A stretch of 64,000 bases of DNA from Ensifer oleiphilus (GTDB lineage Bacteria > Pseudomonadota > Alphaproteobacteria > Rhizobiales > Rhizobiaceae), in contig NZ_JABWDU010000003.1 of the NCBI RefSeq assembly GCF_013371465.1, positions 558,001-622,000 on the forward strand, read 5' to 3'. The stretch's first letter is position 1. Each line of letters starts with the position of its first letter. Positions 1 to 64,000 of the stretch are shown piece after piece. Below the pieces are notes generated by a model that saw only the letters and a list, made by a program, of their open reading frames with translations, was not told the DNA's origin and searched no databases. The position numbers were made by a program, and so were the translations under genes.

Positions 1-1
1 C

Positions 2-265
2 TTCAGCCACGAGGATTCCCGGGATGCATTTTCCATTCCACACGATCTGAAGATCCTGAAAGAGGTCTTCACCTTGGAGCCGGGGGGCTACAACCGGTCG
101 AATGCATTCTGGAACGGGCAGTCGATCGGGGGGCTAATAGAGCGATTGCCCGAGCCGCAGCGTTCCGATCTGAAAGAAAGAGCCTCCGCAATCGGCCGGA
201 AGTACGACGACCTCTCTGCCGTCTATCAAGCTAGCAAGGGCGGCAATGCAATCCCCCTCAACTAG
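2..265 (+). CDS. Hypothetical protein, 3' part only
   Basis: The reading frame is open from the left edge of the window and ends at TAG 263-265, giving at least 87 C-terminal residues; the true start lies outside. The visible part is rich in charged residues, with the segments LKILKEVFTLEPGGYN and RSDLKERASAIGRKYDDL, and has no membrane segment or cysteine. I recognise no domain and cannot assign a function. An internal TTG at 74 is an unlikely start because coding-like sequence continues upstream of it. The stop codon is followed at once by a ~100-bp repeat that is also found after the next gene. Confidence 0.5.
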   Translation, partial: FSHEDSRDAFSIPHDLKILKEVFTLEPGGYNRSNAFWNGQSIGGLIERLPEPQRSDLKERASAIGRKYDDLSAVYQASKGGNAIPLN

Positions 266-367
266 AGCACGTCGCGATCTTTCAGATTCGCCTGGCGCGC
301 TTTAAGGTCTTGTTTTCACGCATGTCGTTATCGCAAAACCGCTGCACAGTTTTGCGCGACATGCTTT
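266..367 (+). repeat. Dispersed ~100-bp intergenic repeat, copy 1
   Basis: This stretch matches 1740-1838 in the same orientation over nearly its whole length. Shared blocks include ATCTTTCAGATTCGC, TGGCGCGCTTTAAG, CACGCATGT and CACAGTTTTGCGCGACA. The right half can fold, because GTCGCaAAAC pairs with GTTTTgcGCGAC around a short loop. Each copy starts directly after a stop codon. Similar extragenic repeats are scattered in rhizobial genomes, but I have not matched this one to a named family such as RIME. Confidence 0.7.
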
Positions 368-932
368 GAGGCGTCGCACTCCGCCTTTTTGCGTCGGTTT
401 CGATAGAAGCCGCTGTTGATGGGCTGACGCGTGCGTACGGTGTAGCTCTTGGTGGGCTACACCGAATTCCATGACACGCAACCCTCGCGCTGCGCCCGGT
501 CGGTCATGTGGTCGCGGGCCAAGCGCCCCTCCCGCAATCATTGCGGCATAGCGTTCAAGGCGTTGCCACCTCCAGGTTTACTCGCCGGCAACGACCGGCA
601 GATCGGCTTCCCCTGCATGATCTCCGTCGACGATCGCAAAGCGGCGATGACGCTGTTCACGGAACATTCCGATCGCAGAGTTGAGATAGGCGCGGCTCCT
701 TCAACAGGTGCCGCACATATCGCCCAAACCCTTGCGCCTATCCTGTGCATGGTCCCCGCAAAAAGTTGCGGATATCAACCAATACGCGTATTCCTTCCGC
801 GGAACCGCATTGACGCAACCTGCAAAATCGGCACAACGCGTCGAAGCTACAATCGGCTGGAATCACTCAACTCTTTTGGGGACAACTCGCAAGGGCATCC
901 TAGACAGACTGCATCGTGGGGGCGATGGCTAG
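368..932. other. Non-coding stretch without a recognisable gene
   Basis: Between the first repeat and the methyltransferase gene I find no convincing gene. Overlapping open frames on both strands (for example 449-970 plus and 538-750 minus) have no recognisable domain or good ribosome binding site and look random. A short inverted repeat, GGTGTAG 439-445 with CTACACC 457-463, could form a hairpin. The stretch seems less regular in codon pattern than its surroundings and may be decayed DNA, but no parent gene can be named. Confidence 0.4.
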
Positions 933-1739
933 ATGAAGATACTGAAACGCGTGCGTCAATCTATGATTGAGGGCCTGCCAAACCGGCATTTTGTCCAATT
1001 TACAAACGGCACCAGCGTATTGAAGGGCTACAGCCATCGCATCGCGATGCATAGCAACGATAATACGATGACGGTCATGGACGGAAGCGACAAGCTGCGT
1101 ATTTGCCGCCGCGACCGGCTCTGGCTCTATAAGCGCGGTATCAGCGCCCGCGTGAACCAGCTGGCGGAATCCTATCTGCTTCATCACATCTCGGAACCCC
1201 TCCAGGGCGCCTTTATCGATTGCGGCGCTAATGTCGGCGAATTGGGTGCATACAGCCGCTCCAAGGGCCTGGAGTACCATGCCTTCGAGCCGGAGAGCCT
1301 GGAAGCGGACTGCTGCGACCGTAACAACTTCGGCGGCAAGCCCCAGACAAATCGCTTCGGGCTCTGGTCGAGCGACGGAGAACTGACATTTTACTCCAAG
1401 CCCGGGACTGCAGACGGTTCGCTTTTTGAGACCGAGCAATATGCCGACCGCTTCCAGGTCAAGGTCAGAAGCCTCGATAGCTATGCAGCTGAGACGGGCC
1501 TGACGAATGTCGCCATCTTGAAGATCGAAGCAGAGGGTGCGGAACCGGAAATCCTCGCTGGCGCTCGCAAAACCCTGAAGTCGACGCGCTATGTCACCGT
1601 GGATTGCGGCTTCGAAAAAGGGGTAGCAAAGGAAAGTACCCTCGTCCCGGTCTTCAATCTCCTGTTGGACGCGGGCTTTGAAGCGATCGACTGGAACCCG
1701 CGACGGGTGACGACTCTTTTCAAGAACAGGGCCACTTAA
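933..1739 (+). CDS. FkbM-family SAM-dependent methyltransferase
   Basis: This 268-residue protein is a predicted class I S-adenosylmethionine methyltransferase of the FkbM type, a family that usually O-methylates sugars or polyketides. SAM-binding motif I is FIDCGANVGELG at residues 94-105, followed by the acidic FEPES near 118-122. The FkbM signature VRSLDSY...VAILKIEAEGAEPEIL lies in the second half, then VTVDCG. The N-terminal ~90 residues have no recognised domain. The gene stands alone, with no glycosyltransferase or polysaccharide genes beside it, and is bracketed by two copies of a ~100-bp repeat, so it may be a transferred islet. A long minus-strand frame (900-1751) over the same DNA is a shadow. 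The acceptor substrate is unknown. Confidence 0.8.
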   Translation: MKILKRVRQSMIEGLPNRHFVQFTNGTSVLKGYSHRIAMHSNDNTMTVMDGSDKLRICRRDRLWLYKRGISARVNQLAESYLLHHISEPLQGAFIDCGANVGELGAYSRSKGLEYHAFEPESLEADCCDRNNFGGKPQTNRFGLWSSDGELTFYSKPGTADGSLFETEQYADRFQVKVRSLDSYAAETGLTNVAILKIEAEGAEPEILAGARKTLKSTRYVTVDCGFEKGVAKESTLVPVFNLLLDAGFEAIDWNPRRVTTLFKNRAT

Positions 1740-1838
1740 AGCCCGTCGCAATCTTTCAGATTCGCTTGGCGCGCTTTAAGTTCCTGTTTCCACGCATGTA
1801 GTGTCGCAAACCCACGGCACAGTTTTGCGCGACACTTT
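1740..1838 (+). repeat. Dispersed ~100-bp intergenic repeat, copy 2
   Basis: This is the second copy of the repeat at 266-367, same orientation, beginning at the base after the methyltransferase stop codon. The two copies differ by scattered substitutions and a small gap near GTAGTGTCGC. The terminal GTCGCAAAC...GTTTTGCGCGAC stem is kept, so the element could work as a 3' processing or termination signal as well as a dispersed repeat. Confidence 0.7.
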
Positions 1839-2199
1839 AGGTTCGACCATCGCATGACCAGCTGACTGATGCTCTCGGCGCATTCTCAAGTGATGTGCGC
1901 CGAGGAGCCTGTTGGAGCGCGGGGCATAAGAATTGCGGCGAATTCTTTCAGTGCTGCGACCAAACAAAACTCGACGCCAACGTTGCAATGGCCGCGATGT
2001 GCCACCGCCTTCTGGCCTCATTCTATCCATGCCACGTCCACCGGCGATCGAATATCGCAACCGCCAATGACGACAGCTGCGATTGCATTGCGTTTCCATT
2101 GAGGATTGTGCACTCGATGCGCGCACCAGCCGCAACCTTGCGGCAATGCTCCTCTATCAAATGTGCCGTCGTCGCACAGACACATTGGAGAATCGATGC
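1839..2199. other. Leader region of the two-component operon, no gene seen
   Basis: No convincing gene is present. A perfect inverted repeat, CTCGGCGCA 1874-1882 with TGCGCCGAG 1896-1904, can form a 9-bp hairpin. The frame of the response regulator stays open upstream to 2083, but that extension lacks a ribosome binding site and does not resemble the receiver family, so I treat it as untranslated leader. Confidence 0.4.
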
Positions 2200-2874
2200 A
2201 TGCGCCTACTCCTTGTAGAGGATGAGCCCGAGATGGCTGCCGCGCTCGGCGTCGCCCTTGGTCGGTATGACATGATCCTTGACCACGCGCCGTCGCTCGA
2301 TCACGCCATCGCCGCCATGGCCAATCAGGTCCACGACGCGATCATTCTCGATCGGCAACTGCCTGACGGCGACGGGTTGACGCTCATTCCGCGCGTTCGC
2401 GCGCTGAAGTCGGGAATTCCGGTGATCGTGTTGACTGCACGTGGCAGCGTCGACGAGCGGATCAAAGGACTGGACATGGGCGCCGACGATTATCTCGCCA
2501 AACCCTTCGCCGTCGAGGAGTTGCTGGCAAGGCTTCGCGCGTTGATGCGCCGTGCGCCCGATATCGCACCAATGACTGCGCGCATCGGCAATCTTGTCTT
2601 CGATTTCGATGGTCGGGAAGCCCGCATCGACGGCCGTGTCCTGGAGCTTCCGCGCCGCGAACTGCTCGTGCTGGAGGCGTTGGTGCGGCGGCACGGCAGA
2701 ACCGTGCAGCGCTCGACGCTGGAGGAGTCGGTCTATGGATACGACGACGAGATCCAATCCAATTCGCTCGACGCACATGTTTCGCGGCTGCGCAGAAAGT
2801 TGCTGGAATCGGGTTCCGGCGTGGAAATCCACGGCATTCGCGGGGTTGGATATCTGCTGAGGACATTGTCGTGA
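2200..2874 (+). CDS. OmpR/PhoB-family response regulator
   Basis: This 224-residue transcription factor is the output half of a two-component system. The receiver domain (about 1-115) starts with LLLVEDEPE; the predicted phospho-acceptor is Asp51 in DAIILDRQLPDGDG, with the conserved Thr79 and Lys101 (YLAKPF). A winged-helix DNA-binding domain (about 125-222) ends in the typical SRLRRKL...IRGVGYLL. The ATG at 2200 was chosen because GGAG precedes it by nine bases and the receiver begins at once. The stop overlaps the kinase start (GTGA, 2871-2874), so the pair is translationally coupled. It resembles the QseB/PmrA-type group, but the signal and targets are unknown. The small outer-membrane protein downstream is a plausible but unproven target. 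Confidence 0.9.
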   Translation: MRLLLVEDEPEMAAALGVALGRYDMILDHAPSLDHAIAAMANQVHDAIILDRQLPDGDGLTLIPRVRALKSGIPVIVLTARGSVDERIKGLDMGADDYLAKPFAVEELLARLRALMRRAPDIAPMTARIGNLVFDFDGREARIDGRVLELPRRELLVLEALVRRHGRTVQRSTLEESVYGYDDEIQSNSLDAHVSRLRRKLLESGSGVEIHGIRGVGYLLRTLS

Positions 2875-4208
2875 CCACGAGCGCCAACCACTCGCTGAAG
2901 AAGCGGCTGATCTGGCATATCCTGACATTTCAGGTGCTTTTGCTCGTGGCCGTCATTGCCGGTTTCATGGCCCTTTTGATCAGGGCCGATCTCGGCGGCA
3001 TGATCCTCGACGCCGGTTCGGCATCGATCGCCGCCAGCGCCGTCGAGGTTGGCCCGGACCAGAAGCTGAAACTGAAAGACACGCCCGAACTGCGCGCCAT
3101 GCACGCCGAGACGCCGGGCTTCTGGTTCGTCGTGCGCAACGAGCGCGGCGAGACGGTCCAAAGCGGACCGGTGCCCGACGCCTATCGCAGCATCGGCGAA
3201 CATCTCGACCGCGTGACATTTGCCGATATCCGGGACGGTATGGCGCCTTACATGCTCTCGGCCATCGCCCGGGTGGTTCAGACCGAGAGCGGTACGTATA
3301 CAGTCCTGACGGGCGGTGGACGCCTGTGGAGCGCCTCGTTCGCCGTGTTCTTCCTGACGAACCTGCTGCTGCTGCCGATCGTTCTGATCCTAGTTCTCAT
3401 CCCTGCCTTCGCCATTCCGATCATCGTGCGCCGTGCCTTTGCGAGCCTTGCCGAGGTCGCCGACCATGCCAGAAGCATCGATGTCGACCGTCGCGGCGCC
3501 CGCCTGCCCGACGGTCGCGTCCCCGGCGAAGTGCGCCCGCTCGTCGAAGCGGTCAACGGCGCACTGCAGCGCCTGGACGAAGGTTACGAACGACGCCAGC
3601 GCTTCATCATGGCTGCCGCCCACGAGCTTAGAACACCGGTCGCAATTCTGCAGACGCGTCTTGAGGGCATGGACTTCGGCCCGCTGCGCAGCCGCCTGCT
3701 GGTTGACACCGCCCGTATTGCCGGGCTTGCAGAACAATTGCTCGACCTTGAGCGCATCGATCGCGACAGCGCTCACTTCGCCCCAATCGACCTGGTCTCG
3801 CTCTGCCGGGATGTGGCGGCCGACCTCGCACCTCTCGCACTGTCGGCCGGCTGCGACATCTCCTTTACGCACGGCCCCGAACAGGTCCGTGCGCGCGGAG
3901 ACGCGGGCGCCCTGGAGCGTGCCGTCACCAATCTGGTGCGCAACGCGATCGAGCATGCGGGCGGCCTGATTTCCATTCACGTCGAACGTGGCGGCATCAT
4001 CGAGGTGAGCGACGCAGGTCCCGGCATTCCCGAAAGCGAGCGGGAACGGATCTTCGAGCCATTTCACCGGCTGCAACCGCGCGACCACGGTGCGGGACTT
4101 GGGCTGCATCTCGTCAGCGAGATCGTCAGCCGCCACAAGGGGCACATATCGGTGGTCTGCGCGCAGACTGGCGGTGCCTGCTTCCGGATGACCCTTCCTG
4201 CGGCGTGA
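2871..4208 (+). CDS. Sensor histidine kinase, partner of the upstream regulator
   Basis: This 445-residue inner-membrane kinase starts at GTG 2871, overlapping the regulator stop. Transmembrane segments lie at about 14-36 and 155-187 and enclose a ~120-residue periplasmic sensor region. A HAMP-like linker follows, then the phosphorylated His251 in AAAHELRTPVAIL. The ATP-binding domain has the N box NLVRNAIEHA, the G1 box DAGPGIP and the G2 box GAGLGLHLV, and is complete. All residues needed for autophosphorylation and transfer to Asp51 of the partner are present. The sensor region has no recognisable ligand fold, so the stimulus cannot be named. Confidence 0.9.
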   Translation: MTTSANHSLKKRLIWHILTFQVLLLVAVIAGFMALLIRADLGGMILDAGSASIAASAVEVGPDQKLKLKDTPELRAMHAETPGFWFVVRNERGETVQSGPVPDAYRSIGEHLDRVTFADIRDGMAPYMLSAIARVVQTESGTYTVLTGGGRLWSASFAVFFLTNLLLLPIVLILVLIPAFAIPIIVRRAFASLAEVADHARSIDVDRRGARLPDGRVPGEVRPLVEAVNGALQRLDEGYERRQRFIMAAAHELRTPVAILQTRLEGMDFGPLRSRLLVDTARIAGLAEQLLDLERIDRDSAHFAPIDLVSLCRDVAADLAPLALSAGCDISFTHGPEQVRARGDAGALERAVTNLVRNAIEHAGGLISIHVERGGIIEVSDAGPGIPESERERIFEPFHRLQPRDHGAGLGLHLVSEIVSRHKGHISVVCAQTGGACFRMTLPAA

Positions 4209-4432
4209 GGCGGGCGCGAGCGTCAGCTCGCCTTAAGCCCCGCCACAAAAGCTAACAGGTTATTAATAATAAAATCAGCACTTTAATCGACATTTGCAAT
4301 GTTGATGCAATCCGCGCGGCGCACAAATGCGCACATCTTCCAGCGTCGATGATCGTGCCAGCCCGGCGCGAAGCAAAGAGCGAAGGTGAGAGCGCCGCAA
4401 CCGGCGCCATGTGCAATCCACGGAGCAACGCC

Positions 4433-5071
4433 ATGCAGCAACATTACAAGTTTTCCCTCTGGCTCAGTATCGCCTTCCTGGCAACAGCCGGTATGCAACA
4501 GGCACAGGCCGCCGACCTCTATTCGCCGGAACCGGCTTCTTCCTACCAGGATCCACCGGCCTTCAACTGGACTGGTGCCTATGTCGGCGCCCATGGCGGC
4601 ATCGGCTTTACCGGCACCCCCAATCCGTTTGCCGACCGCAACGGCGTCGCCCTCGGCGGACAGGTCGGCTACAACATGCAGATGGGTCCAGGCATCGTCG
4701 GCGCTGAAATCGAAGGGTCCTATCTCGGCGACACCGAGCACAAGGTCAGCGGTGGCAAGCTCAAGGAGAAATGGCGCGGCGCGATCAAGGCGAAGGCCGG
4801 CCTTTCCTTCGACCAGACACTCGTCTACGGCACCGCCGGTTACGCCATGACCAGCTACAAGAAGTGCGGTGGCGTCCAGAACGATGTCGGCTTCAAGGGC
4901 GGCTATCTGCTCGGCGCCGGCGTCGAGCAGGCCTTTGCCGGCGGCCTGTCGGCGAAGATCGAATACAACTACATCACGACGCCTGATGTGCGCACCAACA
5001 CGGCCTTCGGATCGAGCGAGAAGGACATCAACAGCCATGTCATCAAAGCCGGCGTGAACATGCGCTTCTGA
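4433..5071 (+). CDS. Small outer-membrane beta-barrel protein
   Basis: The ATG at 4433, preceded by CGGAG, gives a 212-residue precursor with a signal peptide (MQQHYKFSLWLS... cut after AQA, before ADLYSPE). The mature part has the alternating beta-strand pattern of Omp25/31-like porin-family proteins of Rhizobiales: an N-terminal WTGAYVGAHGG strand, GGQVGYNMQ, several GxG turns, and a C-terminal phenylalanine (VNMRF) as expected for outer-membrane assembly. The open frame reaches back to 4349, but that extension would bury the signal peptide. The gene has its own ~220-bp upstream region. The length is close to the family norm. The role is probably structural or in permeability; no specific substrate can be given. 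Confidence 0.8.
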   Translation: MQQHYKFSLWLSIAFLATAGMQQAQAADLYSPEPASSYQDPPAFNWTGAYVGAHGGIGFTGTPNPFADRNGVALGGQVGYNMQMGPGIVGAEIEGSYLGDTEHKVSGGKLKEKWRGAIKAKAGLSFDQTLVYGTAGYAMTSYKKCGGVQNDVGFKGGYLLGAGVEQAFAGGLSAKIEYNYITTPDVRTNTAFGSSEKDINSHVIKAGVNMRF

Positions 5072-5232
5072 TGCTTCTCACCTGATCCCTGCGCCGTTGC
5101 CCATTCCTCCCAGGGCGGCGGCGCTCAGATCGAAGTGGAACGACCAAGGCGATGGCCGGCTCGCGGCCCTCGCCTTCACTTTTCGGCCTTCCGCTCAGTT
5201 GACGGCAAGGTTGTCGACCCGTCCCGCCGCGC

Positions 5233-6765
5233 CTAAGCCGCAGCTTCCGAAACCTCGACGTCGGCATTCGAAAGCCGACGCCAAATCGGCGCCATTGCGT
5301 CGGCAATATCCCGATAAAGCTCGTAACGTCGGGTGTAATGGCGCGCCATGGCCGCGTTCGGCCGATAGTGACGCTCCGTCTTCACCATGGCTGCCGCACC
5401 TTCCGAGAAATCGGCAAAGATACCCGCCCCGGTGCCAGCAGCAATCGCTGCCCCCAGCGCACCGGTTTCGCGCGAACGGGCAACCGACACCGGAACCCCA
5501 AGCACGTCGGCAAAGATCTGCGGCCAGATGAGGCTGCGCGATCCGCCACCCGAAAGCACCGCCTCGTCGAAGGTTGCGCCTGCCGTACGCATGGTGGCGA
5601 TGTGCTGGCGATGACCAAATGCGACACCTTCAAGAACCGCACGTACGAGATGCCCCTTCGTGTGCCAGCCGGCGACGCCGTAGAACCCGGCGCGCGCATT
5701 GCCGTCCTGCTGCGCGCCATAAAGGAACGGATGGTAGATGGGGTCGTTGGCGGCAGGCTCGATCTCGGCTGCAAACGCGCAGCAGACATCGTAGGGCGAG
5801 CGGCCGTCTTCGATGCCGTGATCGGCGAAGAACTCGCGCACCAGCCACTCGAGGTTGGCGGCAGACGTCGCGCTCGATTCGATGGCCATGTATCGGCCGC
5901 GGTCGAAGGTGGACGACATGAAGACCGGACCGGAAAGATCAGGACCATCGATGATCACCTGGTTGATGCTCCAGGTCCCGGCAATGATGGAGGCAGCGCC
6001 CGTGCGCGTCACGCCCGAGCCGATGGCAGAAGCGATGACATCGAAGAGACCGCCGACCACCGGCGTGCCCGCCGCAAGGCCCGTCTGTGCTGCCGCCTCC
6101 GGCGTCACCGTGCCGACGACATCGGCACTTTCGGCGAGATCCGGCAAAAGACCGGTTGCCTCGCCGAGGTCGAAGGCGGCCATCAGGTCGCGATCGTAGC
6201 GCCGGTTGACAACGTTCAAGAGGCCGCAGCCGGTCATGTCAGAGACGTCGCTGACCCGCTTGCCGGTCAGGCGGTTGACGATGAAGTCCTTGCACAGAAA
6301 CACCGTGCCGATGCTGGCGAAGGTTTCCGGCTGGTAGCGCTTGAGCCAGGCGAGCAGCGTCGGCGTCTGCGACGGCCATGGGCGCTGCCGGCCGATGGCA
6401 TAGGTCCGGTCGCCGACGCCTTGCGCCTTCCATTCGTCCACGAGCCCGGCCGCACGGGTGTCGAGCGACTGGATGCCGAGAAGCGGCTCTCCGCCCTGAT
6501 CGAGCGCATAAAGCCCGTTACCGTGCCCTGCACAACCGATCGCGACGATCTCGTCGGCGCGGATCCCGGCCCGCTCGACACATTGGCGGATGACTGCCCG
6601 GGCATGGGTCCACAGCTCTTCGAGCCCCCGCTCGACATGCCCGGGCCGCGGAACCCGGCTGTGCCCCTCCTGCGCAGCCGCCGCGATCTCATTGCCCTCG
6701 AGGTCGAAGATCACCGCCTTGATGACAGTGTTTCCGGCGTCGAGTCCCAAAAGATAGTCTGCCAT
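5233..6765 (-). CDS. FGGY-family carbohydrate kinase
   Basis: This 510-residue kinase is the last gene of the minus-strand polyol operon and should phosphorylate the sugar or polyol intermediate made by the pathway. It has the N-terminal phosphate motif LLGLDAGNT (6-13), the FGGY-type catalytic aspartate in GGLFDVIASAIGSG (Asp242), AGTWS near 262-266 and a C-terminal ADP-binding segment SGGGSRS. The start at 6765 follows GGAGGGGTTCTTCA; the frame is open 31 codons further upstream but without a binding site. It resembles xylulose, erythritol and AI-2 kinases about equally, and the GlpD-like neighbour favours a polyol or ketose route. The symbol is left blank because the substrate cannot be read from sequence. 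Confidence 0.85.
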   Translation of the reverse strand: MADYLLGLDAGNTVIKAVIFDLEGNEIAAAAQEGHSRVPRPGHVERGLEELWTHARAVIRQCVERAGIRADEIVAIGCAGHGNGLYALDQGGEPLLGIQSLDTRAAGLVDEWKAQGVGDRTYAIGRQRPWPSQTPTLLAWLKRYQPETFASIGTVFLCKDFIVNRLTGKRVSDVSDMTGCGLLNVVNRRYDRDLMAAFDLGEATGLLPDLAESADVVGTVTPEAAAQTGLAAGTPVVGGLFDVIASAIGSGVTRTGAASIIAGTWSINQVIIDGPDLSGPVFMSSTFDRGRYMAIESSATSAANLEWLVREFFADHGIEDGRSPYDVCCAFAAEIEPAANDPIYHPFLYGAQQDGNARAGFYGVAGWHTKGHLVRAVLEGVAFGHRQHIATMRTAGATFDEAVLSGGGSRSLIWPQIFADVLGVPVSVARSRETGALGAAIAAGTGAGIFADFSEGAAAMVKTERHYRPNAAMARHYTRRYELYRDIADAMAPIWRRLSNADVEVSEAAA

Positions 6766-6820
6766 TGAAGAACCCCTCCCAAGGTTCGCATCGTCATCCT
6801 TGTACCAAACTGAGCTGATC

Positions 6821-7663
6821 TCAGCCCTTCTGATACAGTGCAAAAGCGGCCTCGCCATCGGCGTCGTCGTGCACGATGGCCATCAATCCTCGGACGACGG
6901 CGCTCGGGTTTGCATGCTGGTAGATATTGCGCCCGTAGACCATGCCGACGGCACCCTGCCGCATCAAGGCCGCAGACTTGTCGAATACGGCACGCAAGTC
7001 TTCCTTGCCGCCGCCGCGCACCAGAACCGGGCAGCGCGCCGCCTCCACCACACGGTGGAAATCTTCCGGATTGGTCGTCGGGTCGGCCTTGACGATATCG
7101 GCGCCCATTTCGCGGGCAAGCCGTGTCAACGTGACGATCTTTTCCGCATCGCCATCGACCATGTAGCCGCCGCGCTCGGTGACCGGCTGCATGACCAGTG
7201 GCTCGATCATCAGCGGCATGCCGTATTTTTCGCAATCGGCGCGCACGCGGGAAATGTTGGCGACGCACTGGCGGAAGAGATCCGGCTCGTCCGGCAGCAT
7301 GAACAGGTTGACGACCACGCAGGCGGCATCCATCTCCAGTGCGCCGATCAGCGGCTCGGCCTCGTTCTGCAGCACCGCCCACATGTCGCGGTGGCGAATA
7401 CGGTTGTAGGGATTGCCCATGTCGATGCGCATGACCAAAGCAGGCTTGTCCTTGCCTGGAAGGTCCTGCAGCAGATCGGCCTGACCGTAATTCATCTGGA
7501 TCGCATCGGGCCTGGCCTCGACCAGGGCCTTCACCACAGTCTCCATGTTCTCAAGGCCGTCAAGGAAAGACGGTTCGTTGCAGACGCCATGGTCGATGGC
7601 CACGTCCAGGCAGCGTCCTGCGCCAAAAAGACGGTTCATCCGGACCTTGCGGTTGTTTCGCAT
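6821..7663 (-). CDS. Class I aldolase, DhnA/LsrF-like family
   Basis: This 280-residue protein is a predicted Schiff-base aldolase with a TIM-barrel fold. The lysine expected to bind substrate is Lys192 in GADIVKADPTT, and the phosphate site is VRGGG at 215-219. It belongs with DhnA-type fructose-bisphosphate aldolases and the AI-2 enzyme LsrF. The start at 7663 follows AAAGGAG by a good distance, and the gene begins inside the last 28 bases of the upstream dehydrogenase gene, so the two are coupled. In this operon it probably cleaves, or isomerises by carbon-carbon chemistry, the phosphorylated sugar made by the FGGY kinase. Confidence 0.82.
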   Translation of the reverse strand: MRNNRKVRMNRLFGAGRCLDVAIDHGVCNEPSFLDGLENMETVVKALVEARPDAIQMNYGQADLLQDLPGKDKPALVMRIDMGNPYNRIRHRDMWAVLQNEAEPLIGALEMDAACVVVNLFMLPDEPDLFRQCVANISRVRADCEKYGMPLMIEPLVMQPVTERGGYMVDGDAEKIVTLTRLAREMGADIVKADPTTNPEDFHRVVEAARCPVLVRGGGKEDLRAVFDKSAALMRQGAVGMVYGRNIYQHANPSAVVRGLMAIVHDDADGEAAFALYQKG

Positions 7664-9384
7664 AATGCACTCCTTTGTTCGTTCCGTACGGAAAGCGTGT
7701 CTTCGTCTACGCCGTGGCGTTCGTGGAGAAGGGTGAGAAAACGGGCGCGCTCCTGCGCTTGGCGAGCCACTGGCCAGCGTTTTTCGGCGGCCAGAATAGC
7801 GAGCACGGCGTCCGTCATGTCGAGCGAGAGTTCGCCAGTGATTGCCAGCGTCGTGCGGCGAAGCAGGAGGTCGTCGAGGTGCTCGACCTTTTCGCTACGG
7901 ATCAAAAGCTGGATTTCGCGCGCCGAATAATCAGCATGCGGAAGCGGTGCGTCAGGTGCCGCCACAATGAAGGCTGCGATGCGCTCGGCGTCCGTGCCAT
8001 AGCGTTCGAACAGCGTTCCGATGCGTGTCGATGAAAGCCCTGTCGCCGCTGCGACCCGGACAATCCAGGCCTCGCGATCGGCCGGAAAATCCCGACCGCC
8101 GCCTATCGCCCGGTCGGCGGTAGCCACGCGGCGAGGCTGCGCCAGCCGTTCCAGCACAAGATCAGCCGCCAGCTCGCCGAAGGAGCGGAAAGTGGTCCAT
8201 TTGCCGCCGATCATGCACAGCACCGGCGGACCGGCATCGGCGGTCTCGACGAAGGTGCAATAGTGATCGCGCGGAATGCGGCCGGTAAAGCTGTCCTTGC
8301 TTGCCGGCAGCGGCCGGACACCTGAGAACTGGAAGACGATCTCTTCGGTTCTGACCTTGATCGTTGGCAGGACGAAGGCGAGCGACTGCAGGATGTAGTC
8401 CCTTTCCGCAGTCTCGCAGCGAACCGTTTCCGGATCATCGACGCGGATGTCGGTGGAGCCGACCAGCACCTTGCCGAGATAGGGAAACAGGATGCAGATG
8501 CGCCCGTCCTCATTCTCGTAATAGATCATGTGGCCATCGAGCGCGCGGGTCAGATCGTCGTTGTCGATGATCAGGTGTGACCCCTTGGTTCCGCCCATCA
8601 ACGGCGCGGGTCGCGCGGGCTCGGAGAACAGGCTCTGATTGGCGATGTCGATCCAGCCGCCGGTCGCGTTGACGATCAGTGTCGGCTCAATCGAAGTCTC
8701 CGTTCCTCCGATTGTGTCCTTGATCACGTAGCGTCCCGGGGCGGTCAGCCTGAGTTCGGCATAGTTGAGGGCACGCGCCTGGGAGCCGGCCGACAGCCCA
8801 TCCTCGAGCAGTTCGATGCCGAGGCGCTCGGGCTGGCTGACCCAGGCGTCGTAATAGGTCGCGGAATTCTTGATCGCCGGATTGAGCGCCGGCCATCGGC
8901 CAAGCGTCGAGCGCCGCCCGCGAAACTCGTGGCGGGGCATCAAGGCGCGCTTGCGCGTCAGGAAATCGTAGATGGCGAGCCCCGCCTTGATGACGACAGC
9001 GCCGCGGCGGCTTGGCCGGCGGGAAAGACCGAGGAACCGCACGGCGCCATTGGCGATGCCCGAGAAGACATCGAAGACGGGAACGGTCGTCGGCAGTGGG
9101 CCGACATAGTGCGGCGCGTTGCGCAGGAGCCGGTCGCGCTCGACCAGCGATTCCCGCACCAGGCTGAATTCGCCATTTTCGAGGTAGCGCAGGCCACCAT
9201 GAACCATGCGCGACAATGCCGCGCTGGCGCCGGAACAGAAATCGTGTTTCTCGACGAGCACGACATTGACGCCCTGCAGCGCCAGCTCGCGAAAGACGCT
9301 GAGGCCGTTGATGCCGCCGCCCAGCACGCAGACGTCCACCTTCGGGCTCTGGCTGAGCCCGTCAAAGATCTCTTCTCGGTTCAT
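7636..9384 (-). CDS. FAD-dependent glycerol-3-phosphate dehydrogenase-like protein
   Basis: This 582-residue protein is a GlpD/DAO-family flavoprotein. The FAD dinucleotide motif is VLGGGINGLS near residue 20, followed by an acidic strand end (VLVEKHDF) and the GlpD hallmark SRMVHGGLRYLE. A second conserved block, VNATGGWID, and the C-terminal GlpD-like domain are present. Family members oxidise glycerol 3-phosphate or erythritol 4-phosphate and pass electrons to quinone at the membrane face. Because it sits with an FGGY kinase, a SorC regulator and a sugar ABC transporter, an EryB-like polyol-phosphate role is more likely than glycerol use. The coding end overlaps the aldolase start by 28 bases. 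Confidence 0.85.
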   Translation of the reverse strand: MNREEIFDGLSQSPKVDVCVLGGGINGLSVFRELALQGVNVVLVEKHDFCSGASAALSRMVHGGLRYLENGEFSLVRESLVERDRLLRNAPHYVGPLPTTVPVFDVFSGIANGAVRFLGLSRRPSRRGAVVIKAGLAIYDFLTRKRALMPRHEFRGRRSTLGRWPALNPAIKNSATYYDAWVSQPERLGIELLEDGLSAGSQARALNYAELRLTAPGRYVIKDTIGGTETSIEPTLIVNATGGWIDIANQSLFSEPARPAPLMGGTKGSHLIIDNDDLTRALDGHMIYYENEDGRICILFPYLGKVLVGSTDIRVDDPETVRCETAERDYILQSLAFVLPTIKVRTEEIVFQFSGVRPLPASKDSFTGRIPRDHYCTFVETADAGPPVLCMIGGKWTTFRSFGELAADLVLERLAQPRRVATADRAIGGGRDFPADREAWIVRVAAATGLSSTRIGTLFERYGTDAERIAAFIVAAPDAPLPHADYSAREIQLLIRSEKVEHLDDLLLRRTTLAITGELSLDMTDAVLAILAAEKRWPVARQAQERARFLTLLHERHGVDEDTLSVRNEQRSALCETTARSG

Positions 9385-9396
9385 GATGGCGGTCCG

Positions 9397-10392
9397 TTAC
9401 CTATCCATGTGGGCGAGCTTCGCCGCTATCGCTTCGTCGATCGCCGCGAGATTTGGGCCATCGAGCCGGATCGTGCCGGCACGGGCATTGTCGAGCGCCT
9501 GCGCCGGGTTGCGTGCACCGCAAAGCGCAAAGGTGACGCCGGGCTGGGCGAGCGTCCAGGCAATGACTGTCTGCGCGATGCTGGCGCCATGCTTTTCCGC
9601 AATCGGACGGATCGCTTCGGCAAAGGCCGTCGCCTTCTCGCGGTTGCCGACGGAGAAGCGCGGGTTGTCGCGGCGCTGGTCGTCGCCCGAAAACACCCGG
9701 TCAGGACCGACGGTACCAGACAAGAGACCCAGGGCGAGCGAGGAATAGCTGAGCGTCGCGACGCCGTTTTTCGTCGTCAGCGGCAGAAGCTCAGCCTCGA
9801 TCTCGCGATCGATCATGCTGAAGCGCTCCTGGATCGCATCGAGACGGCCCGTGGCAATATAGGCCTCGAGTTCGGACCGGTCGACGTTGCTGGCGCCGAT
9901 CGCGCGGATCTTGCCGGCATTCTTCAGGTCTTCCAGCGCCCGCACCGTTTCCTCGATCGGCGTCGTCGGATCCTGCCAATGGGTGATGTAGAGATCGATG
10001 TAGTCGGTCCCGAGGCGCTTCAGGCTCTCCTCGACCTCGTGGACAATGGCGTCGCGGCCGAGATAACGATGGACCGGCTTGCCGTCCTGGTCGAAGAAAT
10101 GCCGGCCCTTCGTCGTATGCCAGACGAGGCCGCATTTGGTGGCGATCACCGCCTTGTCGCGGCGACCGGCAAGCGCCTTGCCAACAATTTCTTCCGAGCG
10201 TCCGAGGCCATAGGCAGGCGCCGTATCGATCAAGGTCACGCCGGCATCGAGCGAGGCCTGGATGGCGGCGATCGATTCGGCCTCATCCGTTCCGCCCCAC
10301 ATCCAGCCACCGATCGCCCAGGTGCCGAGCCCGACGGCGGATGCCTTGACACCGGAGCGGCCGATCTCGCGCGTCAACTGTTCACTGCTCAT
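9397..10392 (-). CDS. Aldo/keto reductase
   Basis: This 331-residue NADPH-type oxidoreductase has the full aldo/keto reductase tetrad: Asp56 (DTAPAYG), Tyr61, Lys86 (IATKCG) and His138 (YITHWQDP), with GASN and a C-terminal nucleotide-binding segment (IAWTLAQPGV...CGARNP). It starts at ATG 10392, overlapping the stop of the SorC regulator (ATGA, 10389-10392). In the operon it could interconvert a polyol and an aldose or ketose before phosphorylation. The substrate is not predictable from the active-site motifs alone. Confidence 0.85.
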   Translation of the reverse strand: MSSEQLTREIGRSGVKASAVGLGTWAIGGWMWGGTDEAESIAAIQASLDAGVTLIDTAPAYGLGRSEEIVGKALAGRRDKAVIATKCGLVWHTTKGRHFFDQDGKPVHRYLGRDAIVHEVEESLKRLGTDYIDLYITHWQDPTTPIEETVRALEDLKNAGKIRAIGASNVDRSELEAYIATGRLDAIQERFSMIDREIEAELLPLTTKNGVATLSYSSLALGLLSGTVGPDRVFSGDDQRRDNPRFSVGNREKATAFAEAIRPIAEKHGASIAQTVIAWTLAQPGVTFALCGARNPAQALDNARAGTIRLDGPNLAAIDEAIAAKLAHMDR

Positions 10393-11399
10393 GCCGAAAG
10401 TCCTTTTTCGCTTGCCATGGCAAGGATGCGCTCGCCGGTCGCCTCGTCGGTCACGAGTGTATCGAGATGCCTGCCGCGCAGGACGCTGAGGATCGGCCCG
10501 GCCTTGTTCGGTCCGCTCGCCACCCCGATCTTGGTCGGGATCGATGCGAACTCGTCGAGGGTGAGCGAAACCAGCGAACGGTTGAGGCTGTAGTCGCAGA
10601 CCCGGCCCTGGTCGTCGAGCAGGTGCGCGAGCAGCTCGCAGCTTGCACCGGAGCGCTTGATCGCGTCACGATCGGTGCTCGAAGACGGGTGCAGATCGTA
10701 GTAGCTCGAATCGTCGGAAAGGATCGAGCCGATGCCGACGATTGCGACCTTGGCTTCGCGGGCACGTTTGAACACATCCGCTACCGAGCGCATGTTGATC
10801 AGCATGGCGCGCTCCGCCGCACTGTCGGCAAAGAGCGGCGCATGGATCTGATAGGACCTGCCGCCGAGCCTGTCGGCCATCAGCGTCGAGACGTGGTTGA
10901 CGTCGGTATAGTGCTTGCCCTGCACACAGCCCGTCGCCGGGATCACCTCGATATCGAGGCGCCGTGACGGATGCAGGCCGGCCACGACGGCGCTGACACC
11001 CTTGCCGCCGGTGATGCAGACGGTATCGCCGTCGGCGATCTCCTCCATCAGCAGGCGGGCCGCCGCCTCGCCCACCGCCTGTAGCGCCGTCTGCTGGTTA
11101 TCCGACACGGTCGGGACGACGACGGCGCGGCTGATGCCGCCGAGCGCCAGCAATTGCTCTTCCATGTCGACCAGCGGTTCGATCGGAGACTTGATCTTGA
11201 TTTCGACGAGGCCGAGCTGGCGCCCGCGTTTGATCAGACGATTGACCGTCGGCTGGGAAATGCCGAGCCGGTCGGCAATCTGCGACTGGGTCAGACCTTC
11301 GAGGAAGTGCAGCACCAGCGCCTGGTGCATCTGCCGGGCGACGACGAGTTCCTCGCGGGCGTTGGAGATGATGTTCTGATTGGAATTGGCGATCGGCAT
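10389..11399 (-). CDS. SorC/DeoR-type sugar-binding transcriptional regulator
   Basis: This 336-residue regulator has an N-terminal helix-turn-helix (about 36-58, LTQSQIADRLGISQPTVNRL) and a C-terminal SorC sugar-phosphate-sensing domain with VCITGGKGV and VGIGSI. Family members such as EryD, LsrR and SorC repress their own catabolic operon until a phosphorylated substrate binds. It lies inside the operon, three bases after the permease gene, and overlaps the aldo/keto reductase by four bases. The clustered CATGAAT half-sites at 15203-15228, next to the operon promoter, are the best candidate binding site. Confidence 0.85.
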   Translation of the reverse strand: MPIANSNQNIISNAREELVVARQMHQALVLHFLEGLTQSQIADRLGISQPTVNRLIKRGRQLGLVEIKIKSPIEPLVDMEEQLLALGGISRAVVVPTVSDNQQTALQAVGEAAARLLMEEIADGDTVCITGGKGVSAVVAGLHPSRRLDIEVIPATGCVQGKHYTDVNHVSTLMADRLGGRSYQIHAPLFADSAAERAMLINMRSVADVFKRAREAKVAIVGIGSILSDDSSYYDLHPSSSTDRDAIKRSGASCELLAHLLDDQGRVCDYSLNRSLVSLTLDEFASIPTKIGVASGPNKAGPILSVLRGRHLDTLVTDEATGERILAMASEKGLSA

Positions 11400-11401
11400 G
11401 G

Positions 11402-12391
11402 TCAGATGGCCTTCCGCTTATGCAGGAAATGATCGATCGACACGGCAGCCAGCAGGATGCAGCCCTTGATCATATCCTGCCAATAGACCGAGACGTCGAG
11501 TAAGATCAGCGAACTGGTGACGACGGACAACAGAGCCATGCCGAGAATGGCGCCGAAGATCGTACCCGATCCGCCGTTGAGCGAAGCCCCGCCGATGACG
11601 GCAGCGGCAATAATGTTGAGTTCCATGCCGACGCCGAAGGTGGGCGTGGCTGCGCCAAAGCGCGACATGTAGATGACGCCGGCAACACCTGCGAGCGTGG
11701 AGCAGAGCACCGTCACCCAGAACTTCACCTGCTTGGTCTTGATGCCGGAATAGAGCGCCGCCTTCTCGTTGCTGCCGGTGTAGAACACCTTGCGAAAAGC
11801 CGTTGCCCGGCGCAGCAGGAAGTCGAACAGGACGACGACCGCGACGAAGATCAGGATGACGTAGGGAATGCCATTGAACGTGCCCTGGCCAACCGCCTTG
11901 AACGATGCCGGCAGGGTGAAGAGCGATAGCGGCGTGCCCTTGGTGATGACGAGGCAAAGCCCGCGCACGATCACCATGGCCGCAAGCGAGGTGATGAAAT
12001 GGTTGAGCCCGACCACGGTGACGAAGAAGCCCATGATCGCGCCGATGAGGCTGCTTGCCAGGATGCCGAAGAGCGAGGCCGTCCAGGGATCGACGCCGGC
12101 GAGGAACAGCGAACCGGCCAGCACCATGGCGAAGCAGACGACTGAGCCGACAGCGAGATCGATGCCGCCGACGATCAAGAGGATCGTCATGCCGACGACG
12201 ACGATGCCCTCGACCGAGAAGCTCATCAGCATCGCGCGCATGTTGCCGAAGGTGAGGAAGTGCGGCGAGGCGAAGCTCATGATGACGCCGAGCGCGAGGA
12301 TGATGGCGATCAGCCCTGCCTCGCGCATCGTGCCGATCCGTCGCCAGGCCGGAACCTGCACCTGCGTTGCAACCACCGTATCGACTGCCAT
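11402..12391 (-). CDS. Sugar ABC transporter permease (RbsC family)
   Basis: This 329-residue integral membrane protein has eight to ten hydrophobic segments and the BPD_transp_2 signature of ribose-type transporters: GMTILLIVGGIDLAVGSV near the N-terminus and IIAAAVIGGASLNGGSG toward the C-terminus. It forms the membrane channel with the ATPase and binding protein encoded just upstream. The ATG at 12391 follows GGAGG; the longer open frame (to 12484) would run into the ATPase gene and has no binding site. Only one permease is encoded, so a homodimer is expected. Confidence 0.88.
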   Translation of the reverse strand: MAVDTVVATQVQVPAWRRIGTMREAGLIAIILALGVIMSFASPHFLTFGNMRAMLMSFSVEGIVVVGMTILLIVGGIDLAVGSVVCFAMVLAGSLFLAGVDPWTASLFGILASSLIGAIMGFFVTVVGLNHFITSLAAMVIVRGLCLVITKGTPLSLFTLPASFKAVGQGTFNGIPYVILIFVAVVVLFDFLLRRATAFRKVFYTGSNEKAALYSGIKTKQVKFWVTVLCSTLAGVAGVIYMSRFGAATPTFGVGMELNIIAAAVIGGASLNGGSGTIFGAILGMALLSVVTSSLILLDVSVYWQDMIKGCILLAAVSIDHFLHKRKAI

Positions 12392-12419
12392 TTCCGCCTC
12401 CCCATTCACTCTGCTTGTC

Positions 12420-13967
12420 TCAGGCAACATGCTCGGCCGCCTTGATCTTTTGTGGTTCGCCATGCGGCCCGACCCCGGATGCAAGGCGGATCACCGCCTC
12501 TTCCGTCATCTCGGCCTCGCCGAGTTCGCCGGCAATGCCGCCTTCGCGCACGACCAGAACCCGGTCGCATAGTCCCAGAAGTTCGGGCAGTTCCGACGAG
12601 ATGACGACGATACCGATGCCCGACCGCGCGAGATCGCGCAGTAGGCGGTGAATTTCCGATTTGGCGCCAACGTCGATACCGCGTGTCGGTTCGTCCATCA
12701 GAATGACCTTGGGCCTCACCGCGAGTTGTTTGGCGATGGCCACCTTCTGCTGGTTGCCGCCCGAGAGCGACGACACCGGCATGGCGATACCGCCCATGCG
12801 CACGCCGAGACGCCGGGTGAAATCGCGGGCGAGATCCGCTTCCGCCTTCGCGTTCATCAGGCCTAGCGGCCCGGTCAGCGTCTTCAGGTCAAGCACCGAA
12901 ATGTTCTGGGCGATCGACATGTCGACGAACACGCCGGAGCCCTTGCGATCCTCCGAGAGGTAGACAATGCCGGCATCGACGGCGTTTCTGTAGTTGCCGA
13001 TCGTCTGTTTCTTGCCGTGCAGCAGCACGTCGCCGCGCACCTTCCGGCGCAGGCCACAGATGGCTTCTGCGATCTCGGTGCGGCCGGACCCGATCAGCCC
13101 GCCGATCCCGAGGATTTCGCCCTTGCGCAACTCGAAGCCAACACCATCGATGCGTTCGCCGTCGCCAAGGCCGCGGACCGACAGGATGACCTCGTCGGAC
13201 TGTTCGCCCTGAGCCTGTTTCGGCGGATAGAGCTGGGTGATCTCGCGACCGACCATCCGGCGGACGACATCATCGGGCGTCACGTCGGCAATACGCTCGG
13301 TCGAGACGTGGCGGCCGTCGCGGAAGACGGTGACGCGGTCGCACAGGCTGAAGATCTCTGCCATGCGATGGCTGATATAGATGATGGAAATGCCCGCGGC
13401 CTTCAGGTCGCGGATGATGCCGAAAAGCGCCTGGGCTTCCGCCTCCGTCAGCGCCGCCGTCGGCTCGTCGAGGATCAGCACCCGGCAATCGAGGGTCAGC
13501 GCCTTGGCGATCTCGACCAACTGCTGGCTGGAAATAGAGAGGTCGGCGACCTTGCGGCGCACGTCGATCGGCGCCAGCCGGTTCATAACGGCCTGCGCAT
13601 CGCGGGCAAGCGACGCATAGTTCATCAGCGGCGAGCGCCGCCGGTTGGTCGCGGCCATGAACATGTTTTCCGCCACCGTCGCATCCGGGCAGAGCGCGAT
13701 CTCCTGGTGGACGAGGCCGATGCCGAGCGACTGGGCCGCGGCCGGCGAAGCGATCTTCGTCGGCGTGCCATCGACGAGGATTTCGCCCTCGTTCGGCTGC
13801 AGCACGCCGGCGATGATGTTCATGAGGGTGGATTTGCCGGCGCCGTTCTCGCCGCAAAGCGCATGGATCTCGCCCTTTTCCAGGTTGAAATCCACATTGG
13901 TCAGCGCCTTCACAGCCCCGAAGTGCTTGGTGACATTGCGGACCTGAAGGACCGGCTGCGATATCAT
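12420..13967 (-). CDS. Sugar ABC transporter ATP-binding protein (two NBDs, RbsA family)
   Basis: This ~515-residue protein is a tandem ATPase typical of ribose-type importers. The first domain has Walker [11 protein letters not shown] and Walker [11 protein letters not shown] with a degenerate signature (LSISSQQLV). The second lacks a classical P-loop ([11 protein letters not shown]) but has the canonical LSGGNQQKV and [10 protein letters not shown]. That asymmetry is normal for RbsA-like proteins. A GTG at 13979 is also in frame, but GGAGAAGGCG before ATG 13967 favours the shorter start. It energises uptake through the permease encoded next. Confidence 0.88.
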
Positions 13968-13995
13968 CGCCTTCTCCACTCTCGATGCTTCGACC

Positions 13996-14019
13996 GGCTA
14001 TCCGGACATCCGGATAGCC
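13996..14019 (-). other. Intercistronic hairpin after the binding-protein gene
   Basis: GGCTATCCGG (13996-14005) and CCGGATAGCC (14010-14019) are perfect inverted repeats around a four-base loop, in the 66-base gap between the binding-protein and ATPase genes. There is no U-tract. Hairpins here usually protect the upstream mRNA so that more binding protein than transporter is made. A comparable hairpin lies at the same place in the ABC operon at 27391-30927. Confidence 0.6.
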
Positions 14020-14033
14020 ATGTCAAAAGTCCC

Positions 14034-15062
14034 CTACTCGTCAATGCCCTTGGTGCCGCGGCGCTTCAGGTACTTGTCCCAGTAGAAGTCGTCCGCATTG
14101 GCGGCGGTGACGATAGAGAGACCGTTATCGACGAAGGGAATGCTCATCGGGTTGAAGCCGGAACGCTTGGCATCGTTCATCGGGTCGATGAGTTCAGGGT
14201 GCTTGGCAAGCCACAGCAGCATGAAGCCCATGTAACCCTGCATGCCCTGGTTCGGATTGATCGAGCCGAAGACTTCGCCGGCCTTGATCATGTCGAGGAT
14301 GTTGGCGTTGACGTCCGCGCACATGACGAGAACCTTGCCGCCGCTTTCCTTGCTCGCCTGTGCCGCACCGATCGCGGAGTTGGCTTCCGGCATGAACACA
14401 GCACCGAGGTTCGGATTGGCCTGGATCAGGCTCATCAGACCCTGGTAGGCCTTGTTCGGGTCCTGGTTGGAAGCTGCACGGCCGACGAGTTTCATGTCGG
14501 GCCATTTTTCAGCCATGCGGCCGACGAAAGCCGTGATGCGCTTGTCGTGGTTGTCCTGGCCGGGATTTTCCAGAACGGCATATTCGCCCTTGCCACCCAT
14601 CTTCTCGGCAATCGCATCGGCGGCATAGACGCCTTCGCGGTTGTTGTCCGAGGTGATGAACGAGATGCGCTTGGAGAGCGGAGAGTCTGCCGCAAACGTG
14701 ACGACCGCCGTGCCCTGATCGATGGCGCGGTTGATCGGCTCGATGAACGGATCCGAGTTCATCGGATGAACGAGAATGCCGGCCGGGTTCTGCGCCAACG
14801 CCTGATCGAAGGTGGCGATCTGCTTGTTGACGTCATATTCCGGCGTGCCGGTATATTCGGTCTCGCAGCCGAACTGCTGGCCGGCCTGCTTGAACATTTC
14901 ATAGACCGGGAACCAGTATTCGACGCCCGATACCATGACGTTCATGACGTATTTTTCGCCGGGTTCGCAGCGAAACGGGTTGGCCGTCTCCGCGCTGGCG
15001 GGGCCAGCCAGAAACGTCGTTGCAATGACCGCCAGTGCGGTCGTGCTCAAAAAAGTGCGCAA
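14034..15062 (-). CDS. Periplasmic sugar-binding protein of the ABC transporter
   Basis: This 342-residue precursor has a Sec signal peptide (cut after PASA, near residue 24) and a type I periplasmic binding fold, with the VSGVEYWFPVYEMFKQAG start, GILVHPMNSDPF, and NPNQGMQGYMGFM near the hinge. It captures the substrate for the transporter encoded downstream and is the first gene of the operon. The start codon is TTG at 15062, preceded by AGGAGGACGC; no ATG or GTG fits the signal peptide. The sequence differs from AI-2-binding LsrB proteins, so a polyol or sugar ligand is more likely. Confidence 0.85.
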   Translation of the reverse strand: MRTFLSTTALAVIATTFLAGPASAETANPFRCEPGEKYVMNVMVSGVEYWFPVYEMFKQAGQQFGCETEYTGTPEYDVNKQIATFDQALAQNPAGILVHPMNSDPFIEPINRAIDQGTAVVTFAADSPLSKRISFITSDNNREGVYAADAIAEKMGGKGEYAVLENPGQDNHDKRITAFVGRMAEKWPDMKLVGRAASNQDPNKAYQGLMSLIQANPNLGAVFMPEANSAIGAAQASKESGGKVLVMCADVNANILDMIKAGEVFGSINPNQGMQGYMGFMLLWLAKHPELIDPMNDAKRSGFNPMSIPFVDNGLSIVTAANADDFYWDKYLKRRGTKGIDE

Positions 15063-15169
15063 GCGTCCTCCTCGAGGCCGAAGCCCCTCCCAAAAACCAA
15101 TCGTGCCGTCAGAAATGACCGCTGATGTGTGAGTTTGCCGGAACTCCTCCTCGACTTCCGACTGTCGCG

Positions 15170-15198
15170 ATTAAAACGATGACCAAGGCTCATGTCAA
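15170..15198 (-). promoter_or_regulatory. Sigma-70-like promoter of the polyol operon
   Basis: Read on the minus strand, TTGACA (15193-15198) is followed after exactly 17 bases by TTTAAT (15170-15175). This gives a start near 15163 and a leader of about 100 bases before the TTG start codon at 15062. The -35 box is perfect. Confidence 0.65.
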
Positions 15199-15202
15199 TA
15201 TA

Positions 15203-15228
15203 ATTCATGCCATGAATAATAATTCATG
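15203..15228. promoter_or_regulatory. Clustered palindromic half-sites, likely operator
   Basis: Three copies of one 7-base half-site alternate in orientation: ATTCATG (15203-15209), CATGAAT (15211-15217) and ATTCATG (15222-15228). They form two overlapping palindromes with one-base and four-base spacers. The cluster sits five bases upstream of the -35 box of the polyol operon. The SorC regulator encoded in the operon is the natural candidate to bind here; this is inference. Confidence 0.55.
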
Positions 15229-15258
15229 GCTGTGTGTATTTTGCCGCTGTCGCCGCCG

Positions 15259-16164
15259 TCACTCCCCCATCGCCGCCGCCAGCTGCGCGTTCGAAGCAGC
15301 CGCTTCGGCGATGATCCACTCGCGGAACGCCTGGATTTTCTTCTGACGCCGGTGGCTTTGAGGATAGACCAGCCAATAGGCGCGGCCGTCCCGGACCACA
15401 TGGTTGAACGGCCGGATGAGTTTTCCGCTGCGAAGCTCCTCGATCAGAAAGGTCGAGACGGCCATGGCAATGCCGTGGTCGAGCAATGTCGTCGCCACGT
15501 CCATTGCCTGGACGTCGAAGATCAGCTCGGTGCCGTTGCTGGCCGGCGGCTCCACGCCGGTTTCGACCATCCAGCGCCGCCACCAGCTGGCGTTGCCGAA
15601 CCGCCTCACCTTGAGGACGTCGGCGGGATGCTTGAGCTGATGTTTTTCCAGGAAGGCCGGCGTGCAGACCGGCAGGTATTCGATCGGGAAAAGCGGAAAC
15701 ACGTCATGGCCCGGCCATTCGCCGTTACCGCTGCGCACCACCAGATCGATCGCATCGCGCTTGAAGTCGATCAGCTCGGTCGACATGTGCACGCGAATGC
15801 TGATGTTCGGATGGGCCGCCTGGAACGAGGCGAGCCTTGAGCCGAGCCAACTCGAGACCACCGTCGGGAGCACGGAGATGTGCAGGTGATGTTCGGTCTT
15901 GTCGGCAATCTCGGAAAAGGCCGTGCCCAGGAGATCGATGGCTTCCGTCACTTTCGGCGCGAGCTGTCGTCCGGCAGCCGTCAGCCGCACTTCCCGTGGC
16001 AGGCGGACAAAAAGAGCCGTGCCGGTGCGGTCCTCCAGCAGCCGGATTTGATAGCTGACGGCCGCCTGCGTCATGCCCAGCTCCTGCGCGGCGCGGGTGA
16101 AACTCAGGTGCCGGGCAGCCGCTTCGAAGGCGCGCACCGCGCTCATGGGGGGAATCTTGCTCAT
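15259..16164 (-). CDS. LysR-family transcriptional regulator (GcvA-like)
   Basis: This 301-residue protein has the LysR winged helix at about 8-65 (LSFTRAAQELGMTQAAVSYQI) and the periplasmic-binding-like effector domain with LPTVVSSWL and IDLVVRSGNGEW, typical of the GcvA subgroup. It is transcribed away from the DUF1127-like gene and towards the polyol operon, but has its own upstream region. No adjacent metabolic gene indicates its target; self-regulation or control of the divergent small gene is possible. Confidence 0.85.
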   Translation of the reverse strand: MSKIPPMSAVRAFEAAARHLSFTRAAQELGMTQAAVSYQIRLLEDRTGTALFVRLPREVRLTAAGRQLAPKVTEAIDLLGTAFSEIADKTEHHLHISVLPTVVSSWLGSRLASFQAAHPNISIRVHMSTELIDFKRDAIDLVVRSGNGEWPGHDVFPLFPIEYLPVCTPAFLEKHQLKHPADVLKVRRFGNASWWRRWMVETGVEPPASNGTELIFDVQAMDVATTLLDHGIAMAVSTFLIEELRSGKLIRPFNHVVRDGRAYWLVYPQSHRRQKKIQAFREWIIAEAAASNAQLAAAMGE

Positions 16165-16276
16165 GCGTTGAGATAAGCATTCTTTATGGCAGCATGCGAG
16201 AAACCGCTTTGCGCGAAACCATGAAAATCCTCAATTTTCTCGCGAACACATCACCGCAGAACTGAAGGGGTTAGCA

Positions 16277-16621
16277 ATGCTCAGTGCACTGCGATCGATC
16301 ATCCACCATGTCTGGACCTTGGCCAAGAGAGCCGCCGACACCACGACAACAGTCGACACATTCAGCGAATTCCAGCTGAGGGACATCGGCCTGACGCGAG
16401 ACAATGACGGAATCCGGGCACGCGCCGGCGACATCGCCGTCCCATGGCAGTGGGTCGCGGATCCCAATCCCGGCGACGCCCCCTCGCTGCAGGTAACACA
16501 GAACGCTAGCGTCTCTGTGCAGACAGCGCCTCATGACGCCGTACCGCGACCTGTCGCCAAAGGATTACCCTGTCCGTCGAGGAGTAAAAATAAAGACATA
16601 AACATTTCTTTATGCGATTGA
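16277..16621 (+). CDS. Small DUF1127-like protein
   Basis: The 114-residue product has an N-terminal segment (about 1-45) with a DUF1127-like core, FSEFQLRDIGLTRDNDG, which matches the LxDIGLTRxD pattern common in rhizobial small proteins that are often arginine-rich. The remaining ~65 residues are longer than usual for the family and low in recognisable features. AAGGGG lies eight bases before ATG 16277. DUF1127 proteins have been linked to RNA binding and to phosphate or stress adaptation in alphaproteobacteria, but this member is diverged and its role is unknown. Confidence 0.55.
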   Translation: MLSALRSIIHHVWTLAKRAADTTTTVDTFSEFQLRDIGLTRDNDGIRARAGDIAVPWQWVADPNPGDAPSLQVTQNASVSVQTAPHDAVPRPVAKGLPCPSRSKNKDINISLCD

Positions 16622-16624
16622 CCT

Positions 16625-16641
16625 GCCCGCCTTTGCGGGGC
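16625..16641 (+). terminator. Short hairpin after the DUF1127-like gene
   Basis: GCCCGC (16625-16630), loop CTTT and GCGGGGC (16635-16641) can pair with one bulge, directly after the stop codon at 16621. There is no clear U-tract, so termination is only suggested. The riboswitch of metE begins just downstream. Confidence 0.3.
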
Positions 16642-16654
16642 ATTGTCACACAAT

Positions 16655-16880
16655 CGTGGTTCTGCGGCTCGTCTCACGGCGGGCCGGAGCTAAGAGGGAA
16701 TTCGGTGCGGCGCCGCAAGGCGCTCATGCCGGAGCTGCCCCCGCAACTGTAAGCGGCGAGCGGCCGTCCAATGATGTCACTGAGGAGACGCCTCGGGAAG
16801 ACGGGACGGTTCGTATTGACCCGCAAGCCAGGAGACCTGCCGCGATCGATAACGTCCACGGGCGGGGTGTCCGATGTGCC
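16655..16880 (+). promoter_or_regulatory. Cobalamin riboswitch upstream of metE
   Basis: The conserved elements of the cobalamin aptamer occur in order: GGGAATTCGGTG (16696-16707), GCTGCCCCCGCAACTGTAAG (from 16734), CACTGAGGAG, and the B12 box region AAGCCAGGAGACCTGCCG (16825-16842). A CGGGCGGGGTGTCCG tail is shared with the nrd riboswitch. Binding of adenosyl- or methylcobalamin should repress metE, whose product is needed only when B12 is limiting. Outer limits are approximate. Confidence 0.9.
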
Positions 16881-16928
16881 GCCTTGACGATCGAGCCCGC
16901 CTCGGTCGTGGATGCGTCGCGTTCAAAG

Positions 16929-16954
16929 CCTTGCCCACAACCTTCGGGGTAAGG
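16929..16954 (+). promoter_or_regulatory. Putative Shine-Dalgarno-sequestering hairpin of metE
   Basis: CCTTGCCC (16929-16936) can pair with GGGTAAGG (16947-16954) over eight positions, including one G-U wobble, around a ten-base loop. The 3' arm contains the metE ribosome binding site, three bases before ATG 16957. This fits a riboswitch acting on translation initiation. The pairing was drawn by eye. Confidence 0.5.
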
Positions 16955-16956
16955 AA

Positions 16957-19311
16957 ATGACCATCAAGACAGCCAATCTCGGCTTTCCACGTATTGGCAG
17001 CCATCGTGAACTGAAGTTCGCACTGGAGCGCTACTGGGCCGGCAAGATCGAAAGACAGGACCTGCTCGATGTCGCCGCCAGGCTGCGGGCAGAAAACTGG
17101 GCCGCTCAAAAGGCGCGCGGAATCCAGATCATCCCATCCAACGACTTCTCGCTCTACGATCAGGTTCTCGACACATCCGTGCTCGTGGGCGCGGTGCCGC
17201 CGGCCTATGGCTGGAAGGGCGGCCCGGTCGATCTCGACACCTACTTCGCCATGGCGCGCGGCTCGACGGCATCCACCTGCGCTTCCGGCTGCACCCATAG
17301 TGGACCCGACGGCGGCAACCCGGCGCAGGAGATGACCAAGTGGTTCGACACGAACTACCACTACATGGTTCCGGAGTTTTCGGATGACCAGCGCTTCGAG
17401 TTGACGCGCAACGCGCCGCTTGAGGCCTTCCTTGAAGCCAAGGCGCTTGGGCATGTCACCCGCCCTGTTCTCCTCGGTCCCGTCACGTTTCTGAAACTCG
17501 GCAAAGCGCACGCAGGCGCATTCGATACGATCGATCTGATCGAGCGGTTGTTGCCTGCTTATGCGCAGCTTCTGACGGAGCTGGCAAACGCCGGCGTCGA
17601 ATGGGTGCAGATCGACGAGCCCTGCCTGGTGCTCGATCTCGACGAGCGGGAACGCCGGGCGCTGGCGCTCACCTACAGGACGTTTGCTTCTGAAATTCCA
17701 CAGCTGAAGATCATGCTCGCGACCTATTTTGGCGCGATCGGCGACAACCTGCCGAAAGCCCTTTCGCTGCCGATCGCCGGGCTGCATCTCGACCTCGTGC
17801 GGGCGCCGCAGCAATTGGAAGTCCTGCTTCAGACGGCACCGGCGCAGCTCGTGCTGTCGCTTGGGGTCGTCGATGGCCGCAATCTGTGGCGAACGGACCT
17901 TGCCGGCCTCTACCGCCGGCTGCAGCCGCTGATCGAGGCGCATGGCCGCGACCGCATCGAGCTTGCTCCGTCGTGCTCGCTGCTGCATGTGCCAATCGAC
18001 CTCGATCTCGAACGGGCGCTCGATCCGGAGCTCGCATCCTGGCTTGCCTTCGCCCTGCAGAAACTGGACGAACTCAGCCTGCTTGCCCGCGCCTTCGAGC
18101 CCGGCCTTGCCAATCCCGAACAGGTCTTTGCAAGATCGATCGCCGCCGCCGAAGCGCGGCTCACCTCGCTCAAGGTGCACGATCCGCTGGTCGCCGGACG
18201 CCTGAAGAACCTGACGGCAGCCGACAGCCGCCGCCAATCGGGCTTTGCGACGCGCCGTCGGCTGCAGGAAGACAGGCTGGCCCTGCCGCTCTTCCCGACC
18301 ACGACCATCGGCTCCTTCCCGCAAACGCCGGAGGTGCGCCAGGCGCGTTCACTGCATGCCAAGGGCGAGCTCAGCTATGTCGACTATCTCGCCTATCTGC
18401 GCCAGGAGACGGAGAAGGCCGTGCGCTGGCAGGAGGAGATCGGCATCGAGGTGCTGGTGCACGGCGAGTTCGAGCGCAACGACATGGTGCAGTATTTCGG
18501 CGAACAGCTTTCCGGCTACGCCTTCACCCAGAGCGGCTGGGTGCAGAGCTACGGCTCGCGCTATGTGCGCCCGCCGATCATTTTCGGCGACGTCTCGCGG
18601 CCGAACCCGATGACGGTCGACTGGGCAACCTATGCACAGTCGCTGACGGGCAAGCCGATGAAGGGCATGCTCACCGGCCCGGTGACGATGCTGCAATGGT
18701 CGTTCGTGCGCGACGACCTGCCCCGGTCGATCGTATGCCGGCAGATCGCGCTGGCGCTGCGCGACGAAGTCACCGACCTGGAGACTGCCGGTATCGCCGT
18801 GATCCAGATCGACGAACCGGCACTGCGCGAGGGGCTGCCGCTCAGGCAAGCCGATCGAAACGCCTATCTCGACTGGGCGGTCGAGTGCTTCCGCATCAGC
18901 GCCTCGGGCGTCGGCGACGAAACCCAGATCCACACCCACATGTGCTACTCGGAGTTCAACGACATCATGGCGGCGATCGCGGCGATGGATGCCGATGTCA
19001 TCTCCATCGAAACCTCGCGCTCGAAGATGGAACTGCTCGGCGCCTTTACCGATCAGGCCTATCCCAACGAGATCGGCCCCGGCGTCTACGACATCCACTC
19101 GCCGCGCGTTCCCTCGGTCGACGAGATGGTCCATCTGATCGAGAAGGCGACGGACGGCCTGACGCCGGCGCAAATCTGGGTCAACCCGGACTGCGGCCTG
19201 AAAACAAGGCGATGGGAGGAAGTGCGCCCGGCACTCGTCAACATGGTGCAGGCGGCACAGGCGCTGCGGCAATCCTTCGGTTCCGGCCGGCGAGAGGCTG
19301 CAAACGCATGA
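16957..19311 (+). CDS. metE: Cobalamin-independent methionine synthase
   Basis: This 784-residue enzyme transfers the methyl group of 5-methyltetrahydropteroyltri-glutamate to homocysteine, making methionine without B12. The N-terminal half (TANLGFPRIGSHRELKFALE) and the catalytic C-terminal barrel are both complete. The zinc ligands are visible: His661 and Cys663 in HTHMCYSEFND, Glu685 and Cys746 in NPDCGLKTR; their spacing matches the E. coli enzyme. The start at ATG 16957, after GGGTAAGGAA, removes a spurious upstream extension. A cobalamin riboswitch precedes it, so it serves when MetH lacks cofactor. The stop overlaps the thioesterase start (ATGA). Confidence 0.97.
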   Translation: MTIKTANLGFPRIGSHRELKFALERYWAGKIERQDLLDVAARLRAENWAAQKARGIQIIPSNDFSLYDQVLDTSVLVGAVPPAYGWKGGPVDLDTYFAMARGSTASTCASGCTHSGPDGGNPAQEMTKWFDTNYHYMVPEFSDDQRFELTRNAPLEAFLEAKALGHVTRPVLLGPVTFLKLGKAHAGAFDTIDLIERLLPAYAQLLTELANAGVEWVQIDEPCLVLDLDERERRALALTYRTFASEIPQLKIMLATYFGAIGDNLPKALSLPIAGLHLDLVRAPQQLEVLLQTAPAQLVLSLGVVDGRNLWRTDLAGLYRRLQPLIEAHGRDRIELAPSCSLLHVPIDLDLERALDPELASWLAFALQKLDELSLLARAFEPGLANPEQVFARSIAAAEARLTSLKVHDPLVAGRLKNLTAADSRRQSGFATRRRLQEDRLALPLFPTTTIGSFPQTPEVRQARSLHAKGELSYVDYLAYLRQETEKAVRWQEEIGIEVLVHGEFERNDMVQYFGEQLSGYAFTQSGWVQSYGSRYVRPPIIFGDVSRPNPMTVDWATYAQSLTGKPMKGMLTGPVTMLQWSFVRDDLPRSIVCRQIALALRDEVTDLETAGIAVIQIDEPALREGLPLRQADRNAYLDWAVECFRISASGVGDETQIHTHMCYSEFNDIMAAIAAMDADVISIETSRSKMELLGAFTDQAYPNEIGPGVYDIHSPRVPSVDEMVHLIEKATDGLTPAQIWVNPDCGLKTRRWEEVRPALVNMVQAAQALRQSFGSGRREAANA

Positions 19312-20108
19312 CGAGCGATAGCAATGTCGAGATGGCGCCGGGGGAAACCCCGGCGCCTGCCACCCTGATCGACATCGTCTTTCCCGGCGATACCAACCAT
19401 CATGGTACGCTCTTCGGCGGCGCGGGCCTCGCGCTGATGGATCGGATCGCCTTCATCGTCGCCACGCGCCACGGCCGCGTTCCCTTCGTGACCGCCTCTT
19501 GCGACCGGGTCGATTTCCGCGCGCCCGCCCGCATCGGCCATATCGTCAGCTTTACCGGCCGTCCGCTCCGGGTCGGACGGCGCTCGATGGTGATCGAAGT
19601 CGACATGGTCGCCGAGGACCTGATTGCCGGCACCCGCGATCTCTGCACCCGCGGCCAGTTCACGATGGTGGCCATGCCCGAAGGCAAGGACGCCGGTTGG
19701 TCGTTGCCGTCGCTCGACAGCGCCGCGACCGAGCAGTCAAAAGACGGTGCCGTGTGCATGGTCGATATCGTCTTTCCCGATCAGGCCAACAGCTTCGGCG
19801 CCATGTTCGGCGGCGACGCGCTGGCGCAGATGACCAAGGCGGCTTTCGTCGCGGCGACACGGGCGAGCCGCAAGACGACGGTGCTTGCCTCCTGCCAGCG
19901 CATCGATTTCAAGCACCGCATCACCGTTGGCTCGATCATAGAGCTTGTCGCCAGGATTGTTGGGACCGGACGGAGCTCGACGACGGTCGAGGTCGAACTC
20001 TGGTCGGAAGATCTTCTGGGCACAAAACGGACGCTGACCGCCCGTGGCGTCTTCATCATGGTGGCGGTCGACCGCGACCATCGACCGGTTCCGGCCTTCG
20101 CAGCCTGA
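19308..20108 (+). CDS. Double-hotdog acyl-CoA thioesterase
   Basis: This 266-residue protein contains two hotdog domains in tandem (about 18-125 and 145-255). Each starts with the family motif: DIVFPGDTNHHGTLFGG and DIVFPDQANSFGAMFGG. Each has a CxRxDF strand (ASCDRVDF and ASCQRIDF). This is the layout of ACOT/BFIT-type acyl-CoA hydrolases, which free fatty acids from CoA. The start codon overlaps the metE stop (ATGA, 19308-19311), so translation is coupled and the gene should also respond to the B12 riboswitch. The metabolic reason is not obvious. The longer frame running back through metE is an artefact. Confidence 0.88.
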   Translation: MTSDSNVEMAPGETPAPATLIDIVFPGDTNHHGTLFGGAGLALMDRIAFIVATRHGRVPFVTASCDRVDFRAPARIGHIVSFTGRPLRVGRRSMVIEVDMVAEDLIAGTRDLCTRGQFTMVAMPEGKDAGWSLPSLDSAATEQSKDGAVCMVDIVFPDQANSFGAMFGGDALAQMTKAAFVAATRASRKTTVLASCQRIDFKHRITVGSIIELVARIVGTGRSSTTVEVELWSEDLLGTKRTLTARGVFIMVAVDRDHRPVPAFAA

Positions 20109-20123
20109 CGCGTACGACGAAGG

Positions 20124-20142
20124 GAGCCGTCAACGACGGCTC
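20124..20142 (+). terminator. Hairpin after the metE-thioesterase operon
   Basis: GAGCCGTC (20124-20131), loop AAC and GACGGCTC (20135-20142) form a perfect 8-bp stem 16 bases after the thioesterase stop codon, followed by TTC. It is a plausible terminator with a weak U-tract. Confidence 0.5.
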
Positions 20143-20241
20143 TTCATCCACAGGCCTTGCTGGAACCACGCATTTACTCCCCGTTATCCACACCCGGGAA
20201 AATATTGTCCGCTCCGGCGGGCATAGGCGCCATCGAACCTA

Positions 20242-20269
20242 TTGACGCAACTTCCCGGCAATATACTAT
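20242..20269 (+). promoter_or_regulatory. Sigma-70-like promoter of the nrd operon
   Basis: TTGACG (20242-20247) and TACTAT (20264-20269) are separated by 16 bases, predicting a start near 20276, just ahead of the riboswitch aptamer. The -10 element lies within the NrdR-box-like palindrome at 20263-20278. Confidence 0.55.
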
Positions 20270-20278
20270 ATCTAGTGT
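20263..20278. promoter_or_regulatory. NrdR-box-like palindrome over the nrd promoter
   Basis: Read on the minus strand the sequence is ACACTAGATATAGTAT, matching an ideal ACACTATATATAGTGT palindrome at 14 of 16 positions by my count. NrdR boxes repress ribonucleotide reductase operons and often overlap the promoter. Only one good box is seen here, whereas most promoters carry two about three helical turns apart. Confidence 0.45.
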
Positions 20279-20510
20279 TCGAGGTTCTTCCGATTCGCAA
20301 GGATTGGGAGCGAAGATGGGAATACGGTGCGCCGTGGCGATTTCGCTTGGCTAAGCCGTGGCTGCCCCCGCAACTGTAAACGGCGAGCGACTGTCCAGCA
20401 TTCGGCCACTGAAGCATGAGGCTTCGGGAAGGTCCGGACAGAAGCACCGACCCGTGAGCCAGGAGACCTGCCTCGATCGATAAACGTCCACGGGCGGGGT
20501 GTCCGGAGAG
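20276..20510 (+). promoter_or_regulatory. Cobalamin riboswitch upstream of nrdHIEF
   Basis: The aptamer elements are clear: GGGAATACGGTGC (20318-20330), GCTGCCCCCGCAACTGTAAA (from 20361), GCCACTGAAGC (from 20405) and GAGCCAGGAGACCTGCC (20456-20472). These are followed by CGATCGATAAACGTCCACGG, which is nearly the same as in the metE leader. It should switch off the class Ib reductase when B12 allows the class II enzyme to work. Outer limits are approximate. Confidence 0.9.
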
Positions 20511-20562
20511 GTCAGAGGTGTAATTGAGGCAGGATGAACTCTGCCTGATTGTCTCGACGTCT

Positions 20563-20591
20563 CCCCGGAAGCGCCGTCTTCAACTTCGGGG
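20563..20591 (+). promoter_or_regulatory. Putative expression-platform hairpin of the nrd riboswitch
   Basis: CCCCGGAAG (20563-20571) can pair with CTTCGGGG (20584-20591) with one bulged G. The 3' arm covers the GGGGTGA ribosome binding site of the 20-codon ORF that starts at 20599. The layout parallels the metE leader (CTTCGGGGTAAGGAAATG against CTTCGGGGTGAAGTCATG). Confidence 0.45.
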
Positions 20592-20598
20592 TGAAGTC

Positions 20599-20661
20599 AT
20601 GTCCGCGTCATCGAATTTCCATCACTCGCCAATGAAGAGGCGCGGGAACCCGCGCATCTGA
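20599..20661 (+). CDS. Putative 20-codon leader ORF between riboswitch and nrdH
   Basis: ATG 20599 is preceded by GGGGTGAAGTC, a strong ribosome binding site at good spacing, and reads MSASSNFHHS PMKRRGNPRI before TGA at 20659. It lies where metE starts relative to its own riboswitch, and its binding site is the one the expression platform can hide. It ends 130 bases before nrdH. It may be a regulatory leader peptide that couples translation to downstream expression, or a decayed start of a former gene. No homologue is recognised. Confidence 0.4.
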   Translation: MSASSNFHHSPMKRRGNPRI

Positions 20662-20791
20662 CGAAGACGTGCGCTCGGTCGTTTCGATCAGAGCAAGCCG
20701 TCATTTTGCCCGCCCTGCCCTTTCGCCGGAGTGCTTTCGCGCACCAGCATGCCTTTTCATGTCCAGATCCAGCCGACCCAACGAGGAAGAA

Positions 20792-21013
20792 ATGAACGTC
20801 ACCGTCTACAGCAAGCCCGCCTGCGTCCAATGCACTGCCACCTACCGCGCGCTCGACCGCAAGGGCGTCAACTATGAGGTGATCGACATCTCGATCGACG
20901 AGGACGCGCTCCAGACGGTCAAGGGTCTGGGCTACATGCAGCTACCGGTCGTCGTCGCCGGTCCAGAACATTGGGCAGGCTTCCGCCCCGACAAGATCAG
21001 CGCGCTCTCGTAA
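20792..21013 (+). CDS. nrdH: NrdH glutaredoxin-like redox protein
   Basis: This 73-residue thioredoxin-fold protein supplies electrons to the NrdEF ribonucleotide reductase. The redox motif is CVQC at 11-14 (YSKPACVQC), followed by the NrdH-type MQLPVVV cis-proline segment and the FRPDKI end. GAGGAAGAA precedes ATG 20792; the longer open frame upstream is leader. It is the first gene of nrdHIEF and lies 18 bases before nrdI. Confidence 0.95.
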
Positions 21014-21416
21014 AGCTGAGGTGCCGGGCGATGGGCCTGATCGTCTATTTTTCCACCCGCTCGGAAAACACCCATCGCTTCGTCGGCAAGCTCGGCCTGC
21101 GCGCCAGGCGCATTCCCGTCAGCCCGGCCGACGGGCCGCTTGAGATCAAGGAACCCTACGTGCTCGTCGTGCCGACCTATTGCGGTGACGATGGCCGCGG
21201 CGCTGTGCCCAAACAGGTGATCCGCTTCCTGAACGATGCGGACAACCGCTCCCACATCCGCGGCGTGATTGCCGCGGGCAACAGCAATTTCGGCGCGACC
21301 TACGGGATCGCCGGCGACGTGATCTCGGCCAAGTGCCAGGTGCCCTATCTCTACAGGTTCGAGCTTCTGGGCACCGACGAGGACGTCGCCAATGTCAAAA
21401 ACGGGATGGAACGATT

Positions 21417-24576
<3,160 letters not shown>

Positions 24577-24606
24577 ATCGGCCGATCGCTTTGCTGTCCT
24601 AAGAAT

Positions 24607-24633
24607 GTGCTGCCGGCGCCGAGCCGGCAGCAC
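24607..24633 (+). terminator. Hairpin after the nrd operon
   Basis: GTGCTGCCGGC (24607-24617) and GCCGGCAGCAC (24623-24633) form a perfect 11-bp stem around GCCGA, 30 bases after the nrdF stop. The stem is strong but no U-tract follows, so termination or 3'-end protection are both possible. Confidence 0.55.
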
Positions 24634-24719
24634 GATTGACTACCGGCCCGCTTTCAACTAGTGAGCGCGCCAATCCGTATTGCCGCGGCTGCTGAACCCA
24701 AGGCAACGGAGAAATCAAA

Positions 24720-26162
24720 ATGTCCACCCGACATAACCCCATCGTCCGGAACGATATCGTTTCCGGGCATGCAATCAGGTCCGTCGTCGCGATCGACGAA
24801 CCTGAGCATCAACGTGCGCGCGCACTCGGCGACCTCGCCTCGGCCCTGCCGTCCCCGGAAGCGCTGGCGAGCCATGGTGCCGTGGCCGGACGCATCGTCA
24901 CGACCCCAGACTTCCACCCGGGAAAACCGGTTCCCGTCGGACTAGTCGCCGACATCGAGAATGCCGTCATTCCGCACCTGATCGGCAACGATATCGGCTG
25001 CGGCATGCGCATGATCGTGCTCGACGACATCCGCGAGGACGATCTCGAACCGGATCTGGAGAAACACCTGCGGCACGTGTTCTTCCAGGGAGGACGCGAT
25101 ATTGCCCTGACCGGCTGGGATCGTCACGCAGCCCTCAGGGACGGCGTGCCGGGCCTGCTCGAAAGCCTGGCGGGCAAGCGGCAGGGCCTGCTCGCCCGTC
25201 TCGATCTGGCAGCCGCCTGGGCAGATGTCGCGCGCACGTCGGACGATGGCTGTTTCCGCTCGGATGCCATCGACCGGGACTTTGCCGACTATGCGGCCCC
25301 CGATGACCGGCACCGGCATGACGCCATCCTCGGCACCATCGGCGGCGGCAATCACTTCGTCGAGTTCGGCGTGATCGAGCGCATCGTCGACGGCGGTCTT
25401 GCCCGCATCGCTGGGCTGAAGCCGCAGAGCGTGGTCATCGTCGTGCATTCCGGCTCGCTCGACTTCGGCCAGCGGATCGGGACGGCGGCAAGGGAGCGGG
25501 CCCGTCAAAACAGTGCGGCGGCGCTTGACGACCGCATCGTTTCCGAGGCCGGCCACGCCGACCACTACCGGCGGTACATGAACGGCCATGCCAATGCCGC
25601 CAATGCCGCCTTCGTCAATCGCTTCCTGATTGGCCTGGCGGCGGTGGAAGCGCTGACGCGAACCATCGGTCGAACGGTGGCACACCGGCTGGTTTACGAC
25701 GCCCCGCACAACACCGTGTGGCAGGCCGGCAGTACCGTTCGCCACCGCAAGGGCGCCTGCCCCGCGCGCGGCCCAGGCACGCTCAAGGGTTCGCCCTACG
25801 AATGGACGGGCGAACCGGTGATCCTGCCAGGCTCGATGGGCGACGGCACCTGGTTGCTGCGTGGGCTGGGGGCAACTGACGGCATGGAGTCCTCCGCCCA
25901 TGGTGCCGGGCGGCGGCTCTCGCGCCAGGAGGCGCGCGGAGCGAAGACGACACTTGGCGGACTGCGCGTCATCGGCCCGATCGACACCGCGAGCCCGGCT
26001 ATGCGCGGTCGGCCGGATATCCTCGCCGAGCTCCAGGGTCGGCTGAAAGAGGAAGCACCGGCCGCCTACCGACCGATCGATCAGGTCGTCGATCCGATGG
26101 TGGCAACCGGCCTGGTCGCCCCGGTCGCCCGCATCAGGCCCGTCCTGACCGTCAAGGGATAA
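24720..26162 (+). CDS. rtcB: RtcB-family RNA ligase
   Basis: This 480-residue protein belongs to the RtcB family, which joins 2',3'-cyclic phosphate or 3'-phosphate RNA ends to 5'-hydroxyl ends using GTP and manganese. The key motifs are intact: the metal-binding Cys in NDIGCGMRM, GTIGGGNHFVEFG, VVHSGSLDFG, LPGSMGDGTW and the guanylated His in SAHGAGRR. No archease gene or release-factor-H gene is adjacent, although many bacterial rtcB genes have such partners. It sits between the nrd operon and a strong terminator, probably as a single transcription unit. Bacterial roles include tRNA and rRNA repair. Confidence 0.88.
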   Translation: MSTRHNPIVRNDIVSGHAIRSVVAIDEPEHQRARALGDLASALPSPEALASHGAVAGRIVTTPDFHPGKPVPVGLVADIENAVIPHLIGNDIGCGMRMIVLDDIREDDLEPDLEKHLRHVFFQGGRDIALTGWDRHAALRDGVPGLLESLAGKRQGLLARLDLAAAWADVARTSDDGCFRSDAIDRDFADYAAPDDRHRHDAILGTIGGGNHFVEFGVIERIVDGGLARIAGLKPQSVVIVVHSGSLDFGQRIGTAARERARQNSAAALDDRIVSEAGHADHYRRYMNGHANAANAAFVNRFLIGLAAVEALTRTIGRTVAHRLVYDAPHNTVWQAGSTVRHRKGACPARGPGTLKGSPYEWTGEPVILPGSMGDGTWLLRGLGATDGMESSAHGAGRRLSRQEARGAKTTLGGLRVIGPIDTASPAMRGRPDILAELQGRLKEEAPAAYRPIDQVVDPMVATGLVAPVARIRPVLTVKG

Positions 26163-26180
26163 GGTCTGCCCAAGAACTGA

Positions 26181-26215
26181 AACGCCGGGGAAGCAGAACG
26201 AGCTTTCCCGGCGTT
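26181..26215 (+). terminator. Rho-independent terminator after rtcB
   Basis: AACGCCGGGGAAGC and GCTTTCCCGGCGTT are inverted repeats around a seven-base loop (AGAACGA), with a single G-T wobble in the stem, ending in TTTTC. They start 19 bases after the rtcB stop codon. The remaining bases to 26430 hold no recognisable gene. Confidence 0.8.
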
Positions 26216-26430
26216 TTCATGCGAGCATTTCCCAGGATTTTCCGCCCTACTCCGCTGGTACGGCGCGACTGGGCCGATGCGACCTGCGTCGGCAGCAAAG
26301 CGGTGCAGCCTTGAGCAAGGCGACCGTGTCTGGCGATCCAGCAGCTATCAACGAGTTTGCGGCTGTTGCCGGACAAGTGGCGACTAAGTGCGCGCTTGCG
26401 TCGCTTCTACCGGAACTCGGGCGCCATGCC

Positions 26431-26715
26431 CTAGCCCGTGATCTGGAACCCCTGAACCGGGTCGTGCAGGGCGACCGGCTCGGTGTCCACACTGACGACG
26501 GAGGCTGCAGCCGGCCCGATCCAGAGCCGCTCGACCATGTTTGCAAGGGCTGCGTCGGAACCGACGATCATCGCTGCCACCGACCCGTCACGCTCGTTGC
26601 GCACCCAGCCGGTGATGCCAAGGCGCTCGGCTTCGCGCCGGGTCCAGATGCGGAAGCTGACACCCTGCACCCTTCCGCTGACACGGACCAACATCGCCTT
26701 GCGCTCTCTGACCAT
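26431..26715 (-). CDS. Acylphosphatase
   Basis: This 94-residue enzyme hydrolyses the carboxyl-phosphate bond of acylphosphates. The family signature VSGRVQGVSFRIWTRREA includes the catalytic Arg of GxVQGVxFR, and the catalytic Asn lies in ITGWVRNERDGSV. The start at 26715 gives the usual family length; the open frame extends 20 codons further without support. It is transcribed on its own, downstream of the cupredoxin remnant on the same strand. Confidence 0.9.
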   Translation of the reverse strand: MVRERKAMLVRVSGRVQGVSFRIWTRREAERLGITGWVRNERDGSVAAMIVGSDAALANMVERLWIGPAAASVVSVDTEPVALHDPVQGFQITG

Positions 26716-26897
26716 GATCGCATCCGTCTTCGCCACAAAAGGAAACTGGAGCGAAGACGGACAAAGGCAAGCCACCTGGCACGATGCGCACGACCGCTAC
26801 ACCGTTTCCCCATCGAAGGCGCTGCGGAAACGCTCCGTCGCGTGCTCTGATGCGTTTGCGGGAGGGAAGCGGACTTCGCCCTGTTGCTGGACATTGC

Positions 26898-27192
26898 CTA
26901 TGGCGCTGCCACCGACAGGCGGCCCTTAATATTCCACCTGCCCTGTCTCCGACACGGCGAGGCTTGCTGTGCCGTTCGCGGGGATCAAGACGTCCCAGCC
27001 TCCCTTCACGGTCGCGGTATGGAAGAGGATGTCCTTGTTGACCCACTCGATCGTGTCGCCCAACCGGGCCCCAATCTCTGCAGGAACGAACGCCATCTTT
27101 TTGGTGACGCGGATTGTCCTCGGCTCTGCATCCACGGCGTCATTTCCTAGCACGAGCCCGGCAATGACGATGAGATAAATGCCGGATCGCAT
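26898..27192 (-). pseudogene. Cupredoxin-domain protein gene that lost its copper-binding loop
   Basis: The frame from ATG 27192 encodes a signal peptide and a plastocyanin-like start: FVPAEIGARLGDTIEWVNKD, the first copper ligand His in ILFHTATV, and ETGQVEY. It then stops at TAA 26926-26928. In the next frame directly downstream the expected family C-terminus reappears (KGRLSVAAP, stop at 26898-26900). Intact relatives have a YYCxxHPxM(K)G segment between these parts, carrying the Cys, His and Met copper ligands. A small out-of-frame deletion of about two dozen bases therefore removed the ligand loop. The product could not bind copper normally. A sequencing or assembly error is the main alternative. 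Confidence 0.7.
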
Positions 27193-27390
27193 AGAACTCG
27201 GTGTCGATCACTCAGACGGGAGGCGGAACAATTTCTCTCGCTACCCTGTTAATAATTCCATCGCGTATTTTTAAAAATTGACGCGCGCAAAGTTTTATGG
27301 TTTTTACGCCATCGCCAAGACGGTGATGGGAGGGCCCTCCTGCTTGGCCGCCAGCACCAAAGGCCCACGTCGTTTCCAGGGAGGAAACCC

Positions 27391-28281
27391 ATGAACATGC
27401 CCCGTATTCTGAAAGCGCTCGTCGCCGGCACGGCACTGACCCTGATTGCAACGGCCGCATCGGCCGAAGGCATCGGCGCCTCGCTTCTGACCCAGCAGCA
27501 CCCGTTCTACATCGAGCTTGCCGACGCGATGAAAGCCGAAGCCAAGGAAAAGAACGTCGCGCTCGAAGTTGCGATCGCCAACCAGGACCTCAACAAGCAG
27601 CTCGCCGACGTCGAGGACTTCATCGTCAAGGGCGTCGACGTCATCGTCATCTCGCCGGTCGATAGCCAGGGCGTGCGCGCCGCGATCGAAAAGGCCGAAA
27701 AAGCCGGCATCAAGGTGATCACCGTAGACGTGCCCGCCAACGGCGCGACGGTCACCTCGCATATCGGCACCGACAATTTCACCGGCGGCGTCAAGGCCGG
27801 CGACCTGATGGCAAAGGTCCTCGACAACAAGGGCAAGGTCGCCGTCATCGATTACCCGACGGTGCAGTCGGTGGTGAACCGCGTCAATGGCTTCAAGGAA
27901 GCGATCGCCAAGCATCCCGAGATGGAAATCGTCGCAATCCAGACCGGCATCACCCGCGCCGAGGCGCTGGCCGCCGCGCAGAACATGCTGCAGGCCAACC
28001 CTGATATCACCGGCATCTTCGGTTTCGGCGATGACGCAGCACTCGCCGCAGCCGTTGCCGTCAAGGCGGCGGGCCTGGAAGCCCAGGTCAAGGTCATCGG
28101 CTTCGATGGCATGAAAGAAGCCCGCGACGCCGTCGACACCAACCCGGTCATGGTCGGCGTGATCCAGCAGTTCCCGGACCAGATGGGCAAGCAGGCCGTC
28201 GACACTGCCGTCAAGGTTGCCGCCGGCGAACAGGTTCCGGCCGAACAGCCGATCGTGCCCGGCGTCTACACCGCGAAATAA
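27391..28281 (+). CDS. Periplasmic sugar-binding protein (RbsB family)
   Basis: This 296-residue precursor has a signal peptide cut after ASA (near residue 25) and a ribose-type periplasmic binding fold: LTQQHPFYIELADAM, VIVISPVDSQGVRAAI, SHIGTDNFTGG and the hinge region GFGDDAALAAA. AGGGAGGAAACCC precedes the ATG. It heads an operon with an ATPase, permease, PfkB kinase and GatZ-like protein, then a LacI regulator, so it supplies a sugar or polyol to that pathway. The upstream gap (27193-27390) contains an ATTTTTAAAAAT palindrome at 27267-27278 of unknown meaning. Confidence 0.9.
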   Translation: MNMPRILKALVAGTALTLIATAASAEGIGASLLTQQHPFYIELADAMKAEAKEKNVALEVAIANQDLNKQLADVEDFIVKGVDVIVISPVDSQGVRAAIEKAEKAGIKVITVDVPANGATVTSHIGTDNFTGGVKAGDLMAKVLDNKGKVAVIDYPTVQSVVNRVNGFKEAIAKHPEMEIVAIQTGITRAEALAAAQNMLQANPDITGIFGFGDDAALAAAVAVKAAGLEAQVKVIGFDGMKEARDAVDTNPVMVGVIQQFPDQMGKQAVDTAVKVAAGEQVPAEQPIVPGVYTAK

Positions 28282-28295
28282 GTCCTCCCAGGACA

Positions 28296-28318
28296 GCCGC
28301 CGCCCCAGGGGCGGCGGC
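28296..28318 (+). other. Intercistronic hairpin after the binding-protein gene
   Basis: GCCGCCGCCCC (28296-28306) and GGGGCGGCGGC (28308-28318) are exact inverted repeats 14 bases after the stop codon of the binding-protein gene, with 138 bases left before the ATPase gene. Without a U-tract it more likely protects the upstream transcript than terminates it fully, allowing excess binding protein. Confidence 0.6.
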
Positions 28319-28456
28319 ACCCATACGCGAACGTCTCCGGCCTGCTGCATGAAACATGCGGCAATTCAGAGTGTCGCAGCGCCTTTGCCTGTCTCTTGAG
28401 ACGCCAGGGCGCGGCAACGCCGGAGATGCCTTTCGGCGCGATCCAAGGAGGCCGCC

Positions 28457-29968
28457 ATGCATGGTTCGACCACGGACACCGTTCTCAAGATCAGCAATGT
28501 CACCAAATCCTTCGGGCAGGTCGCCGCGCTGAAAAGCATGTCGCTCGAAGTCCGCCGTGGCCGTGTGCACACGCTGCTCGGCGAAAACGGCGCCGGCAAA
28601 TCCACACTGATGAAGATCCTCGCCGGCGTTCACGGCGCGACGTCGGGTGAGATTACCCTTGACGATCAGCCCTATCGCCCCGCCAACCCGCAGCAGGCGT
28701 CAGCGCTCGGGCTCGCGATCGTCTTTCAGGAACTGAGCCTCTGCAACAACCTGACGGTGGCGGAGAACATTCTTGCGACCCGCGAGCCGCGCAAATTCGG
28801 CTTCATCAACGACAAGGCGCTTGTTGCGAGGGCGAAAGCGATTGTCGCCGAGCTCGGGCTGCCAATCGACGTCACCGAGAAGGTCGGCAACCTCTCGATC
28901 GCCCAGCGGCAACTGGTCGAGATCGCCAAGGGGCTGAGCCATGATGCCAAGGTCGTCATTCTCGACGAGCCGACCTCGTCGCTCAGCGACAGCGAAGCCG
29001 AAATCCTGTTCGATATCATCGGCCGGCTGAAGAACCGCGGCGTCGCTGTCATCTACATTTCCCACCGCATGGAAGAAATCATGCGGCTCAGCGACGACAT
29101 CACCGTCATCCGCGATGGGGAATATGTCTCCACCCATGATCGCAACGACGTCACCATCGAGGCGCTGATTGCGCTGATGGTCGGCCGCCGGATGGAGGAG
29201 ATCTATCCGCCACCGATGCATGATCGCCCGACGCAGGACGCACCGGTGCTCGCGGTCGAACATCTGACGCGCGACGGCGATTTCGCCGATATCTCCTTCG
29301 AGGTCGGCACAGGCGAGATCCTCGGTTTCTTCGGCCTCGTCGGCTCCGGCCGCTCCGAAGTCATGAATGCGTTGTTCGGCATGAAGAATGCCGACGGCAC
29401 CGTGCGGCTCGACGGCAAGGATGTGCGCTTTCGCTCGCCGGCCGAAGCGATCGCCCGCGGCATCGGCTTCGTGACAGAGAACCGCAAGGAAGAAGGCCTG
29501 GTGCTCGGCCACAGCGTCGGGTGGAACATCTCCATGGCCGCCCTTCCAGATTTCACCGGCCCCTTCGGCTTCACCCGTGCTGGCGCCGAGCGCAAGGCGT
29601 CTGCCGCCGAAGTCGGCCGTCTCGCGATCAAGACGCATTCACTCGACACGCCGGCCGGCTCCTTAAGCGGTGGCAACCAGCAGAAGATCGTGCTCGCCAA
29701 ATGGCTGCTGACACGGCCGAAGGTGCTGATCCTCGACGAGCCGACCCGCGGCGTCGATGTCGGCGCGAAATTCGAAATCTACAAGATCATCCGCCAGTTG
29801 GCAGCCGAAGGGACGGCAATCCTTCTGATCTCCTCCGAGCTGCCGGAAGTGCTTGGCATGAGCGACCGCGTCATCGTCATGCATGAAGGCGTCATCGGCG
29901 CGACCCTTGCCGGCACCGACCTCACTCCCGAAACGATCATGGCGCACGCGACAGGTTTCCAATCATGA
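28457..29968 (+). CDS. Sugar ABC transporter ATP-binding protein (two NBDs)
   Basis: The 503-residue tandem ATPase has Walker [11 protein letters not shown] and Walker B VVILDEPTSS in the first domain, and GLVGSGRSE with [15 protein letters not shown] and [10 protein letters not shown] in the second, as in RbsA-type importers. AAGGAGGCCGCC lies just before ATG 28457. Its stop overlaps the permease start (ATGA, 29965-29968). It powers uptake of the same substrate as the binding protein at 27391. Confidence 0.92.
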   Translation: MHGSTTDTVLKISNVTKSFGQVAALKSMSLEVRRGRVHTLLGENGAGKSTLMKILAGVHGATSGEITLDDQPYRPANPQQASALGLAIVFQELSLCNNLTVAENILATREPRKFGFINDKALVARAKAIVAELGLPIDVTEKVGNLSIAQRQLVEIAKGLSHDAKVVILDEPTSSLSDSEAEILFDIIGRLKNRGVAVIYISHRMEEIMRLSDDITVIRDGEYVSTHDRNDVTIEALIALMVGRRMEEIYPPPMHDRPTQDAPVLAVEHLTRDGDFADISFEVGTGEILGFFGLVGSGRSEVMNALFGMKNADGTVRLDGKDVRFRSPAEAIARGIGFVTENRKEEGLVLGHSVGWNISMAALPDFTGPFGFTRAGAERKASAAEVGRLAIKTHSLDTPAGSLSGGNQQKIVLAKWLLTRPKVLILDEPTRGVDVGAKFEIYKIIRQLAAEGTAILLISSELPEVLGMSDRVIVMHEGVIGATLAGTDLTPETIMAHATGFQS

Positions 29969-30927
29969 CCCAGCAAACTGCAGCCCAGGCCGCCCTCGTC
30001 AGGGCATTGAAGCAATATGGCGGCATCTTCCTCTCGCTGGTGATGCTCTGCATCATCTTTTCCTTTCTCAATCCCAGGTTCATGTCAGTCGTCAACTTCA
30101 TGAACATCCTGCAGCAGGTGGCCGTGATTGCGATCGCCGCCTTTGGCATGACCTGGGTGATCCTGCTCGGCGAGATCGACCTTTCTGTCGGCTCGATTAT
30201 CGCCGTCGCCGGCATGGTCGGAGCGCAATGTTTCGCCTTCGGCCTCGGCTTCGGCCCGGCACTCGCGGTGACGATCGTGGCGGGCGCGCTGATGGGTATG
30301 CTCAACGGCGTGTTGACGGCAAAGCTCCTGCTGCCATCCTTCATCGTTACCGTTGCCACCATGGGCATCTATCGCGGCCTCGTCAGCCTGCCGACCAACG
30401 GCGCACCGGCGATGATCGACAATTCGACATGGACCGCCATCGGCACGGAAAGCTTCCTCGGCCTGCCGATCATCATCTGGGTCGTGGCCGTGCTCTTCGT
30501 CATCAACCAGATCGTGCTCAGCAAGACGAGCTTCGGGCGCCGCGCCTACCTCACCGGCGGCAACCGCGAGGCGGCCATATATTCGGGCATCAAGGTCGAT
30601 CGCCTCAAGATCATCATCTTCATGATCTCCGGCGTCATGGCGGCGATCAGCGGCGTGCTGCTCTCCTCGCGGCTCTTCTCCGCCCAGACCAATGCCGGCA
30701 TGAGCTATGAGCTCGATGCGATCGCCGCGGCCGTGCTCGGCGGCACCTCGCTTGCCGGCGGTGTCGGTACCATGGTCGGCACGCTCATCGGCGCCTTGAT
30801 CATCGGCGTGATGAACAACGGCATGAACATGCTTTCCGTCCCCTATTTCTACCAGCTCATCGTCAAGGGCCTCGTGATCCTTGTCGCCGTTTGGCTCGAC
30901 GTTCGCGCCAAGCAGGCAAAACGCTGA
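29965..30927 (+). CDS. Sugar ABC transporter permease (RbsC family)
   Basis: The 320-residue membrane protein has multiple hydrophobic helices and the family motifs MTWVILLGEIDLSVGSI and LDAIAAAVLGGTSLAGG, with a CPN-like end, GVMNNGMNMLSV. It is translationally coupled to the ATPase gene by an ATGA overlap and is followed after 19 bases by the sugar kinase gene. Only one permease is present, implying a homodimer. Confidence 0.92.
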   Translation: MTQQTAAQAALVRALKQYGGIFLSLVMLCIIFSFLNPRFMSVVNFMNILQQVAVIAIAAFGMTWVILLGEIDLSVGSIIAVAGMVGAQCFAFGLGFGPALAVTIVAGALMGMLNGVLTAKLLLPSFIVTVATMGIYRGLVSLPTNGAPAMIDNSTWTAIGTESFLGLPIIIWVVAVLFVINQIVLSKTSFGRRAYLTGGNREAAIYSGIKVDRLKIIIFMISGVMAAISGVLLSSRLFSAQTNAGMSYELDAIAAAVLGGTSLAGGVGTMVGTLIGALIIGVMNNGMNMLSVPYFYQLIVKGLVILVAVWLDVRAKQAKR

Positions 30928-30946
30928 CCCGACACGAGTGACACCC

Positions 30947-31888
30947 ATGCACAAGATACTGACGATCGGCGAAATACTCGTCGAGATCATCGCCACCGAA
31001 AAGGGCGACGGCTTCCGACAGGCGACGCCCCTGATCGGCCCCTTCCCTTCCGGCGCGCCTGCCATCTTCATCGACCAGGTCGGCAAGCTCGGCCAGGCGA
31101 GCGCGATCATCTCGCGCGTTGGCGGCGACGATTTCGGTCATGTCAACCTCGCGCGGCTTGAGGCAGACGGCGTCGATATCTCCGGCATCGCCGTCGATCC
31201 GCTCGCCACCACCGGCAGCGCCTTCGTTCGCTACCGCGAGGACGGCAGCCGGGCCTTCGTCTTCAACATCCGCGACAGCGCCTGCGGCACCATTCGCCTC
31301 GATGACAAATCGACCGCGCTCGTTCGAAGCTGCAGCCACATGCATGTCATGGGGTCGTCGCTCTACGCGCCGAGCGTGGTCGAAAGCATTCTGGCGGCGA
31401 TCGACATAGTCAAGGCTGCCGGCGGCACTGTGTCCTTCGACCCCAACCTGCGCGCGGAAATCCTCGAAAGCCCTGGAATGCGCGAGGCGCTGAGGACGGT
31501 GCTTGCCAAGACCGACGTCTTCCTGCCGAGCGGTGCCGAACTCTTCCTGTTCACGCAAGCGAAAACCGAGGCGGACGCCATCGCCGAGCTCCTCGCCTCC
31601 GGCATCAAGGTTGTCGTCGTCAAGCGCGGCGCCGAGGGCGCCAGCTATTTCGATGCGCAAACGACACTCGCTCTGCCCGGCTTTGCCGTCGAGGAGATCG
31701 ATCCGACGGGCGCGGGCGACTGCTTCGGCGCCACCTTCGTCACCTCCTGGCTGAATGGCGCAAGCCCCCGCGAAGCGCTCGAGCTTGCCAACGCATCCGG
31801 CGCCCGCGCCGTCATGATTTCCGGCCCGATGGAAGGCGCATCGACGAGAGCCGAACTCGAAGCCTTCATCAGCGCGCGAAAGGATTGA
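30947..31888 (+). CDS. PfkB-family sugar kinase, probably ketohexose (tagatose) kinase
   Basis: This 313-residue ribokinase-fold enzyme phosphorylates a sugar taken up by the adjacent transporter. It has the N-terminal LTIGEILVEI, the glycine-rich RVGGDDFG, and the PfkB signature 2 DPTGAGDCFGATF with the catalytic Asp. In Agrobacterium, as I recall the published work, a kinase of this type next to a GatZ-like protein acts on D-tagatose. That makes tagatose a reasonable but unproven substrate here. Start ATG 30947 was chosen because the open frame upstream overlaps the permease gene. Confidence 0.8.
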   Translation: MHKILTIGEILVEIIATEKGDGFRQATPLIGPFPSGAPAIFIDQVGKLGQASAIISRVGGDDFGHVNLARLEADGVDISGIAVDPLATTGSAFVRYREDGSRAFVFNIRDSACGTIRLDDKSTALVRSCSHMHVMGSSLYAPSVVESILAAIDIVKAAGGTVSFDPNLRAEILESPGMREALRTVLAKTDVFLPSGAELFLFTQAKTEADAIAELLASGIKVVVVKRGAEGASYFDAQTTLALPGFAVEEIDPTGAGDCFGATFVTSWLNGASPREALELANASGARAVMISGPMEGASTRAELEAFISARKD

Positions 31889-31893
31889 AACCC

Positions 31894-33174
31894 ATGAAAC
31901 CGAACTATCTGATCGACATTGCCCAGTGGCGTGATCGCCCCGGTCTGCGCGGCATTCCCTCGATCTGCTCGGCGCATCCGCTGGTGATCGAGGCCGCGAT
32001 GCTCAGAGCGCTGAAGGAAGGCACCCATCTCCTGATTGAGGCGACCTGCAACCAGGTCAATCAGGAGGGCGGCTACACCGGCATGACGCCGGCCGATTTC
32101 ACCCGCTTCGTCGGGGATATCGCCGAAAAGACCGGCTTTCCGATCGACAACATCATCCTCGGCGGCGACCATCTCGGTCCCAACCCGTGGAAGAACCTGC
32201 CGGCAGATGAGGCGATGGCGAAGGCCGAAGCCATGATCCGCGCCTATGCCGAGGCGGGCTTCACCAAACTACATCTCGACACCAGCATGGGCTGCGCCGG
32301 CGAGCCGGTCGCCCTTCCCGATGAAACGACGGCGTCACGCGCAGCAAGGCTTGCCGCCGCCGCCGAAGATGCCATCCGTGGGCGCGACGGCATCGCGCCG
32401 GTCTACATCATCGGCACCGAAGTCCCGGTCCCCGGCGGTGCGCTGGAGGAACTAGACACACTGGAAGTCACCGCCCCGGAGGCAGCCGTCGAGACAGTCG
32501 ACATTCACCGCCAGGCGTTCGAGCATGCCGGTGCCGGTGAAGCCTTTTCGCGCGTGGTAGGCGCCGTCGTCCAGCCCGGTGTCGAGTTCGGCAACGAGAA
32601 CGTCATTCCCTATGACAGACCGAAGGCCGCCAAGTTGAGCCAAAGCCTGACGAAGCTCGATGGCCTCGTCTTCGAGGCGCACTCCACCGACTACCAGACC
32701 CAAGACGCACTTCGCGATCTGGTGGTCGATGGCTTTGCCATCCTCAAGGTCGGCCCCGGCCTGACCTTCGCCCTGCGTGAAGCGCTTTACGGGCTCGACC
32801 AAATCGCCGCGTTCCTGTTTCCTGATGCACGGTCGAACACGCTTGCCGAAGTCACGGAAGCGGTGATGCGCGAGGAGCCGGCGAACTGGGGCAAGTATTA
32901 TCACGGCTCACCGGAAGCGCTGCGCCTTCAGCGCCATTTCTCCTACAGCGACCGCATCCGCTATTACTGGCCGCATCCGAAGGTCGCGACTGCGGTCGAA
33001 GAGCTTCTCCGGCTGCTCGACGGCGTCACCATCCCCGAAACGTTGATCAGCCAGTATCTCTCGGGCAGTTACGAGCGGGTGCGAGACGGCCGGGTGGCGC
33101 CGCAAGCAAAGGCACTAGCGATTGCCGCCGTCGATACGGTTCTGGAGGATTACTTCGCTGCCTGCAAAGGATAG
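31894..33174 (+). CDS. GatZ/KbaZ-like protein (tagatose 6-phosphate epimerase or aldolase-type)
   Basis: The 426-residue protein is homologous over its length to GatZ/KbaZ: GIPSICSAHPLVIEAAM, LLIEATCNQVNQEGGYTGM, LGGDHLGPNPW, KLHLDTSMGC and VFEAHSTDYQT are typical metal-site segments. Enterobacterial GatZ was described as a chaperone-like subunit of tagatose-bisphosphate aldolase. Agrobacterium homologues paired with a tagatose kinase are reported to be tagatose 6-phosphate 4-epimerases. No GatY/KbaY partner is encoded here, which favours the epimerase reading. AAGGA lies before ATG 31894; a TTG nine bases earlier is a weaker start. Product entry to glycolysis would be via fructose 6-phosphate. 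Confidence 0.82.
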   Translation: MKPNYLIDIAQWRDRPGLRGIPSICSAHPLVIEAAMLRALKEGTHLLIEATCNQVNQEGGYTGMTPADFTRFVGDIAEKTGFPIDNIILGGDHLGPNPWKNLPADEAMAKAEAMIRAYAEAGFTKLHLDTSMGCAGEPVALPDETTASRAARLAAAAEDAIRGRDGIAPVYIIGTEVPVPGGALEELDTLEVTAPEAAVETVDIHRQAFEHAGAGEAFSRVVGAVVQPGVEFGNENVIPYDRPKAAKLSQSLTKLDGLVFEAHSTDYQTQDALRDLVVDGFAILKVGPGLTFALREALYGLDQIAAFLFPDARSNTLAEVTEAVMREEPANWGKYYHGSPEALRLQRHFSYSDRIRYYWPHPKVATAVEELLRLLDGVTIPETLISQYLSGSYERVRDGRVAPQAKALAIAAVDTVLEDYFAACKG

Positions 33175-33276
33175 AGCCGACCGTTCAATCCGTGAATATT
33201 TCGCAGTCGACACTGCCTATCCCTTGGAAATAAATCTATAAACGAAACCCAAAAGAAGAATGGGGGCGCTTCGACC

Positions 33277-34314
33277 GTGGACAGACAAATCAAGACGATG
33301 GAGGATTTTTCGGAGTTCGTCGGTTTGTCGCGCCCCACCGTCTCCAAGTACTTCAACGACCCGACTTCAGTTCGCAAGAAGACCCGTGACGCCATCGAGG
33401 CCGCGATCAAGCAATCGGGCTTCCGGCCCAACATCTTCGCCGTCAATCTCAACAGGCGGCGAACCAATATTCTTGGCGTCATCGTTCCCAATTCGACCGA
33501 CCCATTCTACATGGCGCTGACGCGGCGGATCGAGCATATCGCCAACCAGGCGGGTTTTCTCGCTTTCGTTCTATCCTCCGACGGCAAGCCGGAGATGGAA
33601 GAGCGCGCCATCGAGACCTTCAAGTCGATGAACGTCGCCGGCGCCATCATCGCCCCGCTCGGCGTCCAGTCCCATCACCAGAAGCTCATCTCGCTCGGCG
33701 AGAGCATACCGCTCATCTATGTCGACTCGCCGCTCGACGGCAGTTCGTCCTTCGTCGGCACGGATAACCGGCAGAGTTTCAAGCTGATGGTCGACTATCT
33801 CTGCCGGTCCGGCGAACCGCCCTGCTATTTCGGCATGCCGCCGGTCAACAACAATGCGCTCGCCCGCCAGCACGCCTATCAGGAGGCGATGCAGCAGCTG
33901 AAGATGGATCCTGCCATCGTGCCGACGGTGCCGAATACCTCGTGGGATTTCGAAAAATTCGGCTACGACGAAACGCTGCGCATTCTGGCTGGAGGCGGTT
34001 TTCCGACGAAGACGGTGCTGTGCGCCAACGACCGCGTCGCCTTCGGCGTGATCGCGGCGGCCTTCCAGTCCGGCGTCAAGATCGGTCGGGAACCGGACAG
34101 CGACCTGCGTGTCGCCGGCCACGACGACCACCCGTTGTCGCGCTATACCTGTCCACCGCTGACGACGGTCGCGCAGAACTATAACGAGATCGGCAGGCTG
34201 GCGATCGAGCTTCTGCTCTACAAGCTCGGCGAGACGGAAAATGCCGACCAGGCCTTCCCTGCGGACGAGCGCATTTTGCTCAGCGCCGAGATCATGCTGC
34301 GCGGCTCGGCCTAG
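33277..34314 (+). CDS. LacI-family transcriptional repressor
   Basis: This 345-residue regulator has an N-terminal LacI helix-turn-helix (FSEFVGLSRPTVSKYFNDPT...VRKKTRDAI) and a periplasmic-binding-like effector domain (ILGVIVPNSTDPFY, VAGHDDHPLS). It probably controls the transporter-kinase-GatZ operon just upstream and senses the same sugar. The start codon is GTG 33277 with GGGGGC upstream; an internal ATG at 33298 would cut into the DNA-binding domain. The last four bases overlap the end of the convergent LysR gene. Confidence 0.88.
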   Translation: MDRQIKTMEDFSEFVGLSRPTVSKYFNDPTSVRKKTRDAIEAAIKQSGFRPNIFAVNLNRRRTNILGVIVPNSTDPFYMALTRRIEHIANQAGFLAFVLSSDGKPEMEERAIETFKSMNVAGAIIAPLGVQSHHQKLISLGESIPLIYVDSPLDGSSSFVGTDNRQSFKLMVDYLCRSGEPPCYFGMPPVNNNALARQHAYQEAMQQLKMDPAIVPTVPNTSWDFEKFGYDETLRILAGGGFPTKTVLCANDRVAFGVIAAAFQSGVKIGREPDSDLRVAGHDDHPLSRYTCPPLTTVAQNYNEIGRLAIELLLYKLGETENADQAFPADERILLSAEIMLRGSA

Positions 34315-35222
34315 AGCGAAATGCGTTCGGATGCCGACGGATAAGGCAGGTCGGCCGCAATGCGCTCGATCAGAAACCGCACCCGGCGCGGCTGCACCCG
34401 TGTCGGGGGATAGACAATCTGCAACGCAGTCTGGCCGACGGAATAGCCGGCAAGCAGCTCGACAAGCGCACCCGATGCCAGATCCTCGCCGACATCCCAG
34501 ATCGATTTAAGCGCGATGCCGTGGCCTTCGCGGCACCATTGCGCCACCAGCCCGCCGTCATTGGCAACGCGCCGACCGCGCACCATCACCTTGCGGATCT
34601 TGCCATCAATCTCAAAGGACCATTCACGGTCGAGGGTGTTCCCAAAACGCATGAGGATGCAGTCGTGGTCCGACAGATCGTCCGGATGAGCGGGCATGCC
34701 ATTGGCTGCGAGATAGGCAGGTGCCGCGCAAACCACACGTCGATTTTCCCCGAGCGGCTTCGAGCGTAGCGAACTGTCGGCGAGAAGGCCGTGACGGATG
34801 GCGAAATCGAGGCCCTGGCCGACGAGATCGACATAACCATCGGCGAGGTTGAGATCGATGGTAACCTCTGGATGGTCGGCAAGGAACCGGTCGAGGATCG
34901 GCACGACGTAGCGTCGGCCGAGATCCGCGGGCGCGCTCAGCCGTATCGGGCCGGAGACCTTCTGCGTACCAAGCCGGATACCCGCCTCTAGTTCTTCGGC
35001 TTCCGCCAGCAGTCGGCGCGCACCGTCGACCAGCAGGCGTCCTTCCTCAGTCAGACTGATGGCCCGCGTCGTGCGTTTGAGCAGTGTGGCGCCATAGTGA
35101 GCCTCGAGCGCCGCCAGCCGCTCGGAGACCGACGCGGGCGATAGGCCGCGTTCACGGCCAGCCGCAGAGAGCCCACCCTTTTCGACGATCGACAGGAAAA
35201 GCGCGAGATTGTCCAATAGCAT
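34311..35222 (-). CDS. LysR-family transcriptional regulator
   Basis: This 303-residue regulator starts at ATG 35222 (MLLDNLALFLSIVEKGGLSAAGRERGLSPASVSERL), with GGAGAAGACG upstream; the longer frame to 35342 runs through the operator and is rejected. The C-terminal effector domain has GPIRLSAPADLGRRYV and HDCILMRFG. It diverges from the VOC-SDR-cupin genes, the usual arrangement for a LysR regulator and its target. A palindrome in the shared intergenic region is a likely binding site. Confidence 0.87.
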   Translation of the reverse strand: MLLDNLALFLSIVEKGGLSAAGRERGLSPASVSERLAALEAHYGATLLKRTTRAISLTEEGRLLVDGARRLLAEAEELEAGIRLGTQKVSGPIRLSAPADLGRRYVVPILDRFLADHPEVTIDLNLADGYVDLVGQGLDFAIRHGLLADSSLRSKPLGENRRVVCAAPAYLAANGMPAHPDDLSDHDCILMRFGNTLDREWSFEIDGKIRKVMVRGRRVANDGGLVAQWCREGHGIALKSIWDVGEDLASGALVELLAGYSVGQTALQIVYPPTRVQPRRVRFLIERIAADLPYPSASERISL

Positions 35223-35233
35223 CTTTCGTCTTC

Positions 35234-35252
35234 TCCGAAATATCATTTCGGA
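35234..35252. promoter_or_regulatory. Palindrome in the LysR/VOC divergent region
   Basis: TCCGAAAT (35234-35241) and ATTTCGGA (35245-35252) are perfect inverted repeats around ATC, 12 bases upstream of the LysR start codon and 62 before the VOC gene. Symmetry and position fit a LysR-type regulatory site controlling both directions. Confidence 0.5.
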
Positions 35253-35313
35253 ATGTGGCCGATTATCTGCTGAGGTCGCAAGCCCTAAATTGCTCTCGAA
35301 AGGAGCAAGCGCC

Positions 35314-35712
35314 ATGCATCTCGACCACGTCACCATCCGCACGCGCGATATCCAGGCAACCCGGGCATTCTTCGAGACGGTTTTCGCGCTCGACGTTGGT
35401 GAGCGCCCGATCGCGATCCAGCGGATCCCTGGCTATTGGCTCTATGCCGATGACCGGCCGATCGTTCACATCATCGGCAGTCAAGGGGGCGGTCTCGACC
35501 ACGCCGCCGAGGCGATCGACCATGTCGGATTGCGCCTTGAAGGCTACACGGTCTTTCGCGCCAGGCTCGACAGCCTCGGCATTGCCTATTCGACGATGGA
35601 TCTCGCCGACATCGGCGAGCGGCGGCTATTCCTGCGCGCACCCGGCGGGCCGCTGCTGGAGGCCGTCTTTTCCGAACCCGTCCCCATGGAGAACAACAAT
35701 GACATTCAATGA
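35314..35712 (+). CDS. VOC-family (glyoxalase/dioxygenase-like) protein
   Basis: The 132-residue protein has the vicinal-oxygen-chelate beta-alpha-beta repeat: HLDHVTIRTRDIQATRAFFE at the start with a metal-type His, HIIG mid-protein, DHVGLRLEGY at the second module, and LFLRAPGGPLLEAVF with the conserved Glu. Such proteins bind a divalent metal and act as glyoxalases, dioxygenases or resistance proteins; the reaction cannot be told. AAAGGAGCAAGC precedes ATG 35314. Its 3' end overlaps the SDR gene by 14 bases. Confidence 0.8.
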   Translation: MHLDHVTIRTRDIQATRAFFETVFALDVGERPIAIQRIPGYWLYADDRPIVHIIGSQGGGLDHAAEAIDHVGLRLEGYTVFRARLDSLGIAYSTMDLADIGERRLFLRAPGGPLLEAVFSEPVPMENNNDIQ

Positions 35713-36370
35713 CAACACGCTGTCGCTTGTCGTCGGCGGCACCAGCGGCATCGGTGCCGCAATCGCCGAAGCGCTCAGGCATCGACCTGGCCGCGTCGAG
35801 ATTGCAAGCCGCGCCACCGGGCTCGACATTTCCGATCCGGATGACGTCGCGCGCTTTTTCCAGCGGCTGGAGGCCCTCGACCATCTCGTCGTGACGGCGG
35901 GCTCTGCCGCTCCGGGCGGACGGGTTTCTGACATTGGCATCGATGCCGCCAAGGCGGCATTCGACATCAAGTTCTGGGGCTCGATCATCGTCGCACGCGA
36001 GGCGGCCAGGATCATCCGCCCCGGCGGGACGATCACGCTGACCTCCGGATTCCTCGCCCGCCGGACCATTGCCGGCACGTTCGTCAAGACCGCAATGAAT
36101 GCGGCGCTCGAAGCCACCGCAAAAATCCTCGCCAAGGAGCTTGCGCCCCTTCGCGTCAACGTGGTCAGCCCCGGCCTGACAGAGACGGAAGCCTACGCAG
36201 GAATGGCGTTCGACGCTCGCGACGCGATGTTTTCGCGTGCGTCATCGACGCTGCCTGCCGGTCGCGTCGGACGCCCCGAGGACATCGCCCGCGGCTACCT
36301 CTTTGCCATCGACAATCCCTTTGTGACCGGCGCGGTGATCGACATCGACGGCGGCGCGCTGATCAACTGA
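35699..36370 (+). CDS. Short-chain dehydrogenase-like protein with altered active site
   Basis: The 223-residue protein has the SDR nucleotide-binding motif VVGGTSGIG (about 11-19), a TAG-type segment (VVTAGSAAPGG) in place of NNAG, and the PGxxxT segment VVSPGLTETEA, ending in VIDIDGGALI. Aligning the helix before AKELAP puts KTAMN where active family members have YxxxK, so both catalytic Tyr and Lys are replaced. The serine in LTSGF is kept. It may bind NAD(P) without normal catalysis or use another mechanism. It overlaps the VOC gene and is followed by the cupin gene. Confidence 0.75.
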   Translation: MTFNDNTLSLVVGGTSGIGAAIAEALRHRPGRVEIASRATGLDISDPDDVARFFQRLEALDHLVVTAGSAAPGGRVSDIGIDAAKAAFDIKFWGSIIVAREAARIIRPGGTITLTSGFLARRTIAGTFVKTAMNAALEATAKILAKELAPLRVNVVSPGLTETEAYAGMAFDARDAMFSRASSTLPAGRVGRPEDIARGYLFAIDNPFVTGAVIDIDGGALIN

Positions 36371-36428
36371 CCAAAGACGGCGCAAGGCCGGCGTCCACAG
36401 CCGCCCGCCTGATTTTCAAGAGGAACTC

Positions 36429-36833
36429 ATGATGCCAACGACACCGGTCGATCCCGTGAAACCAAGTGCAATGACGCTCGGTGAGCATGACCTGGCCACG
36501 GCCAACGACCATATCGGCACCCAACTGGTGCTCGACACCGAAGGGATGCGGGTATGGCACCTGCGGCTGAAGCCGGGAGAAGCGCTTGCCGTCCATCGCC
36601 ACGACCGGCCCTATTTCTGGACCGTGCTGACCGACGGCCGTGCCCGCTCGCGATACGGCAACGGCGATATCGTCGATATCGCCTACCGCGCCGGCGAGAC
36701 CCGCCATTTCGGCGACCTGACAACCGAGAGCGCCTTTGTCCATGACCTAACCAACACCGGGGAAACCGAGCTCGTCTTCGTCACCGTCGAGTTCGACCCG
36801 CGCCGGCCATCGGTTCAGATGATGTTCGAATGA
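36429..36833 (+). CDS. Small cupin-domain protein
   Basis: The 134-residue protein has a single cupin barrel: LKPGEALAVHRHDRPYFWTVL supplies the HxH-type metal ligands of motif 1, and GDLTTESAFVHDLTNTG contains motif 2. AAGAGGAACTC precedes the ATG pair at 36429/36432. It lies 58 bases after the SDR gene and probably shares its transcript. Proteins of this sort act as small dioxygenases, isomerases or sensors; no substrate is evident. Confidence 0.75.
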   Translation: MMPTTPVDPVKPSAMTLGEHDLATANDHIGTQLVLDTEGMRVWHLRLKPGEALAVHRHDRPYFWTVLTDGRARSRYGNGDIVDIAYRAGETRHFGDLTTESAFVHDLTNTGETELVFVTVEFDPRRPSVQMMFE

Positions 36834-36852
36834 CGGGATGGCGAAAACGCCG

Positions 36853-37875
36853 CTATTCGCCGAGACGCGGCGCTGCCTTGACCGTGTCGATGATGTTGCC
36901 GAGCAGCAGATGCAGCGCATCGCGGTAACCGGTGCGTGCCGAGGGACCGCTCTCCTCAGACGTCATCACCACGGTCAGGTCCAGCGCCGGAACGATGTAG
37001 AGCATCTGGCCGCCGTAGCCCCAGGCGAAATGCACGGTCTCGCCGGCGACCTGGCGCTGAAACCAGCCATAGCCGTAGATGTCGCCGGAGAAGCGCGAAT
37101 TGGTGCGCGGTTGCCAGGAAAGCGTGATCCACGCAGCCGGCACCACCTGTCGACCTTCGGCCGTCTTGCCGCCGTTGCGGTAGATCTCGCCGAAGGCAAG
37201 CAAGGACCGCGCGCTCATCGCCATCTGGTTGCCGCCGAGATAGATGCCTTGCGGATCGCGGTCCCAGGCATCGATGCGAAAGCCCTTAATCGGACCGAGC
37301 CATTCGCGGGCGAGAGCCAGCGTCGACTTGCCGCTGACCCTGGTCAGGATGGCCGAGAGCAGATGCGTGGAGGCGGTTGAATAGAGCATCTGCCCGCCGG
37401 GATCATCGTCGAACGGCTGCGCCAGGGCGAAGCGAACCCAGTTGCGGCTCGACACCCAGCGGCCGTAGTTGGGACCGGACATTCGTCCAAGACCGGCCTG
37501 CATCGACAGCAGATGGCCGATGGTGATGTCCTGAATCCGCGGGTCCGGGGACGCTGGCAGGTCCGCCTTGAGGATCGGCGCCATCTTCTGCTCCGGCCCC
37601 TGCAGCAGGCCCTTGTCGATCGCGATGCCGACGAGCGCAGATACGATCGATTTGGACGCCGACTTGATGTTGGTGCTGTCCGAGGGGCGGTTGCCTCGGT
37701 AGCCGCGTTCGGCAACGATGGAACCGGATCGGGCGACGATCACCGCCTTCAACGGCGTCAGGTCGTCGCGCGTGGCAAGGCTCTCCAACAGCGCCGGCAG
37801 CGGCGGCCGCTCCTGCGCGACGGCCAAGGTGCACATCGCCAGAAGCCAGAACAATGCAGCGGCAAACCTGATCAT
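36853..37875 (-). CDS. Secreted serine hydrolase, beta-lactamase/class C fold
   Basis: This 340-residue precursor starts at ATG 37875 with a signal peptide (MIRFAAALFWLLAMCTLAVA). The mature part has the SxxK motif of the beta-lactamase/DD-peptidase superfamily, with Ser72 and Lys75 in KSASKSIVSAL, then HLLSMQAGLG and YGYGWFQ typical of esterase-like members (6-aminohexanoate hydrolase or EstB group). A true antibiotic-resistance role is unlikely from motifs alone. It is transcribed towards the cupin gene and stands apart from the TetR gene upstream. Confidence 0.8.
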   Translation of the reverse strand: MIRFAAALFWLLAMCTLAVAQERPPLPALLESLATRDDLTPLKAVIVARSGSIVAERGYRGNRPSDSTNIKSASKSIVSALVGIAIDKGLLQGPEQKMAPILKADLPASPDPRIQDITIGHLLSMQAGLGRMSGPNYGRWVSSRNWVRFALAQPFDDDPGGQMLYSTASTHLLSAILTRVSGKSTLALAREWLGPIKGFRIDAWDRDPQGIYLGGNQMAMSARSLLAFGEIYRNGGKTAEGRQVVPAAWITLSWQPRTNSRFSGDIYGYGWFQRQVAGETVHFAWGYGGQMLYIVPALDLTVVMTSEESGPSARTGYRDALHLLLGNIIDTVKAAPRLGE

Positions 37876-37984
37876 GTATTCCGATCTAGTGTGAAAGCAC
37901 GGGCGCGTCATCGCACGATATGCATTGTCACGCTGATTTGAAGCTTGGTGAAGAGCCCAGCCTTGTCGCGTTGGTGCACCCGTT

Positions 37985-38569
37985 TCACGCTGTCAGTGGG
38001 CCGGCAGCGCCTGCGGCAAGGACCGCCACAAAACGGTGCAGGCTCTGCCGGACGAAATCCGTAGCGGGGATCTGCGGATCGAAGCTCCACCAAAGCAGTG
38101 CCCCCTGCCAGTGGGATGCCATCAGCAGACCGACACCGGGCACCGGCCCCGACGGGCCGGCGAGCCGCTCGTCCAGCGCCTCAGAAAGTGCATCGCGCCA
38201 CCGCGCGCCGCGGGCGCGAAGCGCCGGGTCGCGCAAATCCTCGCGCAGGACCCGCAGCCCATCGGCATAGGTTTCGATGCCACCATAGTCGCCCGACAGT
38301 CCGACGAGCAAATCGACGGCGCCTTCCGGTGTCATCGGCAGGGTCGCCGAAAGCTCTGAGGTCAACCGGTCGAGCCCATCCCAGGCCTGCAGAAGTGTAC
38401 GCTGGACGAGGTTCTGCTTGTTTTCGAACCGCTGGACCAGGGTGGAGGCGGAGAGCCCCGTGCCCGCGGCAAGGGCCGCGAAAGTCAGGCCCTCCGGTCC
38501 GCTTGCATGCATGATCAACAGCGCGGCGGTCAGCACATCTTCGTCAGGCATGGTTTTGGGGCGTGGCAT
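37985..38569 (-). CDS. TetR-family transcriptional regulator
   Basis: This 194-residue regulator has a TetR helix-turn-helix at the N-terminus (LTFAALAAGTGLSASTLVQRFENKQ) and an all-helical ligand domain. ATG 38569 is preferred over 38581 because GAGAGTCAAG lies just before it. It diverges from the SDR gene at 38659, the usual layout for a TetR repressor and its target, with a palindrome between. Confidence 0.83.
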   Translation of the reverse strand: MPRPKTMPDEDVLTAALLIMHASGPEGLTFAALAAGTGLSASTLVQRFENKQNLVQRTLLQAWDGLDRLTSELSATLPMTPEGAVDLLVGLSGDYGGIETYADGLRVLREDLRDPALRARGARWRDALSEALDERLAGPSGPVPGVGLLMASHWQGALLWWSFDPQIPATDFVRQSLHRFVAVLAAGAAGPLTA

Positions 38570-38584
38570 CTTGACTCTCATTAA

Positions 38585-38602
38585 TAACCGAATAATCGTT
38601 TA
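38585..38602. promoter_or_regulatory. Imperfect palindrome between TetR and SDR genes
   Basis: TAACCGA (38585-38591) and TCGTTTA (38596-38602) are inverted repeats with one mismatch around ATAA. The site lies in the 89-base divergent intergenic region and is a candidate TetR operator for both genes. Confidence 0.4.
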
Positions 38603-38658
38603 TATATCTCATTCCCACTGCCACTACCAGATGGCACGGATAGCCGATGGAGAAGAAT

Positions 38659-39567
38659 ATGACGCTTAGGGGCAAAATTGCGCTGGTTGCAGGTGCCACC
38701 CGCGGCGGCGGACGCGGCATCGCCGCCGAACTCGGAGCGGCGGGCGCGAGGGTCTATGTCACCGGTCGCACCACGAGAAGCCAGCAATCGGACTACAAGC
38801 GTCCCGAAACGATCGAGGAGACGGCGGAACTCGTCAGCGCGCTTGGCGGCGAAGGTATTGCCGTGCAGGTCGACCACCTGCAATCTCGAGAGGTGAAGGC
38901 ACTCATCGACCGCATCCGCCGGGAACAGGGCCGGCTCGATATTCTCGTCAACGATATCTGGGGCGGCGAAAACCTTTTCGAATGGAACAAGCCGGTATGG
39001 GATCATGACCTCGACAACGGTTTGAAGCTGCTTCGCCTGGCAATCGACACGCATCTGATCACCGCCCATCACGCCCTGCCGCTGATGATAGAGCATAACG
39101 GCGGGCTGCTGGTCGAGGTCACGGACGGGACAGCCGAATACAATGCCGAGCACTACCGGCTCTCGCCGTTCTACGATCTCGCCAAGGTCGCGGCCAATCG
39201 CATGGCCTGGGCACATGCGAAGGATTTGGCGCCGCACGGCGCCACGGCCATATCGATTACGCCCGGCTGGATGCGATCGGAGATGATGTTGGAGCATTTC
39301 CAGGTAACGGAAGAAACCTGGCGGGAAGCAACGAAGCTCCAGCCGCATTTCGTCATTTCCGAAAGTCCGCGCTTCGTCGGCCGCGCCATAGCCGCACTTG
39401 CCGCTGACCCACAGAGAGCCCGATGGAACGGACAATCGCTGTCGAGCGGCAGCCTCGCCCAGGCATACGGCTTCACCGATCTCGACGGCTCGCGCCCCGA
39501 TTGCTGGCGCTACATGCGCGAGGTGATGGAATTGGACAAACCCGCTGATGCTGAAGGATATCGCTGA
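38659..39567 (+). CDS. Short-chain dehydrogenase/reductase
   Basis: This ~302-residue SDR has the cofactor motif ALVAGATRGGGRGIA, an ILVND segment in place of NNAG, and an intact catalytic YxxxK in FYDLAKVAANRMAWA. PGWMRSE follows the active site. GGAGAAGAAT precedes ATG 38659; an ATG four codons upstream is also possible. It is larger than classical members because of a C-terminal extension (DGSRPDCWRYMREVMELD). Probably under control of the divergent TetR regulator. Substrate unknown. Confidence 0.85.
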   Translation: MTLRGKIALVAGATRGGGRGIAAELGAAGARVYVTGRTTRSQQSDYKRPETIEETAELVSALGGEGIAVQVDHLQSREVKALIDRIRREQGRLDILVNDIWGGENLFEWNKPVWDHDLDNGLKLLRLAIDTHLITAHHALPLMIEHNGGLLVEVTDGTAEYNAEHYRLSPFYDLAKVAANRMAWAHAKDLAPHGATAISITPGWMRSEMMLEHFQVTEETWREATKLQPHFVISESPRFVGRAIAALAADPQRARWNGQSLSSGSLAQAYGFTDLDGSRPDCWRYMREVMELDKPADAEGYR

Positions 39568-39603
39568 AACGGCCCGCCCGCGGGCAAGCCGCGGTCAAAT
39601 CGA

Positions 39604-42600
39604 TCAGATCGCCAACGTCTGCACCGCGCCATCGCCGAACTCGCAATCGAGTTCCCACCCGGTTTCGCCCCGGCGGACACGCAGGAACATCGCCCCGTCC
39701 CCGGGTGCGGGGCGCGTTGCATTGACGGCGCAGCGATAGGTCCTGCCGCCCGACCGGACTTCGATCGTTTCGCTTTCGACGATTTCCTCGTCGAGGCCAT
39801 TGGCGAACGGATAGGGCGCGAACATCGCCGCCGTATGGATCGAGTGAACACGGGTGACGGAACCATCCTCGTCCAAAAGATCAACCGTCGCGACGCAAGC
39901 CCGGCGTTCGTTTCCCGAGAGAAACACAACATGCTCGATCCGGTTCTCGGCGATATAACCAAGCACCTCGCCAAGCGTGTTGGGATAGCCGTCCCATCCG
40001 TCGGAATGCAACGCGGACAAGTTCGTCCAAGAAAGGCTTCGATCGCGCTGGGTAGCGCGCCGATGCCGCGGCAGCAACATCGCAGGAGACACGACGAACT
40101 TCGGTCCGGGGGCCAGCAACAGCCATTGCTTCAAGCTGTCCATCATCGCCGGCGCGAACATCGCGGCCACCTTCAGACCATCACCCACTTTTCGGTGGGT
40201 TCGCTGGGTACGCGTGTCGAGCATGAAGAAATGGAATCCGTCGAAATCGAACATATCGAGCTTGGAATGTTTGCCGCGTTGATACCTCCGGTAGGCTTCG
40301 ATGCCGCGCATCGCAGTGCCGGCATTGTCATCGTCATCCGGATCGGAGACCGGCTCCCAATGGTCGTCGATCTCCTGGTCGTCGAGCAGCATGAAGGACG
40401 GGATCTGTCGCAAGACGTCGCGCACGCTGCCCTGGGTCAGCCAGGCTTCATAGGGCAGACGGTAACGATCATCCCGTGTGGTCGGATCATAGAGCCCTGC
40501 CGTCGGATCGACATGGATCTGGCCACCGACGAAAAGCGCAAAGCGCGGCTTGATGCCGGAACGGGCTTCCAGCCGTTCGGCAATACGACCATAACCTCGG
40601 TAGGCGACCGCCTCATCGAGAAAACCGACCGGATACTGGCAGGAGGAGAGCGTGAAATTGGTTCCGTTCGGCGTCGGTTCCAGGGGCGGAAATGCCGGTG
40701 GAACATAGGGGACGATGCCGTCCCTCAGGTCGAAATCCTGTTCAACAACGGGCGAGCGCGCCGACTGAATGAAGCCCTGGCGCCCCGCGCTCGGCGATGG
40801 CAAGGCGAGCGCGCGCTCCACGGCCGCGGCCATTTTCTCAAAACGACTGTAGGCGAACGCGACCGCCTGCGCGCTCGCGGCATTGCTGGCACCAGTCGGA
40901 TCGAACCGCCGCATCCGTCTTTGCCCTGTATCGGCAATGAAGTAACCATAGGCCGGCCCCAGGGCGGCAGGACCAGGCACGACGCGTTCGAGCGGTGACG
41001 GCGGCTCTTCGTGCTCGAGCTCCGGTGCGGCCAAGGCCGCATCCTCGTCATAGGCCAGCAGAACCAGAAGGGCATCGCCCCGATCGGCAGTTCCATGGCC
41101 GGGCATGCGGGCCGGCAAAGGAACTTCGAACGCATCCCACCCATCGTCCTCAAGCGCCTTCGAGGCATAGGCCACCAGATGTTCCAGGAGATAGCCCGTG
41201 TCCCAAGGCTGTGTCGGATCATCCGGCCGACAGATACGATCACCGACCACCCGGATCCGCAGGAGCAATGCGGCTTCGGTCACCCGGTGCGAGGGCGCAG
41301 AACCGAGGCGGATGACCAGCGCCGGGGTCTTCGGGCGCTCTTCGGTAATGATCGGACCGATCCAGGGCGGATAGACCACTTTTTCACTGTCGGCCTTGAC
41401 GGCGCCCGCCGGTATGTCTGCGTCGAGAAACTGCTGGATCCGTTGCAAGGTCGCGTGCCGGGTGGTTCCGACCAGCGCATCCTGATGGCCCGCACCCGGA
41501 ATGACAAAGGGAGGCATATAGAGCCGGCCGGCGTCGCCAAAAATCTCCCGCATGCGATCGACGGTCGAGACATGTGACAGCCCGTTTTCTCCCCCATGCA
41601 CGCTGAAGGTCGGAAACGACCAGTGCTTTGACAGGGTCTGGCGCGAGACCAGACCGTTGCGCCCACGAAAATCCGTCATCGTCGAGGAACGCACGAAATG
41701 CAGGCGAGACGACACCGTCGACAGGCTCGACGGACCGAAATGTTCGTCGATATAGCGCAGCGTTTCAGGCTCCATGTTGCGCACATCGAAATGGCGACCG
41801 CAGAGCGCGTCCATACGATGCCGTGTGCGCGTCCAGGGTGTGCGCTTCGCTGGCCACAGCGGGTTCTCGACGTCGAACTCCTCGACCGGATAAGGCAGCG
41901 ACGAAAGCAAACGATCGAGCAGATCGTCTACAAGGGTCGGCTCCCTCGGGTCGAAACTGTAGGTGTCCGGCAGGAAATCGATGAGGTAGCGCACCACATA
42001 GCCACGAAAGATGTTGGCCGGCGCAAAAACCACCAGCGGCCCGACCTGCGTGAAGGCGGCGCGGTTGACGAGCCCGGTCGCATGGCCGTTCAAAACGGCA
42101 ATGCTGAAGACGACGGCTCCCATGCAATGGGCGATAACGTCGACCGTCCCGTCCGGCGACGTTGCCGCCACGGCCTTCAGTGCTGCAGGTACGTCTACAT
42201 TGCCGATCTGGTCGAAGCTCCACGCCTCTGTCGCCGTCGGTTGGCCGGCGCTGGTTCTCAGATCGGCGATCCATATGTCACGACCGGTACACCAGAAATG
42301 GCTGGCGAAATTGGGATTGACTGCGTGATGCGCAAAGGTCGTGCCGCTGGCGCCATAGCCGTGGAACATGATGAGCGGGCGCTTCTTGCTGTTGGGATGC
42401 CGGTATCGCGTCAGCCGCACCTCGCCGGACACATCGCTGCCTCCGCCATCCGGCCGTTCCGGCGCAAGCGCGATGCGATGCAGCTCAGCGGTAATCGACG
42501 CGCCGCCCGGGAGCTTCAGCGTCGTCGGCGGCAGGCGGTTGACGGTCGCCTGTCGCGGCCGCTTGTCCCGATCGGGAGCACGAAAGCTCCAGAGATGCAG

Positions 42601-45261
42601 ACCAAGCAGAAGCCGCGTAGCGAAGCCGAGGAACGTCAGCAGTTCACCGATGGTGTTGACGCCGTCGCGTTGACTGACGACCCGGAACAACGGCACGCCG
42701 ATCCGCGCGAGATAGCCGACGTCGAGTTTCAGCACGCGCTCGCCGCTGCCGGGGCTCAAGCCCGGAAACGTGTCGAGCGTCATCTCCATAAGCTGGCGCC
42801 AGGGATTGCAGCGCCGCTCATAGGTAAAGGTCTTGACGCCGACGATACGGTTGCCCGCGAGCGCGATCTTGCCGCCGACGTCCTGCGGTCCAATTGTCAG
42901 ATCATAGCCGAGGGTTCTGATTTCGCCGGCGTGGCTGGCGATCGCAAAAGCCGATTTGAGCCGCGACCAGAGGCCGGGCCCGTCATCTCCATCGGCAAGT
43001 GCCTGGTAGCCGTCCCGAAGCCCCCGGTTCAGCAACCAGGCCCTGCCCGCGCGCCACACGCGTCCAGGCATCGAGCTCTGCTGTCGCTCGAGGATCCGCA
43101 TGCTGCCGAAGATCGGTGCGCTGAATTCGGCGGCGGCATCGAGCCTTCGCTCCTTCACATGCAAGGGCAGCCAGGTCGTCTCCAGCGTTTCCCAGACGTC
43201 CCGAGGAAAAATCCGGATCTGGCTTCGGGTAGCGCGATCCGGCACTTCGGTTGCGACACGAATGATCGGGTGACCGCCATTGCCCTGCGTCAACTGCAAA
43301 AGCGAAGTAGGCGTAAAGCGCATGGTCAGCTCGACGATCCGGGTTTCCTCGACCCCGCCCACCGGCGTCAAGCTGATGGGGCCGACAAGCCTTTCTATGA
43401 TTTCCACCTCGCTCGACTGCGCCCGCGCGGCGGCGTCGGTGTTGCGAAAGACGGGCCGCACCAGCGGGGCGCCGATGGAACGGACTTCGGCCGCGACATA
43501 ATTCCATTCCTCGGCCAGCGCTTCCGCCGCGCGCAGCGCAATCGCGGCAATCGTCAGGGCCGGGTTTGTCGCAAGGGCGGTCGGAACGATCGACCCGTCG
43601 AGCACGACGAGATCGTCATGCACCGCGTCGGAATCCGCCGATGTGAAGACGCGGCCAAGGTGATCGACCACACCGTCTGCGCCGGTGTCGGCCATCGCAC
43701 AGCCGCCAAGCGGATGGAAAGTCGCCAGCGGGCCACGCTGATCTTTCAGCAACCAGGTCAGGTCGGCCGGCAACAGCTTCCAGACCGGATTGGGAATGAG
43801 CCGGCCGCCGGTGTCTTTCGTCAGCGCGGCGAGCGCCTCGACCTGCCTGTCGAAAATGGGCAGGCTTTGCAGCTTGTCCCAGCGGATCCGCGCAATGCCA
43901 TCCCGATCGACCGCATTTGGGTCGCCGTCAAGCTCGATCCGGCCCGCTGCGCCGTCATAGGCCATAACGGCGTAAAGTGCCGAACGACCGATGCGCGCGG
44001 CCGGCACTGCGTAGGGATCGTCATTCGGAAACCCCGGCCGGTGCCGCGTGCCATCATGCCTGGCAAGGCCGTGCAGCGTATTGAGGGTGGCAAAAACCTC
44101 GGCGAAGGCAATGCGCAGAGCGGCCGGCACCGACATCTCCTCGATCATCACCCCCTTCGAGGCACGAAGGTCGATCACCCCGGTCGTCGTCGGCCCGATG
44201 GCCCTGGCCGACGGTTTGATCGTTTCGTTGGCGACGGTGTTGACATCGGCTGCGGTCGCATAGTCGGCAACCAGCATGTCGCCATTGGTCGAGCATCCCC
44301 GGCCGAGGTTCCTGTCCGCCAGCTGCAAGCCTGCGCCGCGAGAGCGCATGAGGATTTCGCTCGATCCGAGTGTACCGGCGGCGAGCACGACCTTGCGGGC
44401 TCTTATCGCCACCGGGTCGGCGTCGCGCTTGCGGAGCTTCGCATTGGTGTGGACGCCCCTGACGAGCCACCCGGCATCTCCATCCCTGGCCAGGCTGAGG
44501 ACCGTTGCGCCGCTGAAAATTTCGGCGCCGTACTCGTTGGCGCTCACCAGCAGATTGACGTCGAGGGAGTTCTTTGCGCCGCCATTGCAGCCGGTCGCGC
44601 AATCACCACAGCGCAGGCACTTGTTCAGGCGGACATTGCCGGAGTTGGTGGTGTCGCTCATCGCGACCGTGATCGAAGCCGGTCTGAAAGTGCCGTCCGG
44701 CGCGATGGCGCGCATCGACCTAAACTTTTGCGGCACGCCATCGACATGGTTGGCAATTGTGTTTGGAGCGCCCATGATGGTACTGCCGAGCAGATCGCGG
44801 GCGCGATCGAAATAGGATTTCCAGACCGAGAGATCGTTGAGGGCGGCCGGCCAGCCCTTGTGAAATACGCTCGGCAGCGGCGTTTCCATGACCCCGGCAT
44901 TGATCAGCGATCCCCCGCCGATCCCGTTGGCGACGACCGCAACGACCTCAGCACCTCTCCTGATATCGATCAGGCCCTCCTTGTTGTTGTCACCACGAAT
45001 ATGGCGCGGCAATTCGCCGAGCCCTGTCGGAAAGGAGCCCGGCAAATATTCGCGGCCGCGCTCCAGAACGCCGACCGAGATCGGCCTGCCCTCATGCGTA
45101 CGCCCGGCAAAAGTCGAAGCGGCAATGGCGCCGCCGTAACCGCTGCCGATGATCAGGACATCGAAATGCACGGAGGCTGGGGCTTTGCGGACGCGATCGA
45201 CCAGTCGCTCGAAACCCTGCGAGATCCAGGCCGTTTTGGATTCCGTGTCGAGGTCGCTCAT
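39604..45261 (-). CDS. Three-part fusion: GMC/cholesterol-oxidase-like, alpha/beta hydrolase, PhoD-like
   Basis: One uninterrupted frame of 1885 residues. Residues ~30-590 are a cholesterol-oxidase-like GMC flavoprotein: FAD motif LIIGSGYGGAIAA (36-48), Cys215/218/221/225 in CLRCGDCATGC, GMC His516 in HPLGGCAMA, and NPALTIAAIALRAAE. Residues ~600-900 are a linker without a recognised domain. Residues ~945-1280 are an alpha/beta hydrolase (MFHGYGASGTTFA, nucleophile elbow AHCMGA with Cys1046 instead of Ser, His1259 in GAGHQD). Residues ~1530-1800 resemble PhoD phosphatases, but with changed metal sites (VGGQIHVD, LLDDQEIDDHW, SGNERRA). No signal peptide is evident. A steroid or lipid substrate is plausible. 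The long opposite-strand frame is a shadow. No partner gene is adjacent. Confidence 0.8.
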   Translation of the reverse strand: MSDLDTESKTAWISQGFERLVDRVRKAPASVHFDVLIIGSGYGGAIAASTFAGRTHEGRPISVGVLERGREYLPGSFPTGLGELPRHIRGDNNKEGLIDIRRGAEVVAVVANGIGGGSLINAGVMETPLPSVFHKGWPAALNDLSVWKSYFDRARDLLGSTIMGAPNTIANHVDGVPQKFRSMRAIAPDGTFRPASITVAMSDTTNSGNVRLNKCLRCGDCATGCNGGAKNSLDVNLLVSANEYGAEIFSGATVLSLARDGDAGWLVRGVHTNAKLRKRDADPVAIRARKVVLAAGTLGSSEILMRSRGAGLQLADRNLGRGCSTNGDMLVADYATAADVNTVANETIKPSARAIGPTTTGVIDLRASKGVMIEEMSVPAALRIAFAEVFATLNTLHGLARHDGTRHRPGFPNDDPYAVPAARIGRSALYAVMAYDGAAGRIELDGDPNAVDRDGIARIRWDKLQSLPIFDRQVEALAALTKDTGGRLIPNPVWKLLPADLTWLLKDQRGPLATFHPLGGCAMADTGADGVVDHLGRVFTSADSDAVHDDLVVLDGSIVPTALATNPALTIAAIALRAAEALAEEWNYVAAEVRSIGAPLVRPVFRNTDAAARAQSSEVEIIERLVGPISLTPVGGVEETRIVELTMRFTPTSLLQLTQGNGGHPIIRVATEVPDRATRSQIRIFPRDVWETLETTWLPLHVKERRLDAAAEFSAPIFGSMRILERQQSSMPGRVWRAGRAWLLNRGLRDGYQALADGDDGPGLWSRLKSAFAIASHAGEIRTLGYDLTIGPQDVGGKIALAGNRIVGVKTFTYERRCNPWRQLMEMTLDTFPGLSPGSGERVLKLDVGYLARIGVPLFRVVSQRDGVNTIGELLTFLGFATRLLLGLHLWSFRAPDRDKRPRQATVNRLPPTTLKLPGGASITAELHRIALAPERPDGGGSDVSGEVRLTRYRHPNSKKRPLIMFHGYGASGTTFAHHAVNPNFASHFWCTGRDIWIADLRTSAGQPTATEAWSFDQIGNVDVPAALKAVAATSPDGTVDVIAHCMGAVVFSIAVLNGHATGLVNRAAFTQVGPLVVFAPANIFRGYVVRYLIDFLPDTYSFDPREPTLVDDLLDRLLSSLPYPVEEFDVENPLWPAKRTPWTRTRHRMDALCGRHFDVRNMEPETLRYIDEHFGPSSLSTVSSRLHFVRSSTMTDFRGRNGLVSRQTLSKHWSFPTFSVHGGENGLSHVSTVDRMREIFGDAGRLYMPPFVIPGAGHQDALVGTTRHATLQRIQQFLDADIPAGAVKADSEKVVYPPWIGPIITEERPKTPALVIRLGSAPSHRVTEAALLLRIRVVGDRICRPDDPTQPWDTGYLLEHLVAYASKALEDDGWDAFEVPLPARMPGHGTADRGDALLVLLAYDEDAALAAPELEHEEPPSPLERVVPGPAALGPAYGYFIADTGQRRMRRFDPTGASNAASAQAVAFAYSRFEKMAAAVERALALPSPSAGRQGFIQSARSPVVEQDFDLRDGIVPYVPPAFPPLEPTPNGTNFTLSSCQYPVGFLDEAVAYRGYGRIAERLEARSGIKPRFALFVGGQIHVDPTAGLYDPTTRDDRYRLPYEAWLTQGSVRDVLRQIPSFMLLDDQEIDDHWEPVSDPDDDDNAGTAMRGIEAYRRYQRGKHSKLDMFDFDGFHFFMLDTRTQRTHRKVGDGLKVAAMFAPAMMDSLKQWLLLAPGPKFVVSPAMLLPRHRRATQRDRSLSWTNLSALHSDGWDGYPNTLGEVLGYIAENRIEHVVFLSGNERRACVATVDLLDEDGSVTRVHSIHTAAMFAPYPFANGLDEEIVESETIEVRSGGRTYRCAVNATRPAPGDGAMFLRVRRGETGWELDCEFGDGAVQTLAI

Positions 45262-45866
45262 GCCAGCCCCCGCACCGAACCATCGCGATGCGCGAGGGTG
45301 GTACAGCGCCTCGCATCATCGACGGACGACCCATTTCGTTTGACAACTTGCGATGTGCCGTTACCGATGTCGCCTGTCTGCACAGTGTTCTCCATCAGAT
45401 TTGCCGCCGCCATCAATCGCGGTCGCCTTCCCTCAGGTCGTTCCATGCCTGCAAGATATGCTCGCACCGTCTCCAGGCTCGAGGGCAACAGATGCGAGAT
45501 TAACTTTAGGTTGCGCTCAAGCGCAAAGCATAGCGTCGGGCTTTCCGACCCGTACCCTGATTTTCACTGAAGCCGAGAGACCCCTCTTAGCGCCGCGCGA
45601 ATTATATGCGAAAGTCCGCAAATACGTCAGAGGGGAGCCACTAATCCAGAAGTAGTACTCTTCTCGGCCGGATGCATGCCGCCGATGGCAACGACCCATC
45701 GGCCGTCACGTTTCGAGCCGCGGCGTTGTTCTCGGCGGGACAACGACTGACCGGCAAAAGGCCACCTCCAGAGCGCCGCGATCCAGCGCCGTTTCGATGG
45801 ACGGTCTTGAACCAGCCCCTCGCCTCCTGTAGTGCGGGTCCTCATTGATTTTGGATTGGGACAATC
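45262..45866. other. 605 bases without a recognisable gene
   Basis: Short open frames on both strands here lack domains and ribosome binding sites. The left part must hold the promoter of the giant minus-strand gene, and the right part that of the small plus-strand gene. I see no repeat, riboswitch motif or strong hairpin. Confidence 0.4.
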
Positions 45867-46118
45867 GTGTCGAGAGATCGTTATTCGAGAAAACTGGAAT
45901 GTGCCAAATGCGGTGCGTCCGGCTTTGCAGAGGCCTCGGAGAACGACGATCCGAAGAGCAGGACCCGTGGCTTTCTCATCGACCAGATGCCAGTGGGCTT
46001 TTCGACAGAGCGCCCGTCGAGCGATCCCGCGAAACACATGATACGGTGCCGCTGCGGCAATATCTTCGCGTTCAAGCAGAGGACGGTCTACGCGCCGAGC
46101 GGAGAGCCGCGCAACTGA
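45867..46118 (+). CDS. Small protein with CxxC and CxC cysteines, possible zinc ribbon
   Basis: The 83-residue frame starts at GTG 45867. Cys12 and Cys15 (LECAKCGASGF) and Cys61 and Cys63 (IRCRCGNIFAF) could bind one zinc ion in a ribbon-like fold, each pair followed by a glycine turn and an aromatic residue, as in zinc ribbons. The ribosome binding site is weak (TTGGGAC). I do not recognise the family. The regular cysteine placement is the main reason to accept it as a gene. Confidence 0.55.
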   Translation: MSRDRYSRKLECAKCGASGFAEASENDDPKSRTRGFLIDQMPVGFSTERPSSDPAKHMIRCRCGNIFAFKQRTVYAPSGEPRN

Positions 46119-46148
46119 GCAGGCTCCTGCTGCCTGCAGCTCGACGAT

Positions 46149-46856
46149 TTAGGAAGCCCGGACCACAAGGCCCATGGCCTCGCAGATCATCACCGACTGC
46201 TCGATTGTAATGACCGCGCGCTTCAACGTCACCGTTTCAGGCTCGATCGAACTCAAATCGCTGCCGCGCAGGTCACACCCGCTGAAATTGGCGTTCTGAA
46301 GCCATGCGCCCGATAGGTCGAGCCCGGTCATCGTGCCGCTCTCGCAACGCGCGCCGGTCAGGTCGGCCTCGCGCAGGACAGCGTCGATGAAGACGGCGCT
46401 GCGAAGGTCCGCACCCGATAACCCGACGAAGGACCAGTTCCCACCCTTGACCCTTGTCGCGTCGAATTTGCAGCTGTCGAACATGCTGCCGACGAATTTG
46501 CAGTCGTTGAAATCGACGTCGTAAAAATTGCAGCCGACGAAGGTACAGTTGATGAAGGCGCTGCCTTCATGGCGCGAGCAATTGAACTTGGCGCGACGGA
46601 AGGTGCACTCCTTGAAGACGGCACCGGCACTGGTGGCCTCGGTCATATCCAGATCCGAAAACAGCGTACGACTGTAATTGCGGTCGGAGATATCGAGCCC
46701 GTACCAGTCGGCGCCGGCGATGGTCACGTCCGTGGCGGCGGCTGCTTCTGCGTGCTTGCGTTCGGCCATCCTCGCCTGCCCTTCGTCAATTCGCTCACTG
46801 CCTGGATCACGTGTCTGGCGTGAAAGCGCGCGCCGCGCAAGGTTTCGGAAGGTCAT
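46149..46856 (-). CDS. Pentapeptide-repeat protein
   Basis: The ~235-residue protein consists, from about residue 45 to 210, of A(D/N)Lxx-type five-residue repeats with many cysteines and phenylalanines (for example FKECTFRRAKFNCS, CTFVGCNFYDVDF, GADLRSAVF, LREADLTGARC, NANFSGCDLRGSDLS). This predicts a right-handed quadrilateral beta-helix. GGAGCGGAA precedes ATG 46856. Some relatives mimic DNA and protect gyrase, but most have no known role, and this one has no informative neighbour. Confidence 0.82.
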   Translation of the reverse strand: MTFRNLARRALSRQTRDPGSERIDEGQARMAERKHAEAAAATDVTIAGADWYGLDISDRNYSRTLFSDLDMTEATSAGAVFKECTFRRAKFNCSRHEGSAFINCTFVGCNFYDVDFNDCKFVGSMFDSCKFDATRVKGGNWSFVGLSGADLRSAVFIDAVLREADLTGARCESGTMTGLDLSGAWLQNANFSGCDLRGSDLSSIEPETVTLKRAVITIEQSVMICEAMGLVVRAS

Positions 46857-46938
46857 TTCCGCTCCCATGCATCATGCAGGCTCGCCCGGCACGCTTTGGG
46901 CTTTGCGCACCAGTCACGCCGCCCTCAATGCCCTGCCT

Positions 46939-47973
46939 TCAGTGCCCAGGCGCTTCGTCGTCGGTGTCCGCAGCATCAACGGCGCGATCATGCACCGCTC
47001 TCCAGGCGAGAACCTTTGCAAGATGTTTGTCATCACCACTCAGACGAGCGAGGTGCTCCTGTTGCCTCAGCGCCACCCGCACCGTCGCGCGGGCAAACCG
47101 GTCATTCGGGCCGGCAAAATCCTGCAGCCGGGCGTCGCAAGCTAGTGCGGCGAGCAGATCGGTCTTGATCGCCACGGTCGAGGCATTGCCGAAGCGCTGC
47201 AGCAGTGCCTGGAACCGCTCATGCAGATGCGCATCGAAAGCCCTCTCCTCGCCCATCGGGCCGACGACAGGATTGCCGGGATGCAGGCTGCCGAGCGGCA
47301 TCAGGCCCGCGGGGATCGGTGTGTTGGCGGAATGGGTGCGGCCGCTGCGCAAGACTTGCGGCAGTACGTGCGTGTGCGGGCCGGATGGAGACACACCTCC
47401 TGTGTCCGGTCCGCCGATCTTCTGGAAAACCTCGACGCGGCCGATGGCGGTGACGGCAACGCGATGGGGATGGGCCTTCAAGATGGCCGGCATTGCCGGA
47501 TTGTCGGGCTCGAACAGCGAGCGTCCGACACACCGCCTCAAAACCTCAAGCAGCTCGACGTCCTCGGTGCGAATGCAGAAGTCGCATTGCGGCAGCGAAA
47601 GCCCCATGTCGAAGAGGATGGCGCCGCGATCGCCGGAGCGAATAGCCGCTTCGTCAGGCCCAAGGTCAGTCAGGTGCGCACGCGCCTTCCGCCGCGCATC
47701 GCCTTCGGGCAGACACAGGGCGACCGCATGGCTCCAGCGGTGCGCTCTCGGGCTCAGCGCTTCGTAGGCGACCGGCACGATCTCGGTCAAACGGGCAGGG
47801 TCGATCCACACGCCGCCACGCTCCGTCGCCCGGCATAATACAGCCGGCGCATCGACAACGAGCGCTTCGCCGGCATCCTGGTGGAACTCGGCGATGGCGC
47901 CAAACGTCCCCATGCTCCACCCGGCTTCCGGGTCTTTCAGATGCGTACTGAGCATGTCGGCCAACTCGGTCAT
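46939..47973 (-). CDS. Conserved unknown protein, fifth gene of the B12 uptake operon
   Basis: The 344-residue product has no signal peptide or membrane segment. It contains RTEDVELLEVLRRCVG in the middle and a histidine-rich stretch toward the C-terminus (GPHTHVLPQVL, RTHSANTPIP, LGSLHPGNP, AFDAHLHERF). ATG 47973 overlaps the stop of the ATPase gene (ATGA, 47970-47973), so it is co-translated with the transporter and under the same riboswitch. The long frame upstream of 47973 is a shadow of the ATPase gene. I do not recognise an enzyme family. A role in handling cobalamin or its metal is suggested only by position. Confidence 0.7.
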   Translation of the reverse strand: MTELADMLSTHLKDPEAGWSMGTFGAIAEFHQDAGEALVVDAPAVLCRATERGGVWIDPARLTEIVPVAYEALSPRAHRWSHAVALCLPEGDARRKARAHLTDLGPDEAAIRSGDRGAILFDMGLSLPQCDFCIRTEDVELLEVLRRCVGRSLFEPDNPAMPAILKAHPHRVAVTAIGRVEVFQKIGGPDTGGVSPSGPHTHVLPQVLRSGRTHSANTPIPAGLMPLGSLHPGNPVVGPMGEERAFDAHLHERFQALLQRFGNASTVAIKTDLLAALACDARLQDFAGPNDRFARATVRVALRQQEHLARLSGDDKHLAKVLAWRAVHDRAVDAADTDDEAPGH

Positions 47974-48782
47974 GCGGTGCTGTCCCTTGAAATCCCTTGT
48001 TCGATACCGGTCTGCGCAAGGCGCGTCGGCTGCACGATCAGTCCTCCCGCCACATCCGCCACATAGGCTTCGATGCCATAGACGCGCCGCAGCAGGTCTG
48101 CGGTCAGCAGCTCTGCAGGCGCGCCGTCGGCGACGATGCGGCCGCTTTCGAGAAGCACCAGCCGATCGCACCAACGCGCCGCCAGGCCGAGATCGTGCAT
48201 CGAGGCGACGACCGAAGTACCCTGCCGTGTCAGGTCACGGAACACCTGCATCAGCGCGATCTGATGCGCCGGATCGAGGCCCGCGACCGGCTCGTCGGCC
48301 AGAAGCAGGTCAGCCTGTTGCGCCAAGGCTCTTGCAATCAGCACGCGCGCCTTTTCGCCGCCGGAAAGATCGGTCGCCCGACGCGATCGCAACTTGCCGA
48401 TGTCCATGCGCTGGAGCGCCGCTTCGACGGCTTCGTGGTCGGCGATCGCCGACCGCGCAAATGCGCCACGATGCGGCTGCCGGCCGAGATCGACCAACAC
48501 TTCGACCGTGATCGGCCAGGCGATATCCCGGTCCTGCGCGACATAGGCAATGTGGAGCGCAAGCTCGGCCGGCGCCATGCGCCGCAGATCGGTGCCGCCC
48601 AGGAGAATTTCGCCGCTTGACGGGATGAGACCAAGGCAGGCGCGCAGAAGCGTCGATTTGCCGGCACCGTTCGGACCGATAAGGCCGACGAATTCACCCG
48701 GGCTGACACTGATCGCGATGTCCTTCAGCACCGGGTTGCCACCAAGCGAGGCGCTGAGGTTGGAAACGGCAAGCCGGCTCAT
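47970..48782 (-). CDS. btuD: Cobalamin ABC transporter ATP-binding protein
   Basis: The 270-residue ATPase is of the BtuD/FepC type: Walker [16 protein letters not shown]-loop VAQDRDIAW, signature LSGGEKARVLIARAL, Walker B LLLADEPVAGLD and switch His in SMHDLGLA. It overlaps the permease and the unknown gene by four bases each. Its assignment to B12 rather than siderophore uptake rests on the riboswitch heading the operon. The symbol is by analogy. Confidence 0.85.
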   Translation of the reverse strand: MSRLAVSNLSASLGGNPVLKDIAISVSPGEFVGLIGPNGAGKSTLLRACLGLIPSSGEILLGGTDLRRMAPAELALHIAYVAQDRDIAWPITVEVLVDLGRQPHRGAFARSAIADHEAVEAALQRMDIGKLRSRRATDLSGGEKARVLIARALAQQADLLLADEPVAGLDPAHQIALMQVFRDLTRQGTSVVASMHDLGLAARWCDRLVLLESGRIVADGAPAELLTADLLRRVYGIEAYVADVAGGLIVQPTRLAQTGIEQGISRDSTA

Positions 48783-49783
48783 GCTATCTGCCTCCGTGCA
48801 CGCATCACGATGACGAGAAAGAACGGCGCGCCCACGACCGCCGTCAGCACACCGAGCTTGAGATCGCGCCCGGGGGCAACGACCCGAACGAGGATGTCGG
48901 CGGCAAGCAGCAATGCCGCCCCGCCAAGCGCGCTGGCAAATAGCAACCGGGAGGGCCGAGCGCCGACGAGCGGGCGCAGCAGATGCGGAACGACGAGGCC
49001 GACGAAACCGATCGCTCCGGCAACAGCGGTTGCGGCACCGACCGAGGCGGCCGTGCCGATGACCGCAAGCCTCTGGACCCTTTTCATGTCGACCCCCATG
49101 CTCGCCGCCGTCTCGTGGCCGAGTGTGAGGGCATCCAGCGCCCGACCGAGACTTGCCAGCATCAGCCAGCCGAACACCATGAAGGGCGCCGCGAGCCAGA
49201 CATGCGTCATCGATCGGTCCGCCAGCGAGCCCAGCATCCAGAACATGATCTCAAGTGCTGCGAACGGATTGGGCGAGAGATTGAGCGCCAGCGAGGTCAT
49301 CGCCCCGGCAAAGGTCGAAACGGCGACGCCAGCGAGGATCACCGAGAGCGGTCGGGCGTCAGCCCCGGCCATCAGCCGGACAACGAGCACCGCGCAGAGT
49401 GCGCCGCCAAGCGCCATCAGCGGCAGCGCAAGCGGCATCAGGGCAGACAGTCCGGTGTAGATCGCGATCACGGCGCCGAGCGATGCCGAGGCGCTGACGC
49501 CGATCAGGCCGGGTTCGGCCAGGGGATTGCGCAGATAGCCCTGGAGTGCAGCACCCGAGAGCCCAAGCGTTGCGCCGATCATCAGCCCGAGGATCGCGCG
49601 CGGCAGGCGGATTTCCCGCATCACCAACCCGATCAGGCTATCGTCTGCAGCGAAAAGACCGGCAAGGCCCTGCCAGGGGCCGACATCTGCAGGTCCGACC
49701 GTCAGCGAAAGGACGAAGAGGGTTGCGACGACAATGGCAAGCACGACGATCAGCAGGCAGTAGCGGGCGGTTTCCGTCATCAT
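48779..49783 (-). CDS. btuC: Cobalamin ABC transporter permease (FecCD/BtuC family)
   Basis: The 334-residue inner-membrane protein has about nine to ten helices and the FecCD motifs RLPRAILGLMIGATLGLSGAA, QGYLRNPLAEPGLIGVS, and FVGLVVPHLLRPLVG before the coupling helix. The last is the cytoplasmic loop that meets the ATPase. It overlaps both neighbours by four bases and forms the channel with BtuD. Confidence 0.87.
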   Translation of the reverse strand: MMTETARYCLLIVVLAIVVATLFVLSLTVGPADVGPWQGLAGLFAADDSLIGLVMREIRLPRAILGLMIGATLGLSGAALQGYLRNPLAEPGLIGVSASASLGAVIAIYTGLSALMPLALPLMALGGALCAVLVVRLMAGADARPLSVILAGVAVSTFAGAMTSLALNLSPNPFAALEIMFWMLGSLADRSMTHVWLAAPFMVFGWLMLASLGRALDALTLGHETAASMGVDMKRVQRLAVIGTAASVGAATAVAGAIGFVGLVVPHLLRPLVGARPSRLLFASALGGAALLLAADILVRVVAPGRDLKLGVLTAVVGAPFFLVIVMRARRQIA

Positions 49784-50631
49784 TTCCCCGTATCGAGTTT
49801 CAAGGCCGCCTGCTGCAGGATGTTTGCGGCGATCAACGTGAATGGCCCGCCGCAGATGGTGTAGCGGCTATCGAGCTGGACGGTCCGTTGTGGCGGAGCG
49901 ACCGCGCGAAAGGCCGGGTGGGCGAAATTCTGCTTGGCAAGCGCCGGACCGCGTTCGCTGCTGGAATCGATGGCGATCAGATCCGGCCGAGCGAGAACCA
50001 ACGCTTCGAGTGACAAGTGCCCGGTGCCGGAGATGCCGAGCTTGCCTGCGAGATTGGCAAGCCCCGCGATGCCGACGATATCGGCAACCAGCGTGCCGCT
50101 GCCGGAGGTGAAGCCATTGGCATAATATAGCGCAAGATCGAGCTCCGGCAGCTTGATCTCATTCAACCGCGCTATCTCGGCATCCATCGCCCCCACCAGT
50201 TCGTCCGCGCGCTGCTGCCGGCCGAGAAGCTTGCCCATGCGCTGAAGGTTGGCGCGAACCTCGGCGATCGAGGCCTCAGGGGCAAGTTCCTCGACGGCAA
50301 AGCCGAGCCGTTTCAACAGGTCAACGGTCGTGCGCGTCGTATAGGTGCCGGCAATCACCAGGTCCGGCTTCATCAGGAAGATCTCTTCGGCCAGCCCGTG
50401 ATTGACGACATAGGATGTCGCCTCGGCGGCAAGCGCCGAGGTCGAGCCGTCGGTGGCCAGATAGGAAACCGAATAAAGCTGGCCCTTGCCGGCGACCAGC
50501 ATGGCCATCTGGTCGGTGCAGACATTCATCGAGACGACGCGACGCGGCGTTCCGTCCGCCGACGCGCCATGGGGCAAGGCTGCCCAAAGCACCCCCGCAA
50601 CCAGATATCGCCTGCACCAACCGGATGTCAT
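49780..50631 (-). CDS. btuF: Periplasmic cobalamin-binding protein
   Basis: The 283-residue precursor has a signal peptide (cut near HGASA) and a class III (helical-backbone) binding-protein fold: RRVVSMNVCTDQMAMLV at the start, EEIFLMKPDLVIAG, and ALVLARPDLIAID. It delivers substrate to BtuCD. It begins within the btuB stop codon (TGATG). The cobalamin assignment comes from the operon riboswitch and the BtuB-like receptor; a siderophore binder of the same fold cannot be excluded by sequence alone. Confidence 0.82.
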   Translation of the reverse strand: MTSGWCRRYLVAGVLWAALPHGASADGTPRRVVSMNVCTDQMAMLVAGKGQLYSVSYLATDGSTSALAAEATSYVVNHGLAEEIFLMKPDLVIAGTYTTRTTVDLLKRLGFAVEELAPEASIAEVRANLQRMGKLLGRQQRADELVGAMDAEIARLNEIKLPELDLALYYANGFTSGSGTLVADIVGIAGLANLAGKLGISGTGHLSLEALVLARPDLIAIDSSSERGPALAKQNFAHPAFRAVAPPQRTVQLDSRYTICGGPFTLIAANILQQAALKLDTGK

Positions 50632-52544
50632 CAGAACGAGGCCTTCAAGCCGGCAAAGGCGGCAACACCTTGCGTGTTGTAGCCGTAGATCTCCTCATAA
50701 TCTTCATCGAAAAGGTTGTCGACGCGGCCGAAGATCTCGAAAGTGTCGTTGACCTTGAAGCTGCCGCCGACATTGACCAGCGTATAGGCACCGAGCGGCA
50801 CCCGCTCCGGGCCTGGCCGATAGGCCACATCCTGCATGCGGCCGTTGAGGATGACTTCACCGAAGACCCTGATACGGTCGTCGTAAAAGACGTAAGCCGC
50901 GTCGAGCGACGCCGCGTGGCGCGGACGGCGGACTTCCTGCAGGCGGGGTCCGCCGGCAAGCGTCTGCTCGGTCGAAGCGGTGTAGGTATAGGTCGCCGTC
51001 GTCGTCAGCCCGTTGAAGAAATCGACGGTCGCCGACACCTCGATCCCGTGACGCAGGCTTTCGCCCGAGCGATTGACCGGCGTCGACCGGAAGCTGGGAT
51101 CGTAGACCGTAGCAATCTCATTCTCCAGATTCTGATCGAAATAGGTCACGTCGACGGTCAGGCCGCCGTCGAAGAAACGCTGCTCGACACCGATGTCCCA
51201 ACCGAGACTTTCTTCCGGCTTCAGGTAAGGGTTGCCGATGAAAGTTCCCGGGATATAGCCGAACTGCTCGTAAAAGGTCGGGTTGGTCACGCCGGTACCG
51301 ACGGACGCGTGCAGCCGGGTTTCGCTGCCCGGTACTTCCCAGGAGCCGCTGAGGCTCCATGTGGTGGCATCCTCGAAGCGATCGTTGAAATCGCGCCTGA
51401 TGCCGGCATTGACGAAGAACTGGTCGGCAAACTCGCCGCGATACTCGCCGACGAGCGAGTGCGCATTGCGGCTGAAGGTCTGTTGCAGGTGCGACGGCGT
51501 AAACGTCTCGCGCTGCCATTCGTAGCCACTGGTGATCTGGTGGCGGATACCGTCGCCGCCATCGAAGCCGTAACTTGCCTGATAGCTGGCGTTGTAGCGG
51601 TTGCCGTCGTTCCAGGACCGTCCGAACCCGCTGATGTTGTCGCGATGCATGCCGAGGCTCGAAACACGCGCCTTTTGCGTAAAATCGCCGTCGAGCGCCG
51701 AATGGGTGAGGCCGAGCGAACCCGAAAGCTCGCGCGACCGGGTGTAGTCCAGCGTGTCGTAGGTCAGCGCAGTCATGTAGTCCTGCGCGTCGAGGTCAGT
51801 CTTGCGGTTGACGGCGCGCAACGTCGCGTCCAGTTGCAGATCGGGCGAGAGGTCAAAGCTGAACTTGCCGTTAACGGTGCCGTTGCGGTCACCGTCGTCC
51901 TCGGACCCGGTGTCGGAAATGTTGAAACCGCCGGTTCTCTGGAAGACGCCGGACAGCGCGTAGTCATAGCCCTCGCCGCCACCTCGGGTGGAGACACCGC
52001 CGAGCCAGGTGCCGTCGCTGCCAACTTCGGTGCGGGCGCTCGACTTGGCGCTGTCCCGGCTTCCCTTCCTGGTGATGATGTTGATGACGCCGGCCATGGC
52101 ATTGGCACCCCAGAAGGTGCTTTGCGGCCCGCGCAGGATTTCGATGCGCTCGATGTCGTCGGAAACGAGGCCGCCGAAGTCGAACTCCCCTTGCGAAACG
52201 TCGTTCGCCTCGACGCCATCGATCACGACCAGCACCTGGTTGCCCTCGGCGCCACGGACCCGGACCTGCGTCAGACCGCCGGACGCGCCGGTGCGCGACA
52301 CGGAGAAACCCGGCACCAGGCGCAGGGCGTCGGCGACATAGCGGATCTGGTTCTTCTCGATCTCATCTCCGGTAATCACCGTGAAGGCGCGTCCCGATTT
52401 GCGCTGTTCCGTCGGCGTCAGGCCATCGGAGACCAGGATCTTCTCAAGCTTGGTCGGTTGTTCGTTTGCGGTTCGATCCTGTGCCTGTGCCCCGCCCACG
52501 AGGATCAGAACCAGCGCCGCTGCGCCAGTCAATTGCTTCGTCAT
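50631..52544 (-). CDS. btuB: TonB-dependent cobalamin receptor
   Basis: The 637-residue outer-membrane receptor has a signal peptide (cut after AQA), a TonB-box-like EKILVSDG, a plug domain (RYVADALRLVPGFSV, VRVRGAEGNQVLVVIDGVE, RIEILRGPQSTFWGANAMAGVINIIT) and a 22-strand-type barrel ending in GLKASF with terminal Phe. Length and plug match BtuB. A cobalamin riboswitch lies about 170 bases upstream, as is usual for btuB. It is the first gene of the five-gene operon. Confidence 0.9.
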   Translation of the reverse strand: MTKQLTGAAALVLILVGGAQAQDRTANEQPTKLEKILVSDGLTPTEQRKSGRAFTVITGDEIEKNQIRYVADALRLVPGFSVSRTGASGGLTQVRVRGAEGNQVLVVIDGVEANDVSQGEFDFGGLVSDDIERIEILRGPQSTFWGANAMAGVINIITRKGSRDSAKSSARTEVGSDGTWLGGVSTRGGGEGYDYALSGVFQRTGGFNISDTGSEDDGDRNGTVNGKFSFDLSPDLQLDATLRAVNRKTDLDAQDYMTALTYDTLDYTRSRELSGSLGLTHSALDGDFTQKARVSSLGMHRDNISGFGRSWNDGNRYNASYQASYGFDGGDGIRHQITSGYEWQRETFTPSHLQQTFSRNAHSLVGEYRGEFADQFFVNAGIRRDFNDRFEDATTWSLSGSWEVPGSETRLHASVGTGVTNPTFYEQFGYIPGTFIGNPYLKPEESLGWDIGVEQRFFDGGLTVDVTYFDQNLENEIATVYDPSFRSTPVNRSGESLRHGIEVSATVDFFNGLTTTATYTYTASTEQTLAGGPRLQEVRRPRHAASLDAAYVFYDDRIRVFGEVILNGRMQDVAYRPGPERVPLGAYTLVNVGGSFKVNDTFEIFGRVDNLFDEDYEEIYGYNTQGVAAFAGLKASF

Positions 52545-52714
52545 ATCTTACCCACTCCGGCGCGATGGGCACGATCCGGCCCATGCGCGATCGACCGCAG
52601 GCAGAGGGTGGCAGAGGCAAGACGACAAGCGACCACCCCGGCGCCGTCTGCGGCACGCGGCAACATTGCTCCAATGTCACCGCTACGGACGGCCGCGCCT
52701 CGACACCCCTCGTG

Positions 52715-52915
52715 TCCAGGCATGGGTGACCGAAACAGGCAGGTCTCCTGACTTCCGCGTCGTCGCTTCCTCCCGCCTTCCCACGCGAGATGTCGCGCAG
52801 TGGCTTCATGGGGTTCCGCTCGGCGGTTACAGTTGCGGGGGCAGTCGCGGTTTCGGCCCCTTGCGGGCAATCCTCACCGTGTTCCCTTTTCATCCGTCGT
52901 CAGACGGAACCTGTT
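52715..52915 (-). promoter_or_regulatory. Cobalamin riboswitch upstream of btuB
   Basis: Read on the minus strand the order is GGGAACACGGTG (52875-52886), GACTGCCCCCGCAACTGTAA (from 52846 down), GAAGCCACTGC (52798-52808) and GAAGTCAGGAGACCTGC (near 52739-52755). This is a complete cobalamin aptamer. The rest of 52545-53042 holds the leader to btuB and the 3' flank of the phosphoketolase gene, without another gene. Outer limits are approximate. Confidence 0.92.
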
Positions 52916-53042
52916 TCGCATGATGAGACCTACCAGATGCCGGCCGCCGGTCAACCGCCGGTCGCATTTTCCACTGGTAATGTGCGCAAACAGAATTGGA
53001 AGCGGTTCAGCGCGCCGCTCCCGGAGAAGACATTCGAAAGGC

Positions 53043-55442
53043 TCAGCCCGGCCAACGCCAACCCTGGATCTCCGGCATGTCTTCGCCGAATTCCCGGACA
53101 TAACGATGGTGTTCCTCAAGCTTGCTCCGCAGCTCGGTAACAACGCCTGCCGCCTTTTCCGCCAGCCCCGGCACCCGGCTGATCGCTTCCAAGGCAAGAT
53201 GGAAACGGTCGAGTTCATTGAGTACGGTCATGTCGAAGGGCGTGGTGGTCGTGCCCTCCTCGATGAAGCCGCGCACGTGGAAATTCCCGTGGTTGGTGCG
53301 CCGGTAGGTCAACCGATGAATCAGATAGGGATAACCGTGATAGGCGAAGATCACCGGCCGGTCCGTCGTGAAGATTCGATTGAAGGCATCGTCCGACAGA
53401 CCATGCGGATGCTGCTCGGCAGATTGCAGCGCCATCAGGTCGACAACGTTGACGACGCGGACCTTGAGCGCCGGGATTTTTTGGCGAAGCATGTCGACGG
53501 CGGCCAGCGTTTCCATGGTCGGCACATCACCGGCGCAGGCCATCACCACGTCTGGCGCCACTGCGCCCTCTTCGTTTCCGGCCCACTCCCAGATACCGAT
53601 GCCGGCTTCGCAATGCCGGACCGCCTCATCCATGGTAAGCCATTGCGGCTCCGGCTGCTTGCCCGCCACGATGACATTGATGCGGTTATAGGTCTTCAGG
53701 CAATGGTCGCCGGTCCAGAGCAGCGTGTTGGCATCCGGCGGCAGATAGATGCGCACCACATCGGCCTTCTTGTTGGCGACGAGGTCGACGAAGCCCGGGT
53801 CCTGATGACTGAATCCGTTGTGGTCCTGGCGCCAGACATGCGACGTCAAGAGGTAGTTGAGGGAGGCGATCGGCTTTCGCCATTCAAGCTCGCGCGACAC
53901 CTTCAGCCATTTTGCATGCTGGTTGAACATCGAGTCGACGATGTGGATGAAGGCCTCGTAGCAGGAAAAGAAGCCGTGGCGGCCAGTGAGCAGATAGCCC
54001 TCGAGCCAGCCTTGGCACAGGTGTTCGCTCAGCACCTCCATCACCCGTCCGTCGCGCGACAGGTGCACATCATAGGGCTCGATCTCCTCCATCCAGACCC
54101 GGTTGGTAACTTCAAAGACGCTGCCGAGCCGGTTCGATTCGGTTTCGTCGGGACCGAAAATGCGGAAGTTGCGGTTTTCCGCGTTGAGCGTCAGCACGTC
54201 ACGTAGATACCGCCCGAGCATCTCGGTCGATTGCACCATCAACTGGCCACGGGCGGCGGGATCGACCGCCACCGCATGGTTGGCGATCTCGGGCACGGCA
54301 AGCTTTCGCCGCAGGAGACCGCCATTGGCATGCGGGTTTGCCCCCATCCGGCGCTTGCCCGCGGGCGCCAGAGCCCGCAACTCCTCCTTCAATCGCCCGT
54401 CCCGGTCGAAAAGGTCCTCGGGATCGTAGCTGCGCATCCAGTCTTCGAGGATCTTGCGATGCGCGTCGTCGCCGCGGCAATTGGAGACCGGAACCTGATG
54501 CGAGCGCCAGAAGCCCTCGACCTTCTTGCCGTCGACTTCCTTCGGCCCCGTCCACCCCTTGGGGCTTCGAAGGACGATCATCGGCCAGCGCGGGCACCGG
54601 TCGGGGTCGGCGCGGCCCTGACGGGCCGCATCCTGAATGGCGCGGATGCGCGCGAAAACCTGATCGAAGGTGGCCGCCATCTGCTGGTGCATGTCGGCCG
54701 GATCGTGGCCGACGACGAAGAACGGCTCGTAGCCGTAGCCGGAGAACAGCTGCCGCAAATCCTCGTCACTGGCGCGCCCCATGATCGTCGGATTGGCGAT
54801 CTTGTAGCCGTTGAGATGAAGGATCGGCAGGACCGCACCGTCGCGCGCCGGATTGAGGAACTTGTTGGAATGCCAGCTGGCGGCGATCGGGCCGGTTTCT
54901 GCCTCGCCGTCACCGACGACGCACGCGACCACAAGATCCGGATTGTCGAAGGCGGCGCCATAGGCATGTACCAGGGCATAACCGAGCTCGCCACCCTCGT
55001 GGATCGAACCGGGCGTTTCCGGCGCCACATGGCTCGGAATGCCACCGGGGAAGGAGAACTGTCGGAACAGCTTTCGCATGCCCTCCTCATTCTCTGCAAT
55101 ATCGGGATAGACCTCGCTGTAGATGCCTTCCAGATAGGTGTTGGCGACCATACCGGGGCCGCCGTGCCCCGGTCCGCAAACATAGATCATGTCGAGATCG
55201 GACTTGCGGATCATGCGGTTGAGGTGGGCATAGATGAAATTGAGGCCGGGGGTCGTACCCCAGTGGCCGAGCAGCCGAGGCTTGATATGTTCGGCCTTCA
55301 GCGGTTCGCGCAAAAGCGGATTATCGAGCAGGTAGATCTGCCCGACCGAGAGATAGTTGGCGGCCCGCCAATAGCGGTCTATGAGGGCGAGTTCGCCGGC
55401 GGCAAGCGCCTGCGCGCCGGGCTTCTTACTCGTCTTTTCCAT
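53043..55442 (-). CDS. xfp: Phosphoketolase
   Basis: The 799-residue thiamine-diphosphate enzyme splits xylulose 5-phosphate (and often fructose 6-phosphate) into acetyl phosphate and an aldose phosphate. Typical segments are [36 protein letters not shown], the cofactor motif [20 protein letters not shown], and [13 protein letters not shown]. The length is standard. The acetate kinase that normally turns acetyl phosphate into ATP and acetate is broken directly upstream, so the acetyl phosphate must be used by another kinase or by phosphotransacetylase. Confidence 0.95.
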
Positions 55443-55511
55443 ATGTCTGCTCCCGTTTCGGCCGAATGGCGTTCAAACTAGTGCACGCGGTCGGGCCGGC
55501 CATGCGCTGGA

Positions 55512-55690
55512 TCAATTGCTGGAAAGAAAGGCGAGCGCATTTCTGGCGATAATCTGTTCCTCGTCCGTCGGCTGAAATCGACCATGCCCCTGGCGACGCG
55601 GCTTGGCTTGCCGTCGCGGGTTTCGAACAGACCGACCTTCACCGTCGAACGGCCGGCGTTGAAGGTGACGAGCAGTCCCGGTGTCGTCAC
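55512..55690 (-). pseudogene. ackA: Acetate kinase remnant, copy 1 (internal deletion)
   Basis: From a GTG at 55690 the first ~40 codons match the N-terminus of acetate kinase (LLVTFNAGRSTVKVGLF, then RVARGMVDF). The DNA then switches frame directly to what looks like the enzyme's C-terminus (PTDEEQIIARNALAFLSSN, stop at 55512). About 350 residues of the middle are missing, including the phosphate-binding and catalytic regions, and the two ends are out of frame. The remnant ends 70 bases before the phosphoketolase start codon, where an intact ackA would be expected. Confidence 0.7.
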
Positions 55691-55721
55691 GGCCGCCCCA
55701 CTGTCCAATCACGCGTCGCGC

Positions 55722-55754
55722 CATGCACCACGACGGTCGCCGCCGTGGTGCATG
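55722..55754 (-). terminator. Hairpin downstream of the permease tail, copy 1
   Basis: CATGCACCACG (55722-55732) and CGTGGTGCATG (55744-55754) pair, and the stem extends inward by CGG with CCG after one A/C mismatch, around TCG. It stands two bases after the duplicated permease stop codon. No U-tract follows. Its other copy is at 56066-56098. Confidence 0.45.
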
Positions 55755-55756
55755 GG

Positions 55757-55866
55757 CTATTTCAGGAACGCCCGGAAGCGGCGCATGGCGAAGGCAAAGA
55801 GAATGGCGCCGATAACCAGCAAGGCTAAAAGCTGCGGCCAGACAACGTCCAGTCCGGCATCGCGGA
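55757..55866 (-). pseudogene. Duplicated 3' end of the ABC-2 permease gene
   Basis: This 110-base fragment repeats the end of the intact permease gene (reading FRDAGLDVVWPQLLALL through to RRFRAFLK and stop). It has no start of its own. Because of the duplication junction it is joined in frame to the C-terminal frame of ackA remnant copy 2, giving a chimeric open frame. Confidence 0.75.
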
Positions 55867-55867
55867 A

Positions 55868-56034
55868 AAGAAAGGCGAGCGCATTTCTGGCGATAATCTG
55901 TTCCTCGTCCGTCGGCTGAAATCGACCATGCCCCTGGCGACGCGGCTTGGCTTGCCGTCGCGGGTTTCGAACAGACCGACCTTCACCGTCGAACGGCCGG
56001 CGTTGAAGGTGACGAGCAGTCCCGGTGTCGTCAC
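55868..56034 (-). pseudogene. ackA: Acetate kinase remnant, copy 2 (fused to permease tail)
   Basis: Same internally deleted remnant as copy 1, starting at GTG 56034. Here the C-terminal frame (PTDEEQIIARNALAF) runs on past the duplication junction into the duplicated permease tail instead of ending in SSN. No functional kinase can result. Confidence 0.7.
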
Positions 56035-56065
56035 GGCCGCCCCACTGTCCAATCACGCGTCGCGC

Positions 56066-56098
56066 CATGCACCACGACGGTCGCCGCCGTGGTGCATG
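56066..56098 (-). terminator. Hairpin just after the permease stop codon, copy 2
   Basis: The same 33-base inverted repeat as at 55722-55754, here two bases after the stop codon of the intact permease. This was probably its original position, as a 3' hairpin ending or trimming the exporter transcript before ackA. Confidence 0.5.
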
Positions 56099-56100
56099 GG

Positions 56101-57213
56101 CTATTTCAGGAACGCCCGGAAGCGGCGCATGGCGAAGGCAAAGAGAATGGCGCCGATAACCAGCAAGGCTAAAAGCTGCGGCCAGACAACGTCCAGTCCG
56201 GCATCGCGGAACAGAACCGCCTGCGCCAGAATGACGAAGTGGGTGTTCGGCGCCGCCAGCATGATGGTCTGGATGATCTCGGGCATGCTTTCGCGCGGCG
56301 TCATGCCACCAGAGAGCGCCTGCAGCGGCAAAAGCACGAGCATCAGCAGCAGGCCGAACTGCGGCATGGAGCCGGCGATCGTCGCAAGCAGGATGCCCAT
56401 CGAGGTGGTGGCAAAGAGTTGCAGGGCCGTTGCCAGCAGAAACAGCGCGAGCGAGCCCTGCACGGGAACGGCGAGCACGCCCTTGACGACGAAGATGAGC
56501 GACACCGCCGAGGCCAAAAGCACCACCAGCCCCATGGACCAGACCTTGCTGACCATGATCTCGAACGGGGTCACCGGCATGACCAGCAGGTGTTCCACCG
56601 TTCCATGCTCGCGCTCGCGGATCAGGGCCGCGCCCGTGAGCACGATCGACAGGATGGTGATGTTGGTGATGACGTTCATGACCGCGCCGAACCAGCCTTT
56701 GTTGAGCTCGGCATTGAACCGCGCGCGCAGGACCAGATCGACCGGAAGTTTCTGCTCGCTTCGGTGACGATCGAGAAAGCCGGCGACCTCTCCAGTGACG
56801 ATCTGCTGGATGTAGCCATTGCCGGAGAAGGCCTGGCTCATGCGCGTCGCATCGACATTGAGCTGGATCGTCGGCGACCGACCGGCGAGAAGATCCGTCT
56901 GGAAATTCGGAGGAATGTCGAGCGCAAACGTGTCGAGCCCCTGGTCCATCCGCCGGTCCATCTCCGCAGGCGTGATCATCTGTGGTGGCACGAAATAGGG
57001 CGGATAGAAGGCTGTCGAGATCCGCGTCGACACCGGTGAACGGTCCTCGTCGACGATGGCGACAGCGGCGCGGTTGAGCGTTTCCGGCATCGCCGTCGAG
57101 CCGGTATAGACCGACAGCGTGAAGGAATAGACGATGAGGATCAACAGGATCGGATCGCGCCAGAGCCCCCAGAGTTCCTTGATGCCGAGTTGATAGATGT
57201 GGGACAGGCGCAT
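56101..57213 (-). CDS. ABC-2 type exporter permease (YhhJ/YbhR-like)
   Basis: This 370-residue membrane protein has one N-terminal helix (RDPILLILIVYSF), a ~140-residue extracytoplasmic domain, and five C-terminal helices containing REREHGTVEHLLVMPVTP, the signature of ABC-2 exporters. ATG 57213 follows GAGGTGACG; a GTG at 57219 overlapping the upstream stop is possible. With the RbbA-like ATPase and the HlyD protein it makes a tripartite exporter like E. coli YhiI-RbbA-YhhJ. Its last 110 bases are duplicated downstream, but this copy is intact. Confidence 0.87.
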   Translation of the reverse strand: MRLSHIYQLGIKELWGLWRDPILLILIVYSFTLSVYTGSTAMPETLNRAAVAIVDEDRSPVSTRISTAFYPPYFVPPQMITPAEMDRRMDQGLDTFALDIPPNFQTDLLAGRSPTIQLNVDATRMSQAFSGNGYIQQIVTGEVAGFLDRHRSEQKLPVDLVLRARFNAELNKGWFGAVMNVITNITILSIVLTGAALIREREHGTVEHLLVMPVTPFEIMVSKVWSMGLVVLLASAVSLIFVVKGVLAVPVQGSLALFLLATALQLFATTSMGILLATIAGSMPQFGLLLMLVLLPLQALSGGMTPRESMPEIIQTIMLAAPNTHFVILAQAVLFRDAGLDVVWPQLLALLVIGAILFAFAMRRFRAFLK

Positions 57214-57215
57214 CG

Positions 57216-60005
57216 TCACCTCGCCTGCTTCTTGAGGGACAGGGTACCGATCGCCAACAGCACCGGCACCCCGATCAGCATCGGCACGAAAGCGCCCGCG
57301 AGATCGCCGAAACCGAGCGCCTTGGAGAAGGTGCCGCGGGCGATCGTCATGAAATGCGTCGTCGGGTAGATCTGGCCGATGAAGGCGCCTGCCCCTTCGA
57401 GCGAGGAGACCGGATCGATCATGCCGGAATACTGGATGGCCGGTATGAGCGTCAGGATCGCCGTGCCGAAGATCGCGGCGATCTGGCTGGACATGAAGGT
57501 GGAGATGACAAGCCCCATTGCCGTTGCCGCCGAGACATAGATCAGTCCGGCGACCGTCCAGGTGAGCAGACTGCCGGTAAAAGGCACCCGGAAGACGAAG
57601 ATCGCGAACGCAGTCAAAAGCGCGAAATTGAGCATCGCCAAAGCGATATAGGGGATCTGCTTGCCGACCAGGAACTCCAGCCGCGTCACGGGCGAAACGT
57701 AAAGGTTGACGATCGAACCCAGCTCCTTCTCACGCACGACGCTGAGCGCCGACAACATCGCCGGGATCAACATGAGCAATAGCGGGATCACCGCCGGCAC
57801 CATGGCGACGATGCTCTTGACGTCGGGATTGTAGCGGAAGCGCGTTTCGATCGTGAAGGCGCCGGCCGTTGCCGCATCGCCATAGCGTTCGCGGATCTTG
57901 CCGGTCAGCCAGTGGGCGTGCAATCCCTGCACATAGCCCTTGACCGTTTCGGCGCGGCTGGCCATCGCGCCATCGATCCAGGCGGCAATTTCGACCGTGT
58001 CGCCACGCGCCGCGCGCCTGGCAAAACCCGGCGGGATCTCGATCGCGAGGCTCAACTCGCCGTTGCGCATGCGCCGGTCGAGATCGGCATAGTCGGTGAT
58101 CGGATCCTTCTCGATGAAGTAGCGCGAGCCGGCGATCTCGAGGATGTATTCACGGCTGGTGGTCGTCTGGTCATGGTCGAGCACCGCGAAGGTCAGGTCC
58201 TCGACGTCCATGTTGATGCCATAGCCGATGACGAACATCAGGATGACCGTGCCGATGGTGGCGAGCGTCGCGCGGATGGGATCGCGAACCAGTTCCAGCG
58301 CCTCGCGCCGGGTGTAGCTGAACATGCGGCCGATATCGAAAAAGCTTGACGTGGACGACGGCTTCCTTTCGACCTCAGGCGCGATTGCCGGCTTCGACGG
58401 AGCGTGCGTCCTGACCACTGCAGGCGCCGCCTGCTTCGCGCCGGCAATCGCCTCTTCGAGATAGGCAATGAAGGCTTCCTCCAGCGTCGATGCCGAACGG
58501 CTCTTCATGATGCCCAAGGGCGTATCGCTGACCAGCACCTTGCCCGCATGCATCAATGACATGCGATCGCAGCGCATGGCCTCGTTCATGAAATGCGTGG
58601 AGATGAAGATCGTCACCTGCTCGTTGCGCGAGAGGTCGACAAGGATCTGCCAGAAACTGTCGCGCGCCACGGGATCGACGCCCGATGTCGGCTCGTCCAG
58701 GATCAGGATATCGGGCGAATGGATCAGGGCGACGGCCAGCGACAACCGCTGGCGCACCCCGAGCGGCAAGGCGTCCGGCAGGGCCTCCATCACGCCGGAG
58801 AGGTCAAAGCGCCTTGCCAGCTCTTCGATACGACCAGGAATGGTGTCAGCCGCCATGCCGAAGAGCTTGGCGTGCAGTTTAAGGTTCTGCAGGACCGTGA
58901 GCTCGGTATAAAGCGAGAAGGCCTGCGACATGTAGCCGACGCGGTGGCGCACTTCCATGTCGCGCGGATCGACCTCGCGCCCAAAGAGTTTGGCCGTGCC
59001 TTCGCTGGCGGCAAGCAGGCCCGTCAGCATCTTCATCGTGGTTGTCTTGCCGCAACCGTTGGAGCCGAGGAAGCCGAAGATCTCGCCCCGGCCAATGCGG
59101 AAACTGACATTGTCGACCGCGACGAAATCGCCGAAGCGCATGGTGAGATTGTTGGCCTCGATGGCGATGACGGCGCCCACCCCTTCCGGGCGCGGCGGAA
59201 TGACGACGTCGTGATGCTCGCGCCTCAGTTCCTCGGGAAGAAGCGCGATGAAGGCAGCATCAAGCGTGTCGACGCCGGTCTTTTGTAGCAGTTCGTCGGG
59301 CGTGCCGGTCGCCAGCACCCGGCCGGCATCCATTGCCACCAGCCAGTCGAAGCGGGCAGCCTCTTCCATATAGGCGGTGGCCACGACGACGCTCATGCCT
59401 GGCCGCTCGGTACGGATCTCGTCGATCAATTCCCAGAACTGCCGGCGCGACAAGGGATCGACGCCGGTTGTCGGCTCGTCGAGGATCAGGAGATCGGGAT
59501 CGTGGATCAGCGCGCAGCAGAGCCCGAGCTTCTGCTTCATACCGCCGGAAAGCTTACCCGCGGGACGGTCGGCGAACGGAGCAAGGCCGGTGCTTTGAAG
59601 CAGGCTGGCGATCCGCCGTTCGCGCTCCTCGCGATCATGGCCGAACAGTCGGCCGAAAAAGTCGACATTCTCGAACACGGAGAGCGTCGGATAAAGGTTC
59701 TTGCCGAGGCCCTGCGGCATATAGGCAATGCGCGGGCAGGTCCGGCGCCGGTGGCCGGCATCGGCGATATCGCCGCCGAGCACCTCGACCCGTCCGCCCT
59801 GCACGGCGCGCGCGCCGGCAACGAGAGACAGCAGGCTCGATTTTCCCACCCCGTCCGGCCCGATCAGGCCGGCCATGCAGCCGGAGGGGATGTCGAGCGT
59901 TACGTCGTCAAGGGCCTTGGTCTTTCCGTAGGAAAGCGTCACGGCGTTCAGGCGAACCACGGGATCCCCCGGTGGCAAGCCGGTCCGGTCGGGATCTGCC
60001 ATCAT
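57216..60005 (-). CDS. RbbA-like fused ABC ATPase-permease
   Basis: The ~929-residue protein has two ATPase domains and a C-terminal ABC-2 permease, the layout of RbbA/YhiH. NBD1: Walker [15 protein letters not shown], signature LSGGMKQKL, Walker [14 protein letters not shown]2: [14 protein letters not shown], a weaker [23 protein letters not shown]. The permease part (about 575-929) has [17 protein letters not shown] and six helices. The start ATG 60005 overlaps the HlyD stop (ATGA). RbbA was named for ribosome binding in E. coli; the fused membrane domain and HlyD/permease partners here favour export. Confidence 0.88.
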
Positions 60006-61072
60006 TGCCCCAGCGTGCCGGTCTGGCTCGCGGGCCACACGGCATTCGGATCGACCTTGACGTAGGCCACGCCCGGAAGCCCCGTCTTCACCATGCGGAT
60101 GTACTTCTTCAGCAGTTCCTTCGGAATCTGCGCCTTGATGCGGAACGTCAGCTTCTGCCGCTCTTCGGCTGTCTCGACCGTCTTCGGCGTGAACTGGGCG
60201 ACATCGGCGACATAGGAGACCTTGGCGGGAATGATGTATTGAGGTGCTGCGTCCAGCACCAGCCGGACCTCGCTGCCGATCGACAACAGGCCGGCCTGAT
60301 CCGTCGGCAGGAAGAATGTCATGTAGACATCGCCGAGATCGACGAGGTTGAGCACCCGGCCGCCGGCGGCCAACACTTCGCCGGGCTGGACGACGCGATA
60401 CTGAATGCGGCCGTCGCGAGGCGAGACGAGCGTGCTGTCATTGATATCGGCGACGATGCTTTCGACCGATGCCTTGGCGGCCTCTACCGAGGCTTGCGCA
60501 TCGATAACCTGGGATTTCGCCGAATTGATCGCGGCATCCGAGGCGGCAAGCGAGGCCTCGGCGGCGCTGGCTGCAGCTCTCGCACCCTCGGCCGTGGCCC
60601 GGTCGTCATCGAGCACCTGCTGCGAAACCGTGCTCGTCTTGACCAGTTGTTCGGAGCGGGCGAGGCGCCGCTCGGCAGCGTCCAGTTGTGCCCGGCGTTG
60701 TGCCAGCACGGCCTCGGCTGCCGCCTTTTCCGCCTCGCGCTGGGTCACGAGATTCTTGGCCGCCTCGACGCCGATGATGGCCCGTTGCTGCTGCGCTTCG
60801 GCCTGGCGCTTATGTGCTTCCAGTTGCACGGTGTCCATCTGGGCAAGCACCTGCCCTGCGGTGACGAAGTCCCCCTCGTCCACCATGATCTCTCTGATTC
60901 TGCCCGGCGTTTTGGTCGAGATATCGATTTCGACGGCCTCGATGCGTCCGTTACCGCTGGCAATCCCGGCGGGCAGCGCGTTGCGATCGAGGTTCTGCCA
61001 GGCGTAGTAGCCGCCGGCCAGGGCCACAACGATCAGGCCGACCACGAGCCAATTCTTCCGGGCTTTTTCCAT
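60002..61072 (-). CDS. HlyD-family periplasmic adaptor
   Basis: The 356-residue protein has one N-terminal membrane anchor ([18 protein letters not shown]), a biotinyl-lipoyl-like half ([34 protein letters not shown]), a long alanine-rich coiled coil (about 88-215), and a beta-barrel part ([33 protein letters not shown]). It links the inner-membrane exporter encoded downstream to an outer-membrane channel, which is not encoded here. It is the first gene of the exporter operon. Confidence 0.9.
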
Positions 61073-61210
61073 TTCAGCGTCTCACCTTCCAATGCACATC
61101 ACGACAATAGCCCGCGACGACCCGAACTCAACCGGAAATAGGCCGGCGTGGCAAACCGTCACCGCGCGTAAACGGATCGCCAAGAGAAGCCCGAGGGATC
61201 GGGACCCTGC

Positions 61211-61226
61211 ATTGACTCATGTCAAT
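61211..61226. promoter_or_regulatory. Operator-like palindrome ATTGAC-N4-GTCAAT, site 1
   Basis: ATTGAC (61211-61216), TCAT and GTCAAT (61221-61226) form a perfect inverted repeat. The same pattern recurs 82 bases downstream. The gap 61073-61369 between the HlyD gene and the third ABC cassette otherwise holds no gene. Confidence 0.5.
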
Positions 61227-61292
61227 TCGGGAGACGGGCGGAACAGATTTTGACAAAAGACGAGCAAAAAAATCAAAAGTAAAATGCAGTTA

Positions 61293-61308
61293 TTGACATA
61301 TGTCGATT
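61293..61308. promoter_or_regulatory. Operator-like palindrome, site 2
   Basis: ATTGAC (61293-61298), ATAT and GTCGAT (61303-61308) match site 1 with one changed base; the core GACATATGTC is a perfect palindrome. It lies 62 bases before the ATPase start codon, where bound repressor would block transcription. Two sites eight helical turns apart could support looping. Confidence 0.5.
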
Positions 61309-61369
61309 GGCATGTGATTTTTGTCGAAACGATAGCGGCGAATTCGCCATCGCAGCGTGGGAGGACACC

Positions 61370-62848
61370 ATGCAACCGCTTTTGAAGGTTGAAGGGCTGA
61401 AGAAATCATTTGGGGGCGTCGCCGCCTTGCGCGACGGCCGCCTCGAGCTTCAGGCCGGCTCCGTTCACGCGCTTTGCGGCGGCAACGGCGCCGGGAAATC
61501 GACGTTTCTCTCCATCCTGATGGGCATCCAGCAGCGCGATGGCGGCACGATCTGGCGGCGCGGGAGGCAAGTCCACTACAGCAACCCCGCCGAAGCGCTC
61601 GCCTCCGGCATCGCCATCATCGAGCAGGAACTGAGCCCCGTCCCGCACATGACGGTGGCGGAAAACATCTATCTCGGACGCGAACCTTCAGGTCGTTTCG
61701 GCGGCATCGACTTCAAGAAGATGAACCGCGACGCCCAGCAGCTGCTCGATCGGTTGGAATTCGGCATCCGCGCCACCCAGACGATGATGACCCTTTCGGT
61801 CGCGCAGATGCAGCTGGTCGAAATCGCCAAGGCTTTCAGCCACGAAGCCGAAGTCATCTTCATGGACGAACCGACATCGGCGATCGGCGAGAAGGAAGCG
61901 CAGCACCTGTTTGCTGCCGTTGCACGCCTCAAGGCCGAGGGAAAAGGCGTCGTCTATGTCTCGCACCGGCTGTCGGAAATCTTCCAGATCGCTGACAGCT
62001 ATACCGTGTTTCGCGACGGCGGCTATGTCGGCAGCGGCCTTCTCGCTGACATCGATCGCCCCGGACTGATCAAGATGATCGTCGGACGCGAACTCGGCGA
62101 GGAATACATCAAGACCAACGACCCGACCGACGAGATCGGCCTGGAGGTCTCGGGCCTGACACTGCCCGGCAAGATCGAGGACATCTCGTTTTCAGTGCGC
62201 AAGGGCGAAATCTTCGGCATCTACGGCCTGATGGGCTCCGGCCGCACCGAAATCTTCAACTGCCTGTTCGGCCTCGACCGCCCGTCGCACGGCAGCATCC
62301 GGCTTGAAGGCGAACAGATCACGGTAGCGAAGCCCGCAGACGCGATGGCAAACGGCATCGCCTTCGTCACCGAAGACAGGAAAGTGAGCGGCCTCAACCT
62401 GGCCGACAGCGTTCGCGGCAACATCTGCCTTGCAAGCCTTCCCGAGATGAGCCCGCGCTTCGTCATGAAGGGCCGGGACGAGGCTGCGGCCAGCGCCGAA
62501 ATGATTGCCCGCTTCGGCATCAAGGCCGCACGCGACACGATGCCGGTTTCGGGCCTTTCCGGCGGAAACCAGCAGAAGGTCGTGCTCGGCAAATGGTTCC
62601 TGCGTCAGCCGAGGTTGCTTCTGCTCGACGAGCCGACACGCGGCGTAGACGTCGGCGCCAAGCGCGAGATCTACCGCATCATCTGCGACTTCACCGCGGC
62701 CGGCGGCACCGTCGTCATGATTTCCTCCGAGATCGACGAGGTGCTGGGCATGTCCGATCGCATCCTCGTCATGCGCCAGGGAAAATCCGCCGGCATCCAC
62801 GACCGCCGGGCGACGGACGCTCAGTCGCTCGTCCATCTATCGACCTGA
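61370..62848 (+). CDS. Sugar ABC transporter ATP-binding protein (two NBDs)
   Basis: This 492-residue tandem ATPase resembles RbsA. The first P-loop reads CGGNGAGKSTF, with Gly in place of the usual Glu, and Walker B is VIFMDEPTSA. The second domain has [24 protein letters not shown] and LLLLDEPTRG. GGGAGGACACC precedes ATG 61370; the longer open frame would run into site 2. It opens a transport operon whose binding-protein gene apparently begins at the right window edge. Confidence 0.9.
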   Translation: MQPLLKVEGLKKSFGGVAALRDGRLELQAGSVHALCGGNGAGKSTFLSILMGIQQRDGGTIWRRGRQVHYSNPAEALASGIAIIEQELSPVPHMTVAENIYLGREPSGRFGGIDFKKMNRDAQQLLDRLEFGIRATQTMMTLSVAQMQLVEIAKAFSHEAEVIFMDEPTSAIGEKEAQHLFAAVARLKAEGKGVVYVSHRLSEIFQIADSYTVFRDGGYVGSGLLADIDRPGLIKMIVGRELGEEYIKTNDPTDEIGLEVSGLTLPGKIEDISFSVRKGEIFGIYGLMGSGRTEIFNCLFGLDRPSHGSIRLEGEQITVAKPADAMANGIAFVTEDRKVSGLNLADSVRGNICLASLPEMSPRFVMKGRDEAAASAEMIARFGIKAARDTMPVSGLSGGNQQKVVLGKWFLRQPRLLLLDEPTRGVDVGAKREIYRIICDFTAAGGTVVMISSEIDEVLGMSDRILVMRQGKSAGIHDRRATDAQSLVHLST

Positions 62849-62906
62849 ACCACCCGCGAGATCGACGCCAAAAGCGCTTGTCCGACATCAAAGGGGCCTG
62901 AGAACC

Positions 62907-63911
62907 GTGTCCAACATCGAAAACAATTCCTCCAGAAGCTGGTTCAGCGCCGAAAACCGCGGCACGTTGGTCCAGGAATACGGCATCTTTCTCGCCTTCC
63001 TGCTGCTGGCTGTCATCCTGTCGTTCTCCAACGAGTACTTCCTGACGCCGGGCAACATCTCCAACGTGCTCCTGCAGACGTCGATCAACGGCGTGCTCGC
63101 CATCGGCATGACCTTCGTCATCCTGACGCGCGGCATCGACCTTTCCGTCGGTTCGGTGGTCGCCCTTGCCGGCATGGTCAGCGCCAGCTTCGCGACCACT
63201 TCGGCAACGGCCGGGGTCGCTGGCGCGCCCTACCCCTTCTTCGTCGCACTTGCGATTGGCATTCTCGTCGGCGTCGCCTGCGGCATCATCGTCGGCTTTA
63301 TCGTCTCGCGCTTCGCAGTTCCTGCTTTCGTCGCCACGCTCGGCATGCTGTCTGCCGCCCGCGGCATGACGCTGATCTATGGCGGCGGCAAGCCGGTGCC
63401 GGCCCTGACGCCTGAATTCCGCTGGATCGGAACCGGCAATATCCTCGGCATCCCGATGCCTGTCATCCTGCTCGGGATCGTCTTTCTCGCCTCCTGGTGG
63501 ATCCTGACCCGCACTCGCTTCGGCCGCTACATCTACGCCGTCGGCGGCAACCCGCATGCGGCCAAGACCTCCGGCATCAACGTCACTCGCATCCGCTTCC
63601 TCGTCTATGTCATCTCCGGCGGCCTGTCGGGCCTTGCGGGCATGATGCTCTCGGCGAGAACGGGTTCCGCCCTGCCGCAGGCCGGCATCGCCTATGAACT
63701 CGACGCGATCGCCGCGGTCGTGATCGGCGGCACCAGCCTTTCGGGCGGCGTCGGCCGCGTGACGGGAACGCTGATCGGCGCGCTCATCATCGGCGTGATG
63801 AACAACGGCCTCGATCTGATGGGCATCCAATCCTACTACCAGCAGGTCCTCAAAGGCGCGCTGATCGTCGGCGCCGTGATGCTCGACCAGAAACGCAATC
63901 AGGGCCTCTGA
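62907..63911 (+). CDS. Sugar ABC transporter permease (RbsC family)
   Basis: This 334-residue membrane protein starts at GTG 62907 with AAGGGGCCTGAG upstream. The family motifs GMTFVILTRGIDLSVGSVV and LDAIAAVVIGGTSLSGG, and the end GVMNNGLDLMGI, are present, with about nine hydrophobic helices. It is the channel partner of the ATPase encoded 58 bases upstream. Confidence 0.92.
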   Translation: MSNIENNSSRSWFSAENRGTLVQEYGIFLAFLLLAVILSFSNEYFLTPGNISNVLLQTSINGVLAIGMTFVILTRGIDLSVGSVVALAGMVSASFATTSATAGVAGAPYPFFVALAIGILVGVACGIIVGFIVSRFAVPAFVATLGMLSAARGMTLIYGGGKPVPALTPEFRWIGTGNILGIPMPVILLGIVFLASWWILTRTRFGRYIYAVGGNPHAAKTSGINVTRIRFLVYVISGGLSGLAGMMLSARTGSALPQAGIAYELDAIAAVVIGGTSLSGGVGRVTGTLIGALIIGVMNNGLDLMGIQSYYQQVLKGALIVGAVMLDQKRNQGL

Positions 63912-64000
63912 GCCCACAAGAGATTGGCCGCAGAGCGGCGGTCATGAACCAATCCGTGCGCCATGAAGGTCGCGGAAACCACAATAAGGAGGAGTAGCAT
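63912..64000 (+). other. Intercistronic gap with ribosome binding site of the next gene
   Basis: AAGGAGGAG at 63986-63994 is followed by TAGC and then AT at the window edge, so a further gene probably starts with ATG at 63999. By analogy with other RbsA/RbsC cassettes it should encode the periplasmic binding protein, but none of it is visible. Confidence 0.5.

Follow-up and report, generated by a model that had tools for sequence, protein, structure and literature searches.

A single gene of Ensifer oleiphilus encodes a four-part protein in which a GMC oxidoreductase, a conserved domain that is probably a beta-barrel (LNK), an alpha/beta hydrolase (ABH) with Cys at the nucleophile position and a PhoD-like part are joined. 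The fusion is conserved in relatives and occurs elsewhere in split forms, while in this strain its PhoD part has lost metal-site residues and a divergent neighbouring gene has been deleted. The families to which the parts belong, and the lack of a signal peptide by eye, suggest a cytoplasmic, multi-step enzyme of lipid-ester processing, the third activity of which would be dead in this lineage, a reading to which we assign a probability of roughly one half. The gene lies in the 64,000-nucleotide stretch analysed here (the window), which is part of a 1.12-Mb contig of a 6.76-Mb genome.

The fusion gene and its split forms

39604 to 45261, minus strand: whole gene, 1885 amino acids, one open frame with the order GMC, barrel (LNK), Cys alpha/beta hydrolase, PhoD-like

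The frame runs without a stop from 45261 to 39604 and was correctly recognised as one intact 1885-residue frame in an earlier, sequence-only reading, which gave no strand; the plus strand is interrupted by stops in the frame of these coordinates. An antisense ORF of 1290 amino acids is present in another frame over the same positions. Pfam detects GMC_oxred_N (residues 102–307, E 6e-11), GMC_oxred_C (512–575, E 5e-11), Abhydrolase_1 (962–1052, E 2e-5, 1.1 bits below its cut-off) and PhoD (1594–1794, E 3e-11, 43.4 bits against a gathering score of 27), the domain order that had been read from the sequence. No signal peptide is evident by eye.

Errors of sequencing or assembly could have joined separate genes into one long frame, and separate genes for these parts do exist in two loci (L040 and L041). 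Against this, the same fusion is open at full length in 11 other genomes and its flanks are conserved in the nearest relatives. An assembly error is therefore excluded, leaving this explanation with next to no probability, and the fused protein is a real, conserved multi-domain polypeptide.

A congener protein is 92% identical to the fusion over its full length. A single frame open through all parts was found in 10 of 61 genomes searched, including that of the strain itself, and two further cases (G531 and G473) bring the total to 12 genomes. Among 16 genomes of the genus, nine have the intact fusion, one has it broken into two frames of 399 and 1669 amino acids (G015), two have fragments of the PhoD part (G001 and G002) and four have nothing comparable. 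A search with the PhoD part in a draw of 394 genomes of the family gave nine with a match, among them the new intact fusions of G531 (1923 amino acids) and G473 (2019 amino acids) and also G480, in which PhoD is a separate frame; in a class-wide draw two of 289 genomes matched, namely the strain itself and G153. The gene is carried by four genome contigs of named Ensifer/Sinorhizobium relatives, and seven Ensifer plasmid records in the plasmid collection each have one place covering at least 80% of the fusion protein.

The survey of domain order among homologues that had been proposed revealed fused, two-frame, four-ORF and PhoD-less arrangements. In G480 (L040), a member of the same family, a GMC-LNK-ABH frame of 1369 amino acids is followed 7 nt later by a PhoD frame of 567 amino acids, both measured stop to stop. 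In G153 (L041), an alphaproteobacterium outside the order, there are four ORFs on the same strand in the order PhoD, LNK, GMC, ABH. G1016 (L077) has a plus-strand run of ORFs for ABH, an acetoacetate-decarboxylase-like protein, a patatin-LNK fusion, GMC and a PF00149-type protein that scores 0.1 bits below the cut-off. In Azospirillum, G060 and G1016 the GMC/LNK/ABH set has as its neighbour a metallophosphoesterase of the PF00149 family (0.1–4.9 bits below cut-off). The Azospirillum protein is not supported as a PhoD orthologue, as it matches PF00149 only (2 bits below cut-off) and gave no blastp match with the PhoD queries.

Proteins of about 1150 amino acids that share the first three parts and their order but have no PhoD tail (e.g. 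WP_063474201.1 and WP_149201188.1) are already in the databases as 'alpha/beta fold hydrolase' or 'GMC oxidoreductase', and their range reaches Leptospira and the Bacteroidota. GMC-LNK-ABH without a PhoD match in the fetched stretch was found on plasmids of Rhizobium leguminosarum, Azospirillum, Leptospira, Bernardetia, Persicobacter and Variovorax and in five further genomes (G060, G818, G795, G1018 and G994). With the strain itself counted, an LNK+ABH profile matched nine of 398 genomes in a phylum draw and an LNK profile matched eight of 297 in an order draw. By these comparisons the fusion belongs, as one branch, to a GMC-LNK-ABH family that is broader yet patchy in occurrence. PhoD is absent near most of the GMC-LNK-ABH proteins found outside the Rhizobiaceae, which suggests that the PhoD step is an add-on. 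Narrow term searches of the open-access literature found no described function for the three-part core, and a few such searches likewise found no described enzyme with the full domain order, in line with what the sequence-only reading had supposed; the accessible part of PMC7105596 describes a single R. leguminosarum GMC gene.

The oxidoreductase, LNK and hydrolase parts

43492 to 45174, minus strand: GMC oxidoreductase domain, residues ~30–590
44587 to 44619, minus strand: four-cysteine loop C215-C218-C221-C225 (CxxCxxCxxxC), predicted Fe-S site
42430 to 43491, minus strand: LNK domain, residues 591–944, probable beta-barrel
41407 to 42429, minus strand: acid-lipase-type alpha/beta hydrolase domain, residues 945–1285
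42124 to 42126, minus strand: nucleophile candidate Cys1046, aligned with gastric lipase Ser153
41584 to 41586, minus strand: Asn1226, aligned with gastric lipase catalytic Asp324
41485 to 41487, minus strand: His1259, aligned with gastric lipase catalytic His353

The first part belongs to the GMC superfamily: both Pfam domains score above cut-off, and the FAD motif GSGYGG (residues 39–44) and the candidate catalytic pair H516 and N566 are kept in 20 of 20 GMC-LNK-ABH proteins. Its description as cholesterol-oxidase-like holds in so far as no PDB entry matches its profile better than cholesterol oxidase (E 1.6e-57); membership is not indicated, with 143.3 bits for the NCBIfam cholesterol oxidase equivalog (NF058674) against a cut-off of 850. 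Cholesterol oxidase (1b8s/1b4v) shares the GMC fold, the FAD motif, the His of HPLGGC and the Asn of NP but is a single domain in which the four-Cys loop is missing from the alignment. The loop, which had been noted from the sequence and is confirmed at residues 215–225, has its four Cys invariant in all 20 GMC-LNK-ABH proteins and in 17 of 17 proteins of a second alignment. The profile also matches the FAD-glucose dehydrogenase BcGDH (6a2u, 6e-18), a GMC enzyme that, according to the accessible text of PMC6719666, acts together with further subunits and holds a 3Fe-4S cluster by Cys212, Cys218 and Cys222, in the same part of the chain as the Cys cluster of the window protein. The spacing, compared without residue-by-residue alignment, is CC-x4-C-x3-C in BcGDH and CxxCxxCxxxC here. 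The four Cys suggest an Fe-S cluster as in the Fe-S GMC dehydrogenases.

The region after the oxidoreductase had been taken for an unrecognised linker of about 300 residues. Instead it is a conserved domain in its own right, as it is a separate ORF in L041 and is fused to a patatin in L077. Residues 590–945 align by position with a shorter region in other phyla that starts with FTE-x-M-x-G and carries a W-x-D-T-T-T-L-Y-like stretch; neither the window protein nor the stand-alone copy has a Pfam match in this part. The predicted structure of the compact L041 copy (pLDDT 91.7, pTM 0.87) contains antiparallel strands and a C-terminal helix and, from the strand pattern rather than from coordinates, is probably a barrel. 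As the LNK of the window protein is only 21% identical to the modelled copy (17% and 15% for the relatives L042 and L040), a beta-barrel is no more than probable for it; in the model of window residues 590–1290 (pLDDT 77.5) its strands have mixed confidence. Searched against the PDB and against viral models, the L041 model gave nothing at E 0.001 or lower, for which reason the barrel is left unnamed; the weak fold matches were MppR, lipocalin-type prostaglandin D synthase and nitrobindin. An LNK profile found nothing below 0.028 among PDB sequences.

The hydrolase most closely resembles the gastric and lysosomal acid (cholesteryl ester) lipases, by both profile and fold, which fits the processing of lipid esters that had been suggested. 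A profile built from 17 hydrolases aligns with gastric lipase (1hlg) over positions 11–329 of 332, with E 7e-20. Structure prediction, which the sequence-only reading had proposed and which yielded no significant match for LNK, gave an acid-lipase fold for this part: the top Foldseek matches of the residue 590–1290 model are dog gastric lipase, human lysosomal acid lipase and human gastric lipase, with 1k8q the best (E 2.5e-12). The accessible text of PMC1636056 gives the triad of 1HLG as Ser153, Asp324 and His353. In the profile alignment, where the columns were assigned by manual count (chain index plus 8), these positions are occupied by Cys, Asn and His. All three are invariant in the 20 GMC-LNK-ABH proteins, across phyla; in the alignment of 17 hydrolases Asn and His are present in all and Cys in 16, the exception being L076 with Gly. 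Homology to the acid lipases (1hlg, 1k8q and 6v7n) is thus near full-length, whereas the Ser-Asp-His triad is replaced and the domain is part of a fused bacterial protein in which no signal peptide is evident. We infer that Cys, His and Asn form a working set; a narrow term search of the open-access literature found no paper on an alpha/beta hydrolase with Cys-His-Asn.

A Cys nucleophile is also found in PHA synthase, and the protein could instead serve polyester (PHA) metabolism, with the hydrolase as an acyltransferase of the PHA-synthase/depolymerase kind and the GMC part acting on hydroxyacyl units. The hydrolase profile has weak matches to PHA synthase and PhaZ7 structures (~4e-4 to 6e-3), gastric lipase has served as model for a PHA synthase (excerpt of PMC1636056) and the R. 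leguminosarum homologue has phaC/phaE, a CoA-transferase and an iron alcohol dehydrogenase nearby, a setting that hints at another substrate class and speaks against lipid esters. The L077 hydrolase weakly matches TIGR01836, with 27.6 bits against 365.3, and the window protein has no PhaC match. The acid-lipase match is, however, far stronger than those to PHA synthase, the acid site is Asn and not Asp as in PHA synthase, and no pha gene was found in the other annotated loci or among the ten window neighbours scanned. A role in PHA metabolism is therefore improbable, and lipid-ester processing is the preferred reading. The lipid context comes from the homology to acid lipases and from the fusion of LNK to a patatin phospholipase in L077.

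Loss in the PhoD part and beside the gene

40972 to 41394, minus strand: region before the PhoD core, residues ~1290–1430, conserved among fused Ensifer-type proteins
39607 to 40659, minus strand: PhoD-like core, residues ~1535–1885, metal site degenerate in the window strain
40513 to 40524, minus strand: residues 1580–1583 (GQIH), D207 of Bacillus subtilis PhoD replaced by G and, by position, Y210 by H
40360 to 40383, minus strand: residues 1627–1634 (DDQEIDDH), D265 and D266 kept, N272 replaced by H
39904 to 39912, minus strand: residues 1784–1786 (NER), D436 replaced by N and, by position, H438 by R
45663 to 45731, plus strand: 69-bp remnant of the 5' coding end of the cyclase-like gene (blastn to positions 9479–9411 of L016)

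About 130 residues separate the hydrolase from the start of the PhoD-homologous region used in the comparison; residues ~1290–1430 are possibly a PhoD N-terminal domain, as they resemble by eye the N-terminus of the stand-alone L041 PhoD. A passage of PMC4223295 reports that B. subtilis PhoD loses activity on change of C180, D265, N271, N272 or D436 and shows a strong drop for changes of D207 and D266, and names a tyrosine Fe ligand without its number. Residues were mapped by manual count through HMMER alignments and the family alignment. By position, we take the tyrosine to be Y210 and H438 to be a further ligand. The eight metal-site residues (C180, D207, Y210, D265, D266, N272, D436 and H438) are all kept in 12 of the 15 PhoD parts aligned, so the ancestral module was probably functional. 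N271 is Asp in 14 of 15 homologues, a departure common to the whole family that counts against the proposed PhoD step. Losses are confined to G000 (the window strain), G003 and G004, which form one clade with a support of 99/100: G003 has lost D207, G004 has lost D207, N272 and D436, and the window protein, which keeps three of the eight, has lost five (D207G, Y210H, N272H, D436N and H438R). It differs in this, and in being fused and having no signal peptide by eye, from B. subtilis PhoD (2yeq) and the Streptomyces chromofuscus PLD, while it matches Pfam PhoD and retains, as C1541, the Cys of the PhoD subfamily with a Cys-type Fe ligand. The PhoD step is thus probably dead in the window strain. 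The proposal of the sequence-only reading that this part is non-catalytic fits the strain's own clade but not the family, and a PhoD that was always a non-catalytic binding module is not supported, since 12 of 15 parts keep the metal-site residues.

In relatives, the fusion has a divergently oriented neighbour, a gene of about 1340 amino acids that matches cyclase and AAA_16 models; we take it to be soluble-adenylyl-cyclase-like. A TPR match is clear only in its Leptospira relative, and assignment to the NCBIfam TOMM_kin_cyc equivalog was rejected (144 against a cut-off of 706). The Asp pair, Lys and NxAAR of cyclases are kept in nine of nine aligned proteins, one of them the distant Leptospira protein, and, like the cyclase domain and AAA_16, were assessed in orthologues, the window having lost the gene. 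Where PhoD is fused to or abuts the hydrolase (14 loci), the gene is complete in nine (G005, G006, G010, G011, G012, G030, G531, G473 and, to the end of the fetched stretch, G480), broken in two (G014, as two frames, and G015, in fragments) and reduced to scraps in three (G000, G003 and G004), the genomes of which have elsewhere only paralogues of 24–30% identity. G002 and, marginally, G001 also contain fragments. In Leptospira a cyclase (~24–26% identity) lies close to a GMC-ABH gene; it was not counted as support, since paralogues of 24–31% identity occur in every one of the 16 Ensifer genomes searched and it could likewise be a generic one.

In the window the deletion joint is at 45731/45732, after which the next blastn block jumps to position 5517 of L016, past the end of the gene, so that some 3.9 kb present in L016 are missing. 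The sequence of G004 follows the window collinearly across the joint, whereas G003 retains other pieces (nt 8–92, 3768–3820 and 3905–4040), and the deletions of the window and G004 on the one hand and of G003 on the other look independent. As D207G is common to all three while their deletions differ, the decay of PhoD seems to precede the final cyclase deletions.

The association suggests regulation by a cyclic nucleotide. PhoD could then have counteracted the neighbouring cyclase, as a cyclic-nucleotide phosphodiesterase or by switching it off in another way, making the fusion a signalling-controlled enzyme, which would agree with the nine complete neighbours, their conserved cyclase residues and the restriction of metal-site loss to the three loci with cyclase scraps. 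However, G014 and G015 combine a broken cyclase with the full PhoD residue set, which speaks against a tight link; the three genomes with losses belong to one clade and count as a single observation, their common D207G seems to predate the two different deletions, and L041 has PhoD and no cyclase match in the fetched stretch. For the PhoD enzymes that PMC4223295 names, the presumed substrates are teichoic acid and phospholipid. We regard such a switch as very doubtful.

The losses raise the question of whether the whole gene is a decaying remnant with no function left. Pairwise Nei-Gojobori omega for the whole gene is 0.178–0.188 in the window clade (three pairs), 0.10–0.14 within other clades (eight pairs) and 0.13–0.22 between clades (three pairs); the difference is greatest in the hydrolase (0.16–0.26 against 0.04–0.09 within other clades), whereas for the PhoD core the ranges overlap (0.16–0.20 against 0.10–0.17). 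Otherwise-invariant sites are changed at 64 of 738 in the window clade and 22 of 696 in clade B, but also at 72 of 746 in clade C, which has a longer stem, so that the window clade does not stand out by this count taken by itself. Decay would be consistent with the raised omega, the five absent metal-site residues, the deleted partner gene, the broken frame of G015 and the mere fragments in G001 and G002. On the other hand, the 5.7-kb frame is intact, omega is still 0.18–0.19 and all checked motifs of the GMC and hydrolase parts are retained. These values fit relaxed yet continuing constraint, with the protein as a whole still under purifying selection, and a functionless remnant is unlikely.

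A proposed multi-step enzyme

We infer the chemistry, the order of steps and the substrate class from the families of the parts. Four neighbouring genes would have fused into one. The barrel may hold a hydrophobic substrate, of which the acid-lipase-type hydrolase, with Cys-His-Asn replacing Ser-His-Asp, would break or transfer an ester or thioester via an acyl-cysteine. The GMC domain would oxidise the freed alcohol, with electrons passing from FAD to the Fe-S cluster predicted in the four-Cys loop and onward to some acceptor rather than mainly to oxygen. The ancestral PhoD may have cleaved a phosphoester or phosphodiester bond in this same substrate or in a head-group, and in most relatives the divergent cyclase-like ATPase would be part of the same unit. 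The window strain lacks the cyclase gene and probably has an inactive PhoD part, while the protein as a whole remains under purifying selection.

A bolder version combines an Fe-S GMC dehydrogenase, a barrel of an undescribed family, a papain-like Cys-His-Asn hydrolase and, in the Rhizobiaceae, PhoD into an undescribed class of lipid enzyme, governed by the cyclase and with PhoD and cyclase lost together as one circuit; as a whole it seems a long shot. All domains can be placed in known superfamilies apart from the barrel, which matched none; the novelty lies in the fusion of four parts, the changed triad and the decay of PhoD.

The finding joins separately annotated families into one functional unit, the parts of which occur fused, half fused and neighbouring, and the series of fused and split forms provides a concrete set of proteins for a substrate search. 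Cys-Asn-His on an acid-lipase scaffold would be a testable departure from the textbook triad, and the orthologues with intact, half-lost and lost PhoD sites are ready controls for the third module.

Surroundings of the fusion gene in the window

The features neighbouring or overlapping the fusion gene are as follows.

38647-39567, short-chain dehydrogenase gene, convergent with the fusion gene
41698-45570, plus strand, open frame of 1290 aa, antisense to the fusion gene
45663-46114, deletion scar, ~3.9 kb lost
46939-48174, DUF6925 protein (family of unknown function)
47970-52544, ABC/FecCD/TonB-receptor uptake cluster

The deletion removed the divergent cyclase-like gene; in G003, a genome of the same clade, the deletion at this gene is a different one. 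The short-chain dehydrogenase gene is also found in the loci of five relatives (L016-L019 and L024). The DUF6925 gene is flanked by a pentapeptide-repeat gene and the uptake cluster. The antisense frame probably results from codon usage, the genome being GC-rich.

GMC, LNK and hydrolase genes at other loci

The following stand at other loci (own coordinates).

L020:4288-11821, stretch with the GMC-LNK-ABH gene, Rhizobium leguminosarum
L076:8306-9475, hydrolase of the same family as the ABH domain
L021:10038-11852, metallophosphoesterase, Azospirillum
L044:3-2240, metallophosphoesterase, G060

Near the R. leguminosarum gene are phaC/phaE, a CoA-transferase and an iron alcohol dehydrogenase. In L077 (genome G1016), a patatin-like phospholipase and an LNK domain form one fused protein (9797-11338), neighboured by an acetoacetate-decarboxylase-like gene and by separate ABH and GMC genes. 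In the alignment, Gly replaces the nucleophile Cys in the L076 hydrolase, which is possibly an inactive paralogue.

Metallophosphoesterases next to GMC/LNK/ABH genes

The L021 and L044 metallophosphoesterases (34% pairwise identity) belong to a family other than PhoD and adjoin GMC/LNK/ABH genes, just as PhoD adjoins them at other loci.
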